From Accumulibacter sp. (lineage in GTDB: Bacteria; Pseudomonadota; Gammaproteobacteria; Burkholderiales; Rhodocyclaceae): 49,713 nt of DNA. Each line of letters begins with the position of its first letter. The first letter of the stretch is position 1. The stretch lies in contig NZ_JAMTDQ010000113.1 in NCBI RefSeq assembly GCF_023806635.1, positions 1 through 49,713 on the forward strand, in the 5' to 3' direction. Below the pieces are notes generated by a model. It worked only from the letters and a program-made list of their open reading frames with translations, was not told the origin of the DNA and did not search any database. Both the position numbers and the translations under genes were made by a program. Of the stretch, positions 1 to 49,713 are shown one piece after another.

Positions 1-252
1 GTGCGGAACTACCCTGGCGGCATCGATGTGCTGGCACAGGAATGTCGCCCCCTGCTGGGGCATCCCAGCGGCGAGCGCGGTTTCCGGCACATCGCCGACA
101 AGTTCGACACCTTCGAGGGTCATGGGCCTACCTGCGTGAGGCGCTTCGTCGAAGACACGCATGCGCTGGGCGATCGCACCCCCGAACAGTGGCAGCAGGA
201 CGCCTTCGGGCAGATCGACGCGCTGCTGCGTGCCATGGCGCTGCGAGGTTGA
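1..252 (+). CDS. Unknown protein, C-terminal fragment cut by the window edge
   Basis: The frame is open from the first base and stops at 250-252. The GTG at base 1 is probably internal, so this is the 3' end of a longer gene. Codon use is clean and GC-rich at third positions, which supports real coding. The visible 83 residues are soluble and charged, with no membrane segment and no motif I recognise; they end in a helical stretch (ALLRAMALRG). The stop lies 11 bp before the start of the AbiJ-like gene, and the last codons supply that gene's GAGG-type ribosome site, so the two are probably co-transcribed. I cannot assign a function; a partner of the downstream abortive-infection-like protein is possible but unproven. 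Confidence 0.5.
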   Translation: MRNYPGGIDVLAQECRPLLGHPSGERGFRHIADKFDTFEGHGPTCVRRFVEDTHALGDRTPEQWQQDAFGQIDALLRAMALRG

Positions 253-263
253 GTCGCGCGACC

Positions 264-1631
264 ATGGACTACGCGCAACTTCGCAATCTGCTGGAGCCTC
301 TGGTCACCGGGCTGAAGGATGCTGGCACCCACACCATGCTACCGACGCTTTGCGAGGAACTGGGCCTGCCTGCGCCTGGCGCCGATGGTTCCAAGCGCGA
401 GCGCATGACCGCCAGCTTCAATGCGGTAGCGGACACGGACCTGCCGATAGTTGCACGCAAGCTGCTGGTGCGCCACCCGCCCAACGCCACCACACGCAAC
501 CAGATTCAGGACATCCTCTGGAGCGACAGCCCGTGTCCGCCCATCCCGAAGCGGTACCGGCGCGAGGTCGCGCGCAGGCTCAATCGCGAGGAGCTGTACG
601 GGGATGCCCGCAGGTTCGACGAGCTGTTGGAGCGCCTGTGGATCTTGGATGCGGATGACTGGATGCACCTGCTGGGCGGGAAGCCGACGGGATTGCGCGC
701 TGAAATCCAGCAGCATGTCCATCGCAATCCGGAGGACTGGCCAGCCGAAACGCTGTTCGACCAGTTGGGAGCGTATGACGCATCCGACCGGCGCTTCGCG
801 CTGTTCCTGGAGGGACTGGCTTCGGCCGATGTGCGCCCCGACGAGGCCGCCCAACGCCACTTCGTAGCCTGCGTCAACGAGCCGCTGCGGAGTTGCGGCG
901 TCGAGCTACGCGAGACCGGCTCGGAAGGCGGCTACCCGATCTTCACGCTGGTCTCGCAGCACGCGGCGACCAAGGGCAGGCCGAAGAATCTCATCTTCGC
1001 CTCGCCCGACAAGCCGGACCTGCGCTTTCGCGACGCGCTGGACAACGACGTTGAGATCGTCACCAATGCGGACAAGGTGCTTGTTTATGATCGGCCCATC
1101 GGCAACGACGGGCTGCGCTGGAACGATCTGCAGCAGTGGTGGGGCGAGGCAGAGCAGATCGCCGATGCCACGCTGGCCAAGCGCACGCTGTACGCGCGCC
1201 TCAAGGCCAGCCTGCCACACAACTCCCCGCCACAAACCTTGCTGTTCGATGCCTTCTTCGAGGGGTTTCGCAGTGCCGTTCCCAACCTCCCGGCACTGCT
1301 GCCCGAAGTCTGGCTGCATTGGGACCCACGGACGGTCAAGGAGCGAGGGCCGGATGCGCTTCTGCGGTTTCGCATGGACTTTCTGCTCCTGCTGCCCCAG
1401 GGCGTTCGAGTCGTCATCGAGGTCGACGGCAAGCATCACTACGCGGACTCCACGGGCAGCGCCGACGTGCAGCGCTATTCGCAGATGGTCAAGGCCGACC
1501 GCGAACTCAAACTCGCCGGCTATGAAGTCTTTCGGTTCGGGGCAGCGGAGCTGCAGGTGCCCACGGCGAAGGCTGACGTGAAGACCTTCTTCGAGGCCCT
1601 GTTCAAACGCTACGGCGTACCGACGACCTGA
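264..1631 (+). CDS. AbiJ-like protein with C-terminal PD-(D/E)XK-type nuclease domain
   Basis: The product has 455 residues. I chose the ATG at 264, just after the upstream stop, because the N-terminus MDYAQLRNLLEPLV then matches the start I remember for AbiJ-related proteins; the frame is open further upstream. Residues 1-90 resemble an AbiJ N-terminal domain, a helical region found on abortive-infection proteins. The last 120 residues read as a restriction-like nuclease: FRMDFLLLL, then VIEVDGKHHY, then a track of basic residues and FRFGAAEL. This gives the D...E-x-D/K pattern of the DUF559/PD-(D/E)XK superfamily. No membrane segment is present. It sits just upstream of the ICE relaxase and is followed by a stem-loop. 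A role in phage defence by nucleic-acid cleavage is inferred from the family; the trigger and target are unknown. Confidence 0.65.
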   Translation: MDYAQLRNLLEPLVTGLKDAGTHTMLPTLCEELGLPAPGADGSKRERMTASFNAVADTDLPIVARKLLVRHPPNATTRNQIQDILWSDSPCPPIPKRYRREVARRLNREELYGDARRFDELLERLWILDADDWMHLLGGKPTGLRAEIQQHVHRNPEDWPAETLFDQLGAYDASDRRFALFLEGLASADVRPDEAAQRHFVACVNEPLRSCGVELRETGSEGGYPIFTLVSQHAATKGRPKNLIFASPDKPDLRFRDALDNDVEIVTNADKVLVYDRPIGNDGLRWNDLQQWWGEAEQIADATLAKRTLYARLKASLPHNSPPQTLLFDAFFEGFRSAVPNLPALLPEVWLHWDPRTVKERGPDALLRFRMDFLLLLPQGVRVVIEVDGKHHYADSTGSADVQRYSQMVKADRELKLAGYEVFRFGAAELQVPTAKADVKTFFEALFKRYGVPTT

Positions 1632-1634
1632 CAA

Positions 1635-1669
1635 CCCAGGCCCGTGCTGGCCCTCGATGCGGGCCTGGG
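1635..1669 (+). terminator. Stem-loop after the AbiJ-like gene
   Basis: A perfect 10-bp inverted repeat, CCCAGGCCCG at 1635-1644 and CGGGCCTGGG at 1660-1669, encloses a 15-nt loop. It begins four bases after the stop codon at 1629-1631. No U-run follows, so it is either a weak intrinsic terminator or an RNA 3'-end stabiliser. Confidence 0.5.
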
Positions 1670-1882
1670 CCAGGACTGACGACAATTCTGCAGCGCTCCG
1701 GGCTTGCCGGGCTTGCCCCATGCCGCATTGATCGTGGCGCTCCAACCCTGGCGGCCTTATACCCAAAGGCTTCGTAAAAGCCAAAGGGCTGGGAAGGGGG
1801 CAAGGGAATGGGGCCAAGGGGAAAGGCCCTACCCGAAAAGGCCAAAAGGCTCCCCCGAGCAGCCCGACATCCGGGGTTTGCC
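1670..1882 (+). other. Relaxase leader with structured, purine-rich DNA; candidate oriT region
   Basis: This 213-bp stretch between the AbiJ-like stem-loop and the relaxase start has no convincing gene. It holds a compound hairpin at 1762-1788: CCC-AAA-GGCTT, a five-base CGTAA loop, then AAGCC-AAA-GGG. A purine-rich plus strand with several GGGG and AAGG blocks follows. Transfer origins of MobH-type ICEs often lie near the relaxase gene, so this is a candidate oriT, or a structured leader controlling relaxase expression. The assignment rests on position and secondary structure only. Confidence 0.3.
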
Positions 1883-3748
1883 ATGCTCTCGTTGTTCAAA
1901 CGCAAACGGGTGCCGCCCACTGCCGGCGCGCCGCCGACGCACACATCTCCCGCCGAGCCCGGCAAAGGGCTGGTGCGGCCGGAGCCGGCCACATCGTTGC
2001 TGGCGACGCCGCGCCGGCAGAAGCTGCTGGAACACATCTGGCAGCGCACCTCGCTGTCGCGCCGGCAGTTCGCCACGCTCTACCTCGCGCCACTGGAGCG
2101 CTACGCCGAGCTGGTCCAGCAGTTCCCGGCATCGGAAAGCCACCACCATGCCTACCCGGGCGGCATGCTGGACCACGGCCTGGAGATCGTGGCCTACGCG
2201 CTCAAGCTGCGGCAGTCGCACCTGCTGCCCGCCGGCGCCACGCCGGAGACGCAGGCGGCTCAGGCCGAGGCCTGGACTGCCGGCACGGCCTACGCGGCAC
2301 TGTTGCACGACATCGGCAAGATCGCCGTGGACCTGCACGTCGAGTACGCCGACGGCACCGTCTGGCACCCCTGGCACGGCCCGCTGCAGCGGCCGTACCG
2401 CTTCCGCTACCGCAAGGACCGCGAATACAGACTGCACGGAGCCGCTACCGGCCTGCTGTATGCACGCCTGCTTGACGCTGCTATCTTCGATTGGCTCAGC
2501 GGCTATCCCGACCTCTGGGCCTCGCTGCTGTATGTGCTGGCGGGCCAGTACGAACACGCCGGCACGCTCGGCGAACTGGTCGTGCAAGCCGACCAGGCAT
2601 CGGTGGCCCAAGAACTCGGCGGCGATCCAAGCAAGGCTCTGGCAGCACCCCGGCACGCTCTGCAACGCAAGCTGCTGGACGGCCTGCGCTACCTGCTTCG
2701 CGAGGAGTTCAAGCTGAACCAGCCTCAAGCCTCGGATGGATGGCTGACCCAGGACGCGCTGTGGCTGGTCAGCAAAACCGTCTCGGACAAACTGCGCGCC
2801 CATCTGCTGGCCCAGGGCATCGATGGCATCCCATCCAGCAATACCGCGGTCTTCAACGTGCTGCAGGACCATGGCATTGCGCAACCGACACCTGAGGGCA
2901 AGGCCATCTGGAAGGCCACCATCACCAGCGACGCGGGCTGGTCTCATACCTTCACGCTCCTGCGCCTCGTGCCCTCGCTGATCTGGGAGACGGCGGTGCG
3001 GCCAGAACCATTTGCCGGAACCGTGACGGTCGAGACAGTCCTGGACAGCGAGGACGCGCAGTCCTCTATGACTGTAGCAGCCCCTGTTTCGACCCCAGAC
3101 CCTCAGGGTGATGTTGTGGCCGAATCGGTTGCCCCATCAATGAATCCGGCCATGCCTCGTCGGGAGGAAAACGATCCACCGGACGCGATGGAGGACACGC
3201 TGACGATGATCGCTGTAGTGCCAGGTACGGGGCAGCGTAGCGTTGCGCCCGCAGTAGATTCCAAGCCAGAACCATCTGAATTGTCCGCGCCAACACCATC
3301 CCCTTCAGTGCCAGTGGCCACGTGCTCTGGCCGCGTGATGATCACGAACGAACCGTCCGGCGAGCACTTCTTAGCGTGGCTGAAGCAGGCCATCACATCA
3401 CGCCGCCTCATCATCAACGACGCCAAAGCGCTGATACATACCGTAGCCGATACCGCCTACCTGGTCAGCCCTGGAGTATTCCAGCGATACGCACAGGAAC
3501 ACCCGGAGGTGAATGCGTTGGCGAAGGAAGAGAAGCTGCAAGACTGGCAGTGGGTACAAAAACGCTTCGAGAAGCTGGGCCTGCATCGCAAGCAAGCGGA
3601 TGGCTTGAACATCTGGACGTGCGAGGTGACTGGGCCACGCAAGTCAAGGAGGCTACACGGCTACCTGCTTCTTCAAGCCCAATCTGTATTCGGTGACGTG
3701 CCCCCAAACAACCCCTACCTGACACTGGCTGAATCTCCCTCTCGCTGA
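1883..3748 (+). CDS. traI: MobH-family conjugative relaxase (TraI_2 type)
   Basis: The protein has 621 residues from the ATG at 1883, which gives the N-terminus MLSLFKRKRVPP that I remember for this family; an open extension to 1808 looks non-coding. Residues about 40-330 form the TraI_2 domain. Its histidine/aspartate metal site is visible as HHH (87-89), a further His in GGMLDHGLE (98) and HDIGK (142-146). A Pro/Ala/Glu-rich linker of about 100 residues follows. Residues about 490-605 form the TraI_2_C region (GEHFLAWLKQAI onward). This relaxase nicks oriT and pilots ICE DNA in PFGI-1/ICEclc-like elements. It is the only conjugation gene in the window, so the transfer core must lie to the left. 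The defence cargo lies between it and the integrase. Confidence 0.9.
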   Translation: MLSLFKRKRVPPTAGAPPTHTSPAEPGKGLVRPEPATSLLATPRRQKLLEHIWQRTSLSRRQFATLYLAPLERYAELVQQFPASESHHHAYPGGMLDHGLEIVAYALKLRQSHLLPAGATPETQAAQAEAWTAGTAYAALLHDIGKIAVDLHVEYADGTVWHPWHGPLQRPYRFRYRKDREYRLHGAATGLLYARLLDAAIFDWLSGYPDLWASLLYVLAGQYEHAGTLGELVVQADQASVAQELGGDPSKALAAPRHALQRKLLDGLRYLLREEFKLNQPQASDGWLTQDALWLVSKTVSDKLRAHLLAQGIDGIPSSNTAVFNVLQDHGIAQPTPEGKAIWKATITSDAGWSHTFTLLRLVPSLIWETAVRPEPFAGTVTVETVLDSEDAQSSMTVAAPVSTPDPQGDVVAESVAPSMNPAMPRREENDPPDAMEDTLTMIAVVPGTGQRSVAPAVDSKPEPSELSAPTPSPSVPVATCSGRVMITNEPSGEHFLAWLKQAITSRRLIINDAKALIHTVADTAYLVSPGVFQRYAQEHPEVNALAKEEKLQDWQWVQKRFEKLGLHRKQADGLNIWTCEVTGPRKSRRLHGYLLLQAQSVFGDVPPNNPYLTLAESPSR

Positions 3749-4056
3749 TATAGCATATAGCCAAAGGATGGTCGATGACACGACGCGCGGCCTCCAGGAT
3801 CTGGTTGGTCGGCCGACGCCGGCAGATAGCGGCCACGGCCGTCACGCACCAGCAGGCCGACTCGCAGCAGTGATTGCGGAACCGATCAGTGAATTGCCGG
3901 CAGGAGCGATCTTCCGCAAAATCGTCTTGTCGAGGGATGCAAGCAAGGCTGTAGCAATTTAAAATAGCGGGGATGCTTGCCAATATTCTGCTTCTTCGTT
4001 CAGACAGGCTCGCGCTTCGACAAATCACGGTTGCTGCTGAAATTACAAGGAAGAGC
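3749..4056. other. 308-bp intergenic stretch between relaxase and TIR gene
   Basis: I see no convincing gene here. The base composition becomes AT-richer near 3950, marking the entry into the TIR cassette. A minus-strand frame stays open through most of it without a usable start and could be a gene relic. The TIR cassette should have its promoter here. A TAAAAT element lies at 3960-3965, but I found no properly spaced -35 box. Confidence 0.4.
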
Positions 4057-5199
4057 ATGCCCGCCATCTATCAACTTGCAGTGCTTGGTTCGCCAACCGA
4101 TGCCCAGGTTTCTGAGCTTGAAGAAATCGTCGGAACTGCCGTAGGTATGTTCAACTTGCGACTAGGACATGAAGTTGGATGGGAGGTGCGCCCGGAAGGG
4201 TTTAACCCCAACCAACAGCGGTCATCCGCTGCGGTATTTTTCGGGGGTGAGAATCCACCCCTCGGCAATGTGGCGAAGTTGCTGGAGCGAGGCATCCCAT
4301 TACTGCCGATAGCATCCGACGTCAATCGAGTTAACTCAGAGATTCCTGAATTACTGCGGCCTCTCAACTGCTTAGCCTATCACGCCAGCGGTCCACAGCG
4401 TGTCGCGACTGCTTTACTTGAGTGTGCGGGGTTGTTACCTCGCCAGCGCCGAGTATTTGTAAGTTACCGCCGAGGCGAAGCCCGTGAGGCGGCCCTGCAA
4501 CTCTTCGATGCCTTGTCTGCTAGGCTATTCGATGTGTTTCTCGATACGCATGGAATTCCGCCCGCGGAAGATTTTCAAACAATGCTGTGGCATCGCCTTT
4601 GCGATTCCGACGTTCTTGTGATGCTTGACACGCCAGGCTACTTTGAAAGCCGCTGGACAAGTGCAGAGTTCGGACGCGCTCTCGCGAAAGGCATTAGCGT
4701 TTTGCGGGTTGGCTGGCCAGACTGCACGCCATCCACGCGAACAGCCACAGCCAGTCGCGCAGAGTTATTGACCGACGAAGTAGATGTGGCCACAGGACGC
4801 CTAGCTGACAGCGCTGTGGAGCGAATTTGTCTACAGATTGAAGAAGTTCGCAGCCAAAGTCATGCAGTCCGTTCCGTCAATCTGGTGAGTAATTTGCGCA
4901 ACGCTATTCAAACGATTGGCGGCCAACTTGTCGGTGTTGGACCTAACAAGGCAGTCTATATCCAGCTCCCGGACGGCCGGAATGTTGTCGTTTACCCAAC
5001 AGTTGGTGTCCCCACGTCGACCACGTTACATGACGCATCCACCAATTCGCCGGATCAATCGGTGGCTGTCGTTTACGATCACGTCGGTTTGCATCCTCGG
5101 TGGCTGGGGCATTTGGACTGGCTGGGCCAGCATATCCACTCTGCACGGTGGGTCAAAGCCAGCGAGGCTGGGTGGCAATTTGCAGACTGGGAGGCCTGA
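4057..5199 (+). CDS. TIR-domain protein with extra N- and C-terminal domains
   Basis: The product has 380 residues. The ATG at 4057 is preceded by AGGAAG at ideal spacing, so I prefer it over the open start at 3973. Residues 1-128 form an alpha/beta domain I do not recognise. It begins IYQLAVLGS and contains SSAAVFFGGENPP, which suggests a Rossmann-like ligand-binding fold. Residues about 131-222 are a TIR domain: RRVFVSYRRG, FDVFLDTHGIPP, DSDVLVMLDTPGYFES and W200-TSA-E204, placing a Glu where TIR NADases have their catalytic residue. Residues about 270-380 are an uncharacterised C-terminal domain with no membrane segment. The gene heads a three-gene cassette, three bases before the SLOG gene. 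It is probably an NAD-cleaving effector or signal-producing enzyme in phage defence; which of the two is unknown. Confidence 0.75.
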   Translation: MPAIYQLAVLGSPTDAQVSELEEIVGTAVGMFNLRLGHEVGWEVRPEGFNPNQQRSSAAVFFGGENPPLGNVAKLLERGIPLLPIASDVNRVNSEIPELLRPLNCLAYHASGPQRVATALLECAGLLPRQRRVFVSYRRGEAREAALQLFDALSARLFDVFLDTHGIPPAEDFQTMLWHRLCDSDVLVMLDTPGYFESRWTSAEFGRALAKGISVLRVGWPDCTPSTRTATASRAELLTDEVDVATGRLADSAVERICLQIEEVRSQSHAVRSVNLVSNLRNAIQTIGGQLVGVGPNKAVYIQLPDGRNVVVYPTVGVPTSTTLHDASTNSPDQSVAVVYDHVGLHPRWLGHLDWLGQHIHSARWVKASEAGWQFADWEA

Positions 5200-5202
5200 A
5201 TC

Positions 5203-5790
5203 GTGAGTGCAATCTTCCTTTCAGCTAGCGTTCCACTTGTCGGCCGCGGCTCGTATCACGAAACTGCCAATCCATTCCTCATCCAATGTGCTGTGAGGGA
5301 ACTGGTCATAGCCGTCATTCGTCAGCACAAGATCGTGTGGGGAGGACATCCCGCTATCACGCCCATGATTTGGAGCATTTGTGAAGATTTAGGAGTTGAT
5401 TATTCTGGGTCCGTAGTTCTGTATCAGAGCAGGTTCTTCGAGGATCGTTACCCGGAAGAAAACGACCGTTTTCACAATGTTGTCTTCACCGACGCAGTTC
5501 CCGATGACAGAGATGCCAGCCTGCTGTTAATGCGGGAAAGAATGCTGTCGCGCGATGATCTCGTTGCCGCTGTTTTCATCGGCGGCATGGAAGGAGTGGA
5601 AGCCGAGCATGAACTCTTCAGGCAATTCCATCCCGCCGCCAAAGTTCTACCCGTACCGTCGCCAGGTGGAGCAGCCTTGAACTTGGCCAAAGATCAAGGC
5701 TATTTCGCCGATGCGGATCTTGGTGATGTGGACTTTGCGCAACTTTTTCACACGCACCTCGCATTGAACATTCAAGGTGCAGTGAGCTGA
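5203..5790 (+). CDS. Stand-alone SLOG-family nucleotide-ligand-binding protein
   Basis: The 195-residue product starts at GTG 5203, with GGAGG at 5189-5193 inside the end of the TIR gene. Only three bases separate that stop from this start, so translation is probably coupled. The whole protein matches the SLOG fold as I remember the 'SLOG cluster 3' type: IFLSASVPL at the start, IVWGGHPAITP (44-54), YQSRFF, VAAVFIGGMEGVEAE (121-135) and PSPGGAA (152-158). SLOG domains bind nucleotide or ADP-ribose-derived ligands; in Thoeris the SLOG part of ThsA senses the ThsB product. Here it is not fused to an effector, which is unusual. I infer it is the sensor or regulatory subunit for the flanking TIR proteins. 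Confidence 0.75.
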   Translation: MSAIFLSASVPLVGRGSYHETANPFLIQCAVRELVIAVIRQHKIVWGGHPAITPMIWSICEDLGVDYSGSVVLYQSRFFEDRYPEENDRFHNVVFTDAVPDDRDASLLLMRERMLSRDDLVAAVFIGGMEGVEAEHELFRQFHPAAKVLPVPSPGGAALNLAKDQGYFADADLGDVDFAQLFHTHLALNIQGAVS

Positions 5791-5831
5791 ATCTCCTCTG
5801 CCGATTCACACGAGCCATCAAAGGATTCGTC

Positions 5832-6317
5832 ATGCCACGGAAAGTCTTCTATAGCTTTCACTATCAACGCGACAGTTGGCGCGCCTCCAAGATACGGAAT
5901 ATTGGTGTTGTGGAGGGTAACCAGTCGGCAAGCGATAACAAATGGGAAGAAGTGAAGCGAGGCGGCGAAGCCGCAATCAAGCGCTGGATTGACGATCAAT
6001 TGCAAGGACGGATATGCACAATTGTTCTGGTCGGCGCCGAAACGGCGAATCGCCCCTGGATTCGATATGAGATTGAGCAGTCATGGAATAGTGGCAAGGG
6101 ACTCTTGGGGATACGAGTCCATAAGCTGCTGGACCACAACCAACAACCATCAGTTGCCGGGGCTAATCCGTTTGACTCATTTACCTTGAACGACGGTAGA
6201 AAGCTATCCACCGTCGTCCGCATGTACGATCCACCGGGGGCCACCAGCAGCGCGGCCTATAACCACGTCAGTGACAACCTGTCGGGCTGGATTGAAGCGG
6301 CGATCGCTGCTCGCTAG
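5832..6317 (+). CDS. ThsB-like TIR (MTH538/DUF1863-type) protein
   Basis: The 161-residue protein starts at ATG 5832, with AAAGGA just upstream and 41 bp after the SLOG stop. It is a single TIR-like domain of the kind seen in Thoeris ThsB: KVFYSFHY (4-11), then NIGVVEGN, CTIVLVGAETANR (62-74) and W76-IRY-E80. That last motif carries the Glu expected for catalysis. The C-terminal 60 residues (NPFDSF onward) are typical of this subfamily. By family analogy it would make a signalling nucleotide from NAD when it senses infection. Its neighbours are a SLOG protein and a second, larger TIR protein rather than a canonical ThsA, so this is at most a rearranged Thoeris system. The gene ends 16 bp from the convergent UDG-like gene. 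Confidence 0.8.
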   Translation: MPRKVFYSFHYQRDSWRASKIRNIGVVEGNQSASDNKWEEVKRGGEAAIKRWIDDQLQGRICTIVLVGAETANRPWIRYEIEQSWNSGKGLLGIRVHKLLDHNQQPSVAGANPFDSFTLNDGRKLSTVVRMYDPPGATSSAAYNHVSDNLSGWIEAAIAAR

Positions 6318-6333
6318 GAAGCCAGGCCTCTCG

Positions 6334-6996
6334 TCAAAACAACGACCCAGTGCACATGGGGCGCCCATAGAGCTCCGAGATTTGCTTCTGGAACTGGGTC
6401 TGTCCTCCGTAGCTAGGATGCCTTACGCAAATCACCGGTACGGAATCCGTGATGCGATGGGCCGCAGCGGCGGCATCGTTACCGATGGCGACGATGCGAG
6501 AGGGGCGTAGCAGGACGATGAGCTGTTGGAGCAGTTCTTCGCCGGCTCGCCTCTCACGTGCGTTGTGCTGCCGGTTGGTGAAAGGATCTCCTGATTCATG
6601 CGGATGAAGAGGGAAGACGTTCCAAAGGAAGATGCGAGCATCAATGTGTTCCAGCATGCCCCATATGACCGCTGCGGTTCGCTCGGCTACAGCACCGCCT
6701 GTCGTCGGCCGCTCGACGACCTGGTCGAGATTCCAACGCTTAACGTGCTGGCTTATGTGAACGTCGTCGGTCAGGGCTAACCCAGTGCGGCGCCCCCCGC
6801 GGTATCCGAGGTCTCGTCCGATCCATATCGCGTCTACGGGTTCCTCGCTTGCACGACGCAACATGGCAGAGAGGGCGGCGGCACGACGACGCGGTGCGTC
6901 GCGCCGATCATGAACTACACAACGATCAGAATACGGATTGAAGCAGTCTTCGAACTGCAGCGAAGCAACTGCTTCAACGAATGGGTGGATTTTCAT
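6334..6996 (-). CDS. Uracil-DNA glycosylase superfamily protein
   Basis: The product has 220 residues. Motifs read in order as a UDG-type fold: AIWIGRDLGYRGGRRTGLAL (57-76), in the position of the active-site GxDP-type loop; WNVFPLHPHE (125-134); RIVAIGNDAA (167-176); and RHPSYGG (192-198), the HPS-type DNA-binding loop. The usual catalytic Asp/His pattern of the first motif is altered (GRDLGY), so the substrate may not be plain uracil. The start ATG overlaps the stop of the MazG-like gene in an ATGA, which means translational coupling. It is the last gene of the long minus-strand operon. With Nmad2 and MazG-like neighbours I infer a role in recognising or removing modified bases, perhaps from phage DNA. 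The class is clear; the specificity is unknown. Confidence 0.7.
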   Translation of the reverse strand: MKIHPFVEAVASLQFEDCFNPYSDRCVVHDRRDAPRRRAAALSAMLRRASEEPVDAIWIGRDLGYRGGRRTGLALTDDVHISQHVKRWNLDQVVERPTTGGAVAERTAAVIWGMLEHIDARIFLWNVFPLHPHESGDPFTNRQHNARERRAGEELLQQLIVLLRPSRIVAIGNDAAAAAHRITDSVPVICVRHPSYGGQTQFQKQISELYGRPMCTGSLF

Positions 6997-8129
6997 TTTT
7001 CAGACCCAAGTGGCATGTATTTGATGGTGCGTTGTTCTCGATTTCCAATGATCCAGCCACCTTGATTTGCCTTGAGTTGGCGAAAAACGGCATACCCCTC
7101 CAGGATTGCCTTTTCCCAGAGCTTCAGCGGGCATTTTTCAACTTCGTAACCATTCACAAACTCACCAATGGTCTTGAGAATCCCAAGTGAAACCTTTTCC
7201 TGGTTCTCGAAGAAATTCAACTCCTTGGCCCTGGAGAAAATCCAGGCCGCAACCCCTTCTTCAACGACGATGGCCCGACCACTGTCCTGCTCTTCATCGT
7301 ATTTCGAATTGCTCTTTCGCTTGTGCTTGATCAATGCCCGCATCACAGGCGACCAGTGCAAGATTGCTGCATAGGCAAAGTGAAAAACGTCATGGAACCG
7401 GTAGCCATCATGGTCGGCAATGTTGTCGGTCAGAGGGTCACCAATGAATACACCCTTCCATTGGAGATAACTTTTGCCACTGCCTCGTTGGTTGACCCGG
7501 ATCTTGAAGTCTCTGGGGAGCTGTTCTTCGATTCCAAATTCACTGTCGAAATCAAGGCCGACCAGATCATCAGCCTGCGGCTCCATGAACGCGCCGCGAG
7601 CTTTCCGGAGATTGCCGCGAGCCACCTCAGAGAACGCAAGTTCGGCCGCATGAATTGCGTCCAGATAGGCCCGTGCGAAAACAATCAAATCGGTGCGAGC
7701 AGGTGGGCTTCCCAGTAGTGTCGCCGCTGACTGCCCCAAACGTACCAAGGTGGTGTCCAACGAAGCAGTCGCTGCGACAGGCACAGCGATGTAGGCCAAC
7801 GCACCTTCCGTGATGTCACTTGCCGCGCCCACATTCTTGAAGTTGCCGTGGTTTGCTGCTTCTGCGAAGATCTCTTCAAGAGGAATCTGCAAGCGCCTGC
7901 AGATTGCAGCCAAATACCATAGCGTGTCGCCAAACTCTTCCTCTGCCGCTTTCTTGAAACCAGGGTAGGCCGTTTTCTCCCGGACATGCTTTTTGGCCGT
8001 AGCCATTATCCCGCCGACTTCTCCGTAGAGACCTTGGAGGACAGGATTGAAGTCATTCGGATTGAGCACGTCTGTGGCTGCAATTTCTGCAGCGTAGTCC
8101 GAAAGTAAGAGAGAGCCTTCCTTTTTCAT
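6993..8129 (-). CDS. MazG-like nucleotide pyrophosphohydrolase with C-terminal extension
   Basis: The protein has 378 residues. Residues about 25-95 resemble the MazG helical bundle: GLYGEVGGIMATAKK (33-47) and EEEFGDTLWYLAAI (63-76). The ExxD pair (E65, D68) is present, but the first metal motif reads GEVGG where GExGE is usual, so one acidic ligand appears to be lost. Residues about 200-370 form a second domain like the MazG_C region. It has a conserved DHDGYRFHDVFHFAYAAI (237-254) rich in Asp and His, then an EEGVAAWIF segment. MazG enzymes hydrolyse (d)NTPs to monophosphates. The start lies three bases after the Nmad2 stop and the end overlaps the UDG-like gene. The C-terminal His/Asp-rich domain may carry the main activity. 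Confidence 0.7.
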   Translation of the reverse strand: MKKEGSLLLSDYAAEIAATDVLNPNDFNPVLQGLYGEVGGIMATAKKHVREKTAYPGFKKAAEEEFGDTLWYLAAICRRLQIPLEEIFAEAANHGNFKNVGAASDITEGALAYIAVPVAATASLDTTLVRLGQSAATLLGSPPARTDLIVFARAYLDAIHAAELAFSEVARGNLRKARGAFMEPQADDLVGLDFDSEFGIEEQLPRDFKIRVNQRGSGKSYLQWKGVFIGDPLTDNIADHDGYRFHDVFHFAYAAILHWSPVMRALIKHKRKSNSKYDEEQDSGRAIVVEEGVAAWIFSRAKELNFFENQEKVSLGILKTIGEFVNGYEVEKCPLKLWEKAILEGYAVFRQLKANQGGWIIGNREQRTIKYMPLGSEK

Positions 8130-8132
8130 CGA

Positions 8133-8759
8133 TCACCTGCGAAGAGTCAGCCATTCGAATGGTGCGCCCTGATAACCACCCACGTCAAAGCTACGAATCC
8201 ATTGTTCAAGGTTTACAATCAGTTGTGCATCGTCAAAGGTGGTTAGGCCTATTCCAGTTTTACATAGAGGGCGGCCTTGCTGGTCTTTCAGTTCTTCGGG
8301 AAACTCTGGCCCCGCTCCTCCAAAATACACAAAATCATTGCTGATTAGAACCCTGTTGACCCCCGTATCGCGGGCGACATGGTCAGGGTTGAGCGAGCCA
8401 TCGGTGCGGGAGTGAAATGAATCGCGCTGCTGCCAGGCGGCCCCTGGCGCGGCCCTGAAGTAGATATTGTCCCCACAACTTTGCTTCCGACTGCCATTGC
8501 GGTACGGCTTCTTGGATTCAAACCGTGGATCTACGCCATATTCGTCAAATGTCATCGCCTCGGTGACACGCATCGCGTACACGAGATGCCCACCTCGTCG
8601 AACAGTTCGATCATTACTGCCGCTGCCGACTACCCAGTCACCGATGTCAGCGCCTCGGCGGATACTGGGTTTGCAGGTCGCAAGCGTGCAGTATCCGTAG
8701 AAGGGATTGGGTGCGAAACCACTGTCGTACCGCACCACGTAGGAGTGAATGCGCGCCAT
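8133..8759 (-). CDS. Nmad2-like nucleotide-modification-associated protein
   Basis: The 208-residue product matches the Nmad2 (nucleotide modification associated domain 2) family as I remember it: SYVVRYDSGFAPNPFYGYCT (6-25), then KPSIRRGADIGDWVVGSG, HLVYAMRVTEAMTFDEY and FVYFGG further on. Nmad2 proteins are known mainly from gene neighbourhoods with DNA- or nucleotide-modifying enzymes. Their biochemistry is not well settled, and a ligand- or modified-nucleotide-binding role is inferred. The start codon shares its A with the stop of the TIR gene (TGATG), and the MazG-like gene follows three bases after its stop. The three genes are therefore tightly coupled. Confidence 0.75.
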   Translation of the reverse strand: MARIHSYVVRYDSGFAPNPFYGYCTLATCKPSIRRGADIGDWVVGSGSNDRTVRRGGHLVYAMRVTEAMTFDEYGVDPRFESKKPYRNGSRKQSCGDNIYFRAAPGAAWQQRDSFHSRTDGSLNPDHVARDTGVNRVLISNDFVYFGGAGPEFPEELKDQQGRPLCKTGIGLTTFDDAQLIVNLEQWIRSFDVGGYQGAPFEWLTLRR

Positions 8760-9226
8760 CAGCAGGGATGCCGCTTGAGTGGAACCGGGGCGCAGGCGCC
8801 GCCGTCAGGATTTTCCCACGAGTCCTTCCCGTTGATCGCATCAATGATTGCATCACCATTCCAACCGACCAATGCATCGGCATATTCTTTTAGTGCATCT
8901 GGAAGTTCACACTCCTTCTCGCCATGCTCCCAAACACCAACAATACGCTTACCCTGTTTGGCCGCATATTCGATTTCCCAGTTCACCCAATCGCTGTCCT
9001 TGGTCTGAGGGGAAACGTAGCAAATGAACACTCCAGCCCAGTTGATGGCAGGCGCGAGGATCTGCGTCTTTATGTAGTGCTCATCTGTAGCATTGTTGAA
9101 TTTTCCTGTATGGATGGAGGAATCCCTGATTTCCATCCCCTTTGGAGCCAACAGATCCTTGAGCTTTTGGAGCCCGCGATCGTCCTTATGGACATGGCTG
9201 ATAAACATATTCCTTTTCTCTGTCAC
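8759..9226 (-). CDS. TIR-like (DUF1863/ThsB-type) protein coupled to the restriction operon
   Basis: The 155-residue protein is a single TIR-like domain: NMFISHVHKDD (6-16), GVFICYVSPQTKDSD (65-79) and W80-VNW-E84, which places a Glu at the catalytic position of TIR NADases. I chose the GTG at 9226 over the ATG at 9208. A strong GGAGG lies six bases upstream of the GTG, and the GTG overlaps the res stop in a GTGA. A C-terminal tail of about 40 residues contains Cys145 and Cys155. TIR proteins of this class make NAD-derived signals or deplete NAD. Its position at the head of the Nmad2/MazG/UDG genes suggests it is either the sensor or the effector of that module. Confidence 0.78.
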   Translation of the reverse strand: MTEKRNMFISHVHKDDRGLQKLKDLLAPKGMEIRDSSIHTGKFNNATDEHYIKTQILAPAINWAGVFICYVSPQTKDSDWVNWEIEYAAKQGKRIVGVWEHGEKECELPDALKEYADALVGWNGDAIIDAINGKDSWENPDGGACAPVPLKRHPC

Positions 9227-12200
9227 CTGTCACCTCCAAAGTTTTCACATGGTTTGAAGATCGTAGCCGCTTCTGCTAAAAGGTCGACGACAGAACGTTC
9301 TATCACGTAGCGCGCCGGATTCTCGCCGACCGCCAGGGCATGGAAATGCGCCTTGCCGCATTCGATCTTGGCGTTCTCCTTGTCGCGCAGGTCGTCGGTG
9401 AACAGACTGCTCTTGGTCTCCACGACGAAGTACAGGCGCTGCGTGCCGTCCTGCTCAACCAGTACCGCCCAGTCGGGGTTGTAGCTACCAAGCGGCGTCG
9501 GCACCTTGAACCAGCCGGGCAGTTTGGCGTAGAGCTTGATGGCTTCGTTCTTCTCCATCGCGTCGGCAAAGTCGCGTTCGGTGGTGGAGTCGTACACGAC
9601 GTGCTCGTAGATGGACTTCTCCGTGTCCATCAGCATGTTCTTGAGGTAACCGGTCAGCTCTTCCTGATCGAACAGTTCCTGGGCGTAAAAGTGGTCGTCG
9701 CCCAATTTCTGGTACTTGATACCGTCGACGAGCGCCAGCCGTTTGCAACGGTTGATCGTCTCCGCAGCGAGTTCAATGAACTGCTGCGGATTGCGCTTGA
9801 AGTCGTCCAGCCGCCCGCTGCCAGTCAGGATGCTTGTGATGGTGCGACGGGTAAGCTGGGTGCGATCCTGCAGGTCAGTAAGCAAGTCTGGAAGCTCGAT
9901 ATCCGACTCGTCCAGGACGACAGTTGCCGCGCCAGCTTTCTCTGTAGCCTCCACGCCTGCCTTGCCAATGGCGATGTCGGCCTTGCGCCACTGTAGACGC
10001 GCTTTTGCGATAGGCGGGGCCTTCTGCAAGGCGGCGATGCAGTCCGCCACCAGCTTTGCATTGTCGAAATGAACGCGGTATGTCGTCTGGTGCTTGATCC
10101 GATCCCACAGCGCCTTGAACTCGTCGCTCAGATAGATGGCTTTGCCTTCTTTGTCCTTGCGCAACGGAACCTGCTGGCGCTCGTCGGCGTTCTTGATTTC
10201 CAGACGGCCCGACACCTTGCGCAGCACCTCGGCGATCTGACTGCGCTGCGCGTCGAACTCCGTAGGTAGCGCAAGCGTTCCATCTTTTAGCGCAGTCTTC
10301 AGCGAGTCCTGCACCTTACCCTTTGCATCGATGTGGCCGGCGGCTTTCAGGTGCTCCCACAACGCCTTCGATCGATCAACGCCCAGAGGCACGGTCTGAC
10401 CGCCGGCGCCGGTAACGGCGATGGCGGCGAACTGGTGCTGCTCGACGATGCCAAAGCGGATGCCGGTATCGGCCTCGATTTCCTTCTGCAGGTTCTCGGC
10501 GAATTGCTCGTAATTCTCGGTCGCAATCACGGTCAGCGTATTGACCTCGAAACCACGCACCCGCTCACCGTGCTGGTTCACACAGAGACGCAGTCCACGA
10601 CCGATGGTCTGGCGGCGCTCGCGCTCGGTCTGAATGTCGCGCAGCGTGCAAATCTGGAACACGTTGGGGTTGTCCCAGCCTTCCTTCAGCGCAGAGTGGG
10701 AGAAGATGAACTTCAGCGGCGTCTCGAAAGCCAGTAGCTTCTCCTTCTCCTTCATGATGAGGTTGTAGGCACGCTCGGCGTTCTCACGGTTGCCAGCGGT
10801 GTTTTCGCTGGTGTCGGTCCAGCCGCCTTTCTTGTCGATGGAGAAGTAGCCGTTGTGGACTTCCTCGGCGGCACTCGCCAGGTCGATTTCGCCGAACAAA
10901 CTCTGATAGGCGGGCAGCTTGGCCGCGCGACGATATTCCTCTTCGAAGATGCGCGCGTAGTCGCCCTTCACCGGATTGCCATCGGCATCGTACTGGCGGT
11001 ACTTGTCCACTGCGTCGATAAAGAACAGCGACAGCACCTTGATCCCGAGCGGGCGCAGCCGCTTCTCCTTGTCGAGATGTTCCTTGATGGTGCGACGGAT
11101 CATTTCCCGCTGCACGGCTAGGGCGTCGACGTCGCCGTGGGCTTGGCCTAGCTTGAGAAAAGCCTCGCCGCCGGGGAAACGCAGCTCCAGAAACTCTTCG
11201 TCCTTGGCGGTATTGATCTCGCCTACGCGGAAATCGGCGTAGATCGGGCGCTTGGTGACCTGTTCCAAGTCATCGCCATCGGAAACGGTGAGTTCTTGTC
11301 GTTTCACGCCGCCTGCCGTTGCCACGTCGAGTTCCACGCGGGCAGAGATCGTGCCACGACGGCTGGCCACCGAAACCAGCCGGACAAACGGCTTGTTATG
11401 GGCATCCTCCACTGTGGCCGAAGCGACCTCGATCTGCTTCACCAGCTTGCGCTCGTAGGCATCCACGGCATCGAGGCGGAACACCATGTGGTGCTTGTCC
11501 ACGTGGGTGGCGGAATAACGCAGCGTGCACAGCGGATTCATCGCATCGAGCGCGGTCTTGCCCGCGCCCGTCAGGCCGCCGTCCACGCTCTGCGGCTCGT
11601 CGACGATCACGACGGGCCGCGTCGCTTTGATCAGATCGATAGGCTTCTCGCCGCCGGTCTTTTCGCTGTCCTTGTAGAGGTTGTTGACGTCCTTCTTGTT
11701 GATGGCCCCGACCGTGACCACCATGATCTGGATGTTCGAGCTGGTAGCGAAGTTGCGCACCTGGCCGAGCTTGCTGGAATCGTAGAGGAAGTAGTCGAAG
11801 GGTACGCCGGCATAGAGCCCCTTGAAGTGCTCCTCGGTGATCTGCAGGGTCTTGTAGACGCCCTCCTTGATCGCCACCGACGGCACCACGATGACGAACT
11901 TCGAGAAACCATAGCGCTTGTTCAGCTCGAAGATGCTGCGCAGGTAGACGTAGGTCTTGCCGGTACCGGTTTCCATCTCGACGGTGAAATCGCCCGAGAC
12001 AAGCATGCCGGAAGGTGGCAGACCGCCACGCAACTGGATGTCGGCCAGGTTCTGGTGCAGCTCGTCGTCCAGCAACGTGAGGCGATTGCCGACCCCCAAA
12101 TCGGACTCGGCAACACCCAGCGTCATTTGCTGCGGCACGGTGCCGGGGGACATATCGTCGGCAGTGGCGGGCGGCGCCTTCATCGTCACCGTGAATTCCG

Positions 12201-12294
12201 TGCGACATACCTCCTGGCCACGGAACAGGTCGCAGACGGCCTCGATGGCTTGCAGCTGGTAGTCGAGATTGGGCTCGAAGTGCAGTTTCATCAT
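9223..12294 (-). CDS. res: Type III restriction endonuclease, Res subunit
   Basis: The start is one of two adjacent ATGs (12294 or 12291), seven bases after the mod stop, with GAGGG upstream. The product has 1023 residues, usual for Res. Superfamily II helicase motifs are visible: ETGTGKT (108-114), the DEPQ variant of motif II in VIVDEPQS (232-235), and the arginine-finger region GRGLRL. The C-terminal nuclease has the PD-(D/E)XK pattern YNPDWAVLV then YFVVETKS (about 940-961). With Mod it cleaves DNA after ATP-driven communication between inversely oriented unmodified sites. The 3' end overlaps the downstream TIR gene by four bases (GTGA). Catalytic motifs look intact. Confidence 0.93.
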   Translation of the reverse strand: MMKLHFEPNLDYQLQAIEAVCDLFRGQEVCRTEFTVTMKAPPATADDMSPGTVPQQMTLGVAESDLGVGNRLTLLDDELHQNLADIQLRGGLPPSGMLVSGDFTVEMETGTGKTYVYLRSIFELNKRYGFSKFVIVVPSVAIKEGVYKTLQITEEHFKGLYAGVPFDYFLYDSSKLGQVRNFATSSNIQIMVVTVGAINKKDVNNLYKDSEKTGGEKPIDLIKATRPVVIVDEPQSVDGGLTGAGKTALDAMNPLCTLRYSATHVDKHHMVFRLDAVDAYERKLVKQIEVASATVEDAHNKPFVRLVSVASRRGTISARVELDVATAGGVKRQELTVSDGDDLEQVTKRPIYADFRVGEINTAKDEEFLELRFPGGEAFLKLGQAHGDVDALAVQREMIRRTIKEHLDKEKRLRPLGIKVLSLFFIDAVDKYRQYDADGNPVKGDYARIFEEEYRRAAKLPAYQSLFGEIDLASAAEEVHNGYFSIDKKGGWTDTSENTAGNRENAERAYNLIMKEKEKLLAFETPLKFIFSHSALKEGWDNPNVFQICTLRDIQTERERRQTIGRGLRLCVNQHGERVRGFEVNTLTVIATENYEQFAENLQKEIEADTGIRFGIVEQHQFAAIAVTGAGGQTVPLGVDRSKALWEHLKAAGHIDAKGKVQDSLKTALKDGTLALPTEFDAQRSQIAEVLRKVSGRLEIKNADERQQVPLRKDKEGKAIYLSDEFKALWDRIKHQTTYRVHFDNAKLVADCIAALQKAPPIAKARLQWRKADIAIGKAGVEATEKAGAATVVLDESDIELPDLLTDLQDRTQLTRRTITSILTGSGRLDDFKRNPQQFIELAAETINRCKRLALVDGIKYQKLGDDHFYAQELFDQEELTGYLKNMLMDTEKSIYEHVVYDSTTERDFADAMEKNEAIKLYAKLPGWFKVPTPLGSYNPDWAVLVEQDGTQRLYFVVETKSSLFTDDLRDKENAKIECGKAHFHALAVGENPARYVIERSVVDLLAEAATIFKPCENFGGDR

Positions 12295-12301
12295 CGAACC
12301 C

Positions 12302-14227
12302 TCACAGACTGCGCACGTTCTGGATGCCGTGCTGCTCCAGGATCGCTGCGAGATTGGTCTTGGCCACGTCGTCGGCAAAGGCGCTGTCACGGAACACGCA
12401 GGTTGTGTCCCCAGCAGGCGCGAGTTCTTCGTGCCAGGCGACGATGCCTTGCGCCAGCAGCTCTACATCGTCGAGGGAAATGCTTTCGGCGAGGCAGGCC
12501 ATCAGCACGCCGCTGCCCACCGAATACACGTAGCGGCCCGCGATCGAGCGCTTCTCGATCGGCACGCACAGGTCGAGCCCCAGCTTGAGCAACAGCTCGT
12601 AGAGGATGTCCGACTCAGTACGGCCGTCCACCAGATGGTCCTGGTGGGCAAACAGGGTGTGCTCCAGATCGGCTGGGTTCGGGCTCCAGGCGCGGATGTT
12701 GGAGGTGTCGAGTTTGAAGACACGGAAGCCGGTGTCGCCGGTGAACATCGGATTGTCGGCTTTGATCTTGGCGGCAGCGCGACGCAGACGCTCCTTGGTC
12801 AGTTCGGCGATAGTTCTGGGTTTGCCAAGCTTGTCGCAGAAGTCCGCAGCCACTTTTTGATCTGCGGTCGCTGGATCCAGTGGCTCCGGAAGTTGAACCA
12901 ACACGAATCGTCGACTACTTGAGTCCGCAGCGTTTCGCAGAAAAGTTGCGTGCCCAGTCGTTCCTGAGCCAGCAAAAAAATCGAGAACAATGTCCTCCGC
13001 TTCCGCAGCCTGCTCGATGAGGCTAGCTACCAAGCCAGTTGGCTTGGGAAAGGAAAATACTCCCGGTCCCAGAAGGCTATTGACGTCTCTTGTTCCATCT
13101 GCGGTGCTGAATTCCGTAATAACCGAGCTCATGTTCTTATAAAGGCTCCGCATTTCATTCAAGAACAGCTTGTGACGTGGCCGCCCGTCACCATTCGAAG
13201 GGAACAAGATCCTCCCTTCAGTGATCTTCTGGGACATCGTCGATTTTTCGTAGCGCCACCCCTTCGGTGGGCAACCGTAATTGATGCCCGTTTTCGGGTC
13301 GATCAGATCGTAGTGGAGGTTGGGGCGAGACTCTTTCGTGGCTAGTCCAGTTAGATCAGCACTTCGCCACGGCCCCCTCGGATCGTCATCTGGATTCGAA
13401 AACTTCTCTACATCCTTTTCAGATCCACGAAGTGCAACTTGATCGCCGCGTGAATAGCAAACGACGTACTCATGGTCAGTAGAAACGCCCGTTTTCGCAC
13501 GAGTGTCTTCACTCACCCGAGACTTCCATACGAGCTGTGCAACGAAATTTTCTTCGCCAAAAACGTCATCGCACAGTCTGCGTAGATTCTCCGCTTCGCC
13601 GTCATCAATGCTGACAAATATGAAACCATTGTCCTTCAATAGGTTTCGGGCCAGCTTCAACCGCGGATACATCATGTTTAGCCAGTCAGTATGAAACCGC
13701 CCGCTGGCCTCGGTGTTGCTGCTGATTTTCTGCCCGCCTTCGACCTGCCCGGTGAGCTCCAGATAGTTCTTGATGTTGTCCTGAAAGTTGTCCGGGTACA
13801 CGAAATCCTTGCCGGTGTTGTACGGCGGATCGATATAGATGAGCTTGACCTTGCCCGCGTAACTCTTCTGGAGGAGCTTGAGCACCTCGAGGTTGTCGCC
13901 TTCAATCATCAGGTTCTGGGTGCTGTCCCAATCCAAGCTTTCATCCGGGCATGGGCGAAGCGTGCCGTTCGAGGGGGTGAGCGCTAGTTGCCGCGCGCGG
14001 CGCTTGCCATGCCAGTTGAGGCCATACTTTTCGTCGGCATCGGTAACGGTTGCATCGCCGACCAACGCTTTGAGTACTTCCACATTGACCGCTGCGCCGT
14101 TTGGTCCTTCGCTGATCAACTCAGGGAATAGGGCTTTGAGCTGGGCGATGTTGCCGGCCACCAGATCAGCGGATTGGGCCTCGGGGCTGGTCGCTTCAAG
14201 TTTTTGCATATTCTTTTCCATCGTCAT
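12302..14227 (-). CDS. mod: Type III DNA methyltransferase, Mod subunit
   Basis: The protein has up to 641 residues. In-frame ATGs at 14227, 14221 and 14209 are all possible starts and none has a strong ribosome site. The order of motifs is that of beta-class adenine methyltransferases: DPPYNT (133-138, motif IV) comes before DFFAGSGTTG (416-425, motif I, SAM binding). The variable target-recognition region lies between them, at about residues 200-390. Mod sets site specificity for both methylation and cleavage. That central region (about 12950-13680) is visibly AT-richer than both flanks, as if a recognition domain had been swapped in. DUF4391 lies 11 bp upstream and res seven bases downstream. 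Confidence 0.92.
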   Translation of the reverse strand: MTMEKNMQKLEATSPEAQSADLVAGNIAQLKALFPELISEGPNGAAVNVEVLKALVGDATVTDADEKYGLNWHGKRRARQLALTPSNGTLRPCPDESLDWDSTQNLMIEGDNLEVLKLLQKSYAGKVKLIYIDPPYNTGKDFVYPDNFQDNIKNYLELTGQVEGGQKISSNTEASGRFHTDWLNMMYPRLKLARNLLKDNGFIFVSIDDGEAENLRRLCDDVFGEENFVAQLVWKSRVSEDTRAKTGVSTDHEYVVCYSRGDQVALRGSEKDVEKFSNPDDDPRGPWRSADLTGLATKESRPNLHYDLIDPKTGINYGCPPKGWRYEKSTMSQKITEGRILFPSNGDGRPRHKLFLNEMRSLYKNMSSVITEFSTADGTRDVNSLLGPGVFSFPKPTGLVASLIEQAAEAEDIVLDFFAGSGTTGHATFLRNAADSSSRRFVLVQLPEPLDPATADQKVAADFCDKLGKPRTIAELTKERLRRAAAKIKADNPMFTGDTGFRVFKLDTSNIRAWSPNPADLEHTLFAHQDHLVDGRTESDILYELLLKLGLDLCVPIEKRSIAGRYVYSVGSGVLMACLAESISLDDVELLAQGIVAWHEELAPAGDTTCVFRDSAFADDVAKTNLAAILEQHGIQNVRSL

Positions 14228-14238
14228 TCGTTCGATAT

Positions 14239-15045
14239 TTAAAGCTGTTGGCGCGCGGAGGCCAGTTCGGCCAATACACGCTTGAGCGCAAGGTTCAGTT
14301 CCACCTGTCGCGCCAGTTGTTTTTCTTTCGCCGCCAGCGTGCGCAAGCGGGTCGCCTCAAGTTCCAGACGTTCGCATTCCTGCAGGGCCTGGCGGCGCGC
14401 AGCGGCCTGTTCGGGGCTGTCAGCCGCCTTGAAGTTTCCCGTCAGCCTCGCCGCCAACAAGGCCTGCACGCTATCCATCCAGCCCTGATACAAGCCAAAC
14501 AGTGTCGCCTGAGGCTGGCTGGCCAGGGACAGGGCAGACGTGAACGCGCGGAGTACATCGGCAGACGGCGCATCGTCTGGCAGGGATGCGGACACCACAC
14601 CACCGTCCAGCACGACCTTGCCGGCCTCGTTCTGCGCCCAACGCTTGTGCGCCAGCGACAGCGTTAGGCGCTGCCCGGTGTGAAGCAGCAATAGCACCGG
14701 ATACGGCACTGCGCGATGCAAAAGTTCGGTGAGGCGGACTGCATTTGGGGGTTTGGCCTCCCCTTTGTCGGATGCGCCGCGCAGCGTCAAGGTAAGCACG
14801 GCGATCTCCAGGTACTCGCGCAGGTCGTCGCGGTAGTCGGATACGCCTACGGTGGTCGGCTTGAGCGCTGCCACCCACTGGATTTCTTCTATACCCTCAT
14901 TGATCAGGCGTTTGTCGGCCGCCGTGGGCGCGCCGTTCTCCAACAGTAGCTTCTTCGGTACGCGCTGATCGACCCGGCAACCGTCAGGCAAGCCCAATGC
15001 CAGGATGATGTCTTGCGCCGCCAACGTCGGCCCCCTCTTGTTCAT
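14239..15045 (-). CDS. DUF4391 family protein
   Basis: The 268-residue product matches DUF4391 as I remember it, a family often found next to SNF2-like helicases and type III Mod/Res genes. It starts MNKRGPTLAAQDIILALGLP, and the N-terminal half is globular (VPKKLLLENGAPTAADKRLI at 29-48). The last 60 residues are a likely coiled coil, with dense Glu, Arg and Leu. No catalytic motif is evident. The ATG overlaps the helicase stop in an ATGA. I infer a structural or adaptor subunit that links the helicase to the Mod/Res complex; this has not been shown. Confidence 0.7.
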   Translation of the reverse strand: MNKRGPTLAAQDIILALGLPDGCRVDQRVPKKLLLENGAPTAADKRLINEGIEEIQWVAALKPTTVGVSDYRDDLREYLEIAVLTLTLRGASDKGEAKPPNAVRLTELLHRAVPYPVLLLLHTGQRLTLSLAHKRWAQNEAGKVVLDGGVVSASLPDDAPSADVLRAFTSALSLASQPQATLFGLYQGWMDSVQALLAARLTGNFKAADSPEQAAARRQALQECERLELEATRLRTLAAKEKQLARQVELNLALKRVLAELASARQQL

Positions 15046-18000
15046 GGGGTATCGACCTCGGCCAGGACCACCAGAAAGGCCAGCACCTCGAAGTCGTTGC
15101 TGCCGGCGAACTCGCCCTTGATGGCGTGGGTGCCGCCCGGCGAAAAGAGGCTGGCCACCGCCCTTTCCTCGTTCTTGCCGACGACCGAAGCCACGCTTGC
15201 TGCGAGCAGCTTTTGCGCGCGGCGCATGTCCTCGCCGTGCTTGGTGACCTTGTCAAAACGGGCGCAAGCGCCAGCGTCGGGTAGCTCCCGTCCCAAAGCC
15301 AGACGTTTGAGGCGGTCGAGAACGCGTTTGGCTTGCGTATAGGGCAGCAGCACAGTCCCGTCATCGCCCACGTGAACGAGGTAGTGCGGTGCCAACGGGT
15401 AGTCGGACTCCTTGGCCTTGCGCGCCGCCGGCCCCTCGGCGCGCAGGCAGAAGATGACGCCGGGCGGGATGTCGGCGTCGATGGTGGTGGTGACCGCGTA
15501 GGCGCCCAGCGGCTGGTTGTCCAGTTTGCCGGGATGCGCCTTGAGGTACTGGGCCAGATCGATACGGAAGTCGGTGAGTGTCAGATCGGTGATCGAGACA
15601 CCGGTGGACAGGTCTTCCAGATCGATGACCGTATCCTGCAATTTGAGCAGTTGCTTGCGCCGGTACTCCAGATCGTTCATCGGGTTGCCGGACTGCTGCT
15701 CGATGAGGTTTTCCTCGCCAGTAGCGGAAACATCCAGCAGCACCATCCGTCCGCTTACGCGTTGCTCCAGGTTGATGTATTCCTCCAGCTCGATGTTGGG
15801 CCAGAAGTTGACCAGCTGGATGCGTTCGTTTGGGGAGCCGATACGGTCGATCCGGCCGAAGCGCTGGATGATGCGCACCGGATTCCAATGGATGTCATAG
15901 TTGATTAGCCAGTCGCAGTCTTGCAGGTTCTGGCCCTCGGAAATGCAATCCGTGGCGAACAGCAGGTCCAGCTCGCCTTCGGTGGCCAGTTCGGCTGGGC
16001 GTTCCTTGGAGCGTGGCGAGAATGTCGTGAGGATGGATGCCAGATCCTTGCGCAAACTCGGCAGCGTGCTTTGGTTGCGACCGGAGCCGGTGACCAGCGC
16101 CGATTCGATTCCGAGCGTGGTCTTGGCCCACGGCGCCAGCTGCGCGTAGAGGTACTCGGCGGTGTCGGCGAAAGCGGTGAAGACAATGATCTTGCGGTTG
16201 CCCGCGTTGATCGGGCTGCGGCACTTGTTCTCTATCATGTCGCGCAGGGCGGTCAGCTTGGCGTCTCGCGCGGAATCGACTTGCATGGCCGCTGCGAGCA
16301 GCGTAGCCAGTCGGTTGCGATCTTCAACCAGATCCTGCTTCCAGCGAATGAGGTCAACGTCACTGAGCAATACCTTGACCTTTCGTCCGACCAGTAGGGT
16401 CTCAAACTCGGGATCGTCGATGTCGACGTCGGCGATGTCGATTTCCTCAACGTCGTCAGCATGCGCTTCGATATGCGCCAGCGTGGCCTCTACATCCCGA
16501 AGTTGGCGCTGGACGGTGAGCGTGAAGGACGACACCGCGCTTTCCATGCGCTTGAGCACGTTGACGCGCAGGAGATGGATCAGGCTCTCTTCGCGGTCGA
16601 CTTGGCGGAAGTAACTTTCGCCGCCGCGGATTTGAGTGCTGTACTTCGCGTCATAGGCTGCCTGCTTGTGCGGCAGGACGTAGCGCAATGGCGCATAGCT
16701 GGCCAGATTAAGCCGCCGGATTTCGAGGTTGATGTCCCGGATGCTACGGAACTCGCCGGCACGGTCAACATCGGCCTTGATGTTGATCGGCGGCAGACGA
16801 TCCGGGAAGCGGCCCGTCTCGCCGGTGCCGTAATACTTCTCGATATGCCTGCGCGAGCGGGCGATGGTGAGGTGGTCAAGTAGGGTGAAATAGTCGAAGC
16901 CCAGCATCTCGACCAGTCTCGCAGGCGTTTTCTCGGACTCGTCAAGGTTCAACCACCGGTTGAACTGGGCCTGCGCCTTGCGGGTGGTTGCCTCGATGCT
17001 GGCAATGCCGTGCTCCAGCAAGGCGGTGTCGTCGCCTTCCGTGACGAAGGCGATCTGGTTGCGCAGATCGGCGAGGCGGTTATTGACTGGCGTGGCCGAA
17101 AGCATCAGGACGCGCGTCTTGACACCCTCCTGGATGATCCTGCGCATCAGCCGGTCATAGCGGGATTCCTTGCCCTTGTGCGTGGCCTTGTTGCGGAAGT
17201 TGTGGGACTCATCGATAACCACCAGATCGTAGTTGCCCCAGTTCACGTGCGACAGGTCGATGTCGCCGGACGTGCCGCCGTCGCGCGAGAGGTCGGTGTG
17301 GTTCAGGACGTCGTAATTGAAGCGATCGGCCGCCAGGACGTTGCGCTTATCGTTGGCCTTGTACAGCGTCCAGTTGTCGCGCAGGCGCTTGGGCGCCAAT
17401 ACCAGCACGCGGTCGTTGCGCAGCTCGTGGTACTTGATGATCGCCAGGGCCTCGAAGGTTTTGCCGAGGCCAACGCTGTCGGCAATGATGCAGCCCCCGA
17501 AGCGGTTGAGCTTGTCAATGGCGCCCACCACGCCATCGCGCTGGAACTTGAAGAGCTTCTTCCACACCACCGTATTGCGGATACCTGTGGCGGACTTGAC
17601 GATGCGCTCCTCGTCCATCTCGTCGCCGCTGTCGCGAAACAGGTGATGCAGGATGAGCGTATAGAGGGTGAACGGATCGCGGTGCTCACCCATGGCGCAC
17701 AGGGCTTGAATCAAGGCGCTGCGGGTGTCGGGTTGACGGGGCATGGCCGCCCACTGTTGTTCGAGCCACTTGGCAAGTTGCGTGGCTTCGTCAGCGGATT
17801 CGGATGCCTGGATCAGGCTCATTGGATTACCGGGAGTCAGCCCGAGGCCATCGGTGCTGAAAGCGAATGAGCCCAACACGACTTGCGCGGGCGTCGCGTC
17901 GGAATTGCGCATTACCGCTGCCCCCTGAGGCACCGGCCCCAACGCCCGGCGCAACTCGACCTTGTCGGTGATCCACTTCGCGCACTGGTTTGCCAACCAA

Positions 18001-18239
18001 CGGGCCTGCAAGCGATTGCGCGCAGCTCGGTCGCCTTCTCCGCCGAGGAACTCGAGCCCGTCGTCATCAGGGGGCAGAATCAGCTGAACCCATTCCAGCT
18101 CTGACAGCGCGTCTCGCAGTTCGGCGAACGCAAAGAGGGAGAACGAGGGCGTGACGCAGCTGAGCTGATTGCCGCGCTTGAGGTGCGGACGCATCAGATC
18201 GATGACCCGGTCTGCGCCGGTGTTATGGATCAGCTTCAT
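15042..18239 (-). CDS. SNF2-family helicase with N-terminal PLD-like region
   Basis: The 1065-residue protein has an N-terminal 160 residues resembling a degenerate phospholipase-D-like fold (MKLIHNTGADRVIDLMRPHL). No intact HxK motif is visible there. The SNF2/SF2 motor follows: ADSVGLGKT (253-261, motif I), LVVIDESHNF (339-348, motif II, DESH), MLSATPVNN (motif III) and the C-terminal half with QRFGRIDRIGSPNE (motif VI). Such ATPases translocate on double-stranded DNA. Similar helicases occur in several phage-defence islands beside DUF4391 and type III genes. It lies 12 bp after the WYL gene and overlaps DUF4391. It probably gives the restriction system an extra motor or remodelling activity. 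Confidence 0.85.
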   Translation of the reverse strand: MKLIHNTGADRVIDLMRPHLKRGNQLSCVTPSFSLFAFAELRDALSELEWVQLILPPDDDGLEFLGGEGDRAARNRLQARWLANQCAKWITDKVELRRALGPVPQGAAVMRNSDATPAQVVLGSFAFSTDGLGLTPGNPMSLIQASESADEATQLAKWLEQQWAAMPRQPDTRSALIQALCAMGEHRDPFTLYTLILHHLFRDSGDEMDEERIVKSATGIRNTVVWKKLFKFQRDGVVGAIDKLNRFGGCIIADSVGLGKTFEALAIIKYHELRNDRVLVLAPKRLRDNWTLYKANDKRNVLAADRFNYDVLNHTDLSRDGGTSGDIDLSHVNWGNYDLVVIDESHNFRNKATHKGKESRYDRLMRRIIQEGVKTRVLMLSATPVNNRLADLRNQIAFVTEGDDTALLEHGIASIEATTRKAQAQFNRWLNLDESEKTPARLVEMLGFDYFTLLDHLTIARSRRHIEKYYGTGETGRFPDRLPPINIKADVDRAGEFRSIRDINLEIRRLNLASYAPLRYVLPHKQAAYDAKYSTQIRGGESYFRQVDREESLIHLLRVNVLKRMESAVSSFTLTVQRQLRDVEATLAHIEAHADDVEEIDIADVDIDDPEFETLLVGRKVKVLLSDVDLIRWKQDLVEDRNRLATLLAAAMQVDSARDAKLTALRDMIENKCRSPINAGNRKIIVFTAFADTAEYLYAQLAPWAKTTLGIESALVTGSGRNQSTLPSLRKDLASILTTFSPRSKERPAELATEGELDLLFATDCISEGQNLQDCDWLINYDIHWNPVRIIQRFGRIDRIGSPNERIQLVNFWPNIELEEYINLEQRVSGRMVLLDVSATGEENLIEQQSGNPMNDLEYRRKQLLKLQDTVIDLEDLSTGVSITDLTLTDFRIDLAQYLKAHPGKLDNQPLGAYAVTTTIDADIPPGVIFCLRAEGPAARKAKESDYPLAPHYLVHVGDDGTVLLPYTQAKRVLDRLKRLALGRELPDAGACARFDKVTKHGEDMRRAQKLLAASVASVVGKNEERAVASLFSPGGTHAIKGEFAGSNDFEVLAFLVVLAEVDTP

Positions 18240-18251
18240 GGTCGCTCCCGT

Positions 18252-19160
18252 TCAGTCATCTATCGACGCTTCTGCATTGGCCTGTGCAAAGCCTGGCGCC
18301 AAGATGGCGCTGTGCACACCGTAGATCGCAAGGTAGTCCTTCAGCCACAACCGGTACTCATGGCCGCGCAGACTGTGGTCGGGGGAACAGTCCACACTCC
18401 ACTTGCGCAGGATGTATCCGGCCGTGGCGGCACGGAGCTTCATCCGCAGCACCCCGTCGCGCATGCCGTAATCCATTTCGGTGATCTCCGGCCGGGGCTG
18501 ATCGGGATGCGCAACCAGCTCCAGTTCGACGATCCGGGTCCACTGAATGTCTTGATCGCTCATCTCGTGGGGAGCCACTGGCTGCCCCTTGAGCACCATC
18601 GGGCGCTTGATCCGGGTGATGACGAAATCCCTAAACTCCTGGGACTTCCGGTCGAAGGCGCGAACGTGCCAGCGAAGGCCGTTATCGATCAGCGCGAACG
18701 GGACGATCTCCCGCTCGGTGCGGCCACTGGAGATGGAGTGGTACTCGATGCCGAGCGGACATTCTTGGTGGATCGCCCGGGTCACGCTCGCCAGCACATC
18801 CAAGTCCGGGTGGGTAAGCCGTGACGGGCTCTCGCTGGCCACCCACGCCTTGAGCCGCATCGGTTCGCCGTCGCCGAAGCCCTGGGTCAGCCACGACAGC
18901 ACCCGCTCCGGGGGGAACTCGAATACGGACTGAAATTCTGGTCCCAGGATGTAGGACTTGCCTTTGGAGTCGTAGTCGATGTTGCCTGGCGCCAGCTCCT
19001 TGTAAAGCGCAAGATCCCTGGATGCGGCGGCGGCCTGGATGCCAAACCGTGTGACCAAGTCCTGACGACGTATCTCCCCAATGAAACGCACGCGCAACTC
19101 CACGAACGCGAGCCGATCGCGTTGTGGCTGGGTTAGATCTGCAAGCTGATCGTTCGACAT
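18252..19160 (-). CDS. WYL-domain transcriptional regulator (BrxR/CapW-like)
   Basis: The 302-residue product has a winged-helix N-terminus (about 15-75: RRQDLVTRFGIQAAAASRDL) and a WYL domain (about 120-205, with IEYHSISSG and LRWHVRAFDR). The C-terminal WCX-like part (about 210-290) is KWSVDCSPDHSLRGHEYRLW and what follows. This is the layout of BrxR and CapW, repressors that sit upstream of BREX, CBASS and other defence operons and are thought to sense nucleic acid or nucleotide signals. It is the first gene of the minus-strand operon, directly behind the promoter at 19211-19239, so it probably autoregulates the whole nine-gene run. Confidence 0.85.
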   Translation of the reverse strand: MSNDQLADLTQPQRDRLAFVELRVRFIGEIRRQDLVTRFGIQAAAASRDLALYKELAPGNIDYDSKGKSYILGPEFQSVFEFPPERVLSWLTQGFGDGEPMRLKAWVASESPSRLTHPDLDVLASVTRAIHQECPLGIEYHSISSGRTEREIVPFALIDNGLRWHVRAFDRKSQEFRDFVITRIKRPMVLKGQPVAPHEMSDQDIQWTRIVELELVAHPDQPRPEITEMDYGMRDGVLRMKLRAATAGYILRKWSVDCSPDHSLRGHEYRLWLKDYLAIYGVHSAILAPGFAQANAEASIDD

Positions 19161-19494
19161 CCTGGCTGGCTCTTTCGGGTTAGCGAATGCTTGTGCGGGT
19201 TATTGCCGGAAGTATATGGTCCGCTCTAGAATCTGTCCATGATGCTTTTTTGATATTATTGTGCGTCGCATTGTGATAACCACTATGGCGCAGCGACGAG
19301 AGGACGGCTACGCAATTTTCACAACCGCGGTAGGCTGAGTGGTGCATGACGGAATTTTAATGCCGGCGTGTGCGCGGGAAGTTATGGAGCGCCACTGTGG
19401 TCGCGGCGGACATGAGTACAGTCGTTCGCTCGCGAAATCAGGGGCAAGAATCGATGCTATTGCCAGGAAATGGCGTCTCGTGGGAGGGCAAGGA
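19161..19494. other. Divergent regulatory region between WYL and LysR genes
   Basis: These 334 bp contain the minus-strand defence promoter and the leader of the LysR gene. A CGTCGC/GCGACG inverted repeat (near 19264 and 19294) and short AT-rich tracts could bind the WYL or LysR regulator. The plus-strand frame is open from 19339, but I read that stretch as leader rather than coding. Confidence 0.4.
19211..19239 (-). promoter_or_regulatory. Sigma70-type promoter of the WYL-restriction-TIR operon
   Basis: Read on the minus strand, a -35 box TGGACA (19239-19234) and a -10 box TATACT (19216-19211) are separated by exactly 17 bp. Each matches consensus at five of six positions. Transcription would start near 19204 and leave a leader of about 44 nt before the WYL ATG at 19160. 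The spacer contains the palindrome TCTAGA, which could be part of an operator. Confidence 0.65.
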
Positions 19495-20391
19495 TTGGAA
19501 TTGCGTCATCTTCGCTGCTTCGTTGTCCTCGCGGAGGAGTTGCACTTCACTCGTGCCGCTGAACGATTGCATATCGAGCAGTCCCCACTGTCCCGTACCA
19601 TCAAAGAACTCGAAGACGAACTTGGCGTGCTGCTATTTGACCGTGATCGGCGCGGTACGCGGCTGACACAGGCTGGCGAAGTCTTCCTCCAGGATGTGCG
19701 TCGGGTGTTTTCGACGCTGGAACTGGCCCGTGAAAATGTCAAGGCCGTTTCCTCCGGTTACCTAGGCATTCTTCGAATTGCCGTCCCCAGTGGATGCATC
19801 GACCCGCGCCTCTCAACCTTTCTCGCACGCTGCCGCGAGGAAGATCCGGCCGTCGAGATACGCCTAACCGAGACGTCGCTGGCCGATCAATTACGCGGAC
19901 TCCGTTCAGGGAGCTTCAATTTGGGGTTTGCGTATACCACCAAGGTCGGGGATGGCATCATCGCCGAACCGATCTGGGTTGACTCGGTAGCCGTAGCGGT
20001 GCCCGCACGCCATCCGCTGCTCGTGCACAAACAAATCCCCATGGAGGACTTGATACGTTATCCGCTCGTGGTGGCCGATCCCCGGCTATTCGGGAACTGT
20101 GATTGCGAAGTGGGTCAATTGCTGCGCGATGCAGCGGTCAAGCTCGATGTCGAATACGTTGCCTCGATGGACATGATGCTGACGTTGGTCGCAGCAGGCT
20201 ATGGCGTTGGATTCGCGAACGCTGCGCGAATAAAAGTTTTAAATCGTCCCGACATCGTCATGCGTCCCCTCGCGACGCCCAACGTCATTCACACGACCTA
20301 CCTGTTACGACCGGAAAGCGACCCTGGCGCCCCTGCTGCCATAGCTCTGGATCGATTTATCGCGCGTTTGCACGACCAGCTAGACGAGTGA
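19495..20391 (+). CDS. LysR-family transcriptional regulator
   Basis: I chose the TTG at 19495 because GGAGG lies seven bases upstream and the product (298 residues) then begins at the canonical LysR start LELRHLRCFVVLAEELHF. The open frame back to 19339 gives an untypical tail. The winged helix-turn-helix covers residues about 1-65 (FTRAAERLHIEQSPLSRTIK). The periplasmic-binding-protein-like effector domain covers 90-295 (LRIAVPSG, DPRLSTFLARCREEDP). It lies in the ICE between the defence operon and the integrase, near a related effector-domain-only protein at 20810. It may control ICE or cargo genes; its ligand is unknown. Confidence 0.85.
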   Translation: MELRHLRCFVVLAEELHFTRAAERLHIEQSPLSRTIKELEDELGVLLFDRDRRGTRLTQAGEVFLQDVRRVFSTLELARENVKAVSSGYLGILRIAVPSGCIDPRLSTFLARCREEDPAVEIRLTETSLADQLRGLRSGSFNLGFAYTTKVGDGIIAEPIWVDSVAVAVPARHPLLVHKQIPMEDLIRYPLVVADPRLFGNCDCEVGQLLRDAAVKLDVEYVASMDMMLTLVAAGYGVGFANAARIKVLNRPDIVMRPLATPNVIHTTYLLRPESDPGAPAAIALDRFIARLHDQLDE

Positions 20392-20419
20392 CGGGCAATG
20401 CCCCGTTCCTTTGCGCTGG

Positions 20420-20713
20420 CTATGTTCTCGGTCCCGAGCGCAGGTTTTCCTCCGTCGCGGCGATCAGAGCCGCGGCACTCCTGTTCAGCGCGGCGGCGAT
20501 TCTGAGGATCAGCGCCAGCGTGGGCATGTGTTCGCCGCGCTCGATCTTGCCCATGTGGGAGCGCTCGATTTCTGCCAAGGCGGCCAGCTCTTCCTGGGCC
20601 ATCCCCTGTTCCATCCGGGCCGCCCGAACGGCTTGGCCGAAGGCCAAAGCCGGTTCAGGTTCATAGGTCGTCGATCCGACAGGGCGGCCGCGCTGGATAG
20701 TACGCTTTTGCAT
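20420..20713 (-). CDS. Small XRE-family HTH regulator
   Basis: The 97-residue protein starts at ATG 20713 (MQKRTIQRGRPVG); a TTG two codons upstream is also open. Residues about 28-85 are a Cro/C1-type helix-turn-helix: FGQAVRAARMEQGMAQEELA, then EIERSHMGKIERGEHMPTL. No effector domain is present. No Shine-Dalgarno sequence is visible, so initiation may be leaderless or weak. The gene is convergent with LysR and divergent from the effector-domain gene at 20810. Palindromic TTTAAC/GTTAAA sites between the two divergent starts are a likely operator. Confidence 0.82.
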   Translation of the reverse strand: MQKRTIQRGRPVGSTTYEPEPALAFGQAVRAARMEQGMAQEELAALAEIERSHMGKIERGEHMPTLALILRIAAALNRSAAALIAATEENLRSGPRT

Positions 20714-20741
20714 TGGCAAAAGCGTCGAATATCGCCATACT

Positions 20742-20774
20742 TTTAACCACGTTAAATTTAACTCTTGCTATCAT
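20742..20774. promoter_or_regulatory. Palindromic operator and divergent promoter for the XRE and effector-domain genes
   Basis: TTTAAC-CAC-GTTAAA (20742-20756) and the overlapping perfect palindrome GTTAAATTTAAC (20751-20762) form a three-half-site array. On the plus strand an extended -10, TGCTATCAT (20766-20774), follows directly. On the minus strand a TTAACG box and a GATATT box with 16-bp spacing overlap the array. The layout suits autorepression by the small XRE protein. Confidence 0.5.
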
Positions 20775-20809
20775 GGCAGGGGGCCGCGTGCCCAGATTTC
20801 CTTCATGAA

Positions 20810-21460
20810 GTGACACCCTTGAGTGCTCCCGACCAATCACCGATTCTGAGGCTCGCCGTATCGGCCGACGCACTGTCGCCACGGCTCGCGAGTCTGCTGG
20901 CCCTGCAACGCGCCGAGGAACCGGAGACCATCATCCTGCTGCAGGAGGTTGCCGCCGGGGATTTGGTCCGTGGGCTCGAGGACGGCACCTACGACGTCGG
21001 TATGGCCCTGGCGGCCACAACAACAGCCTTCACCATGAACGCACAGCCGCTTTGGGCAGATGAATTGGCCTTGGCGGTTCCGTTGCGCTCGCCGTTGCTT
21101 GCGTACCCCGCAGTTTCGCTGGACGCCTTGCTGCACTATCCGCTGCTTCAATGGTGCCTGTGGGCATGTGAAGCACTGCGCCAGCAGGTGGATGCGCGCT
21201 TCGACCCTGAAATGCATTCTGCCAAAGATGTCACGTCCTTCGATCTCTTGGCAGTGCTGGTGGCGGCAGGCTTTGCTGTCGGCATTGCGCCCCGCTCGCA
21301 CATCGCCCGGGCTCGCGGCTGGGGTGTCGCCATGCGTCCACTGGCGAACGGCCCCTATCTCGTCAGCACCCAGTTGCTACGGAGGCCCCACGGATCGGCA
21401 CGAGCTGTCGAGCGGTTTGCCGAACGGGCGGTGAAGGTGGCAGCTACCGAAGCCGCCTGA
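20810..21460 (+). CDS. LysR-type effector (substrate-binding) domain lacking the DNA-binding domain
   Basis: The product of about 216 residues aligns by eye with the effector half of the LysR protein at 19495: LRLAVSADALSPRLASLLAL here against LRIAVPSGCIDPRLSTFLAR there. The later ELALAVPLRSPLLAYP against SVAVAVPARHPLLVHK also matches. There is no helix-turn-helix. The start is uncertain: GTG 20810 and TTG 20819 are candidates, and the frame is open from 20765. The DNA-binding half is not present as a pseudogene upstream; a dedicated promoter and operator are there instead. This suggests a deliberate domain-only gene. It may form mixed dimers with the full-length LysR or hold a ligand. It ends 61 bp from the convergent integrase gene. 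Confidence 0.7.
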   Translation: MTPLSAPDQSPILRLAVSADALSPRLASLLALQRAEEPETIILLQEVAAGDLVRGLEDGTYDVGMALAATTTAFTMNAQPLWADELALAVPLRSPLLAYPAVSLDALLHYPLLQWCLWACEALRQQVDARFDPEMHSAKDVTSFDLLAVLVAAGFAVGIAPRSHIARARGWGVAMRPLANGPYLVSTQLLRRPHGSARAVERFAERAVKVAATEAA

Positions 21461-21521
21461 CCTTGGCATCTGTCGCCCCTTCGGGTATTTCCCGGTAGCT
21501 CACCGTTCGACGGTATGCCTT

Positions 21522-23447
21522 TCAATCGTCCACCATCGGCATTACCGGACCGGCCGCGATGGCCTTTTCAACCAATTGCTGAACGCTCTGCCGCACCTGA
21601 ATCGAGTATGGCATCGGCGCCAGCGGCTCCTCTCGTTGTGCACACTGCTCCACGACCACCCGCACGGCGATCTTCATGTTCTCGGGCGTCACCGCCTCGA
21701 TGGGCGGCCGGCTTCCCAAGGCGTCATGCGGTCGCAGCAGGGCGTGATAGATATCCCAGGTATCCACGCCACGGGGCGTCTGCCTAAGGATGGCCTGCAC
21801 CAGTTGGCGCTTGAGCGAATCGAGCTGCCACACCGGCACCCGCTGGCCCTTGTTCCCCAGTTGAATCGACAGCAGGTTGCCGGCCTGGATCTCGTAGGTG
21901 ATCCAGCGGCGCGACTTGCCGGCCAACTTGGCGTAGTCGGCCACCACCAGGTTGTCCGGTCCCTCGAAAATTTCCAGCAGCTTCAGCCGTTCGCGTTGCA
22001 GCTCGGAGAGCTTCGGCTGCGCGTACTCCGGCATCTCCACGGCCGACAGGCGCTGCGTCGCCGGTGCAATCGTCGGCAAGCTCTGCTCGGTGGGCGCTAC
22101 CAGCAGGATCGGCGCATGCTGCCCAGGAGTCGGCAGCGGGGTGGTCTGCTGCCCGGCGATCGTCGGCAGGCCCTGCAGGTGGATGGTCAGGTGCATGCCG
22201 GCGACCTGCACCTGGTTCTGCTCGAACAGGTCCAGGCGGTCGGCCCAGTCCTGCATCATCACGCGGCGCTGCTCGACGTACTCGGCGTGGTTATAGGTGG
22301 CGCTGATGCGGTTGGGGTCGGCGTGCGAGAGCTGGGCGTCCACCCATACCTTCGGATAGCCCAGTTCGTTGAGGGCCGTCGAGAGCGTCGCGCGAATGCC
22401 GTGGCCGGTCAGCCGATCCTCGTAGCCCATGCGCTTGAGGGCCGCGTTGAGCGTGTTCTCGCTCATGCGGTCGCTGATGCGTTTGACGCCGGCGAACAGG
22501 TACTTCTGCGCCGGTTTGAAATCCTCGAGCATGTAGCGGACGATCTCCATCGCCTGGACGGACAGCGGGACGATGTACGGCGGGATGTCGGTGACGCGCT
22601 TGCGCTTTTTGCGGGTGAGCATCTTGCGCTGCTTGAGCGACATAACGGGGATGATCCACAACCCCCGATCCAGATCGAACTGATCGGGCGTGGCCAGGCG
22701 CAGCTCACCCGTTCGCACTCCCGTCAGGAGCAGCAGGCGGATCGCCAGTTGCGTTTTCAGCATGCCGCGGTATTTGCGCAGCGTCTGCAGAAACCCGGGG
22801 AGTTCGGCCATGCGCAGGAACGGGTTGTGTTCGACCGGCGGCAGCGGCACCGCGACCACGTGCAGCTCGGTGGCCGGGTGGGTCTCCATGGCCGGGATGA
22901 CGACCATCGCGTAGTCGAACAACTGCTTGAGCCAGGTACGTACCTTCTCGGCCACCGACAGCGAATTGCGCTTTTCGATGCGGCCGACCACTTCCAGCAG
23001 ATGAGGTCGGGTGACCTCGTAGATGGTCAGCCGCTTCAGGTAAGGAAAAACGTCCTTCTTGAAGACGCGGCGAATCTGCTCCAGCGAACTCTGGCGGCCC
23101 TCATCGAGCGTGAGCTGGCGATGCTCCATCCACTTCTCGTAGACCGCCATGAAGGTGTTCTCGCCGGCGAGCTTGATGGCCTGGCGCTTTTGCTTGCGCT
23201 CGGTACGCGGGTTGATGCCCCTGGCGACCAGCGAGCGCGCTTCGTCGCGCAGTTCCCGCGCATCGCGCAGCGACAGCTCGGGATAGCAGCCCAGGGAGAT
23301 GCGAACGCGCCGACCGACCCAGGTATAGCGGAAGTGCCAGGTCTTGGCACCAGAGGCGGAGACGAAGAGGGAAAGGCCGTCGAAATCGGCGATGGTGTAC
23401 GGCTTGCCGGTGGCTTTGGCCTGCCGGACCGTCATGTCGGTAAGCAT
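21522..23447 (-). CDS. intB13-like: IntB13-like tyrosine recombinase (ICE integrase)
   Basis: The 641-residue protein has an arm-binding N-terminal domain (1-95, VRQAKATGKPYTIADFDGLS), a core-binding region (100-200) and the tyrosine-recombinase catalytic domain. Catalytic residues are visible as Arg245 (LTGVRTGELRL), His349/Arg352 (TGHGIRATLST), His375 (LSHADPNR) and Tyr385. A C-terminal extension of about 240 residues sets it apart from short phage integrases and is typical of the IntB13 group, which targets tRNA-Gly genes. It starts from ATG 23447, with AGGAG eight bases upstream, about 240 bp from the tRNA-Gly 3' end. It therefore faces away from the attachment site, as in ICEclc, where a promoter from the other ICE end can read into int after excision. 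Confidence 0.95.
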   Translation of the reverse strand: MLTDMTVRQAKATGKPYTIADFDGLSLFVSASGAKTWHFRYTWVGRRVRISLGCYPELSLRDARELRDEARSLVARGINPRTERKQKRQAIKLAGENTFMAVYEKWMEHRQLTLDEGRQSSLEQIRRVFKKDVFPYLKRLTIYEVTRPHLLEVVGRIEKRNSLSVAEKVRTWLKQLFDYAMVVIPAMETHPATELHVVAVPLPPVEHNPFLRMAELPGFLQTLRKYRGMLKTQLAIRLLLLTGVRTGELRLATPDQFDLDRGLWIIPVMSLKQRKMLTRKKRKRVTDIPPYIVPLSVQAMEIVRYMLEDFKPAQKYLFAGVKRISDRMSENTLNAALKRMGYEDRLTGHGIRATLSTALNELGYPKVWVDAQLSHADPNRISATYNHAEYVEQRRVMMQDWADRLDLFEQNQVQVAGMHLTIHLQGLPTIAGQQTTPLPTPGQHAPILLVAPTEQSLPTIAPATQRLSAVEMPEYAQPKLSELQRERLKLLEIFEGPDNLVVADYAKLAGKSRRWITYEIQAGNLLSIQLGNKGQRVPVWQLDSLKRQLVQAILRQTPRGVDTWDIYHALLRPHDALGSRPPIEAVTPENMKIAVRVVVEQCAQREEPLAPMPYSIQVRQSVQQLVEKAIAAGPVMPMVDD

Positions 23448-23451
23448 GTGT

Positions 23452-23474
23452 CCAACTCCTGGTAGGTGAGTTGG
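23452..23474 (-). promoter_or_regulatory. Hairpin covering the integrase ribosome-binding site
   Basis: A perfect 7-bp inverted repeat (CCAACTC and GAGTTGG, 9-nt loop) lies just before the integrase ATG. The AGGAG Shine-Dalgarno sequence (complement of 23456-23460) is partly inside the right arm. In RNA the hairpin would mask it and could lower integrase translation. Confidence 0.45.
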
Positions 23475-23541
23475 ATGCCATGTTCGTTACCGGGGCCCGG
23501 CTCCTCCAGCAACAATGCGCGATGGACGCTTCCCGCATTGA

Positions 23542-23675
23542 TGTACCACTAAATGTACCGTTTTGTACCGGCTGTCAGTGGATTTCGCTGGATGTCACTG
23601 GATCGAGAAAAGGAAAAAACCTTAACCGGATCAGAGACTTACAACACTCCTTGGATTTCGGTGGAAGTCCCTGGA
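23542..23675. repeat. Direct repeats between integrase and attachment site, candidate arm-type sites
   Basis: Two 24-bp imperfect direct repeats lie at 23579-23602 and 23652-23675. Both have the form TGGATTTCG-n-TGGA-n-GTC-n-CTGGA, with 21 of 24 positions identical and 73 bp between starts. A second cluster of three TGTACC units starts at 23542, 23554 and 23564. Such repeats beside attP are typical binding sites for the integrase N-terminal domain or accessory factors. The function is inferred from position. Confidence 0.5.
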
Positions 23676-23684
23676 AAGTTGAAG

Positions 23685-23702
23685 TGGAGCGGGCGAAGGG
23701 AA
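23685..23702 (-). other. Presumed attachment site (att) at the 3' end of tRNA-Gly
   Basis: On the minus strand this is TTCCCTTCGCCCGCTCCA, the last 18 bases of the tRNA including CCA. I remember essentially this sequence as the repeated core of ICEclc insertions. It marks the boundary between the ICE (left) and the chromosome (right). The matching copy at the other end of the element is outside the window. Confidence 0.75.
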
Positions 23703-23758
23703 TCGAACCCTCGGCTCTAGCTTGGGAAGCTAGGGTATTGCCATTATACGACGCCCGC
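23685..23758 (-). tRNA. tRNA-Gly (anticodon CCC)
   Basis: A complete 74-nt cloverleaf is readable on the minus strand. The acceptor stem is GCGGGCG/CGCCCGC, followed by discriminator U and an encoded CCA. The anticodon arm is CTAGC-TTCCCAA-GCTAG with CCC at positions 34-36, and the T arm carries GGTTCGATTCC. Anticodon CCC reads GGG glycine codons. The gene remains intact because ICE insertion restores its 3' end. Confidence 0.95.
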
Positions 23759-23768
23759 GCAGGCCGAC

Positions 23769-23797
23769 ATTCTACGAGCTTGTCGGTCCTCGCACAA
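23769..23797 (-). promoter_or_regulatory. Promoter of tRNA-Gly
   Basis: On the minus strand TTGTGC (-35, 23797-23792) and TAGAAT (-10, 23774-23769) are separated by 17 bp. They lie about 10 bp before the mature tRNA 5' end at 23758. This is a good sigma70 match for a tRNA gene, and it could also read through into the ICE end. Confidence 0.6.
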
Positions 23798-23902
23798 CGC
23801 TCGCGCGCCCACGCTTGCGGTCGCCCGCTCCACGCGGGCGGTACCGGTCGCATGGCTTGGCGCGGCCAGTCCTGCCGGCGGCGGTCGGCGTTTCCGGGCT
23901 GG

Positions 23903-24256
23903 TCACTGTAGCAGCACTGGTGGCATCGGCATCGGGTCGCTGCTCAGCGGGACTGCCAGGATGCAGCGGATGGCAGCGGATGCCGGGTCACTGGAGAACG
24001 AGGCTGCCAGCGCTTCGGCATAGTTCGCAGGCGATATCTGGCGGTGGAAATAGCGCGACGTGAGGTCGAGAAAATACGAATCGGGACCCTGTATGAGGTT
24101 GGCGCCGATGCGTCGGCCGCCCACCTCGAGGTAGCCGCAGCGATCCTGCACCTGATCGAGAAACGCATCAAAGCGGCTGTCGGGCCGCCAGGCGTCAGGC
24201 GCGCACGCGGCTGCTGCGGCGACGAGCAGCAGGGCGAGCGAGTGGCGAATGGTCAC
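23903..24256 (-). CDS. Small lipoprotein of unknown function
   Basis: The 117-residue product starts at GTG 24256 and has a signal peptide with a lipobox-like end (LALLLVAAAAAC, Cys18). The mature part (FLDQVQDRCGYLEVGGRRIG, then YFLDLTSRYFHRQISPANYA) contains two further Cys and no recognised domain. A longer open frame upstream to 24577 is low-complexity and Arg/Ser-rich, so I reject it. It is the first chromosomal gene to the right of the ICE and lies with two other small envelope lipoprotein genes on the same strand. Confidence 0.6.
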   Translation of the reverse strand: MTIRHSLALLLVAAAAACAPDAWRPDSRFDAFLDQVQDRCGYLEVGGRRIGANLIQGPDSYFLDLTSRYFHRQISPANYAEALAASFSSDPASAAIRCILAVPLSSDPMPMPPVLLQ

Positions 24257-24389
24257 CGCTCGCTCGCTCCCCCGTCGCCGGTGCGGGGACGCAGCCGGGT
24301 TGCGCAAAGCAGGCGCGACGCAGCCGCCCGTTTCCCCGGTGAGAACCGGCCCCTTGCCTGGCCCGATTCCGCCGGAGACGTCGGTCCGG

Positions 24390-24833
24390 TCAGCGCGGCA
24401 CGACACGGGCGTTTTCACCGCTACCCTCGATGAAGACCCGCTGGCCCTGGAACAGTGACTGGTTCGTCGGCTGCGTGACCGAGACCAGGACGCCGTAGGA
24501 GGTGCGGACGATGATCTGCTGTCCCTGGACAGGCCGGTCGTAGCGCTTCTGGATCTGGTTGCCGGCGATCGCGCCACCGATGGTACCCAGAACCATCGCC
24601 ACGTCGCGTCCGCTGCCGCCGCCGATCAGGCTGCCGATGCCGAGGCCGGCGAGACCACCGACAACCGCGCCGACTCCCTGATGCTGGTTGCTCTGCAGAT
24701 CGACGAAGCTGATCTGCTCGATCACCCCGCTACGGATTTCCATTTCTCCGGGCTGCTGCCCGGGTGCCGCGCAGGCCGCCAGGAGAACCGCAAAGGCGAG
24801 CGCTGAAAGATAGGACCTGAGTTGTTTGAACAT
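24390..24833 (-). CDS. Glycine-zipper outer-membrane lipoprotein (SlyB/Pcp-like)
   Basis: The 147-residue product starts at ATG 24833, preceded by AAGGAG. It has a lipoprotein signal (FAVLLAACAAP, Cys21), then IEQISFVDLQ and a glycine-zipper 2TM stretch (GVGAVVGGLAGLGIGSLIGG, 53-72; further Gly-rich residues to about 92). A C-terminal QGQQIIVRTSYGVLVSV segment follows. This is the layout of SlyB/Pcp-type lipoproteins that span or stabilise the outer membrane. A CCGGT-GAGA-ACCGG hairpin at 24336-24349 lies downstream but has no T-run. Confidence 0.8.
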   Translation of the reverse strand: MFKQLRSYLSALAFAVLLAACAAPGQQPGEMEIRSGVIEQISFVDLQSNQHQGVGAVVGGLAGLGIGSLIGGGSGRDVAMVLGTIGGAIAGNQIQKRYDRPVQGQQIIVRTSYGVLVSVTQPTNQSLFQGQRVFIEGSGENARVVPR

Positions 24834-25092
24834 GCTGGGCTCCTTGAAGGGCGGTTGAGCAGGAGGGGACGGTCGATCGCTGCGATGCAGCCGCTGCATG
24901 ATACCTCTTTTCCTGCCGAACTTTCGTGTCGGCGGCCGCACACCGAGCGCCTCCAGCGGCATCCCGACCGCCGCTGGCGCCATCCGTGCGCGCCCCGCGG
25001 CGGCCCTGCACTCGCCTCACGCGGCACGCCGCTGCCGGGGCCGTTCTGGCAGGGCAATCGCGGAGTTCCTGGCGCGCGACGTATGACGATGG

Positions 25093-25422
25093 CTACTGTG
25101 CCAGGTTGCGGCCCGAGACGGCGACGCAGCCCGCCGAGCCCAGCGGGCACACCGTGACGTAGGTTGCCTTCTGACCGCAACCCTCGACACCGATCGTGTA
25201 CTCGGCGCGTTCGATGCCGTTCCAGAGGACGGGTTGCAGCAGGTTGGCCGAGAGCACGTAGCCGCGTGCCGTCGGGCACGACATCTCGAACTGGCCCCTG
25301 CGTACGGCGGTCAGCAGTGCCTGGTCCTGCTCGCTGGCCAGCATCTGCTGCGGGCTGGCGCAGCCGCCGAGCAATAGCGCGAGACCCGCAGAAAAGAAGA
25401 TTCCTCGTTGTATGCCTTGCAT
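25093..25422 (-). CDS. Small Cys-containing lipoprotein
   Basis: The 109-residue product starts at ATG 25422, with GAGGAGG just upstream. The lipobox is LALLLGGCAS (Cys21). The mature region has five further cysteines or Cys-rich spots (MSCPTARGY, VEGCGQKATYVTVCPLG, AGCVAV), suggesting disulfides in the periplasm. I do not recognise a named family. A 259-bp gap with no clear gene separates it from the SlyB-like gene. Confidence 0.65.
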   Translation of the reverse strand: MQGIQRGIFFSAGLALLLGGCASPQQMLASEQDQALLTAVRRGQFEMSCPTARGYVLSANLLQPVLWNGIERAEYTIGVEGCGQKATYVTVCPLGSAGCVAVSGRNLAQ

Positions 25423-25580
25423 GAAATCCTCCTCGATCAAGACGCTGCTCCTTGCTCCGGGCGGTACCGGCCGCTGCTGCTCGCGAAACAGGGTGCGCGT
25501 GCTGCCGGCGCCGGGAGCGAAAGAATCCGGTCGCCCTGGCCTACCTCGCTGACGCTGCGGCGGCGGTCGCCTGCGCTTCT

Positions 25581-28181
25581 TCAGCGTCGGCCCCCAAAGC
25601 CACCGCGAAAGCCGCCGCCGAACCCTCCACCACCGAAACGGCTGTCGCCGAAGCCGCCGCCGCCACCGAAGCGGTCGGCGAAGCCGCTGCCGCCGCCGTA
25701 GCGGCTGCCCCAGCTGTCACCACCGCCCCAGCCACCGGCGGCACGGTCGCCGCCGCCCCAGCCACCCTGGTAAGTGCTTCTTGCCTGCTGTTCGCGGTCA
25801 GCCCACGAGGTGTCGCCGCCGGCTGACTGCCAGCCGCCGGCGCCGTGCTGCTGCCAGCCACCGTCGCTGTTGCGGTAGACATTGCCGTCGGCGCCGGCAT
25901 AGTGGTCGCCGAACAGCCCGCTCGAGGTGTAGCTCTTGGTCTGGCCGGTCCTGGCATCATAGGCGCTGACCGTGTGTTGCGCACTCAGCCCCTGCGGCCC
26001 TGCCGTTGCCGTTGCCGTCTTCGTCACCGAGCTCCCCTGCGGGCCGGTGGCGGTCGCGCTCGAGGCATACGATCGCTGGCCGGCGTCGGTATTGTAGGAG
26101 CCGGCACGGGCGACGTTGCCGCTCACACCGCCGGCGGTGTCGAAGGTGCGGTCGTAGCCGCGCGTCGCCTGGCCGGTATAGGGGTTGTAGCTCCGCCCGG
26201 CTGCGTACGAGCCGCTGGTGCCGGTGCGTGTGTTGGCATAGGTGCCGGCGGCGCTCGTGCCGACACGGCCGTCGGCGCTGGCGGTCCAGCTGCGCGTCCC
26301 GGAGTAGACGGTGTTGCCCCAGTGGCCATAGACATTCGCGCTGGCCGAACCGCAGCAGGGATAGCCCCAGTAACCGGGGTGGTAGTAGGCACCACCCCAG
26401 TAGGGCGCGGCCCAGGCGGCGGTGGCGAGGCCGAGGCCGAAGCCGAAGCCGAAGCCGACGTAGGGGTTGTAGATCGGTGCGGCAGCCAGTCCCCACGTGT
26501 AGGGCGTCGCATACCATACGGAACCGATCCACGGCGTGTAGGTGTAGCCCGTGCCATAGACCACGACGCCGTCAGGGGCGACGACGGTTCCCAGGTAGCC
26601 TGGCGTGTAGCCGACATAGACCACCTCGCTGCTGCCCCCGTAGACCTGGACATAGGTCACGTAATGCAGGGGCGAACTCGGCGGGATGCTGTAGATCACC
26701 GCCGGTACGCTGCTGGCGACGGTCCATGGTCCGGTGAGTCCGCTGGCGGTGAACCAGACGCCGGCCTGCACCGCGTAGTAGGCGTTCGGGCCGACCTGGA
26801 TGATCGGCGTCGCGGTATTGCCGACATACTGCAGCGGTGTCCCGGCGATCGCGCGCCACTGCGGTGCACCGTCGAAGGTCGGGGTGAAGGAAGGACCGTT
26901 GCGCAGCGGCACGACTGCCGTCTGCGGGATCGAGTTGGCGATCAGCGCCTCCTGCGCCTGGGCCGTGCCGGCGACCGACGCCAGGACGACGCCGGCGGCA
27001 GCGTCCTTTGGTATGTGCGCAAAATCTGCCGGCAATGAATTGGCGGCAACGAAGGTCCAGGGGCCGTTGAGGGACGGAGCCCGATACCAGCGGCCGGAAA
27101 GCAGGGTGTAATAGTCGTCGTTGGCGGTGTTGACGAGCACATCGGCGGTCGTGTTGTCGGCCCAGAGCAGGCCCGTGCCGGTGATCGGGACGAAGTTCGG
27201 TCGTCCCTTGAAGACGATCAGTTCGGCCGGCGTCTGCGTCACGTGGATGGTCGGCACGCCGTTGGCGAGAGACGGTTTCGGGTCTGCCTTCGGCCCGCCG
27301 TCGAGCAGGTCCACGATGCCCTTGCCGGCGAGCCCCTGCATCAGGTCGGCGAGCCCAAGCGGTGTCTCGCCGGCGGGCTGCCAGGGCCCGTCGAGCGACG
27401 ACGCGGCCAGCCATCCATCGTAGACGTGCAGGTACCAGGTGCTGCCCAGACGCGGGCGGGCGATCAGCGCCTGCGTGTTGATCACCCGCTCGAAGCGCGA
27501 ACCGGCAACTGCCCGAATCACCGGGCTGCCGTCGATCGGCACGAGGATTGCCGGACTCTGGCTGATGATGACCCGTGGTGGCTCGTTGCTCACCGCGACG
27601 CTCTTCGGCTTCACCGTCTGCGAGGCGGCGAGCTGTCCCTGCAGCAGGTCGAGAGACATGCTGTCCAGCGCTGCCGGCAGGGCGCCGCGCAACTGCTCGA
27701 GGTAGGCGAGACCGTTGTCGGCGACGGTCGGAAAGCGCGCGCGCGTCAGAGTCAGGTCTTCGAGGGCGACAGTGCGTGTCGTGCGATCGACGGCGGTGCG
27801 CGCGCTGCCCCAGATGACGCCGAAGGTCTGCTGGTTCGCGCCACTGCCCGGTAGCGACACGGCGGCGCGGAAGGCGAGCGTGTTGCCCTGCCAGCCATCG
27901 ACCTGCGGCAGGTAAATCAGGGCCGTCGCGTTGGCGAGCGCGACCTGGCGTGGCCAGGCATCAGCCTGCGGCGGCTGTGCGGCAGGCTCCGCAGCGCTGC
28001 CGCCGGCGCTGATCGGCGCGCCGCTCGGCAGCACGGCGGGGCCACCGCCGGGGATGACGTCGATCACCTGCAGGGAAGGATTCACCGGTTGCTGGTTGGC
28101 ACAGCCGAGCGGTCCAAGCAGGGCGGTTGCGATCAGGCAGGCAAGCCCGCCGGGGGCCGGTGTGCGGCGCGTCATCATCAT
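25581..28181 (-). CDS. Large lipoprotein with aromatic repeats and Gly-rich C-terminus
   Basis: The product has 866 residues from the first of three ATGs at 28181, with GAGGACACC upstream. A lipobox is visible (LLGPLGCANQ). The middle (about 270-560) holds at least three diverged repeats of the form xxWxxAxxLxGPW, for example GRWYRAPSLNGPW, GVWFTASGLTGPW and GWLAASSLDGPW. From about 600 the chain is rich in Tyr, Gly, Ser and Thr. The last 100 residues are Gly/Trp/Arg/Phe low-complexity (GGGGFGDSRFGGGGFGGGF). I recall similar environmental proteins annotated as 'carbohydrate-binding family V/XII', but I see no catalytic motif. It is probably a surface or periplasmic binding protein. Confidence 0.65.
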   Translation of the reverse strand: MMMTRRTPAPGGLACLIATALLGPLGCANQQPVNPSLQVIDVIPGGGPAVLPSGAPISAGGSAAEPAAQPPQADAWPRQVALANATALIYLPQVDGWQGNTLAFRAAVSLPGSGANQQTFGVIWGSARTAVDRTTRTVALEDLTLTRARFPTVADNGLAYLEQLRGALPAALDSMSLDLLQGQLAASQTVKPKSVAVSNEPPRVIISQSPAILVPIDGSPVIRAVAGSRFERVINTQALIARPRLGSTWYLHVYDGWLAASSLDGPWQPAGETPLGLADLMQGLAGKGIVDLLDGGPKADPKPSLANGVPTIHVTQTPAELIVFKGRPNFVPITGTGLLWADNTTADVLVNTANDDYYTLLSGRWYRAPSLNGPWTFVAANSLPADFAHIPKDAAAGVVLASVAGTAQAQEALIANSIPQTAVVPLRNGPSFTPTFDGAPQWRAIAGTPLQYVGNTATPIIQVGPNAYYAVQAGVWFTASGLTGPWTVASSVPAVIYSIPPSSPLHYVTYVQVYGGSSEVVYVGYTPGYLGTVVAPDGVVVYGTGYTYTPWIGSVWYATPYTWGLAAAPIYNPYVGFGFGFGLGLATAAWAAPYWGGAYYHPGYWGYPCCGSASANVYGHWGNTVYSGTRSWTASADGRVGTSAAGTYANTRTGTSGSYAAGRSYNPYTGQATRGYDRTFDTAGGVSGNVARAGSYNTDAGQRSYASSATATGPQGSSVTKTATATAGPQGLSAQHTVSAYDARTGQTKSYTSSGLFGDHYAGADGNVYRNSDGGWQQHGAGGWQSAGGDTSWADREQQARSTYQGGWGGGDRAAGGWGGGDSWGSRYGGGSGFADRFGGGGGFGDSRFGGGGFGGGFRGGFGGRR

Positions 28182-28456
28182 CGGGGTGTCCTCGAGGGGA
28201 AGGCTGGCGAGATCAGGTGGCAGAGTATCGCGCTGCCCGCAGTACCGGTCAAGGTCGGCGGTTGCCGTGGCGGCGCGGAGCGGGCTCGCCGGGCAAGGGC
28301 TCGTTTCGCCGCGTCGGCTTCCCGGACAGTCGGGCAGGGACCGCAGCACGCGCTGCGAGGTTTGCGCCGACGCCGCCAGTCGGCTAGAGTCGAGTCGCCG
28401 CCCGCACGGGTGGCCCACGCCCGTCAATGGCAGGAATCCAGGCAGGAGGTCGGCCG

Positions 28457-28930
28457 ATGCTCACGCTCTCGAACCAGGTCTCGTCGGTGGCGCAGGTGAT
28501 CCAGCTCGCCGTTGCGCCGGTGTTCCTGCTTGCCGGCGTCGGTGCCCTTCTCGGCGTTCTCGCCAACCGGCTGGCGCGGGTCATCGACCGCTTCCACGTG
28601 CTCGAGAAACTGCTGGCCGGCAGCCTGCCAGCGACGGAGCGTGCACAGACGCTGGCCACCATCGTCTCGCTGTCGCGAAGGGCGCGCATGATCCACTGGG
28701 CGATCAGCCTCTGCGTCGCCTGCGAACTGCTGGTCTGCCTCGTCGTCGCTGCGCTTTTCATCGGCGCCGAGATGCAGATCGACCTTTCGCGCCCGATCGG
28801 CGCGCTCTTCGTCGCCGCGATGCTGGCGCTGATCGCCGGCCTGACCTGCTTTCTGCGCGAGATCGCCCTCGCCACGAGCTTCATCGAGAGCATCGGGCGG
28901 ACGGCGGCGCGTGCCGATCAGGAAACCTGA
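28457..28930 (+). CDS. DUF2721 membrane protein
   Basis: The 157-residue product starts at ATG 28457, with GGAGG about 10 bases upstream. It has three predicted membrane segments: QLAVAPVFLLAGVGALLGVL (16-35), WAISLCVACELLVCLVVAAL (about 80-99) and IGALFVAAMLALIAGLTCFL (about 113-132). A charged segment, NRLARVIDRFHVLE (37-50), follows the first. This matches DUF2721, a family of unknown function. The gene is divergent from the large lipoprotein across a 275-bp gap that shows no clear gene. Confidence 0.75.
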   Translation: MLTLSNQVSSVAQVIQLAVAPVFLLAGVGALLGVLANRLARVIDRFHVLEKLLAGSLPATERAQTLATIVSLSRRARMIHWAISLCVACELLVCLVVAALFIGAEMQIDLSRPIGALFVAAMLALIAGLTCFLREIALATSFIESIGRTAARADQET

Positions 28931-29231
28931 CACGATCTCCGGCGCTGGCTGCAGCACCGGTCATCGCGTCGAGGCCAGGCACGCGCCCGTGCGACCGCGG
29001 GCCGCGGCGGCACTCCGGCACCCTGGTCCGCGGCACTTGCTCGTCGTACCGCGGCTCTTGGCAGCGCCACGGAAGCGCGGCTGTCCGGTGCCGTGCCGTG
29101 CCGTGCCGGGGCGCAGCGAAATTGACGCGTGCGCGGGGGGTCGCTATGCTTCCCTGCTGCTGCGCGGCAACCGGGAAAGGATCGGGTCAGCGAGTTGCCG
29201 GGCGAGGATGCGTGGGGCGGGAAGGGGTGTC
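28931..29231. other. 301-bp gap before the Nudix gene
   Basis: No convincing gene is visible; the frame that runs through from 28911 is Arg/Pro/Ala-rich and lacks a domain. The stretch contains a small tandem repeat at 29088-29107. The promoter of the Nudix-macro-SIR2 cluster should be here, but I could not pick a clear -35/-10 pair. Confidence 0.4.
29088..29107. repeat. Four GTGCC tandem units
   Basis: Four exact copies of the 5-bp unit GTGCC occur in tandem in the leader region of the Nudix gene. The run could vary in length by slippage. No function is evident. Confidence 0.7.
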
Positions 29232-29807
29232 ATGGGAAGGGTGGAGGTTCGCGGTCGTCGGCGCCTGCTCGACGACTTCTTCAAGGTCGACGAAGCCGAG
29301 GTGAGCTTCGAGCTTGCCGATGGTTCGATGACGCCGCCCGCGCGGCGGCTCGTCTTCGAGCGCGGCGACTCGGTCGCCGCCGTCGTCTACCACCGCGATT
29401 CGGACAGCCTGCTCTTTGCCGAGCAGTTTCGCTATCCGACCGTCGGCAAGGGTTCCGGCTGGGTGCTCGAAGTCGTCGCCGGCATGATCGACAGCGGCGA
29501 GTCGCCCGAAACCGCCTTGCGCCGCGAGATCGAGGAGGAACTGGGTTTTGCGGTCACCCGCTGCGAGCCGATCGCCACCTTCTTCGTCTCTCCCGGCGGC
29601 TCGTCCGAGCGCATCTGGCTCTACTACGCCGAGGTCGGCGAGGGCGGGCGCGTCGGCAGCGGCGGCGGCCTTGCTGCCGAGCAGGAGGAGATCCGCATCG
29701 TCAGCCTGTCGACGGCAGCGGCGATGGACGCGCTGCGCGAAGGCACCCTGGTCGATGCGAAGACGATCATCGGTCTGCAATGGCTGCGCGCGCGCGCACT
29801 GTCGTAG
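29232..29807 (+). CDS. Nudix hydrolase, ADP-ribose pyrophosphatase type
   Basis: The 191-residue product starts at ATG 29232 after GGGAAGGGG. The Nudix box is complete: G84-MIDSG-E90, then R98-E-I-E-E-E-L-G (GX5EX7REUXEEXGU). The upstream half (VAAVVYHRDSDSLLFAEQFR, then GWVLEVVAGMID) resembles NudF/ADPRase-like enzymes, which hydrolyse ADP-ribose to AMP and ribose 5-phosphate. Substrate choice is inferred from overall similarity. The gene lies 41 bp before a deoxyribosyltransferase/macro gene and upstream of a SIR2-CHAT gene on the same strand. All three families handle NAD or ADP-ribose, so I infer a shared pathway. Confidence 0.85.
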   Translation: MGRVEVRGRRRLLDDFFKVDEAEVSFELADGSMTPPARRLVFERGDSVAAVVYHRDSDSLLFAEQFRYPTVGKGSGWVLEVVAGMIDSGESPETALRREIEEELGFAVTRCEPIATFFVSPGGSSERIWLYYAEVGEGGRVGSGGGLAAEQEEIRIVSLSTAAAMDALREGTLVDAKTIIGLQWLRARALS

Positions 29808-29848
29808 TTCAATGGCCGGGCGGGCCGCACAGGGAGAAGGGGAACGAG

Positions 29849-31213
29849 ATGCCGAACGAACAGCCGAGCGAGGACACGGGGCGCCTGTGTTTCGTCATCA
29901 TGCCCTTCGGCGAGAAGGATGATCACGGCAGGCTGATCGACTTCGACGCCGTGTACCGGCAGATCATCAAGCCGGCGGTAGACTCGCTGGGGCAGGAGCG
30001 CATCCGAATCCGTTGCCTGCGTTGCGACGAGGTCGAGAAGGCAGGCCTGATCCACGAACGGATGATCAACTTCATCCTCGACGCCGAGGTGGCGGTGGTC
30101 GACATCAGCACCGCCAACCCCAACGTGTACTACGAGCTCGGTGTCCGTCATGCGCTCAGGGAGCGGGTGACGGTGCTCATCCGCCGCGAAGGAACGCGCA
30201 ACCCCTTCAACATCGCCGGCATGAACACCATCGACTACGACGATTCGGATGCGGAGAAGATCGCGCAGGCGCAGTCGCTGATCCGCAGCTTCATTCGCAA
30301 CGGTTTGCTGTCGAGCACGCGCGACAGCCTCGTCCATGCCGCTGTACCTGGCCTCGAGGTCAGTTCGCGGCTGGGCGCCTTCGCGGCTTCGCGAATCCAT
30401 CGCCATGCACCGGCGAATGCGCCGGGCAGGGAGATTCGGCTGATCACCGGCAATCTGCGGCATGTCAATCTCGACTCCGGCAGTACCGACGACCAGATCG
30501 ACATCTGGGTCAGCTCCGAGAACATCAACATGCAGATGGCACGGGTCTTCGATGCCTCCGTCTCGGCGCTGATCCGCTATCTCGGGGCACGTCGCGACGA
30601 CGTCGGCGATATCGTCGAGGACACCATTGCCGACGAACTGCGCGCCAGGATGCGTGGCCGGCAGCAGGTGAACCCGGGCATGGTGGTGTCGACCGGTAGC
30701 GGCGCCCTGGCCGAGTCGCACCATGTGCGGCGGATCTTCCATGTCGCGTCGGTCTATGGCGTCATTGGCGGCGGCTATCACCCGATCGCGCAGGTGGAAC
30801 AGTGCGTGACGGCAGCGCTGGTGCAGGCCGATCGCGAATCGGCGCGTCTGGAGAAAGCGGGCGAGGCGCCATATCGGTCGATCCTCTTTCCGCTGCTGGC
30901 GACCGGCAGCGGCTCCGCCAGCCTGGTCGACAACGCCCGCAGGCAGCTCGAAGCGGCGCGCAACTACCTCGAAGCGCGGGCCATGGCGACCCGGCTCGAG
31001 CGCGTGTGCTTCCTGGCGCCGACGAAAAGGCACCTCTCGGCGCTGCAGGTGGCGCTGGCCGAGCTTGGCATCGCCGAGGTGGACTCTTGTCCCGTCGCCG
31101 TCGCCGGAGCCGCGGCGCAGGCGGGGCAGGTTGCGCAGGGCGATCGCACGAGCGCTGCCGATTGCGGCCATGCGGGCACGCCCATCCATGATGTGGCCGA
31201 CGGCGGTCGCTGA
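29849..31213 (+). CDS. Nucleoside-deoxyribosyltransferase-like domain fused to a macro domain
   Basis: The 454-residue product starts at ATG 29849, preceded by AGGGAGAAGG. Residues about 11-150 resemble the nucleoside 2-deoxyribosyltransferase/TIR-related fold: RLCFVIMPFGEK (12-23), CDEVEKAGLIHERM (59-72), VVDISTANPNVYYELGVRHA (83-102) with Glu96 in the catalytic position. Residues about 194-370 read as a macro domain: EIRLITGNL, a VSSEN segment where VNAAN is usual, SVSALIRYLGA, then NPGMVVSTGSGAL and RIFHVASVYG. Macro domains bind or hydrolyse ADP-ribose groups. The tail is low-complexity. The fusion suggests an enzyme that makes or senses an ADP-ribose- or nucleoside-type ligand. The SIR2-CHAT gene starts 15 bp downstream. 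Confidence 0.7.
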   Translation: MPNEQPSEDTGRLCFVIMPFGEKDDHGRLIDFDAVYRQIIKPAVDSLGQERIRIRCLRCDEVEKAGLIHERMINFILDAEVAVVDISTANPNVYYELGVRHALRERVTVLIRREGTRNPFNIAGMNTIDYDDSDAEKIAQAQSLIRSFIRNGLLSSTRDSLVHAAVPGLEVSSRLGAFAASRIHRHAPANAPGREIRLITGNLRHVNLDSGSTDDQIDIWVSSENINMQMARVFDASVSALIRYLGARRDDVGDIVEDTIADELRARMRGRQQVNPGMVVSTGSGALAESHHVRRIFHVASVYGVIGGGYHPIAQVEQCVTAALVQADRESARLEKAGEAPYRSILFPLLATGSGSASLVDNARRQLEAARNYLEARAMATRLERVCFLAPTKRHLSALQVALAELGIAEVDSCPVAVAGAAAQAGQVAQGDRTSAADCGHAGTPIHDVADGGR

Positions 31214-31228
31214 AGCGAGGCGCGACCA

Positions 31229-33316
31229 ATGCCAGCCAGGAAGCCACCCGAAGCTCCAGCGCCGGTCGCTGGCGCAGGCGTCACCGCAGCCGCCGCTGCC
31301 AACCCGGCGCCCGAACTGCCGATTCCGCCGCAACTCCTGCAGCACCTGCGCGAGCGCCGGCTGCTGCTGTTCGCCGGCGCCGGGCTGTCGGCGCAGGCCG
31401 GTTTGCCGACCTGGCGATCGCTGGTGCAGGATGTCGTCGACGCGACGATCGCCGAAACGATGCAGGGGGAGGAGTCCCGCCGCGAGCTGGAGAGCATGAT
31501 TGCCGCCGGCAAGTGGCTGCAGATCGCCGATCACTGCAAGCTCAAGCTCGGCCCCGGCGAGTACGCACGGCTGCTCGGCGAGCGACTCAGTGACTCGGGC
31601 AGGCCGGTGCCCGAAGCGCATCGACTGGCCGTCCGGCTGCCCTTTGCCGCCTGGGTGACGACCAACTACGACAAGCTGCTGGAGCGCGCCTACGCCGAGG
31701 AGCGTGGCGGTCTGCCGAAGACCCTGACCAGCCTCGACACCGAAGCTCTCGGGCGTCTGTTGTTCGATGGGGCGCCCTTCGTGCTCAAGGCGCACGGCGA
31801 TCTCGACAAGCCGGACAGCCTCGTCTTCACCTCGCGCGACTATCGGGACCTGATCCACGGCAATGCGGCGTTCAGCGCCGCGTTCTCGTCGATCCTGCTG
31901 ACGCACTCGGTGCTCTTCGTCGGCTATTCGCTCGCCGATCCCGATTTCAACCTGCTGCTCGACCGCCAGCTCCTCACCTTCCGTGGCTTTGCTCCGGAGC
32001 GTTATGCGCTGATGTCGGGGATCGGCAAGGTCGAGGAGGAGTACCTCTGGCGCGTCTGCCAGATTCGCGTCATCGCCTATCCCGAGGGACGGCATGAGGC
32101 GGTTCCCGCCTTCTTCCAGCGCCTTGCCGATCGGCTCGCGGCAGCACCCGCGGCGACCTTGGGCAGTGCTGCGCGGGCGGCGTCGGTGGCCGTGGCGACG
32201 CCGGCGCGGCGCGCCACCCGGGCAGCCTCTGCGCCTGCCGCAGCGGCAACACCGGCCGTCCTCGCCCTCGACTGGCGCGAAGGAGCCCTGCAGGCGATGC
32301 TCAGTGACCGCGGCAAGGTCGTTGCCACGGCTTCCGGGCCGCGCGAAGCCTGGGCAGCGCCCGCCGCGGCATCGCGCGCGCTGGAGTCAGGAAGCGCCCG
32401 CGAAGGATCGCTCGCCGAGTGCAGCGCTGCCCTCGGGCGGACGCTCGGGCCGGTGATGGTGAAGGCGCTCGGCAGCGTGCTGAAGGGCCAGCACGGCCGC
32501 CTGCTGCGGCTCGACCTGACCCGCGAGGTCGAGCGCCTGCCGTGGGAACTGCTCGCAGCCGGTTCGCGGACCCTGGCCGAACTGGCAGCCGTCTACCGTG
32601 CACCGGTCGGTGTTTCGGAGAGCGCGCGCGGCCTGCCGGCAGTCGGTTCGCCGTTGCGGGCCCTGGTGGTCGCCGATACGATGAGTGCCCAGCCGGCGCT
32701 GGCGCTGCCGGGCGCGGCGGCCGAGGGGCGCGCCGTGGCTGCTGAAGTCCGTGGCAGTGGTGTCGGCGAGGTGAGACTCCTGATCGGCCCGGAAGCGACC
32801 CATGACGCGCTGGCGAGGGCTTTCGACGAGTTCGATCCCGACGTCTTCCACTTCGCCGGCCATGCCTGGTTCGACGAGCACGAGGCTTACCTCGAACTCG
32901 CCGACCGCCACCTGACGGCGACCATGATGCGGCCCTGGCTGACGCGGCATTCGCCGGCATTCATGTTTCTCAACTCGCACTACACGGCGTTCATTCCGGC
33001 CGGCGTAGAGGGCCAGGGTGGTGCCCACGCCGAGGCGGTCAGCGCCGGATTGCGCGGGCGCCCCGGCTTCGCCGACCTTGCCATGCGCAGCGGTGTCGGC
33101 GCCTTCCTCGGCACCTACAGCGGCGCCATCGACGACGCGGGCGCGAGCGACTTCGCTCTCGTCCTCTTTCGCGCGCTGTTGCAGGGCGAGAGCGTGGCCG
33201 GTGCGCTGCGGGCGGCGCGCGCCCTGGCGCGCGAGCAGCGGAGCACCACCGCCTTGCTCTACTGCCTGTACGGCGAGGGCGCGCTGCGACTCGTCGATGC
33301 CGGCGAGGGGGCATAG
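31229..33316 (+). CDS. SIR2-domain protein fused to a CHAT-like domain
   Basis: The product has 695 residues. A Pro/Ala-rich leader (1-33) precedes a SIR2-like domain (about 40-300): LLLFAGAGLSAQAGLP (45-60), VTTNYDKL (143-150) and LKAHGDLDKPDS (186-197) with His189, then VLFVGYSLADPDFN. These are the NAD-binding and catalytic signatures of SIR2 NADases. An Ala-rich linker (about 303-342) joins it to a CHAT-like region (about 430-690): RLPWELL, VFHFAGHAWFDE with the expected catalytic His545, then FLGTYSGAIDDAGASDFALV. The position of the catalytic Cys reads FLNSHYTAF (580-588), so a protease is probably inactive. By analogy with SIR2 effectors of phage defence it may deplete NAD. It ends the Nudix/NDT-macro/SIR2 cluster. 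Confidence 0.78.
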   Translation: MPARKPPEAPAPVAGAGVTAAAAANPAPELPIPPQLLQHLRERRLLLFAGAGLSAQAGLPTWRSLVQDVVDATIAETMQGEESRRELESMIAAGKWLQIADHCKLKLGPGEYARLLGERLSDSGRPVPEAHRLAVRLPFAAWVTTNYDKLLERAYAEERGGLPKTLTSLDTEALGRLLFDGAPFVLKAHGDLDKPDSLVFTSRDYRDLIHGNAAFSAAFSSILLTHSVLFVGYSLADPDFNLLLDRQLLTFRGFAPERYALMSGIGKVEEEYLWRVCQIRVIAYPEGRHEAVPAFFQRLADRLAAAPAATLGSAARAASVAVATPARRATRAASAPAAAATPAVLALDWREGALQAMLSDRGKVVATASGPREAWAAPAAASRALESGSAREGSLAECSAALGRTLGPVMVKALGSVLKGQHGRLLRLDLTREVERLPWELLAAGSRTLAELAAVYRAPVGVSESARGLPAVGSPLRALVVADTMSAQPALALPGAAAEGRAVAAEVRGSGVGEVRLLIGPEATHDALARAFDEFDPDVFHFAGHAWFDEHEAYLELADRHLTATMMRPWLTRHSPAFMFLNSHYTAFIPAGVEGQGGAHAEAVSAGLRGRPGFADLAMRSGVGAFLGTYSGAIDDAGASDFALVLFRALLQGESVAGALRAARALAREQRSTTALLYCLYGEGALRLVDAGEGA

Positions 33317-33533
33317 GTGAGCGGATCGGGCTGGCCCGATGGGGGTGCTGATCGCCTGGACGGCAACGGCAGTGCCGCTGCCACATTGCACCGCCTGGCC
33401 CTTCAGAAGCCGCCTGCAGGGCCGTTATGGGATTTCGGGATGCGGAGCGTCTCGGGCCGCAGCGCCGGCCGGCCCGCGCCGGCGCTGCCGGCATCAGCGA
33501 CAACAATGACAACGACGAAAGGATCGCTGCACC

Positions 33534-35549
33534 ATGTCGTCCATCGGCTTGTTGGGAAGATTCGCTAACCAGAAGATCTGGGTGCGCCTGATCGTCTCGA
33601 TCGGTGCCATGACCATCGTGTCATGGGCGGTCATGATCCTGTGGACGGCGCGCGTCAGCGAGGAGACGGCGATCGTGCAGGCGCAGGACTTCGCGACCAG
33701 TGCGCACGACATGGTGCTCGCCGGGCTGACCGGCATGATGGTCACCGGCACCATGCCGCAGCGCGAGGTGTTCATCGACCAGATCAAGCAGCTGCCGAGC
33801 ATCCGTCAGCTGCGCGTCCTGCGCGCCGAGGCGGTGACGACGCAGTTCGGCGCCGGGGCCGAGGACGAGCGGCAACACGACGCCCTGGAAGCGCAGGTGC
33901 TCGCGACGGGCAAGGCGTACTCCGCGGTCGAGGCGACTGGCAGCGGCGATGAGGCACTGAGGGTGATCCGGCCCGCGTTGGCGCAGGAAAGCTATCTCGG
34001 CAAGAACTGCACGACCTGCCATGCCGTGCCGCCGGGCACCGTCCTCGGTGCGGTGAGCATGAGGATTTCACTGCAGAAGACGCAGGGGGCGGTCGCGCGC
34101 CAGCGCATGCAGACCATCCTTGCGGCCGTGTTGCTGACGGTGCCGATGCTCTGGGTCATCTTCCTCTTCATCCGCAAGGTGGTGACGCGACCACTGGCGC
34201 ACGGCATGGACGTGGCGCATGCGGTCGCCGCCGGCAAGCTCGACAACCAGATCACGGTCGTCTCGAGTGACGAAGTCGGCGACCTGCTGACGACGATGAA
34301 GCGCATGCAGGAACGCCTCAATGTCGTACTGCAGGAAGTCGAGAGTTGTGGGCTGAGCATGGGTCAGTCGTCCTACCAGATTTCATCGATCTCGAACGAG
34401 ATCGCGAAGGTCAGCCAGGAGCAGCAGAGTCGTTCCGGCGAAGTCGACGGGGCGATGTCGCAGCTCGACGGGATCTCGCGGCAGGCGCTCGCGCAGGCGC
34501 TCGCCGCGGTCGAGCGCTCGAATGCCGTCGAGGGCATGGCGCGCGCAGGGATCGCCAGCGTCGAGTGCAGCCTCGAGGCGCTGGAGGCGACATCGGCCAG
34601 GGTGGAGCAGGTGTCCGTCGAGATTCACGAGCTGCAGCAGTCGGCGCGCGAGATCGACGAGATCGCCACCTCGATCAAGGATGTCGCCGGACAGACGAAC
34701 CTGCTGGCGCTGAACGCGGCCATCGAGGCGGCTCGAGCCGGTGAGCAGGGTCGGGGCTTCGCGGTCGTGGCGGACGAGGTGCGCAAGCTGGCCGAACGCA
34801 GCAGCAAGTCGGCCGAGCGGGTCGGCACCATCGTCGGACATCTCTCGGGGCAGGTGGGCCGCGTCGTATCGACGATGGACGCCCTGGTGGCGTCGGTCGG
34901 CCAGACGCGCGCGGAATCGCGCTGCATGGCCGAGACGATCGAGCGCATCTCGAGCAACGTTGCGGAAACCGTCCGCGCCAACCAGAACATCTCGACCGCC
35001 AGCACCCGGCAGCTCGAGCAGTCCAGGTTGTTGCAGCAGACCCTCGACACGCTGTTCCAGACCTTGCGCGAAGCGAGCAGCAAGGTCGAGGTCACCGCCA
35101 CGATCAGCGACGATCTGCGCGCGGTCGCGGCGCGCCTCAACGCGATCATGGCCAGATTCTCATTCACCCACGTGCCGCTGATCGACAAGGCGCAGCACGA
35201 GCAGCGTCGCGCGCCGCGACTGCAGAGCAGCCTGCGGGTACTCGTCGAGCAGGGAGGCGAGACCTTCGACGGCATCACCAGCGACGTATCGCTGGTCGGT
35301 GCGCGCCTGCGCCTGGTGCGGCCGATCGACCGCAACCAGGCACTCAGCCTGGCGATCTATCTGCCGTCCCCGGAGATGGCGTCCTACGAGCAGCAGATCC
35401 CGCTCAAGCTCGACGCGCGTGTCGCATGGAGCGAGCCGACGAACGGCGACGCATGTCTCTGCGGTGTCGAGTTCGCGGCGCTCAACGAACAGCAGCGCGC
35501 CGGTCTCGCCCGCTGCTTCGAGTATTTCGGCAAGCAGCCCGCGTTTTGA
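33534..35549 (+). CDS. Methyl-accepting chemotaxis protein with periplasmic heme-c motif and C-terminal PilZ domain
   Basis: The protein has 671 residues. Membrane segments lie at about 17-39 and 194-213, bounding a periplasmic sensor that contains NCTTCH (158-163), a CxxCH site for covalent heme c. A HAMP domain follows (about 214-265), then a cytoplasmic signalling domain with the conserved hairpin tip (about 385-425, [20 protein letters not shown]). Residues about 560-665 form a PilZ-like domain ([14 protein letters not shown], then [11 protein letters not shown]), which would bind cyclic di-GMP. The combination suggests redox or gas sensing joined with c-di-GMP input. The start is ATG 33534, after AAAGGA. 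A 217-bp gap with no clear gene separates it from the SIR2-CHAT gene. Confidence 0.9.
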
Positions 35550-35587
35550 TTGCGGTGTTGATTCGGTGACAGTATACTAATTCCAGC

Positions 35588-35614
35588 GCGACCGGACTCG
35601 ATCCGCCCGGTCGC
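35588..35614. terminator. Inverted repeat between convergent chemoreceptor and cardiolipin synthase genes
   Basis: GCGACCGG (35588-35595) and CCGGTCGC (35607-35614) form a perfect 8-bp stem with an 11-nt loop in the gap between two convergent genes. No long T-run follows on either strand. It could act as a weak bidirectional terminator. Confidence 0.45.
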
Positions 35615-35695
35615 TGCAGCAAAGGCCGCGCTGTCGCTCGGCTGACGCCCCACGTGGTGGCCGATTCGCCGTCTCCCGACACCGGCGGCGTGGCA

Positions 35696-37126
35696 TCAGA
35701 GCAGCGGACTCATCACCTGGATCGCGTTCTCCAGCAGCCGCCGCCAGAGCGGGCGGGCGCGCCACTGTTCGAGCTGCAGGGTCCGCGAGCGCGCTTCGTA
35801 CTGGCGCTGCAGTTCGCGCACTTCGGCCGCGAAGCGCTGGTCGTAGGCGATCAGCGAGACCTCGAAGTTGAGTTCGAAGCTGCGCAGGTCGAGGTTGACC
35901 GTGCCGAAGATGGTGATCTGTTCGTCGATCACCATGCTCTTGGTGTGCAGCAGCCCGTCACGGAAGCGCAGCAGGGTGATGCCGGCGGCCAGCAGGTCGT
36001 CGTTGTAGGCATCGCTGGCATAGCGCACGAGCCGCGAGTCGATCCTTTCCGGGACGATCAGGGTGACCGCGACGCCGCGCGTGGCGGCCGAGCGCAGCGC
36101 GGTGAACAGCGTCTCGCTGGGAACGAAATAGGGCGTGGTGAGGACGATCTCGCGGCGCGCCGAGTAGATCGCCGTCAGCAGCAGTTCCTCGATGTGACGG
36201 GTCGAGGTCTGCGGTCCGGACGGGAAGATCTGGACGCGGCAGTTGTCTGTCAGCGAGAGGATCGGCGGTTCCGGCGGGGCGAAGTCGTGGCCGGTCTGCA
36301 GCGCCGTCAGCGACAGCGAAACCGCTTCGAGGGCCCAGGCCGCAGGTCCCTCGATGCGGACCATGGCGTCGACCCATTCGCCGACGCCGGCGTCCTGCTT
36401 GAAGAAACGCGGGTCGGCGATGTTCATGCTGCCGGTGTAGGCGACGCCGCGGTCGATGACGGCAATCTTGCGATGGTCGCGCAGGTCGAGGCGGACGAAG
36501 AGCGCACGCAGCGGATTCACCGGCAGGATTTCGACGACCTCGACGCCCGCTTCGCGCAGACGCTCGATCGCCGCGGAACGGAAGAACGGCCGGCTGCCCA
36601 GGGAATCCATCAGCGCCCGGCAGCTGACGCCGCGTTGCGCGGCGTCGACCAGCGCATTCACCAGATCCTCGACGAAGCCGCCAGGGCTCCAGATGTAGAA
36701 CTCGAGGTGTACCGAACGGCGCGCCGCGTTGATGTCGGCGAGCAGCGAGCGAATCACCGCTTCGCTGTCGGCGAGCAGGCGCAATCGGTGCCCGGCCATC
36801 ACCGGCAGCCCCGTCAGACCGGTCGCCAGCCGGCTGATGCTCTCGGCGGCGGGGCTCAGGCTTGCCGCTGCCACCACGTCGGTCGCCGGGATGCCCCGTG
36901 CCCAGCGTACGACCTGCGGTTGCAGGTTGATCGCGCGCTGCATCCAGGTCTTGCCGAGGCGGCGTTCGCCGATCAGGAGATACATCAGGGCGCCGACTGC
37001 CGGCACCAGAATGACCAGCAGCAACCAGGCGAGCGCGGTGCCGCGCGAGCTGCGGTGGGAGAAGATGCGCAGTGCGACAGCCACCGCCAACAGGATGTAG
37101 ACGCCGTACAGGAAGCTGAGGAACAT
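35696..37126 (-). CDS. cls: Cardiolipin synthase, phospholipase D family
   Basis: The 476-residue protein has two N-terminal membrane segments (about 2-20 and 31-52) and two PLD HKD motifs: H218-R-K220 with D225 (DHRKIAVID) and H394-T-K396 with D401 (LLHTKSMVID), each followed by the usual GSMN or GTVN. This is the ClsA layout. The enzyme joins two phosphatidylglycerol molecules to form cardiolipin at the inner membrane. It stands alone on the minus strand, convergent with the chemoreceptor and divergent from the MarC gene. Confidence 0.93.
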   Translation of the reverse strand: MFLSFLYGVYILLAVAVALRIFSHRSSRGTALAWLLLVILVPAVGALMYLLIGERRLGKTWMQRAINLQPQVVRWARGIPATDVVAAASLSPAAESISRLATGLTGLPVMAGHRLRLLADSEAVIRSLLADINAARRSVHLEFYIWSPGGFVEDLVNALVDAAQRGVSCRALMDSLGSRPFFRSAAIERLREAGVEVVEILPVNPLRALFVRLDLRDHRKIAVIDRGVAYTGSMNIADPRFFKQDAGVGEWVDAMVRIEGPAAWALEAVSLSLTALQTGHDFAPPEPPILSLTDNCRVQIFPSGPQTSTRHIEELLLTAIYSARREIVLTTPYFVPSETLFTALRSAATRGVAVTLIVPERIDSRLVRYASDAYNDDLLAAGITLLRFRDGLLHTKSMVIDEQITIFGTVNLDLRSFELNFEVSLIAYDQRFAAEVRELQRQYEARSRTLQLEQWRARPLWRRLLENAIQVMSPLL

Positions 37127-37299
37127 GCCGGCGAGTATGCGGCCGCGGTCCGCGAGCGGTCAAGGTGGATCATCATCGAGCCTTGTGATACCGTCTGCGC
37201 CGTGTTCCCCGGCTGTTCTGCCATGACTCCGGCTTCGGCGGCAGGCAGGGGTTGCCGGGAGTGACTGTCGTTTCACCTCACCCTTTCCGCGGAGTCTGG

Positions 37300-37962
37300 A
37301 TGACACCCGAAGTCAGCCTTTTCATCAGCCTGTTCACGACCCTGCTGGCGATCATCAACCCGCTTGAGGCGATTCCGGTCTATCTTGGACTGATCGACGG
37401 CAAGCCGGCCGACGAGCAGCGGCGGGTGGCGCGACAGGCCTGCCTGTACGCGCTGCTGCTCAGCTTCTTCTTCCTGCTCTTCGGGACGCTGCTGCTGCGG
37501 GTTTTCGAAGTGCCGCTGAGCATGGTGCGGGTGGTCGGCGGCGTCATCCTGACGCGTGTCGGTTTCGAACTCTTCAATCCGCCAGCGTCTGGTGGCCTCA
37601 TTCCGCGCGGCAACGAAGAGGGCGGCAACGTCGCCTTCGTGCCGCTGGCGATGCCGATCATGTTCGGGCCCGGCGCGATCGCGACGCTGATCAGCATGGC
37701 TTCGACGATCAAGCAGTCTCCGGGAGAGCTGATGCACTTCGTCGCCGCGAGTGCGGCGATCGTCGCCTGCATGGCAGCGACCTGGCTGTCGCTGACCTAC
37801 GCCAAGCCGATCCTGCGCCGCATCGGCCGGCAGGGGATCGACGCGGCGACGCGAATCGTCGGCTTCTTCGTCGCGGCGATGGGAATGGGCCTGATCTTCA
37901 ATGGCGCGGTCGAGTTCCTGCAGCCTTATCAGGCCGCTGGCAGGGTGGCGCTGGCGTTGTGA
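37300..37962 (+). CDS. MarC-family integral membrane protein
   Basis: The 220-residue product starts at ATG 37300, with GGAG upstream; an earlier open start at 37252 lacks a ribosome site. Six hydrophobic segments are readable, and the family signature regions are clear: LLAIINPLEAIPVYLGL near the start, VGGVILTRVGFELF, and VPLAMPIMFGPGAIATLIS. MarC proteins are inner-membrane proteins of uncertain transport function and are not proven drug pumps. Confidence 0.88.
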   Translation: MTPEVSLFISLFTTLLAIINPLEAIPVYLGLIDGKPADEQRRVARQACLYALLLSFFFLLFGTLLLRVFEVPLSMVRVVGGVILTRVGFELFNPPASGGLIPRGNEEGGNVAFVPLAMPIMFGPGAIATLISMASTIKQSPGELMHFVAASAAIVACMAATWLSLTYAKPILRRIGRQGIDAATRIVGFFVAAMGMGLIFNGAVEFLQPYQAAGRVALAL

Positions 37963-38041
37963 ACGCTTTATCATCGCCGGCGAGCGGTCGAGGCGGGGTC
38001 TGATGGCCGTGCAGCGAACTTTTTTCGAGGAGGGGAGGACC

Positions 38042-38602
38042 ATGAGGCACTGGGCTTTGATGGCGCCTATCGGCGCACTCGCTCTGGCGGGTTGCGTCTC
38101 GCAGCAGACTTACGACCAGCAGGTGCAGCAGACGCAGAAGGCGGTGGCGCTCGAACAGCAGTATCTGGCGCTCAACCAGCGGCTGCAGACGGAAATCGCT
38201 GCCGATCAGGTGCAGATCCGGCAACTGAGCGATCGTCTGGTGGTCACCTTCGTCGACGAGATCCTCTTTGCCTCGGGCAGCGCCGAGATGCATGCCAAGG
38301 GACGTGCGACCCTTGCCCAGGCGGTACCGACGCTGTCGGCCCTCAGCGGTCACTGGATCAGTGTGCAGGGCTACACCGACAGCGAACCGATCGGCCCGGC
38401 GCTGCGCGGCCGCTATCCGACGAACTGGGATCTGTCGGCGGCGCGCGCCGTGGACGTGGTCCGCTACCTGCAGTCACAGGGAGTCGATCCGACGAACCTC
38501 GTCGCTGCCGGCTACGGCCAGTACCAGCCGGTGGCGCCGAACGACACGGCTCAGGGTCGGGCGAAGAACCGGCGGATCGAAGTCGTTCTGCGCGTCAAGT
38601 GA
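38042..38602 (+). CDS. OmpA-family lipoprotein
   Basis: The 186-residue product starts at ATG 38042 after a strong GAGGAGGGGAGG. A lipobox is present (ALALAGCVSQ, Cys18), followed by a helical stretch of about 40 residues (QTQKAVALEQQYLALNQRL) that may form a coiled coil. The C-terminal OmpA-like peptidoglycan-binding domain runs from about 65 to 185: LFASGSAEMH, WISVQGYTDSEPIG, NWDLSAARAVDVVRYLQSQG and AKNRRIEVVLR. It would tether the outer membrane to peptidoglycan and heads a run of envelope genes on the plus strand. Confidence 0.88.
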   Translation: MRHWALMAPIGALALAGCVSQQTYDQQVQQTQKAVALEQQYLALNQRLQTEIAADQVQIRQLSDRLVVTFVDEILFASGSAEMHAKGRATLAQAVPTLSALSGHWISVQGYTDSEPIGPALRGRYPTNWDLSAARAVDVVRYLQSQGVDPTNLVAAGYGQYQPVAPNDTAQGRAKNRRIEVVLRVK

Positions 38603-38673
38603 TGCATGGGGGCGGCCGCCGCCGGGCGGCGGCCGCAGCCAGTCTCGGGCCACGAGTACGGAGGAGGGAAGTG

Positions 38674-40026
38674 ATGCGGAACAGGCAGCAGGCGGCCGGA
38701 CGGGGGCGCGCGAGGCGGGTGAGCGTGAGTATTTGGGGGAGGCGGCTGGCGATGGTCGCGAGCCTGTCCGTGGTCGCCGTCGGCGAGGCCAGTGCCGGCG
38801 GCCTCAGTCTCTACGAGGTCGGCACGGCCGACGTCGGCCTGGCTTCGGCGGGCTACGGCGCGCGCGCGCAGGATGCGTCGACGGTGCTCACCAATCCGGC
38901 CGGAATGACCCGGCTGGCGGGAACGCAGGTGCTGGCGGCGGCACAACTGCTCTACGGCGACGTCGATTTCTCGCGTGGTTCGGGCACCTCGCCCGACTTG
39001 GGCCGCAACGAGGGCGGCAACCCGATCGGCTGGTTTCCCGGTGGCAGCTTCTTCATCACGCAGCAGGTTTCGCCCGACCTGACCGTCGGCTTCGGTACCG
39101 CCGGCAATTTCGGTCTGGCGGTGAAGTACGATTCGAGCTGGCTCGGCCGCTACTACGGGCAGGAAGGCACGCTGATCGGCCTGTCTCTGCTGCCCTCGAT
39201 CGCCTACAGGGTGAATGAGCGCCTCTCGCTCGGCGCGACGGTCAACGCGATGTTCGGCATCATGAAGCAGCAGGTGGCGATCAACAATCCGGGCGCTCCG
39301 GGTCGCGCCGACGGCAGGCTCGAGCTGAGCGATCGCGAATGGGGCTGGGGCGTGAACCTTGGGGTTCTCTACGAGGTCGACCCGGCGACCCGGCTCGGCC
39401 TGACGTGGAATTCGCAGGTCAAGCTCGACTTCTCGGCGCGTCCCGATTTCTCCGGCGTGTCTCCGGTCCTCGCGGCAGCGCTGGCGAGCCGCGGAGCGTT
39501 GCGCGCCAACCTCGATCTCGGCATCTATGTGCCGCAGGGGGTGATGGCCAGCGCTTTCCACCAGGTGAACGACCAGTGGGCGGTCCTTGGAAGCGTCGGC
39601 TGGCAGCAGTGGTCGAAGTTCGGCAAGGTGGATGTCGGCATCTCGGACACGAACAATCCCGCCAGCCTGACGACCGACCTCGACTTCAAGGACACCTGGC
39701 ACGTCGCGCTCGGCGGCCAGTACCGCATCTCGCAGCCATGGCTGCTGAATTTCGGCGTTGCCTACGACTCCGCTTTCCAGAGCGGCGACATCCAGTCACC
39801 GTTGCTGCCCGCCAACAGCGCCTGGCGTTTCGGGGTCGGTGTGCAGAACGAGGTCGATCGCTCCTTCAACTGGGGGCTGTCGGCCGAGTACGCGTACGGC
39901 GGGACGCTCGACCTGCAGAAGAGCGGCGAGTTGCCCGTCCGTCTCGGCGGCCGTGGCGACGTGGACGGCGCTTACCGGAACACCGGCGTGCTGTTCATGG
40001 CCGCCAATTTCAACTGGAAGTTCTGA
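38674..40026 (+). CDS. OmpP1/FadL-family outer-membrane transporter
   Basis: The 450-residue product starts at ATG 38674, preceded by GGAGGG. A signal peptide ends near ASAGG (about 40). The mature start GLSLYEVGTADVGLASAGYG (43-62) and the following ASTVLTNPAGMTRL are the FadL/OmpP1 signature. The rest alternates beta strands typical of a 14-strand barrel and ends in an aromatic residue (NFNWKF). Such proteins import hydrophobic compounds such as long-chain fatty acids across the outer membrane. The next gene starts 50 bp downstream. Confidence 0.88.
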   Translation: MRNRQQAAGRGRARRVSVSIWGRRLAMVASLSVVAVGEASAGGLSLYEVGTADVGLASAGYGARAQDASTVLTNPAGMTRLAGTQVLAAAQLLYGDVDFSRGSGTSPDLGRNEGGNPIGWFPGGSFFITQQVSPDLTVGFGTAGNFGLAVKYDSSWLGRYYGQEGTLIGLSLLPSIAYRVNERLSLGATVNAMFGIMKQQVAINNPGAPGRADGRLELSDREWGWGVNLGVLYEVDPATRLGLTWNSQVKLDFSARPDFSGVSPVLAAALASRGALRANLDLGIYVPQGVMASAFHQVNDQWAVLGSVGWQQWSKFGKVDVGISDTNNPASLTTDLDFKDTWHVALGGQYRISQPWLLNFGVAYDSAFQSGDIQSPLLPANSAWRFGVGVQNEVDRSFNWGLSAEYAYGGTLDLQKSGELPVRLGGRGDVDGAYRNTGVLFMAANFNWKF

Positions 40027-40076
40027 TGCCCGGCGGCGACGAGGCCGCCGGTCGGATTGACGAATGGAGGAATGAC

Positions 40077-40364
40077 ATGAAGAAGATCCTTCCCGCCCTT
40101 CTGGTGGTTGCGGCGGCGGCCGCCGGCGGCTTCGCCTGGGCGCAGCAGTATCCGCTGCTCGACATGGTTGCCGGCCGGGTCGTCCAGAAGTACGAGCAAT
40201 CGAGCTGCCAGGAACTGTGGGTGCAGCGGTCGGAGCCGAAATCGCCGCGCGCGCAGGAGGTGCTGCAGATGTTGCGCAATGATCCGGCGCTGCGCACCGA
40301 GTTCATCAATCGCGTGGCGGCGCCGATCGCCAATCGGATGTTCGAATGTGGCATGATTCCCTGA
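40077..40364 (+). CDS. Small secreted protein of unknown function
   Basis: The 95-residue product starts at ATG 40077 after a GGAGG site. It has a clear signal peptide (LPALLVVAAAAAGGFAWAQQ), leaving a mature domain of about 70 residues that is helical and charged. The two cysteines (SSCQELW and FECGMIP) probably form a disulfide. I do not recognise the family. It lies between the FadL-like and DUF2092 genes and is probably co-expressed with them. Confidence 0.7.
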   Translation: MKKILPALLVVAAAAAGGFAWAQQYPLLDMVAGRVVQKYEQSSCQELWVQRSEPKSPRAQEVLQMLRNDPALRTEFINRVAAPIANRMFECGMIP

Positions 40365-40434
40365 GTGGCCGCGCTCCGGCCATTGGTGGCGGGGTGGTTT
40401 CCTCGCGCTGGTTTCCTTCTTGCGGAGAGAGTCG

Positions 40435-41310
40435 ATGATCGATCTTCACCATCTGGGGCGGCGGGCCGCGATGCTTGTTGCCGCGTTCTTTCTCGCCGCC
40501 GGGATGCACGCCCAGGCGGCCGATTCTGCGGGCGGCAAGGCGGCCAAGCCGGCCAGGGCCACCACCTCGACGAGCCCGAAGGCCGCGGCTGCCCCGGCTG
40601 CCGTCAAACCGATTCTCGAACAGCGTGCGCTCGATCTGCTGAAGGCGATGAGCGACCGGCTGATGGCGGCACGTTCGCTGTCATTCACGGCGCAGGTCAC
40701 CTATGAGCATCCGAGCCGTCTCGGTCCGCCGCTGGCGTTCATGACCATCTCCGAGGTGCTGATGCAGCGCCCCGACAGGTTGCGCGTGCTGACCCTCGGC
40801 GATGGTCCGGCCTCCGAGTTCTACCTCGACGGCAAGACGATGACCGCCTATTCGCCGACCGAGCACTTCGCTGCCGTGGCGGCGGCTCCGGCGACGATCG
40901 ACGAGGCGCTGAAGGTGGCATTCCGGGATGCCGGCATCTACTTCCCGTTTGCCGACGTGCTGCTCGCCGATCCCTACGCCAGCCTCGCCGCCGGTGTGGT
41001 GAGCGCGTTCCTGGTTGGCCAGTCGAAGGTCGTTGGCGGGACGACGACGCAAGTGGTGGCCTTTGCCAACAACGAGGTGTTCATGCAGGTCTGGATCGGT
41101 GCCGAAGACAAGCTGCCGCGGATGATGCGGGCGGTCTACCGCCGCGACCCGTTGCGGCAGCGCCACCAGATGGAGTTGTCGAACTGGAAGGTCGACCCGG
41201 TGGTGGCGGCGGCCGACTTCGCCACGGCGAAATCGGCCAGTGCGGTGGCCATCCCGTTTGCCCATCCGGCATCGAAGCCGGTGGCCGCGGCAGCGGCCAG
41301 ATCGCAGTAA
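40435..41310 (+). CDS. DUF2092 periplasmic protein (LolA-like fold)
   Basis: The 291-residue product starts at ATG 40435 after GGAGAGAG. A signal peptide (LVAAFFLAAGMHAQAAD) and an Ala/Lys-rich spacer precede a domain starting ILEQRALDLLKAMSDRLMAA. The pattern SFTAQVTYEHP, ISEVLMQRPDRLRVL, FYLDGKTMTAYSPTEHFAA and MQVWIGAEDKLPRMM fits DUF2092 and the LolA/LolB-like beta-sheet fold. A lipid-carrier role is plausible given the FadL-like neighbour but is inferred. The repeat-protein gene follows after 12 bp. Confidence 0.78.
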   Translation: MIDLHHLGRRAAMLVAAFFLAAGMHAQAADSAGGKAAKPARATTSTSPKAAAAPAAVKPILEQRALDLLKAMSDRLMAARSLSFTAQVTYEHPSRLGPPLAFMTISEVLMQRPDRLRVLTLGDGPASEFYLDGKTMTAYSPTEHFAAVAAAPATIDEALKVAFRDAGIYFPFADVLLADPYASLAAGVVSAFLVGQSKVVGGTTTQVVAFANNEVFMQVWIGAEDKLPRMMRAVYRRDPLRQRHQMELSNWKVDPVVAAADFATAKSASAVAIPFAHPASKPVAAAAARSQ

Positions 41311-41322
41311 GGAGAGGAAGAC

Positions 41323-42000
41323 ATGAAAAGAATCATGATCGCCCTCGGCGGCCTCGCCGGAGTCCTGTTGCTGGCCGGCGAGGCGGCGGCCTGGGGCTCC
41401 GCCAACCGCTTCGGCGGCAGCACCGAACACGTCGCTGGCGTCGGCACCGAGCACACGAATGCCTGGGGTGGCAGTACGGAGCATGCCTTCGGCGGTGGCA
41501 CCGAACACACCAACGCCTATGGCGGCAGCACCGCCGGCCGCTATGGTGAGGGCGTCGAGCACACCAACGTCGATGGCGGCACGACCGCCGCGCGCTACGG
41601 CGACGGCGCCTATCATGTCGCCCCCGACGGGGCTGCAGCGTATCGCCCGCCGGCTCCCTATTACCCGTATCATCCGCCGGCAGCGGTGGCGTACTACCCG
41701 GCGGCCGGCTGCGCTGGCTGTGCGGCGGCGGCTGGCGCCGTCGTCGGCGTCGCCGCGGGCGCCGCGGTCGCTTCGGCCAACAGCGCGGCGGCGACGGGCA
41801 ATGCCTACGCCTCCGGCTACGCCGCCGGCACCGCGGCGACGGCAGCGGCCTACCAGATGGGCGTCAGTTACGCGGCGCTGCCGCCCGGGGCAACGTCGGT
41901 GCAGAAGTTCGGCACGACCTACTTCCTCGTCGGCAACACCTGGTTCCTGCCGGCGTACGGCGCCAACGGCGTCTACTATCGCGTCGTGCCTGCACCCTGA
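41323..42000 (+). CDS. Secreted protein with four 18-residue tandem repeats
   Basis: The 225-residue product starts at ATG 41323 after AGGAGAGG. A signal peptide ends near GEAAAW (about 24). Residues 31-102 are four tandem 18-residue units; the first reads GGSTEHVAGVGTEHTNAW. A Pro/Tyr-rich section (APYYPYHPP) and an Ala/Gly-rich hydrophobic segment (CAAAAGAVVGVAAGAA) follow. The end is a compact module, FGTTYFLVGNTWFLPAYGAN. I do not know a named family. The stop overlaps the next start (TGATG), so it is coupled to the outer-membrane protein at 42000. Confidence 0.7.
   Translation: MKRIMIALGGLAGVLLLAGEAAAWGSANRFGGSTEHVAGVGTEHTNAWGGSTEHAFGGGTEHTNAYGGSTAGRYGEGVEHTNVDGGTTAARYGDGAYHVAPDGAAAYRPPAPYYPYHPPAAVAYYPAAGCAGCAAAAGAVVGVAAGAAVASANSAAATGNAYASGYAAGTAATAAAYQMGVSYAALPPGATSVQKFGTTYFLVGNTWFLPAYGANGVYYRVVPAP
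41413..41628 (+). repeat. Four 54-bp tandem coding repeats
   Basis: Four consecutive 54-bp units encode GGSTEHVAGVGTEHTNAW, GGSTEHAFGGGTEHTNAY, GGSTAGRYGEGVEHTNVD and GGTTAARYGDGAYHVAPD. Conservation decays from the first to the last unit. The conserved Glu-His pairs in the first units could bind metal. Confidence 0.8.
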
Positions 42001-42881
42001 TGGGTGCGCCTGCAACGCTTGCGGATCGCCTGCCGTCGGCCGGGCATTTGCCACGGGCGCCGGCGGGGGTGCGGCTGCGGCACGCGCTGGCAGGCGCTGG
42101 CCTGGTGGCGGCGACGGTCGCCATGGTGCCGGCAGCGGCCGCGTTGAGCAGCGAGGAACTCGCCAAGCTGGCGCAGAATCCGGTCGGCAACCTGGTCAGC
42201 GTGCCGTTTCAGAACAACACCAATTTCAACACCGGCCCGCGCGAGGGCACGCAGAACGTTCTCAACATCCAGCCGGTTGTGCCGGTGGAGCTCAACAGCG
42301 AGTGGAACCTCATCACGCGCACCATCGTGCCGGTGATCACCCAGCCGGGCTTCACTCCCGGACAGGATCAGACGACGGGGATCGGCGACACGAGCTTCAC
42401 CGCCTTTCTCTCGCCGGCGCAGCCCAAGAGCCTCATCTGGGGGGTCGGACCGGTCGTGCAGATACCGACGAACAGCAACGACCGACTCGGCAACGGCAAC
42501 TGGGGCCTCGGGCCGTCCTTCGTCGTCCTCCACCTCGACAAGGGTGATCCGTGGGTCTATGGCGTTCTGGTCAACAACGTCTGGTCGCTGTCGAGCAGCC
42601 GCCAGGGCGGCAGCTACAACAATGGCCTGATCCAGCCGTTCATCAACTACAACTTCCCGGGCGGGACCTACCTGACCTCATCGCCGATCGCCACAGTGAA
42701 CTGGAAGGCCGATGGCGGCCAGAAGTGGACGCTGCCGATCGGCGGCGGCATCGGCCGTATCTTTCACTTCGGTCGCCTGCCGGTGAACATGCAGCTGTCG
42801 GCCTACTACAACGTCGTCCATCCCGATGACGGCCCTAACTGGCAGTTGCGGGCGCAGGTGCAACTGATGTTCCCGAAGTGA
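42000..42881 (+). CDS. Outer-membrane beta-barrel protein ('neuromedin U'-annotated family)
   Basis: The 293-residue product starts at ATG 42000, which shares its A with the previous stop. A signal region ends near VPAAAALSS (about 50). The mature start EELAKLAQNPVGNLVSVPFQ (52-71) and the following NTGPREGTQNVLNIQPVVP are what I recall from bacterial proteins misnamed 'neuromedin U'. The remainder alternates amphipathic strands and ends with MFPK. The family is widespread in proteobacteria and has no firm function. It closes the envelope gene run that starts at 38042. Confidence 0.75.
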   Translation: MGAPATLADRLPSAGHLPRAPAGVRLRHALAGAGLVAATVAMVPAAAALSSEELAKLAQNPVGNLVSVPFQNNTNFNTGPREGTQNVLNIQPVVPVELNSEWNLITRTIVPVITQPGFTPGQDQTTGIGDTSFTAFLSPAQPKSLIWGVGPVVQIPTNSNDRLGNGNWGLGPSFVVLHLDKGDPWVYGVLVNNVWSLSSSRQGGSYNNGLIQPFINYNFPGGTYLTSSPIATVNWKADGGQKWTLPIGGGIGRIFHFGRLPVNMQLSAYYNVVHPDDGPNWQLRAQVQLMFPK

Positions 42882-42990
42882 TCGCCGGGCTTGGCCGCTT
42901 GCTCCTGCAGCGCGGGCAGGGCGCCGGATATCGCCGTTCCTGTCCTTCGTGGCCAGCAGGGTCCGTTGGCGGGGTTCTTTCAGGGGCAAG

Positions 42991-43227
42991 ATGATGTTGA
43001 TCGGCTGCGAAATGGCGGACAGGGCCGTCGAAGTGCGCAGCAGGCTGCCGTCGTTGCAGACGAAACAGGCCATCGACATCGACGACATGTTCGTCGGGGT
43101 CGGGCACGACCTTCTCGGCAGCGCCCGGTTGATCCACGATTGCTTGGCCAGTTGCCGGACGCTGGGTCACGTGAAGCACGCCGCGCTGCTCAGCCAGCCG
43201 CTGCCGGCGCGCTTCGTCGCGGTCTGA
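42991..43227 (+). CDS. Small hypothetical protein
   Basis: The 78-residue frame starts at ATG 42991, with AGGGGC upstream, and reads MMLIGCEMADRAVEVRSRLP onward. It is soluble, with four Cys, and matches no family I know. Codon use is GC-rich like its neighbours. The open frame extends back to 42949. It could be a real small gene or a chance frame; the ribosome site and its position in an otherwise empty 385-bp gap slightly favour a gene. Confidence 0.35.
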   Translation: MMLIGCEMADRAVEVRSRLPSLQTKQAIDIDDMFVGVGHDLLGSARLIHDCLASCRTLGHVKHAALLSQPLPARFVAV

Positions 43228-43266
43228 AGCGGGCCGGTCAGTTTCTCAGGAGAGGAGTGGAGGGGG

Positions 43267-44142
43267 ATGGACTATCGCAAGCAGTTGATGGTCAGGCCGG
43301 GCGAGAACCTCAGCCTGGCGAAGATCGATCCGTCGCAGAGCGGGCCGCACGCTTCGGCCGAGGCGGCGCTGCCGGAGGTTCAGAAGAACGTCGCGCGCAT
43401 GGACGAGTTGCAGGCACTGCTCTACGCCGATGGCGGGCAGTCGCTGCTCGTTGTCCTGCAGGCGCTCGACGCTGCCGGCAAGGATGGCGTCGTGCGCCAC
43501 CTGTTCAGCGGCATGAACCCGCAGGGCACGCGCGTCTTCGGCTTCAAGCAGCCGAGCGCCGAAGAGGCGGCGCACGACTTCCTCTGGCGCGCGCACCAGC
43601 GGACGCCGGCGAAGGGCGAGGTCGTCGTCTTCAACCGCTCGCACTATGAGGACGTGCTCGTCGTCCGCGTGCACCAGCTCGTCCCGAAGGCCGTCTGGTC
43701 GAAGCGCTTTGCGCTGATCAACGACTTCGAGAAGATGCTCGTGCAGAACGGCACGCGCGTCCTCAAGTTCTTCCTGCACATCAGCCCCGAGGAGCAACTG
43801 GCCCGCTTCCGGCAGCGGCTCGATGACCCGGCGCGCAACTGGAAGATCAGCGAGTCGGACTATTCGGAACGCGAGCTGTGGTCCGACTACGTCACCGCCT
43901 ACGAGGAGGCGCTGAGCAGGACCAGCAGCAAGGATGCGCCGTGGTACGTCATTCCGGCCAACCACAAGTGGTTCCGCAACCTCGCCATTTCGCAGATCAT
44001 CGTCGACACGATGGAAGGGATGGGGCTCCAGACGCCGCCGACGCGTGTGAACCTGCAGGAAATCGCGGCCAAGTATCACGCCGCAGAGGCGGCGCAGGAG
44101 AAGCGTTCGGGCAAACCGGCGAAGCGCGTGGCCAAGGCGTAG
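43267..44142 (+). CDS. ppk2: Polyphosphate kinase 2 family protein
   Basis: The 291-residue product starts at ATG 43267 after AGGAGAGGAG. Walker A is LDAAGKDG (67-74), preceded by LLVVLQA, and the lid/Walker B region is VVFNRSHYEDVLVVRVHQ (120-137). DDPARNWKISESDYSER and WYVIPANHKWFRN follow. The NRSHYEDVL form suggests a nucleotide-phosphorylating class of PPK2 (AMP and/or ADP from polyphosphate) rather than the GDP-preferring class. That sub-assignment is from memory of motifs. It fits a polyphosphate-metabolising host. Confidence 0.92.
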   Translation: MDYRKQLMVRPGENLSLAKIDPSQSGPHASAEAALPEVQKNVARMDELQALLYADGGQSLLVVLQALDAAGKDGVVRHLFSGMNPQGTRVFGFKQPSAEEAAHDFLWRAHQRTPAKGEVVVFNRSHYEDVLVVRVHQLVPKAVWSKRFALINDFEKMLVQNGTRVLKFFLHISPEEQLARFRQRLDDPARNWKISESDYSERELWSDYVTAYEEALSRTSSKDAPWYVIPANHKWFRNLAISQIIVDTMEGMGLQTPPTRVNLQEIAAKYHAAEAAQEKRSGKPAKRVAKA

Positions 44143-44255
44143 GCGGCAACCGCTGGCCGCGACTCCTTGAAGCCCGCAACAAGGGGGAGAGGCGTTGCGG
44201 CTACGGCCGGCGCAGTCCCGGCAACGTGTTCCCGCACCGTGCTTGCCGACTGTGG

Positions 44256-44299
44256 CACAAGGCCAGCACTGGCCCGTTGTGACACGACTGTGCTACAGT
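44256..44299 (+). promoter_or_regulatory. Palindromic operator and extended -10 promoter of the toxin-antitoxin pair
   Basis: The palindrome GGCCAG-CA-CTGGCC (44261-44274) is flanked by CACAA (44256-44260) and TTGTG (44277-44281), extending the dyad to 26 bp. An extended -10, TGC-TACAGT (44291-44299), follows about 30 bp before the antitoxin ATG. Autoregulation by the RHH antitoxin or its complex is likely. Confidence 0.5.
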
Positions 44300-44327
44300 T
44301 GCGCGAGCCAACCATCGGGAGATCGCC

Positions 44328-44612
44328 ATGACCACCACGACCATTCGCCTGCCTGAAGAACTGAAAGCCAGGGTCACGGCAGCAGCAGCGCGCACCGGCA
44401 CGACGGCGCATGCCTTCATCCTCGAGGCCATCGCCGAAAAGGCGGCGAACGAAGAGTGCCGTGCAGAGTTCGACACCGAAGCCGAGGAGCGCTACACCAG
44501 GATGGTCGCCTCCGGGATGGCGATCCCCTGGAGCGACATGCGCACCTATCTGCAAGAGCGTGTTGCCGGCAAGCGGCCAACACGGCCCGTAGCGCGCAAG
44601 CTGGCTCGCTGA
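44328..44612 (+). CDS. Ribbon-helix-helix antitoxin
   Basis: The 94-residue protein starts at ATG 44328 after GGGAGA. Residues 3-45 are a RHH/CopG-type DNA-binding fold (TTTIRLPEELKARVTAAAAR, then GTTAHAFILEAIAEKA). The C-terminal half (EERYTRMVASGMAIPWSDMR) would wrap the toxin. It neutralises the ParE-like toxin encoded directly downstream and probably represses its own promoter. The toxin start lies two bases after its stop. Confidence 0.85.
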   Translation: MTTTTIRLPEELKARVTAAAARTGTTAHAFILEAIAEKAANEECRAEFDTEAEERYTRMVASGMAIPWSDMRTYLQERVAGKRPTRPVARKLAR

Positions 44613-44614
44613 AT

Positions 44615-44917
44615 GTGGCGCGCCTCGAGATTGCGCCCGAGGTCGTGGAGGATTTCGAGCGCATCGTGGACCACCTCGCGAGCTGCCAGGTCGAACACCC
44701 GGAACGGCGCATCGACGAAATCATCGCCGCACTGGATGTGTTGCAGAGCAACCCGCTGATCGGCCGACCCGCTGCCAACCGCAAGCGCGAACTGGTCATC
44801 GGGCGTCGCGCTCACGGATACCTGGCCCTCTACCGTCATGTCGCGGAGATCGATACGGTGATCGTACTGGCCGTGCGCAGCCAGCGGGAAGCGGGATACG
44901 TGGAGCGGGGCGAGTGA
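44615..44917 (+). CDS. ParE/RelE-family toxin
   Basis: The 100-residue product starts at GTG 44615, which puts the frame at ARLEIAPEVVEDFERIVDHL, the canonical beginning of this family. Later motifs are NPLIGRPAANRKRELVIGRR, GYLALYRH and IVLAVRSQREAGY. This is the RelE/ParE barnase-like fold. ParE members act on gyrase and RelE members cleave mRNA; the sequence looks more ParE-like because of the RxxR-P and LYR pattern. An ATG at 44613 is out of frame. Confidence 0.85.
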   Translation: MARLEIAPEVVEDFERIVDHLASCQVEHPERRIDEIIAALDVLQSNPLIGRPAANRKRELVIGRRAHGYLALYRHVAEIDTVIVLAVRSQREAGYVERGE

Positions 44918-45284
44918 ACAGCCAGCGGTGGTGGTACGTCAACTGAATCGGGCAACTGCAGTGATGAGTCGGACGACGGCGGTGCGTGGACCAGGGCGGA
45001 TGTTCTGTCGGGCAGCGCGCCGTCAACGCCGGCAGTGAGGAATTTCGGCTCGCCGAGCGTCGGGCACGCAGGGCGGCGCGATCGGCTGCGAGACCGTCTT
45101 GACGGCGGGTGGCCCGGGCGTGGATACTGCGCCGCGCAGGTGAAGCGCGGTGGCCGGCTGGCGAAGGATGCCGCCAAAGGCCCTGGAGGGCAGGAGCCGG
45201 CGGGGCGGCGACCGGCAACCTGCAAGGCGCCGGTCTTGCGGCCGGGCGCCTTCGGGCCGAGCCCAGATCGATCGTGAGGGGACG
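44918..45284. other. 367-bp gap before the SulP gene
   Basis: I see no supported gene. The stretch is GC-rich with short GGCGCC palindromes near its end and includes the ribosome site of the SulP gene (GAGGGG). The antisense frames here are shadows of GC-rich codon structure. Confidence 0.4.
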
Positions 45285-47030
45285 ATGACACAGGAAGGCG
45301 AAGAGCAGCGCTTTCGGCTGCCGATCTTGCAGGGGGTCCTGCCGGTTGACCGTGGCGGCCTGACGCGCGACGTCCTGGCCGGGTTGACGCTGGCCGCGCT
45401 CGCCATTCCGGGGACGATGGGTTACACCAAGATCATCGGCACGCCGGTGATCACCGGGCTGTACACCATCCTCATCCCGATGGCGCTGTTCGCGATTTTC
45501 GGGTCGTCGCGGCATCTGTCGGTGGGCGCCGATTCGGCGACGGCGGCGGTGGTCGCCGCCGGTCTTGCCGGCATGGCCGCGCGCGGCTCGGACGAGTGGC
45601 TGGCGCTGTGCAGCCTGCTGGCGCTGATGGCCGGGGTTCTGATGTTCGCCGCGCGAGTCTTGCGGCTCGGTTTCCTCGCAGATTTTCTCTCGCGCACGGT
45701 TCTCGTCGGCTTTCTCACCGGCGTCGGCGTACAGGTGGCGCTGCTCGAGGTGTCGGGCATGCTCGGCCTGCAGCGAACGAGCAACGATCCGCTGCTCGAG
45801 ATCGTCCGTGATCTGCGGCTGATCGGCGAGAGCAACCCTTACGCGGTGTGCGTTTCGCTCGCCGTGCTGGCGGTGATCCTCGGCTGCCGGCGAATCTCGG
45901 ACCGCGTGCCCGGGGGCCTGATCGCCGTCATCGCCGCCATCGGCATCAGCTGGGCGCTGCGTCTCGATGCCCACCTCGAGACGCTGGGCGCCGTGCCGAG
46001 TGGTCTGCCGACGCTCGGCCTGCCGCAGGTCGAATGGAACTGGGCGCTGCTGCAGAAGCTGCTGCCGATCGCCTTTGCCTGCTTCGTCGTCATCCTGGCG
46101 CAGAGCGCCGCCACCTCGCGCGCCTACGCCGCCAAGTACAGCGATCGCTTCGACGAAAACGTGGACATGGTCGGCCTGGGAATGGCCAATCTCGGTGCCG
46201 GACTGTCGGGGACCTTCATCGTCAATGGCAGTCCGACCAACACGGCGATGGTCGATGGCGGTGGCGGCCGCAGTCAGGTGGCGCAGCTCACCACCTGCGT
46301 CCTCGTGCTGCTGGTGCTGCTGTTTCTCACCGGGCCGTTGGCGCACCTGCCGACGGCGGTGCTGTCGTCGATCGTCTTTCTGGTGGCGGTGCGAATGATC
46401 GACATCCGCGGGATGCACCGGATCTACGTCGAGGCACGTGCCGAGTTCGCGGTGGCCTTGCTGACGGCGGTCACGGTCGTCGTCGTCGGCGTCGAGCAGG
46501 GCATCCTCTTGGCGATGGTGCTGTCGTTGCTCGATCACGTGCGGCGAGGCTACCGGGGTCACAACTCGATCATCGCGGCGGACAAGCGGCACAAGGGCTG
46601 GCTGACGGTTCCCCTCGGCGAGCCGCGGCAGATCGCGCCCGGGTTGCTGGTCTACTGGTTCACCAACAGCCTCTACTATGCCAATGCCGGGCAGTTCGCC
46701 GAGGAGGTCCTGCGACTGGCGCGGGGCAAGGGAGATGCGCCACTGCGGTGCCTGTGCGTGCAGGCGGCGTCGATCGGCGACGTGGACTTCTCTGCCGCGG
46801 CCATGTTACGTGATACCTGCAAGCTGCTTGCGGAGCAGGGGATCACGCTGGTGTTCGCGCACGCTTCGCCGGCCGTGCGCGCGCAGTTCGACCGCTATGG
46901 GTTGACAGAGGTCCTGGGTACCGAGGCCTTCTATGGCTCGCTGCGCGCCGTCCTGGATGCCTGGGAGCACCTGCGGGACGCAACCGAGGCATCGCCGCCA
47001 GACGCGGCCGGCAGCACGCCGCCGGCCTGA
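45285..47030 (+). CDS. SulP-family inorganic anion transporter with STAS domain
   Basis: The 581-residue product starts at ATG 45285 after GAGGGG. About ten to twelve membrane segments cover residues 30-420, with the SulP signatures ALAIPGTMGYTKIIGTPVIT (38-57), HLSVGADSATAAVVAAGL and NLGAGLSGTFIVNGSPTNTA. A cytoplasmic STAS domain follows (about 450-560: LVYWFTNSLYYANAGQF, then ASIGDVDFSAAAMLRDTC). SulP proteins move sulfate, bicarbonate or other anions; the substrate cannot be read from sequence. It is convergent with the CorA gene across 77 bp. Confidence 0.9.
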   Translation: MTQEGEEQRFRLPILQGVLPVDRGGLTRDVLAGLTLAALAIPGTMGYTKIIGTPVITGLYTILIPMALFAIFGSSRHLSVGADSATAAVVAAGLAGMAARGSDEWLALCSLLALMAGVLMFAARVLRLGFLADFLSRTVLVGFLTGVGVQVALLEVSGMLGLQRTSNDPLLEIVRDLRLIGESNPYAVCVSLAVLAVILGCRRISDRVPGGLIAVIAAIGISWALRLDAHLETLGAVPSGLPTLGLPQVEWNWALLQKLLPIAFACFVVILAQSAATSRAYAAKYSDRFDENVDMVGLGMANLGAGLSGTFIVNGSPTNTAMVDGGGGRSQVAQLTTCVLVLLVLLFLTGPLAHLPTAVLSSIVFLVAVRMIDIRGMHRIYVEARAEFAVALLTAVTVVVVGVEQGILLAMVLSLLDHVRRGYRGHNSIIAADKRHKGWLTVPLGEPRQIAPGLLVYWFTNSLYYANAGQFAEEVLRLARGKGDAPLRCLCVQAASIGDVDFSAAAMLRDTCKLLAEQGITLVFAHASPAVRAQFDRYGLTEVLGTEAFYGSLRAVLDAWEHLRDATEASPPDAAGSTPPA

Positions 47031-47107
47031 TCCCGGGGATGTCGCCGGCGTGCGGCGGCGCCGGAGCGTGTCGACCGCGCTCGTCGCCGCGCGCGATGCG
47101 CCGGCCG

Positions 47108-48196
47108 TCAGGGCCGGTTGGCCGGCTGGCCAGTTGGCGTCGGGGCCCCGCCTGGCCGATGGTGCTGGTGGTGTCGTGTGCGGCGGACCCAGTCCGGCCG
47201 GTTGCGCTTCGCATGCTTTCGCTTGCGGCGCCACGCCCCCAGCCAGCCGAGGCTCTTGAACAGCAGGAGGGTCAACAGGAGCGACGCCAGGGGCAGTCCG
47301 ATGCCGAGGAGGAGGAAGGCATCGCGGGTTGACAGAAGGTGGTTGACCGCCCAGTCGAAGTTCATCCCGAAATAGCCGGTGAGGAAACTGATCGGCAGGA
47401 ACACCCAGGAGACCACGGTGAGCCGGTTGATCTGCTCGGACTGCTGGTTCGCCCGGTTCGCCACGTGAGCCTCCATCGCGTCGGCGGTACGCTGACGGTA
47501 ATCGTCGATCAGTTCGACGAGGTCGGCGAGGCGTTCGCTGTAGGTCTGGAACGCTGGCCAGACATTCGCACTGATGCCGGGAAAGCCGCCGATCGAAGTG
47601 ACCACGTTCTCCACCCGGTCACGCAGCGGCACCAGCAGCCGGTGCAGTGACGACAGTTCGCGGCGCAGATCGGCGAGGCTCAACAACTGCTCGCTGACCG
47701 GATCGAGGAAGATCTGGTCCTCCAGCCTGTCGAGGAGTTCGTCGGCGCGCTCGAGGCGCGGGTAGAACCCCGTCAGCAGTTCATTGAGGACGATGAGCAG
47801 CGCGTAGCCCGGATCCGCGGCGATCCGGTCGCACAGCTCACGGAAACGCTGGTACGCCGCCTCGGTGCCCAGTGCGTCGCCGTCGAAGGCGGTAATCAAC
47901 CAGTTCGGCGAGTAGAGGATATGTCCCTCGACGATCCCCTGCGCGCCCGCGTCGGCCCAGGCCGAGATGCGCAGGTACTGTGGGCTCGACTCGAGGTGCG
48001 CCGATCGGCCGAAGCGCGGCAGCCACGAACTCAGGGTGTCGTCGAGGTGCAGCACGGACGCCAGTACGGCGAATTCGTCCGCGCTCGCGTTCGCCAGGTC
48101 GAGCCAGAAGAAGCCTTGTGCCGGCAGCCTGTCGGCAAGGTCGCTGCCCGACAATGAAGTGCGGACGCCTTGCGCATCGATCAGCGTCGCTCTCAC
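47108..48196 (-). CDS. CorA-family divalent cation transporter (ZntB-like)
   Basis: The 362-residue product starts at GTG 48196, with GAAGG upstream. A long cytoplasmic N-terminal domain (1-265) contains the helices of the CorA funnel. Two C-terminal membrane segments follow, the first ending in the pore signature YFGMNF (GMN). A basic/His-rich tail (RRKRKHAKRNRPD, then HHQHH) comes last. The N-terminal domain (LDDTLSSWLPRFGRSAHLES) resembles the ZntB branch more than classical Mg transporters. The exact cation is uncertain. Confidence 0.88.
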   Translation of the reverse strand: MRATLIDAQGVRTSLSGSDLADRLPAQGFFWLDLANASADEFAVLASVLHLDDTLSSWLPRFGRSAHLESSPQYLRISAWADAGAQGIVEGHILYSPNWLITAFDGDALGTEAAYQRFRELCDRIAADPGYALLIVLNELLTGFYPRLERADELLDRLEDQIFLDPVSEQLLSLADLRRELSSLHRLLVPLRDRVENVVTSIGGFPGISANVWPAFQTYSERLADLVELIDDYRQRTADAMEAHVANRANQQSEQINRLTVVSWVFLPISFLTGYFGMNFDWAVNHLLSTRDAFLLLGIGLPLASLLLTLLLFKSLGWLGAWRRKRKHAKRNRPDWVRRTRHHQHHRPGGAPTPTGQPANRP

Positions 48197-48479
48197 CTAC
48201 CTTCGATTTCCTGGTTCCGAAAACACCCTGATCATCATCCGTCCTTGCGCCGCTGCCAGCATCGCGTCCCGTGGCGACAGTATACCCGCTTCACCCTGGC
48301 CGGCCACGGCACCAGACTGCCGGCCCGGGTCCTCGTGTGGCCGCTTCGGCCGCTGCGACCCTCTCGCGCCGTCCGTTGCGCTGCGGGCGGTGGCAGACGG
48401 TACTCATTGACGGCCTCCGGCCCTGCGCATAGGATGCCCGGTTTGCGGCAGACGGGTCACCTGTGAAAGGAGTTGCTCG

Positions 48480-48641
48480 ATGCGACGGTACCGAATCCTT
48501 GGCGGCAGAACGGTCACCATGTCCGTGTGCGCGGCCGGGGTCGCGGCGGCCGATGAGCAGGCGGCGGAACAGGCCGGCGTTCGCCGGGTGACGCCGTCCT
48601 CGCCGAATGAGTTCGGCACGGCGCAGCCGGTCTCGAGGTGA
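48480..48641 (+). CDS. Possible 53-residue leader peptide
   Basis: A short frame (MRRYRILGGRTVTMSVCAAG onward) starts at ATG 48480 after AAAGGAG, the best ribosome site in this region. Its stop (48639-48641) overlaps a GTG at 48638 that is in frame with the outer-membrane gene downstream, giving a GTGA junction. It could be a translated leader that couples to that gene, or the remnant of its original start. No homology is recognised. Confidence 0.35.
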   Translation: MRRYRILGGRTVTMSVCAAGVAAADEQAAEQAGVRRVTPSSPNEFGTAQPVSR

Positions 48642-49713
48642 CGAAGAGCGTGTGGTCCGCAGGGATGGCTCGTCGTACGCGGCATCAGTTTCTGGCCCGA
48701 CCAGGATGGCAACGGGCACAGCGTTGCCGCGTCGGCCTGGGCGGGTACTCCCGGGCACCGGCGGCCGTCGCAGCAGGCTGCCAGTCCGCTGTCGCGGCAG
48801 CCTGCTGGTGGACGCCCCTGCGGCTCCTGGTCCTGCTGCTCGGCATCGTCGCTGCGCATCTCGCCAGCGCGCAGGACATCGAGCCGCGCGCCTATTCGAA
48901 CGCACCGGTTGGCGTCAACTTTCTCATCGCCGGCTATGCCTACACCGCCGGCGCCGTCCCTTTCGACAGCGCGCTGCCGATCCGGAATGCCGAAATGCGG
49001 ACATCGAACGCCGTCCTCGCCTACGCGCGGGTTCTCGATCTTGCCGGCATGTCGGCCAAGTTCGACGCCATCGTGCCCTACAGCTGGCTGTCGGGACACG
49101 CCGAACTGCGCGGGCAGCCGATCGAGCGGATCGTCGACGGGCTGGCTGACCCCCGTTTTCGGCTTTCGGTGAATCTCTACGGTGCGCCGGCGCTGTCGTT
49201 GCCCGAGTTCAGGAATTACGAGCAGGATCTGATCATCGGTGCCAGCCTGCAGGTGTCGGCGCCGGCCGGCCAGTATGACCCGACGCGGGTGGTCAACATC
49301 GGCACCAACCGCTGGTCCTTCAAGCCGGAAATCGGGATTTCCAAGGTGCTCGGGCGGTGGACGCTGGAATCGCAGGCGGCAGTGACCGTGTTCACCGACA
49401 ACCGCGATTTCCATGAGGGCAACCGGCGGCGGCAGGATCCCCTCTACTCGTTGCAGGGGCACGCGATCTACAGTTTTCCGCGCGGCATCTGGGCTTCGCT
49501 CGACTTTACCTATTTCACGGGCGGCCGGACGACGATCGATGGCGTCCAGAGTTCGGACCTGCAGCAGAACTGGCGGCTCGGAGCGACGCTGGCGCTGCCC
49601 GTCGACGTCCACAACTCGGTCAAGCTCTATGCCAGCAGCGGCGTCGCATCGCGTACCGGCTGTTACGTCCCGCCCTATTCAAGCCTCTCCGTCCCGAGCT
49701 ATTCCGGGGTGAG
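48638..49713 (+). CDS. Outer-membrane transporter-like beta-barrel protein, cut by the window end
   Basis: The frame is open to the last base, so the 3' end is missing. Starts at GTG 48638 (coupled to the leader), GTG 48650 or ATG 48665 are possible. A signal peptide lies unusually deep, about 50-70 residues from the ATG: PLRLLVLLLGIVAAHLASAQ. The mature part begins DIEPRAYSNAPVGVNFLIAG and continues with barrel-like strands (VNLYGAPALSLPEF, IGASLQVSAPAGQYDP, NIGTNRWSFKPEIGISKVLG). This matches what I recall of the 'MetA-pathway of phenol degradation' transporter family (PF13557-like). The family is thought to form outer-membrane channels; the substrate is unknown. The long N-terminal stretch before the signal peptide may be untranslated. 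Confidence 0.75.
   Translation, partial: MTKSVWSAGMARRTRHQFLARPGWQRAQRCRVGLGGYSRAPAAVAAGCQSAVAAACWWTPLRLLVLLLGIVAAHLASAQDIEPRAYSNAPVGVNFLIAGYAYTAGAVPFDSALPIRNAEMRTSNAVLAYARVLDLAGMSAKFDAIVPYSWLSGHAELRGQPIERIVDGLADPRFRLSVNLYGAPALSLPEFRNYEQDLIIGASLQVSAPAGQYDPTRVVNIGTNRWSFKPEIGISKVLGRWTLESQAAVTVFTDNRDFHEGNRRRQDPLYSLQGHAIYSFPRGIWASLDFTYFTGGRTTIDGVQSSDLQQNWRLGATLALPVDVHNSVKLYASSGVASRTGCYVPPYSSLSVPSYSGV

Follow-up and report, generated by a model that had tools for sequence, protein, structure and literature searches.

Genes and features of the locus

The window, by which we mean the whole stretch analysed (49,713 nt of the Accumulibacter sp. contig NZ_JAMTDQ010000113.1, assembly GCF_023806635.1, positions 1 to 49,713 of the forward strand), contains four adjoining minus-strand genes for a TIR protein, an Nmad2 protein, a MazG_C protein and a UDG-like protein (Table 1), each with a Pfam match that exceeds the curated cut-off. 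The four open reading frames and their tight junctions, described in an initial annotation of this DNA, were confirmed by ORF and sequence inspection: the TIR and Nmad2 genes overlap by one base (TGATG), 3 bp separate the Nmad2 and MazG_C genes, and the MazG_C and UDG-like genes overlap at ATGA. A res gene overlaps the TIR gene at its GTG start (GTGA), and the 3' end of res runs into the operon leader in the window. In 38 of 67 loci of the relatives, the closest called ORF upstream of TIR shares its strand, and in 30 it lies no more than 100 nt away, as judged from crude ORF calls.

A convergent type III Thoeris set, which the initial annotation had missed, lies beside the module, with 16 bp between its end and the UDG gene. 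Its ThcA and ThcB4 proteins both exceed the equivalog cut-offs for type III Thoeris.

Table 1. Features in and around the four-gene module (positions within the window)
Feature	Position	Strand	Evidence or remark
ThcB4, TIR protein of type III Thoeris, candidate partner	3973..5199	+	NCBIfam NF058526, 480.7 bits (cut-off 220)
ThcA, SLOG cluster 3 protein of type III Thoeris, candidate effector	5203..5790	+	NCBIfam NF058525, 258.9 bits (cut-off 110); Pfam LD_cluster3, 2.8e-80
Second ThsB-type TIR of the Thoeris set, without Cys tail	5832..6317	+	Pfam ThsB_TIR, 5e-28; PADLOC PDLC00433
UDG-superfamily protein, 220 aa	6334..6996	-	PF03167, 1.3e-7, 32.2 bits (cut-off 24.3)
MazG_C protein, 378 aa: N-terminal all-alpha NTP-pyrophosphohydrolase (dimeric dUTPase-like) and C-terminal MazG_C domain	6993..8129	-	Pfam MazG_C, 1.5e-82
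Nmad2 protein, 208 aa, predicted PUA-like (ASCH/EVE/YTH-like) modified-base reader	8133..8759	-	PF18753, 1.4e-73
ThsB-type TIR protein, 155 aa	8759..9226	-	Pfam ThsB_TIR, 2.7e-22; PADLOC ThsB PDLC00418, full length, 304.6 bits
Conserved leader of the four-gene operon, GGAGG 5' of the TIR GTG start	9226..9267	-	Sequence; limits of DNA similarity
res	9223-12390	-	Adjoins TIR; judged outside the module
mod	12302-14227	-	Judged outside the module
DUF4391	14239-15045	-	Judged outside the module
SNF2/ResIII-type helicase	15042-18239	-	Judged outside the module

Conservation and mobility of the module

The proposal of the initial annotation that the TIR protein is joined in one module with three nucleotide- or base-linked families is supported by the Pfam assignments, by conservation and by co-divergence. 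Among 80 Nmad2 loci from species genomes, which represent the best 80 of 543 relatives and are therefore biased toward close kin, all four genes are present in 64, TIR, Nmad2 and MazG in 8, and TIR and Nmad2 in 4, while 4 (L091, L107, L109 and L111) are without TIR; some of the incomplete loci end at contig edges. Counted by gene, 66 of 82 Nmad2 genes sit with the full set, the number of genes exceeding that of loci because L078 and L080 carry two each. Gene calls in the relatives are ORF-based, the profiles for TIR, Nmad2, MazG, UDG and the effectors were built from these same loci, and the total of TIR-positive cases varies with the threshold (95, 92, or 76 of the 80 loci). The four proteins co-diverge (r 0.83-0.94), which together with the 64 full sets rules out chance co-location in a defence island. 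The four-gene order, sought in other genomes with and without res as the initial annotation had advised, recurs mostly without it, and the four genes are a conserved unit that travels together across many species.

The mobile unit can be delimited at the DNA level, as a block at about 4040-9267 of the window is common to nine selected loci with other flanks; it takes in the convergent type III Thoeris set and leaves out res and mod. Near TIR, the similarity sets in at 9265-9269 for eight of these nine loci and at 9225 for the ninth. The comparison comprised eleven hand-picked loci, namely the nine with the block, L039 with the block and res, and L070, which has only a short match (8307-9212, 76.5%). 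L043, L044 and L048 give the same match to the window and the sequence of L124 is identical to that of L044, so that the nine loci stand for eight species. A phage origin of the module genes was set aside, since tblastn against 50,697 phage records returned no match for Nmad2 or UDG and one weak match for the MazG protein. A scan of viral contigs found seven Nmad2 loci.

The TIR protein and its partner Nmad2

The window TIR and 92 of 95 relatives carry Glu84, which we take to be the catalytic glutamate of the TIR fold and which, together with the PADLOC and Pfam matches, identifies a ThsB-type TIR of the Thoeris kind. The C-terminal Cys155 is invariant in alignments of 18 and 35 sequences, and a cysteine lies near the C-terminal end of all 95 TIR partners, including those without the catalytic Glu. 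A Cys-bearing tail is also found in several, not all, of 30 Nmad2 proteins without TIR. A putative common metal site, formed by the TIR tail and Cys24 and Cys29 of Nmad2, was considered.

The AF2 model of Nmad2 has a pLDDT of 94.7, and its leading fold matches consistently belong to the PUA-like family (ASCH/EVE/YTH-like), with weak scores. The initial annotation suggested that Nmad2 and MazG recognise or hydrolyse modified nucleotides. The first part of this suggestion has gained ground with the PUA-like model, weak as its scores are, which makes Nmad2 a predicted modified-base reader; the second part is doubtful for MazG as a plain hydrolase, since 86 of 90 relatives have another residue in place of one canonical metal ligand.

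Enzymes of the module and their replacements

The N-terminal domain of the MazG_C protein has the all-alpha NTP-pyrophosphohydrolase fold and is dUTPase-like, with fold matches falling mostly on residues 2-187 and giving no fold assignment for the C-terminal MazG_C domain. The metal motif of this fold is ExxE...ExxD; it is the second Glu that is replaced, in the window as in the 86 relatives, and the ExxD half is kept. In the UDG-like protein, the motif GRDLG (R61, D62 and L63 in 76 of 77 relatives) occupies the position of GEAPG, the motif of UDG family 4, and Asn126 and His193 are kept in 76/77. Membership of family 4 was rejected on this motif and on the TIGR00758 score (14.1 bits against a cut-off of 125.3).

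The enzymes next to the TIR-Nmad2 core are exchangeable. HMUDK_hel takes the place of UDG in some loci, and other loci carry thymidylate-synthase sets; the alternative payloads include a TylF-type methyltransferase, a dCTP-deaminase-like protein (PF22769) and thymidylate synthase homologues with a PC motif that resembles the catalytic-Cys motif of these enzymes. In addition, P-loop kinase-like genes (GPDGVGK motif) lie near the second TIR-Nmad2 pair in L029, L078 and L080; both Nmad2 genes of L029 were entered under the same payload. The idea, drawn from motif reading, that HMUDK_hel has an HhH-glycosylase-like fold found no backing in a PDB profile search, which returned aquaporin noise only.

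Association with SLOG-type effectors

A SLOG- or patatin-type effector is found near 59 of 76 TIR-positive species loci. Furthermore, in 33 scored regions from a genome search, such effectors lie near 10 of 13 TIR-bearing loci versus 1 of 20 without TIR, with profiles that were learnt from such islands; L124, L161 and L163 repeat loci of the 80, and some regions share genome G691. The module TIR co-diverges with its own module and not with ThcA.

Possible mechanism and alternative explanations

These observations suggest that the module is a phage-defence alarm set off by unusual DNA building blocks. We tentatively favour, as plausible but far from assured, a Thoeris-like sensor arm that is mobile and whose members co-evolve: Nmad2 would detect a modified pyrimidine, as a base or a nucleotide, and the TIR would signal to a SLOG effector. 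Nmad2 and the TIR, which is translationally coupled to it, would function together, probably through the C-terminal cysteine tail of the TIR. Upon sensing, the TIR may cleave NAD+ and make a signal, which would act on a nearby SLOG-type effector (ThcA in the window) and stop the infected cell. The UDG-like protein would act on a pyrimidine base in DNA and the MazG_C protein on a nucleotide.

A rather unlikely alternative is restriction-modification without a nuclease. In this scheme the enzymes would place a modified pyrimidine in the DNA or nucleotide pool of the host cell as a mark to be read by Nmad2, and the TIR would be released when invading DNA lacks the mark or carries it in the wrong place. 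The anabolic payloads (thymidylate synthase homologues, the TylF-type methyltransferase, HMUDK_hel) speak for it, as do the thymidylate synthase and 5hmU kinase domains of validated defence systems (PMC13092281), but no recognised base-adding enzyme is present in the window payload of MazG_C and UDG. In a broader, self/non-self version, to which we give similarly little credence, base-modifying enzymes set the pyrimidine mark and Nmad2 checks it; the Thoeris TIR, bound to the reader via a reactive C-terminal Cys tail, answers a wrong mark with an alarm derived from NAD, and one TIR-reader core takes varied chemistry cassettes (MazG_C with UDG, MazG_C with HMUDK_hel, thymidylate synthase sets) along with varied SLOG effectors.

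A further reading, along the lines of the initial annotation, is an attack on modified phage DNA, with destruction of modified dNTPs by MazG_C, excision of modified phage bases by UDG in the manner of Brig1, and killing by the TIR as a back-up. Brig1, a member of the UDG superfamily, excises alpha-glucosyl-hmC and protects alone (PMC11078745), and the retained Asn126 and His193 and the dUTPase-like MazG N-terminus agree with such a role. However, the incomplete MazG motif counts against it, and base destruction is not expected from thymidylate synthase and HMUDK_hel payloads, which fit better with a self mark; we consider an attack of this kind fairly improbable.

Distinctly less probable is surveillance of the nucleotide pool instead of DNA. 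The enzymes would act on (deoxy)uridine or modified dNTPs, Nmad2 would bind a nucleotide, and a phage-driven change in the dUTP/dTTP pool would trigger the TIR. The dUTPase-like domain, the thymidylate synthases, the dCTP-deaminase-like protein and the P-loop kinase-like genes would suit this function, but UDGs act on DNA and PUA-like folds with a known reader role bind bases in nucleic acids (for EVE, see PMC7641849).

Finally, the functional coupling to res put forward in the initial annotation, with the module backing up type III restriction genes of a shared operon, is highly improbable and largely refuted by the comparative data: the GTGA overlap and the same res-TIR adjacency in Coralloluteibacterium (L039) favour it, but a homologue of the window's res lies within 6 kb of the module in only 2 of 80 loci (none in 78), that of L070 is on the other strand, and in loci without res the DNA similarity ends just upstream of the TIR start. 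Linkage was judged only on homologues of the res and mod genes present in the window itself. The restriction coupling thus looks incidental, with res and mod as a chance neighbour here, and an attractive but wrong link is corrected.

If the sensor-arm reading is true, it would show how the chemistry of DNA or nucleotides, and not a phage protein, can activate a bacterial TIR, and it would bring modified-base recognition together with Thoeris signalling, two themes that have stood apart. Concrete test points are the conserved Cys tail and the exchange among UDG, HMUDK_hel and thymidylate synthase payloads.

Comparison with known systems

A literature search found no named system combining TIR, Nmad2, MazG_C and UDG and no description of a TIR-Nmad2 pair, in agreement with the initial annotation, which knew of no named defence system of this composition. 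New here are the PUA-like model of Nmad2, the UDG/HMUDK_hel alternation, the thymidylate-synthase sets of other loci, the Cys tail and the link of the TIR to SLOG or patatin effectors. The one close paper is a 2026 study (PMC13092281, DefensePredictor), in which NMAD, MazG, MazG-C, UDG and aGPT-Pplase candidates are predicted to be defensive but not validated (Fig. 6F); they resemble the module in domain vocabulary, a comparison by domain names, and no word beginning with TIR occurs in the main text of the paper.

Type III restriction-modification adjoins the module in the window, but it was rejected as the parent system of an accessory module, as both the scarcity of res homologues and the block edge speak against a conserved linkage. 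Brig1, compared through its description in PMC11078745, shares the UDG superfamily and the defence context; unlike Brig1, which protects alone, the UDG is here one of four proteins and alternates with HMUDK_hel. EVE/McrBC modification-dependent restriction ties a PUA-like modified-base reader to an effector (PMC7641849), as is predicted for the module; the effector there is a nuclease or GTPase, whereas that of the module would be a TIR.

Thoeris is linked to the module by the ThsB family of its TIR, by the SLOG-type effectors often nearby and by the ThcB4/ThcA pair within the same block. However, Nmad2, MazG_C and UDG have no match among the PADLOC models, the four-gene TIR has no match among the NCBIfam models at E up to 1 and does not co-diverge with ThcA of type III Thoeris, and it forms a unit of its own with Nmad2, MazG_C and UDG.

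Conservation of the four genes

The module of TIR, Nmad2, MazG and UDG genes proposed in the initial annotation is real, widespread and coherent. A scan with one genome per species returned 543 relatives of the predicted PUA-like modified-base reader Nmad2, and among the best 80, which were analysed, all four genes are present at 64 loci (66/82 when counted by Nmad2 gene), while the others carry TIR, Nmad2 and MazG (8), TIR and Nmad2 only (4), or no TIR (4). The spacing of the gene junctions is often identical to that in the window. On plasmids, all 11 records matched by the TIR of one relative (L119) fall within the 17 Nmad2 records, and the window TIR as query matched 34 further records, those listed being weak matches to other TIRs. 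Pairwise protein distances of the four module proteins are correlated at 0.83–0.94 (77 to 103 loci per pair), whereas ThcA distances (37 loci) correlate with them at just 0.29–0.41, which indicates that the four genes evolve as one unit, with the Thoeris set as a common but exchangeable neighbour.

Variant arrangements also occur. At three loci (L029, L078 and L080) two TIR-Nmad2 pairs stand divergently, back to back, on either side of a P-loop kinase-like gene, and MazG-UDG follows one of the pairs; in Agrobacterium vaccinii (L179) a metallophosphoesterase gene lies between Nmad2 and MazG-UDG.

Features of the window
Feature	Position	Strand
TraI_2 relaxase/helicase-type gene	1808-3748	+
ThcB4	3973-5199	+
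ThcA	5203-5790	+
ThsB-type TIR (TIR3)	5832-6317	+
UDG-like	6334-6996	-
MazG_C protein	6993-8129	-
Nmad2	8133-8759	-
TIR	8759-9226	-
res	9223-12390	-
mod	12302-14227	-
DUF4391	14239-15045	-
Helicase	15042-18239	-
WYL-domain regulator	18252-19160	-

Boundaries and neighbours

Coupling to res had suggested that the module backs up restriction, a role that the comparison with other loci largely refutes: a homologue of the window res lies within 6 kb of the module at 2 of the 80 species loci, and the conserved block excludes res except in Coralloluteibacterium (L039), the only one of 11 hand-picked loci compared by blastn that shares it. Nine loci with other flanks (L037, L041, L042, L043, L044, L048, L050, L053 and L124; eight species, as the L124 and L044 sequences are the same) each match the window in one block, the res-side end of which falls at 9265-9269 in eight of them and at 9225 in the ninth. 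The opposite end falls at 4037-4066, except in L042 (3852). The match of L070 is confined to 8307-9212. The block leader carries GGAGG ahead of the GTG start of the TIR gene, and because the block ends just there in loci with other flanks, the window's res reads with its 3' end into this leader; the operon-like coupling of res and TIR thus looks like a junction effect. The WYL-domain gene directly upstream of helicase-DUF4391-mod-res is a likely regulator of that restriction operon.

On the other side, a type III Thoeris set overlooked in the initial annotation lies on the plus strand, convergent with the UDG gene at a distance of 16 bp. ThcB4 and ThcA score 480.7 and 258.9 bits (NCBIfam cut-offs 220 and 110), and an additional ThsB-type TIR gene follows downstream. 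Type III Thoeris genes occur within 9 kb of the module at 30/80 species loci. A Cupriavidus plasmid (L027, 12737-13574) has a second, fragmented ThcA/ThcB4 pair adjoining the longer one, and the TraI_2 gene next to the window's defence genes is of a type known from conjugative elements.

The TIR protein and its candidate effectors

Effectors of SLOG type (ThcA, SIR2-STALD, patatin-SLOG, SLOG cluster 2) or patatin type were counted within 9.5 kb in 33 regions with a scored Nmad2, out of 35 retrieved from taxon-sampled genomes. They are present in 10/13 regions with a TIR partner versus 1/20 without (Fisher p 3e-5), in a comparison where the profiles were learnt from Nmad2 neighbours at mostly TIR-bearing loci, islands of this kind are already rich in SLOG/patatin-type genes, and related loci are non-independent. 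Among the 80 species loci, which include three of the 33 regions, the counts are 59/76 and 1/4. This association supports the TIR as the maker of a signal for a shared effector.

A cysteine stands within the last five residues (Cys155 in the window) in all 95 TIR partners adjoining non-redundant Nmad2 genes, as the final residue in 62, and is invariant in two TIR alignments (18 and 35 sequences). Three partners (L108, L120, L178) lack the catalytic Glu and keep the tail. A Cys likewise stands close to the C-terminus of the partners in L118, L123 and L166, which have diverged beyond the reach of the TIR profile. Same-locus controls have it in 0/26 TIR3, 0/30 ThcB4, 0/31 ThcA, 7/74 UDG, 2/87 MazG and 4/108 Nmad2 proteins. 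The tail looks tied to the function of the module and not to NADase activity as such. The partner in L179 has no Pfam family match, yet keeps a KRNKC tail. Seven of 26 weak TIR matches end near a Cys; three are Nmad2 partners already counted and the other four, in islands L095, L100, L104 and L162, belong to a second subfamily ending in YNRQC, so that a Cys at this end of the protein may be more widespread in ThsB-like TIRs.

Payload genes and proposed mechanism

Beside 125 non-redundant Nmad2 genes (92 with TIR, 33 without), the TIR-bearing loci carry MazG+UDG (70), MazG+HMUDK_hel (9), MazG alone (2), HMUDK_hel alone (1) or thymidylate synthase sets (6: L030, L115, L126, L127, L128 and L177), where HMUDK_hel, thymidylate synthase and TylF-type methyltransferase are Pfam assignments of representatives. 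L128 has a dCTP-deaminase-like protein in addition. None of these payload genes accompanies Nmad2 at 4/92 loci with TIR and 23/33 without, and UDG and HMUDK_hel never occur together at a locus at the thresholds used. Since the annotations mostly point to pyrimidine nucleotides or bases as substrates, the core of TIR and Nmad2 seems able to combine with different kinds of pyrimidine chemistry. TIR-less Nmad2 genes also lie between cas4-like and cas1-like genes in L134 (about 8.0-16.5 kb) and L135, in what looks from neighbour sequences like a CRISPR-Cas type I-C operon, and beside Nmad3-type proteins in L131, L132, L136 and L137 (assigned by cluster, with Pfam PF18754 checked for L131).

The favoured reading is a predicted Thoeris-like sensor arm, in which Nmad2 would sense a modified pyrimidine, the TIR would then signal, a SLOG effector would carry out the response, and MazG_C and UDG would act on the base or nucleotide. 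Two close rivals concern these enzymes: the anabolic payloads favour self-marking by the module, and the presence of UDG favours attack on foreign bases, for which Brig1 (PMC11078745) is a precedent.

Relation to described systems

The DefensePredictor paper (PMC13092281) describes E. coli systems that were validated and whose domains include thymidylate synthase and 5-hydroxymethyluracil kinase; abbreviations for dNMP kinase and NMAD stand in the legend of the same panel, not assigned to particular systems. The paper further shows predicted, unvalidated systems with NMAD, MazG, MazG-C, UDG and aGPT-Pplase, and cites Burroughs 2015. One of its figures may already depict this four-gene set. Its main text contains neither Thoeris nor any word starting with TIR, and no description of a TIR-Nmad2 unit was found in the literature searched. 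The module is best classed as an apparently undescribed variant of TIR/Thoeris-type defence, of which the probable modified-base reader and the conserved cysteine tail are the most unusual features.
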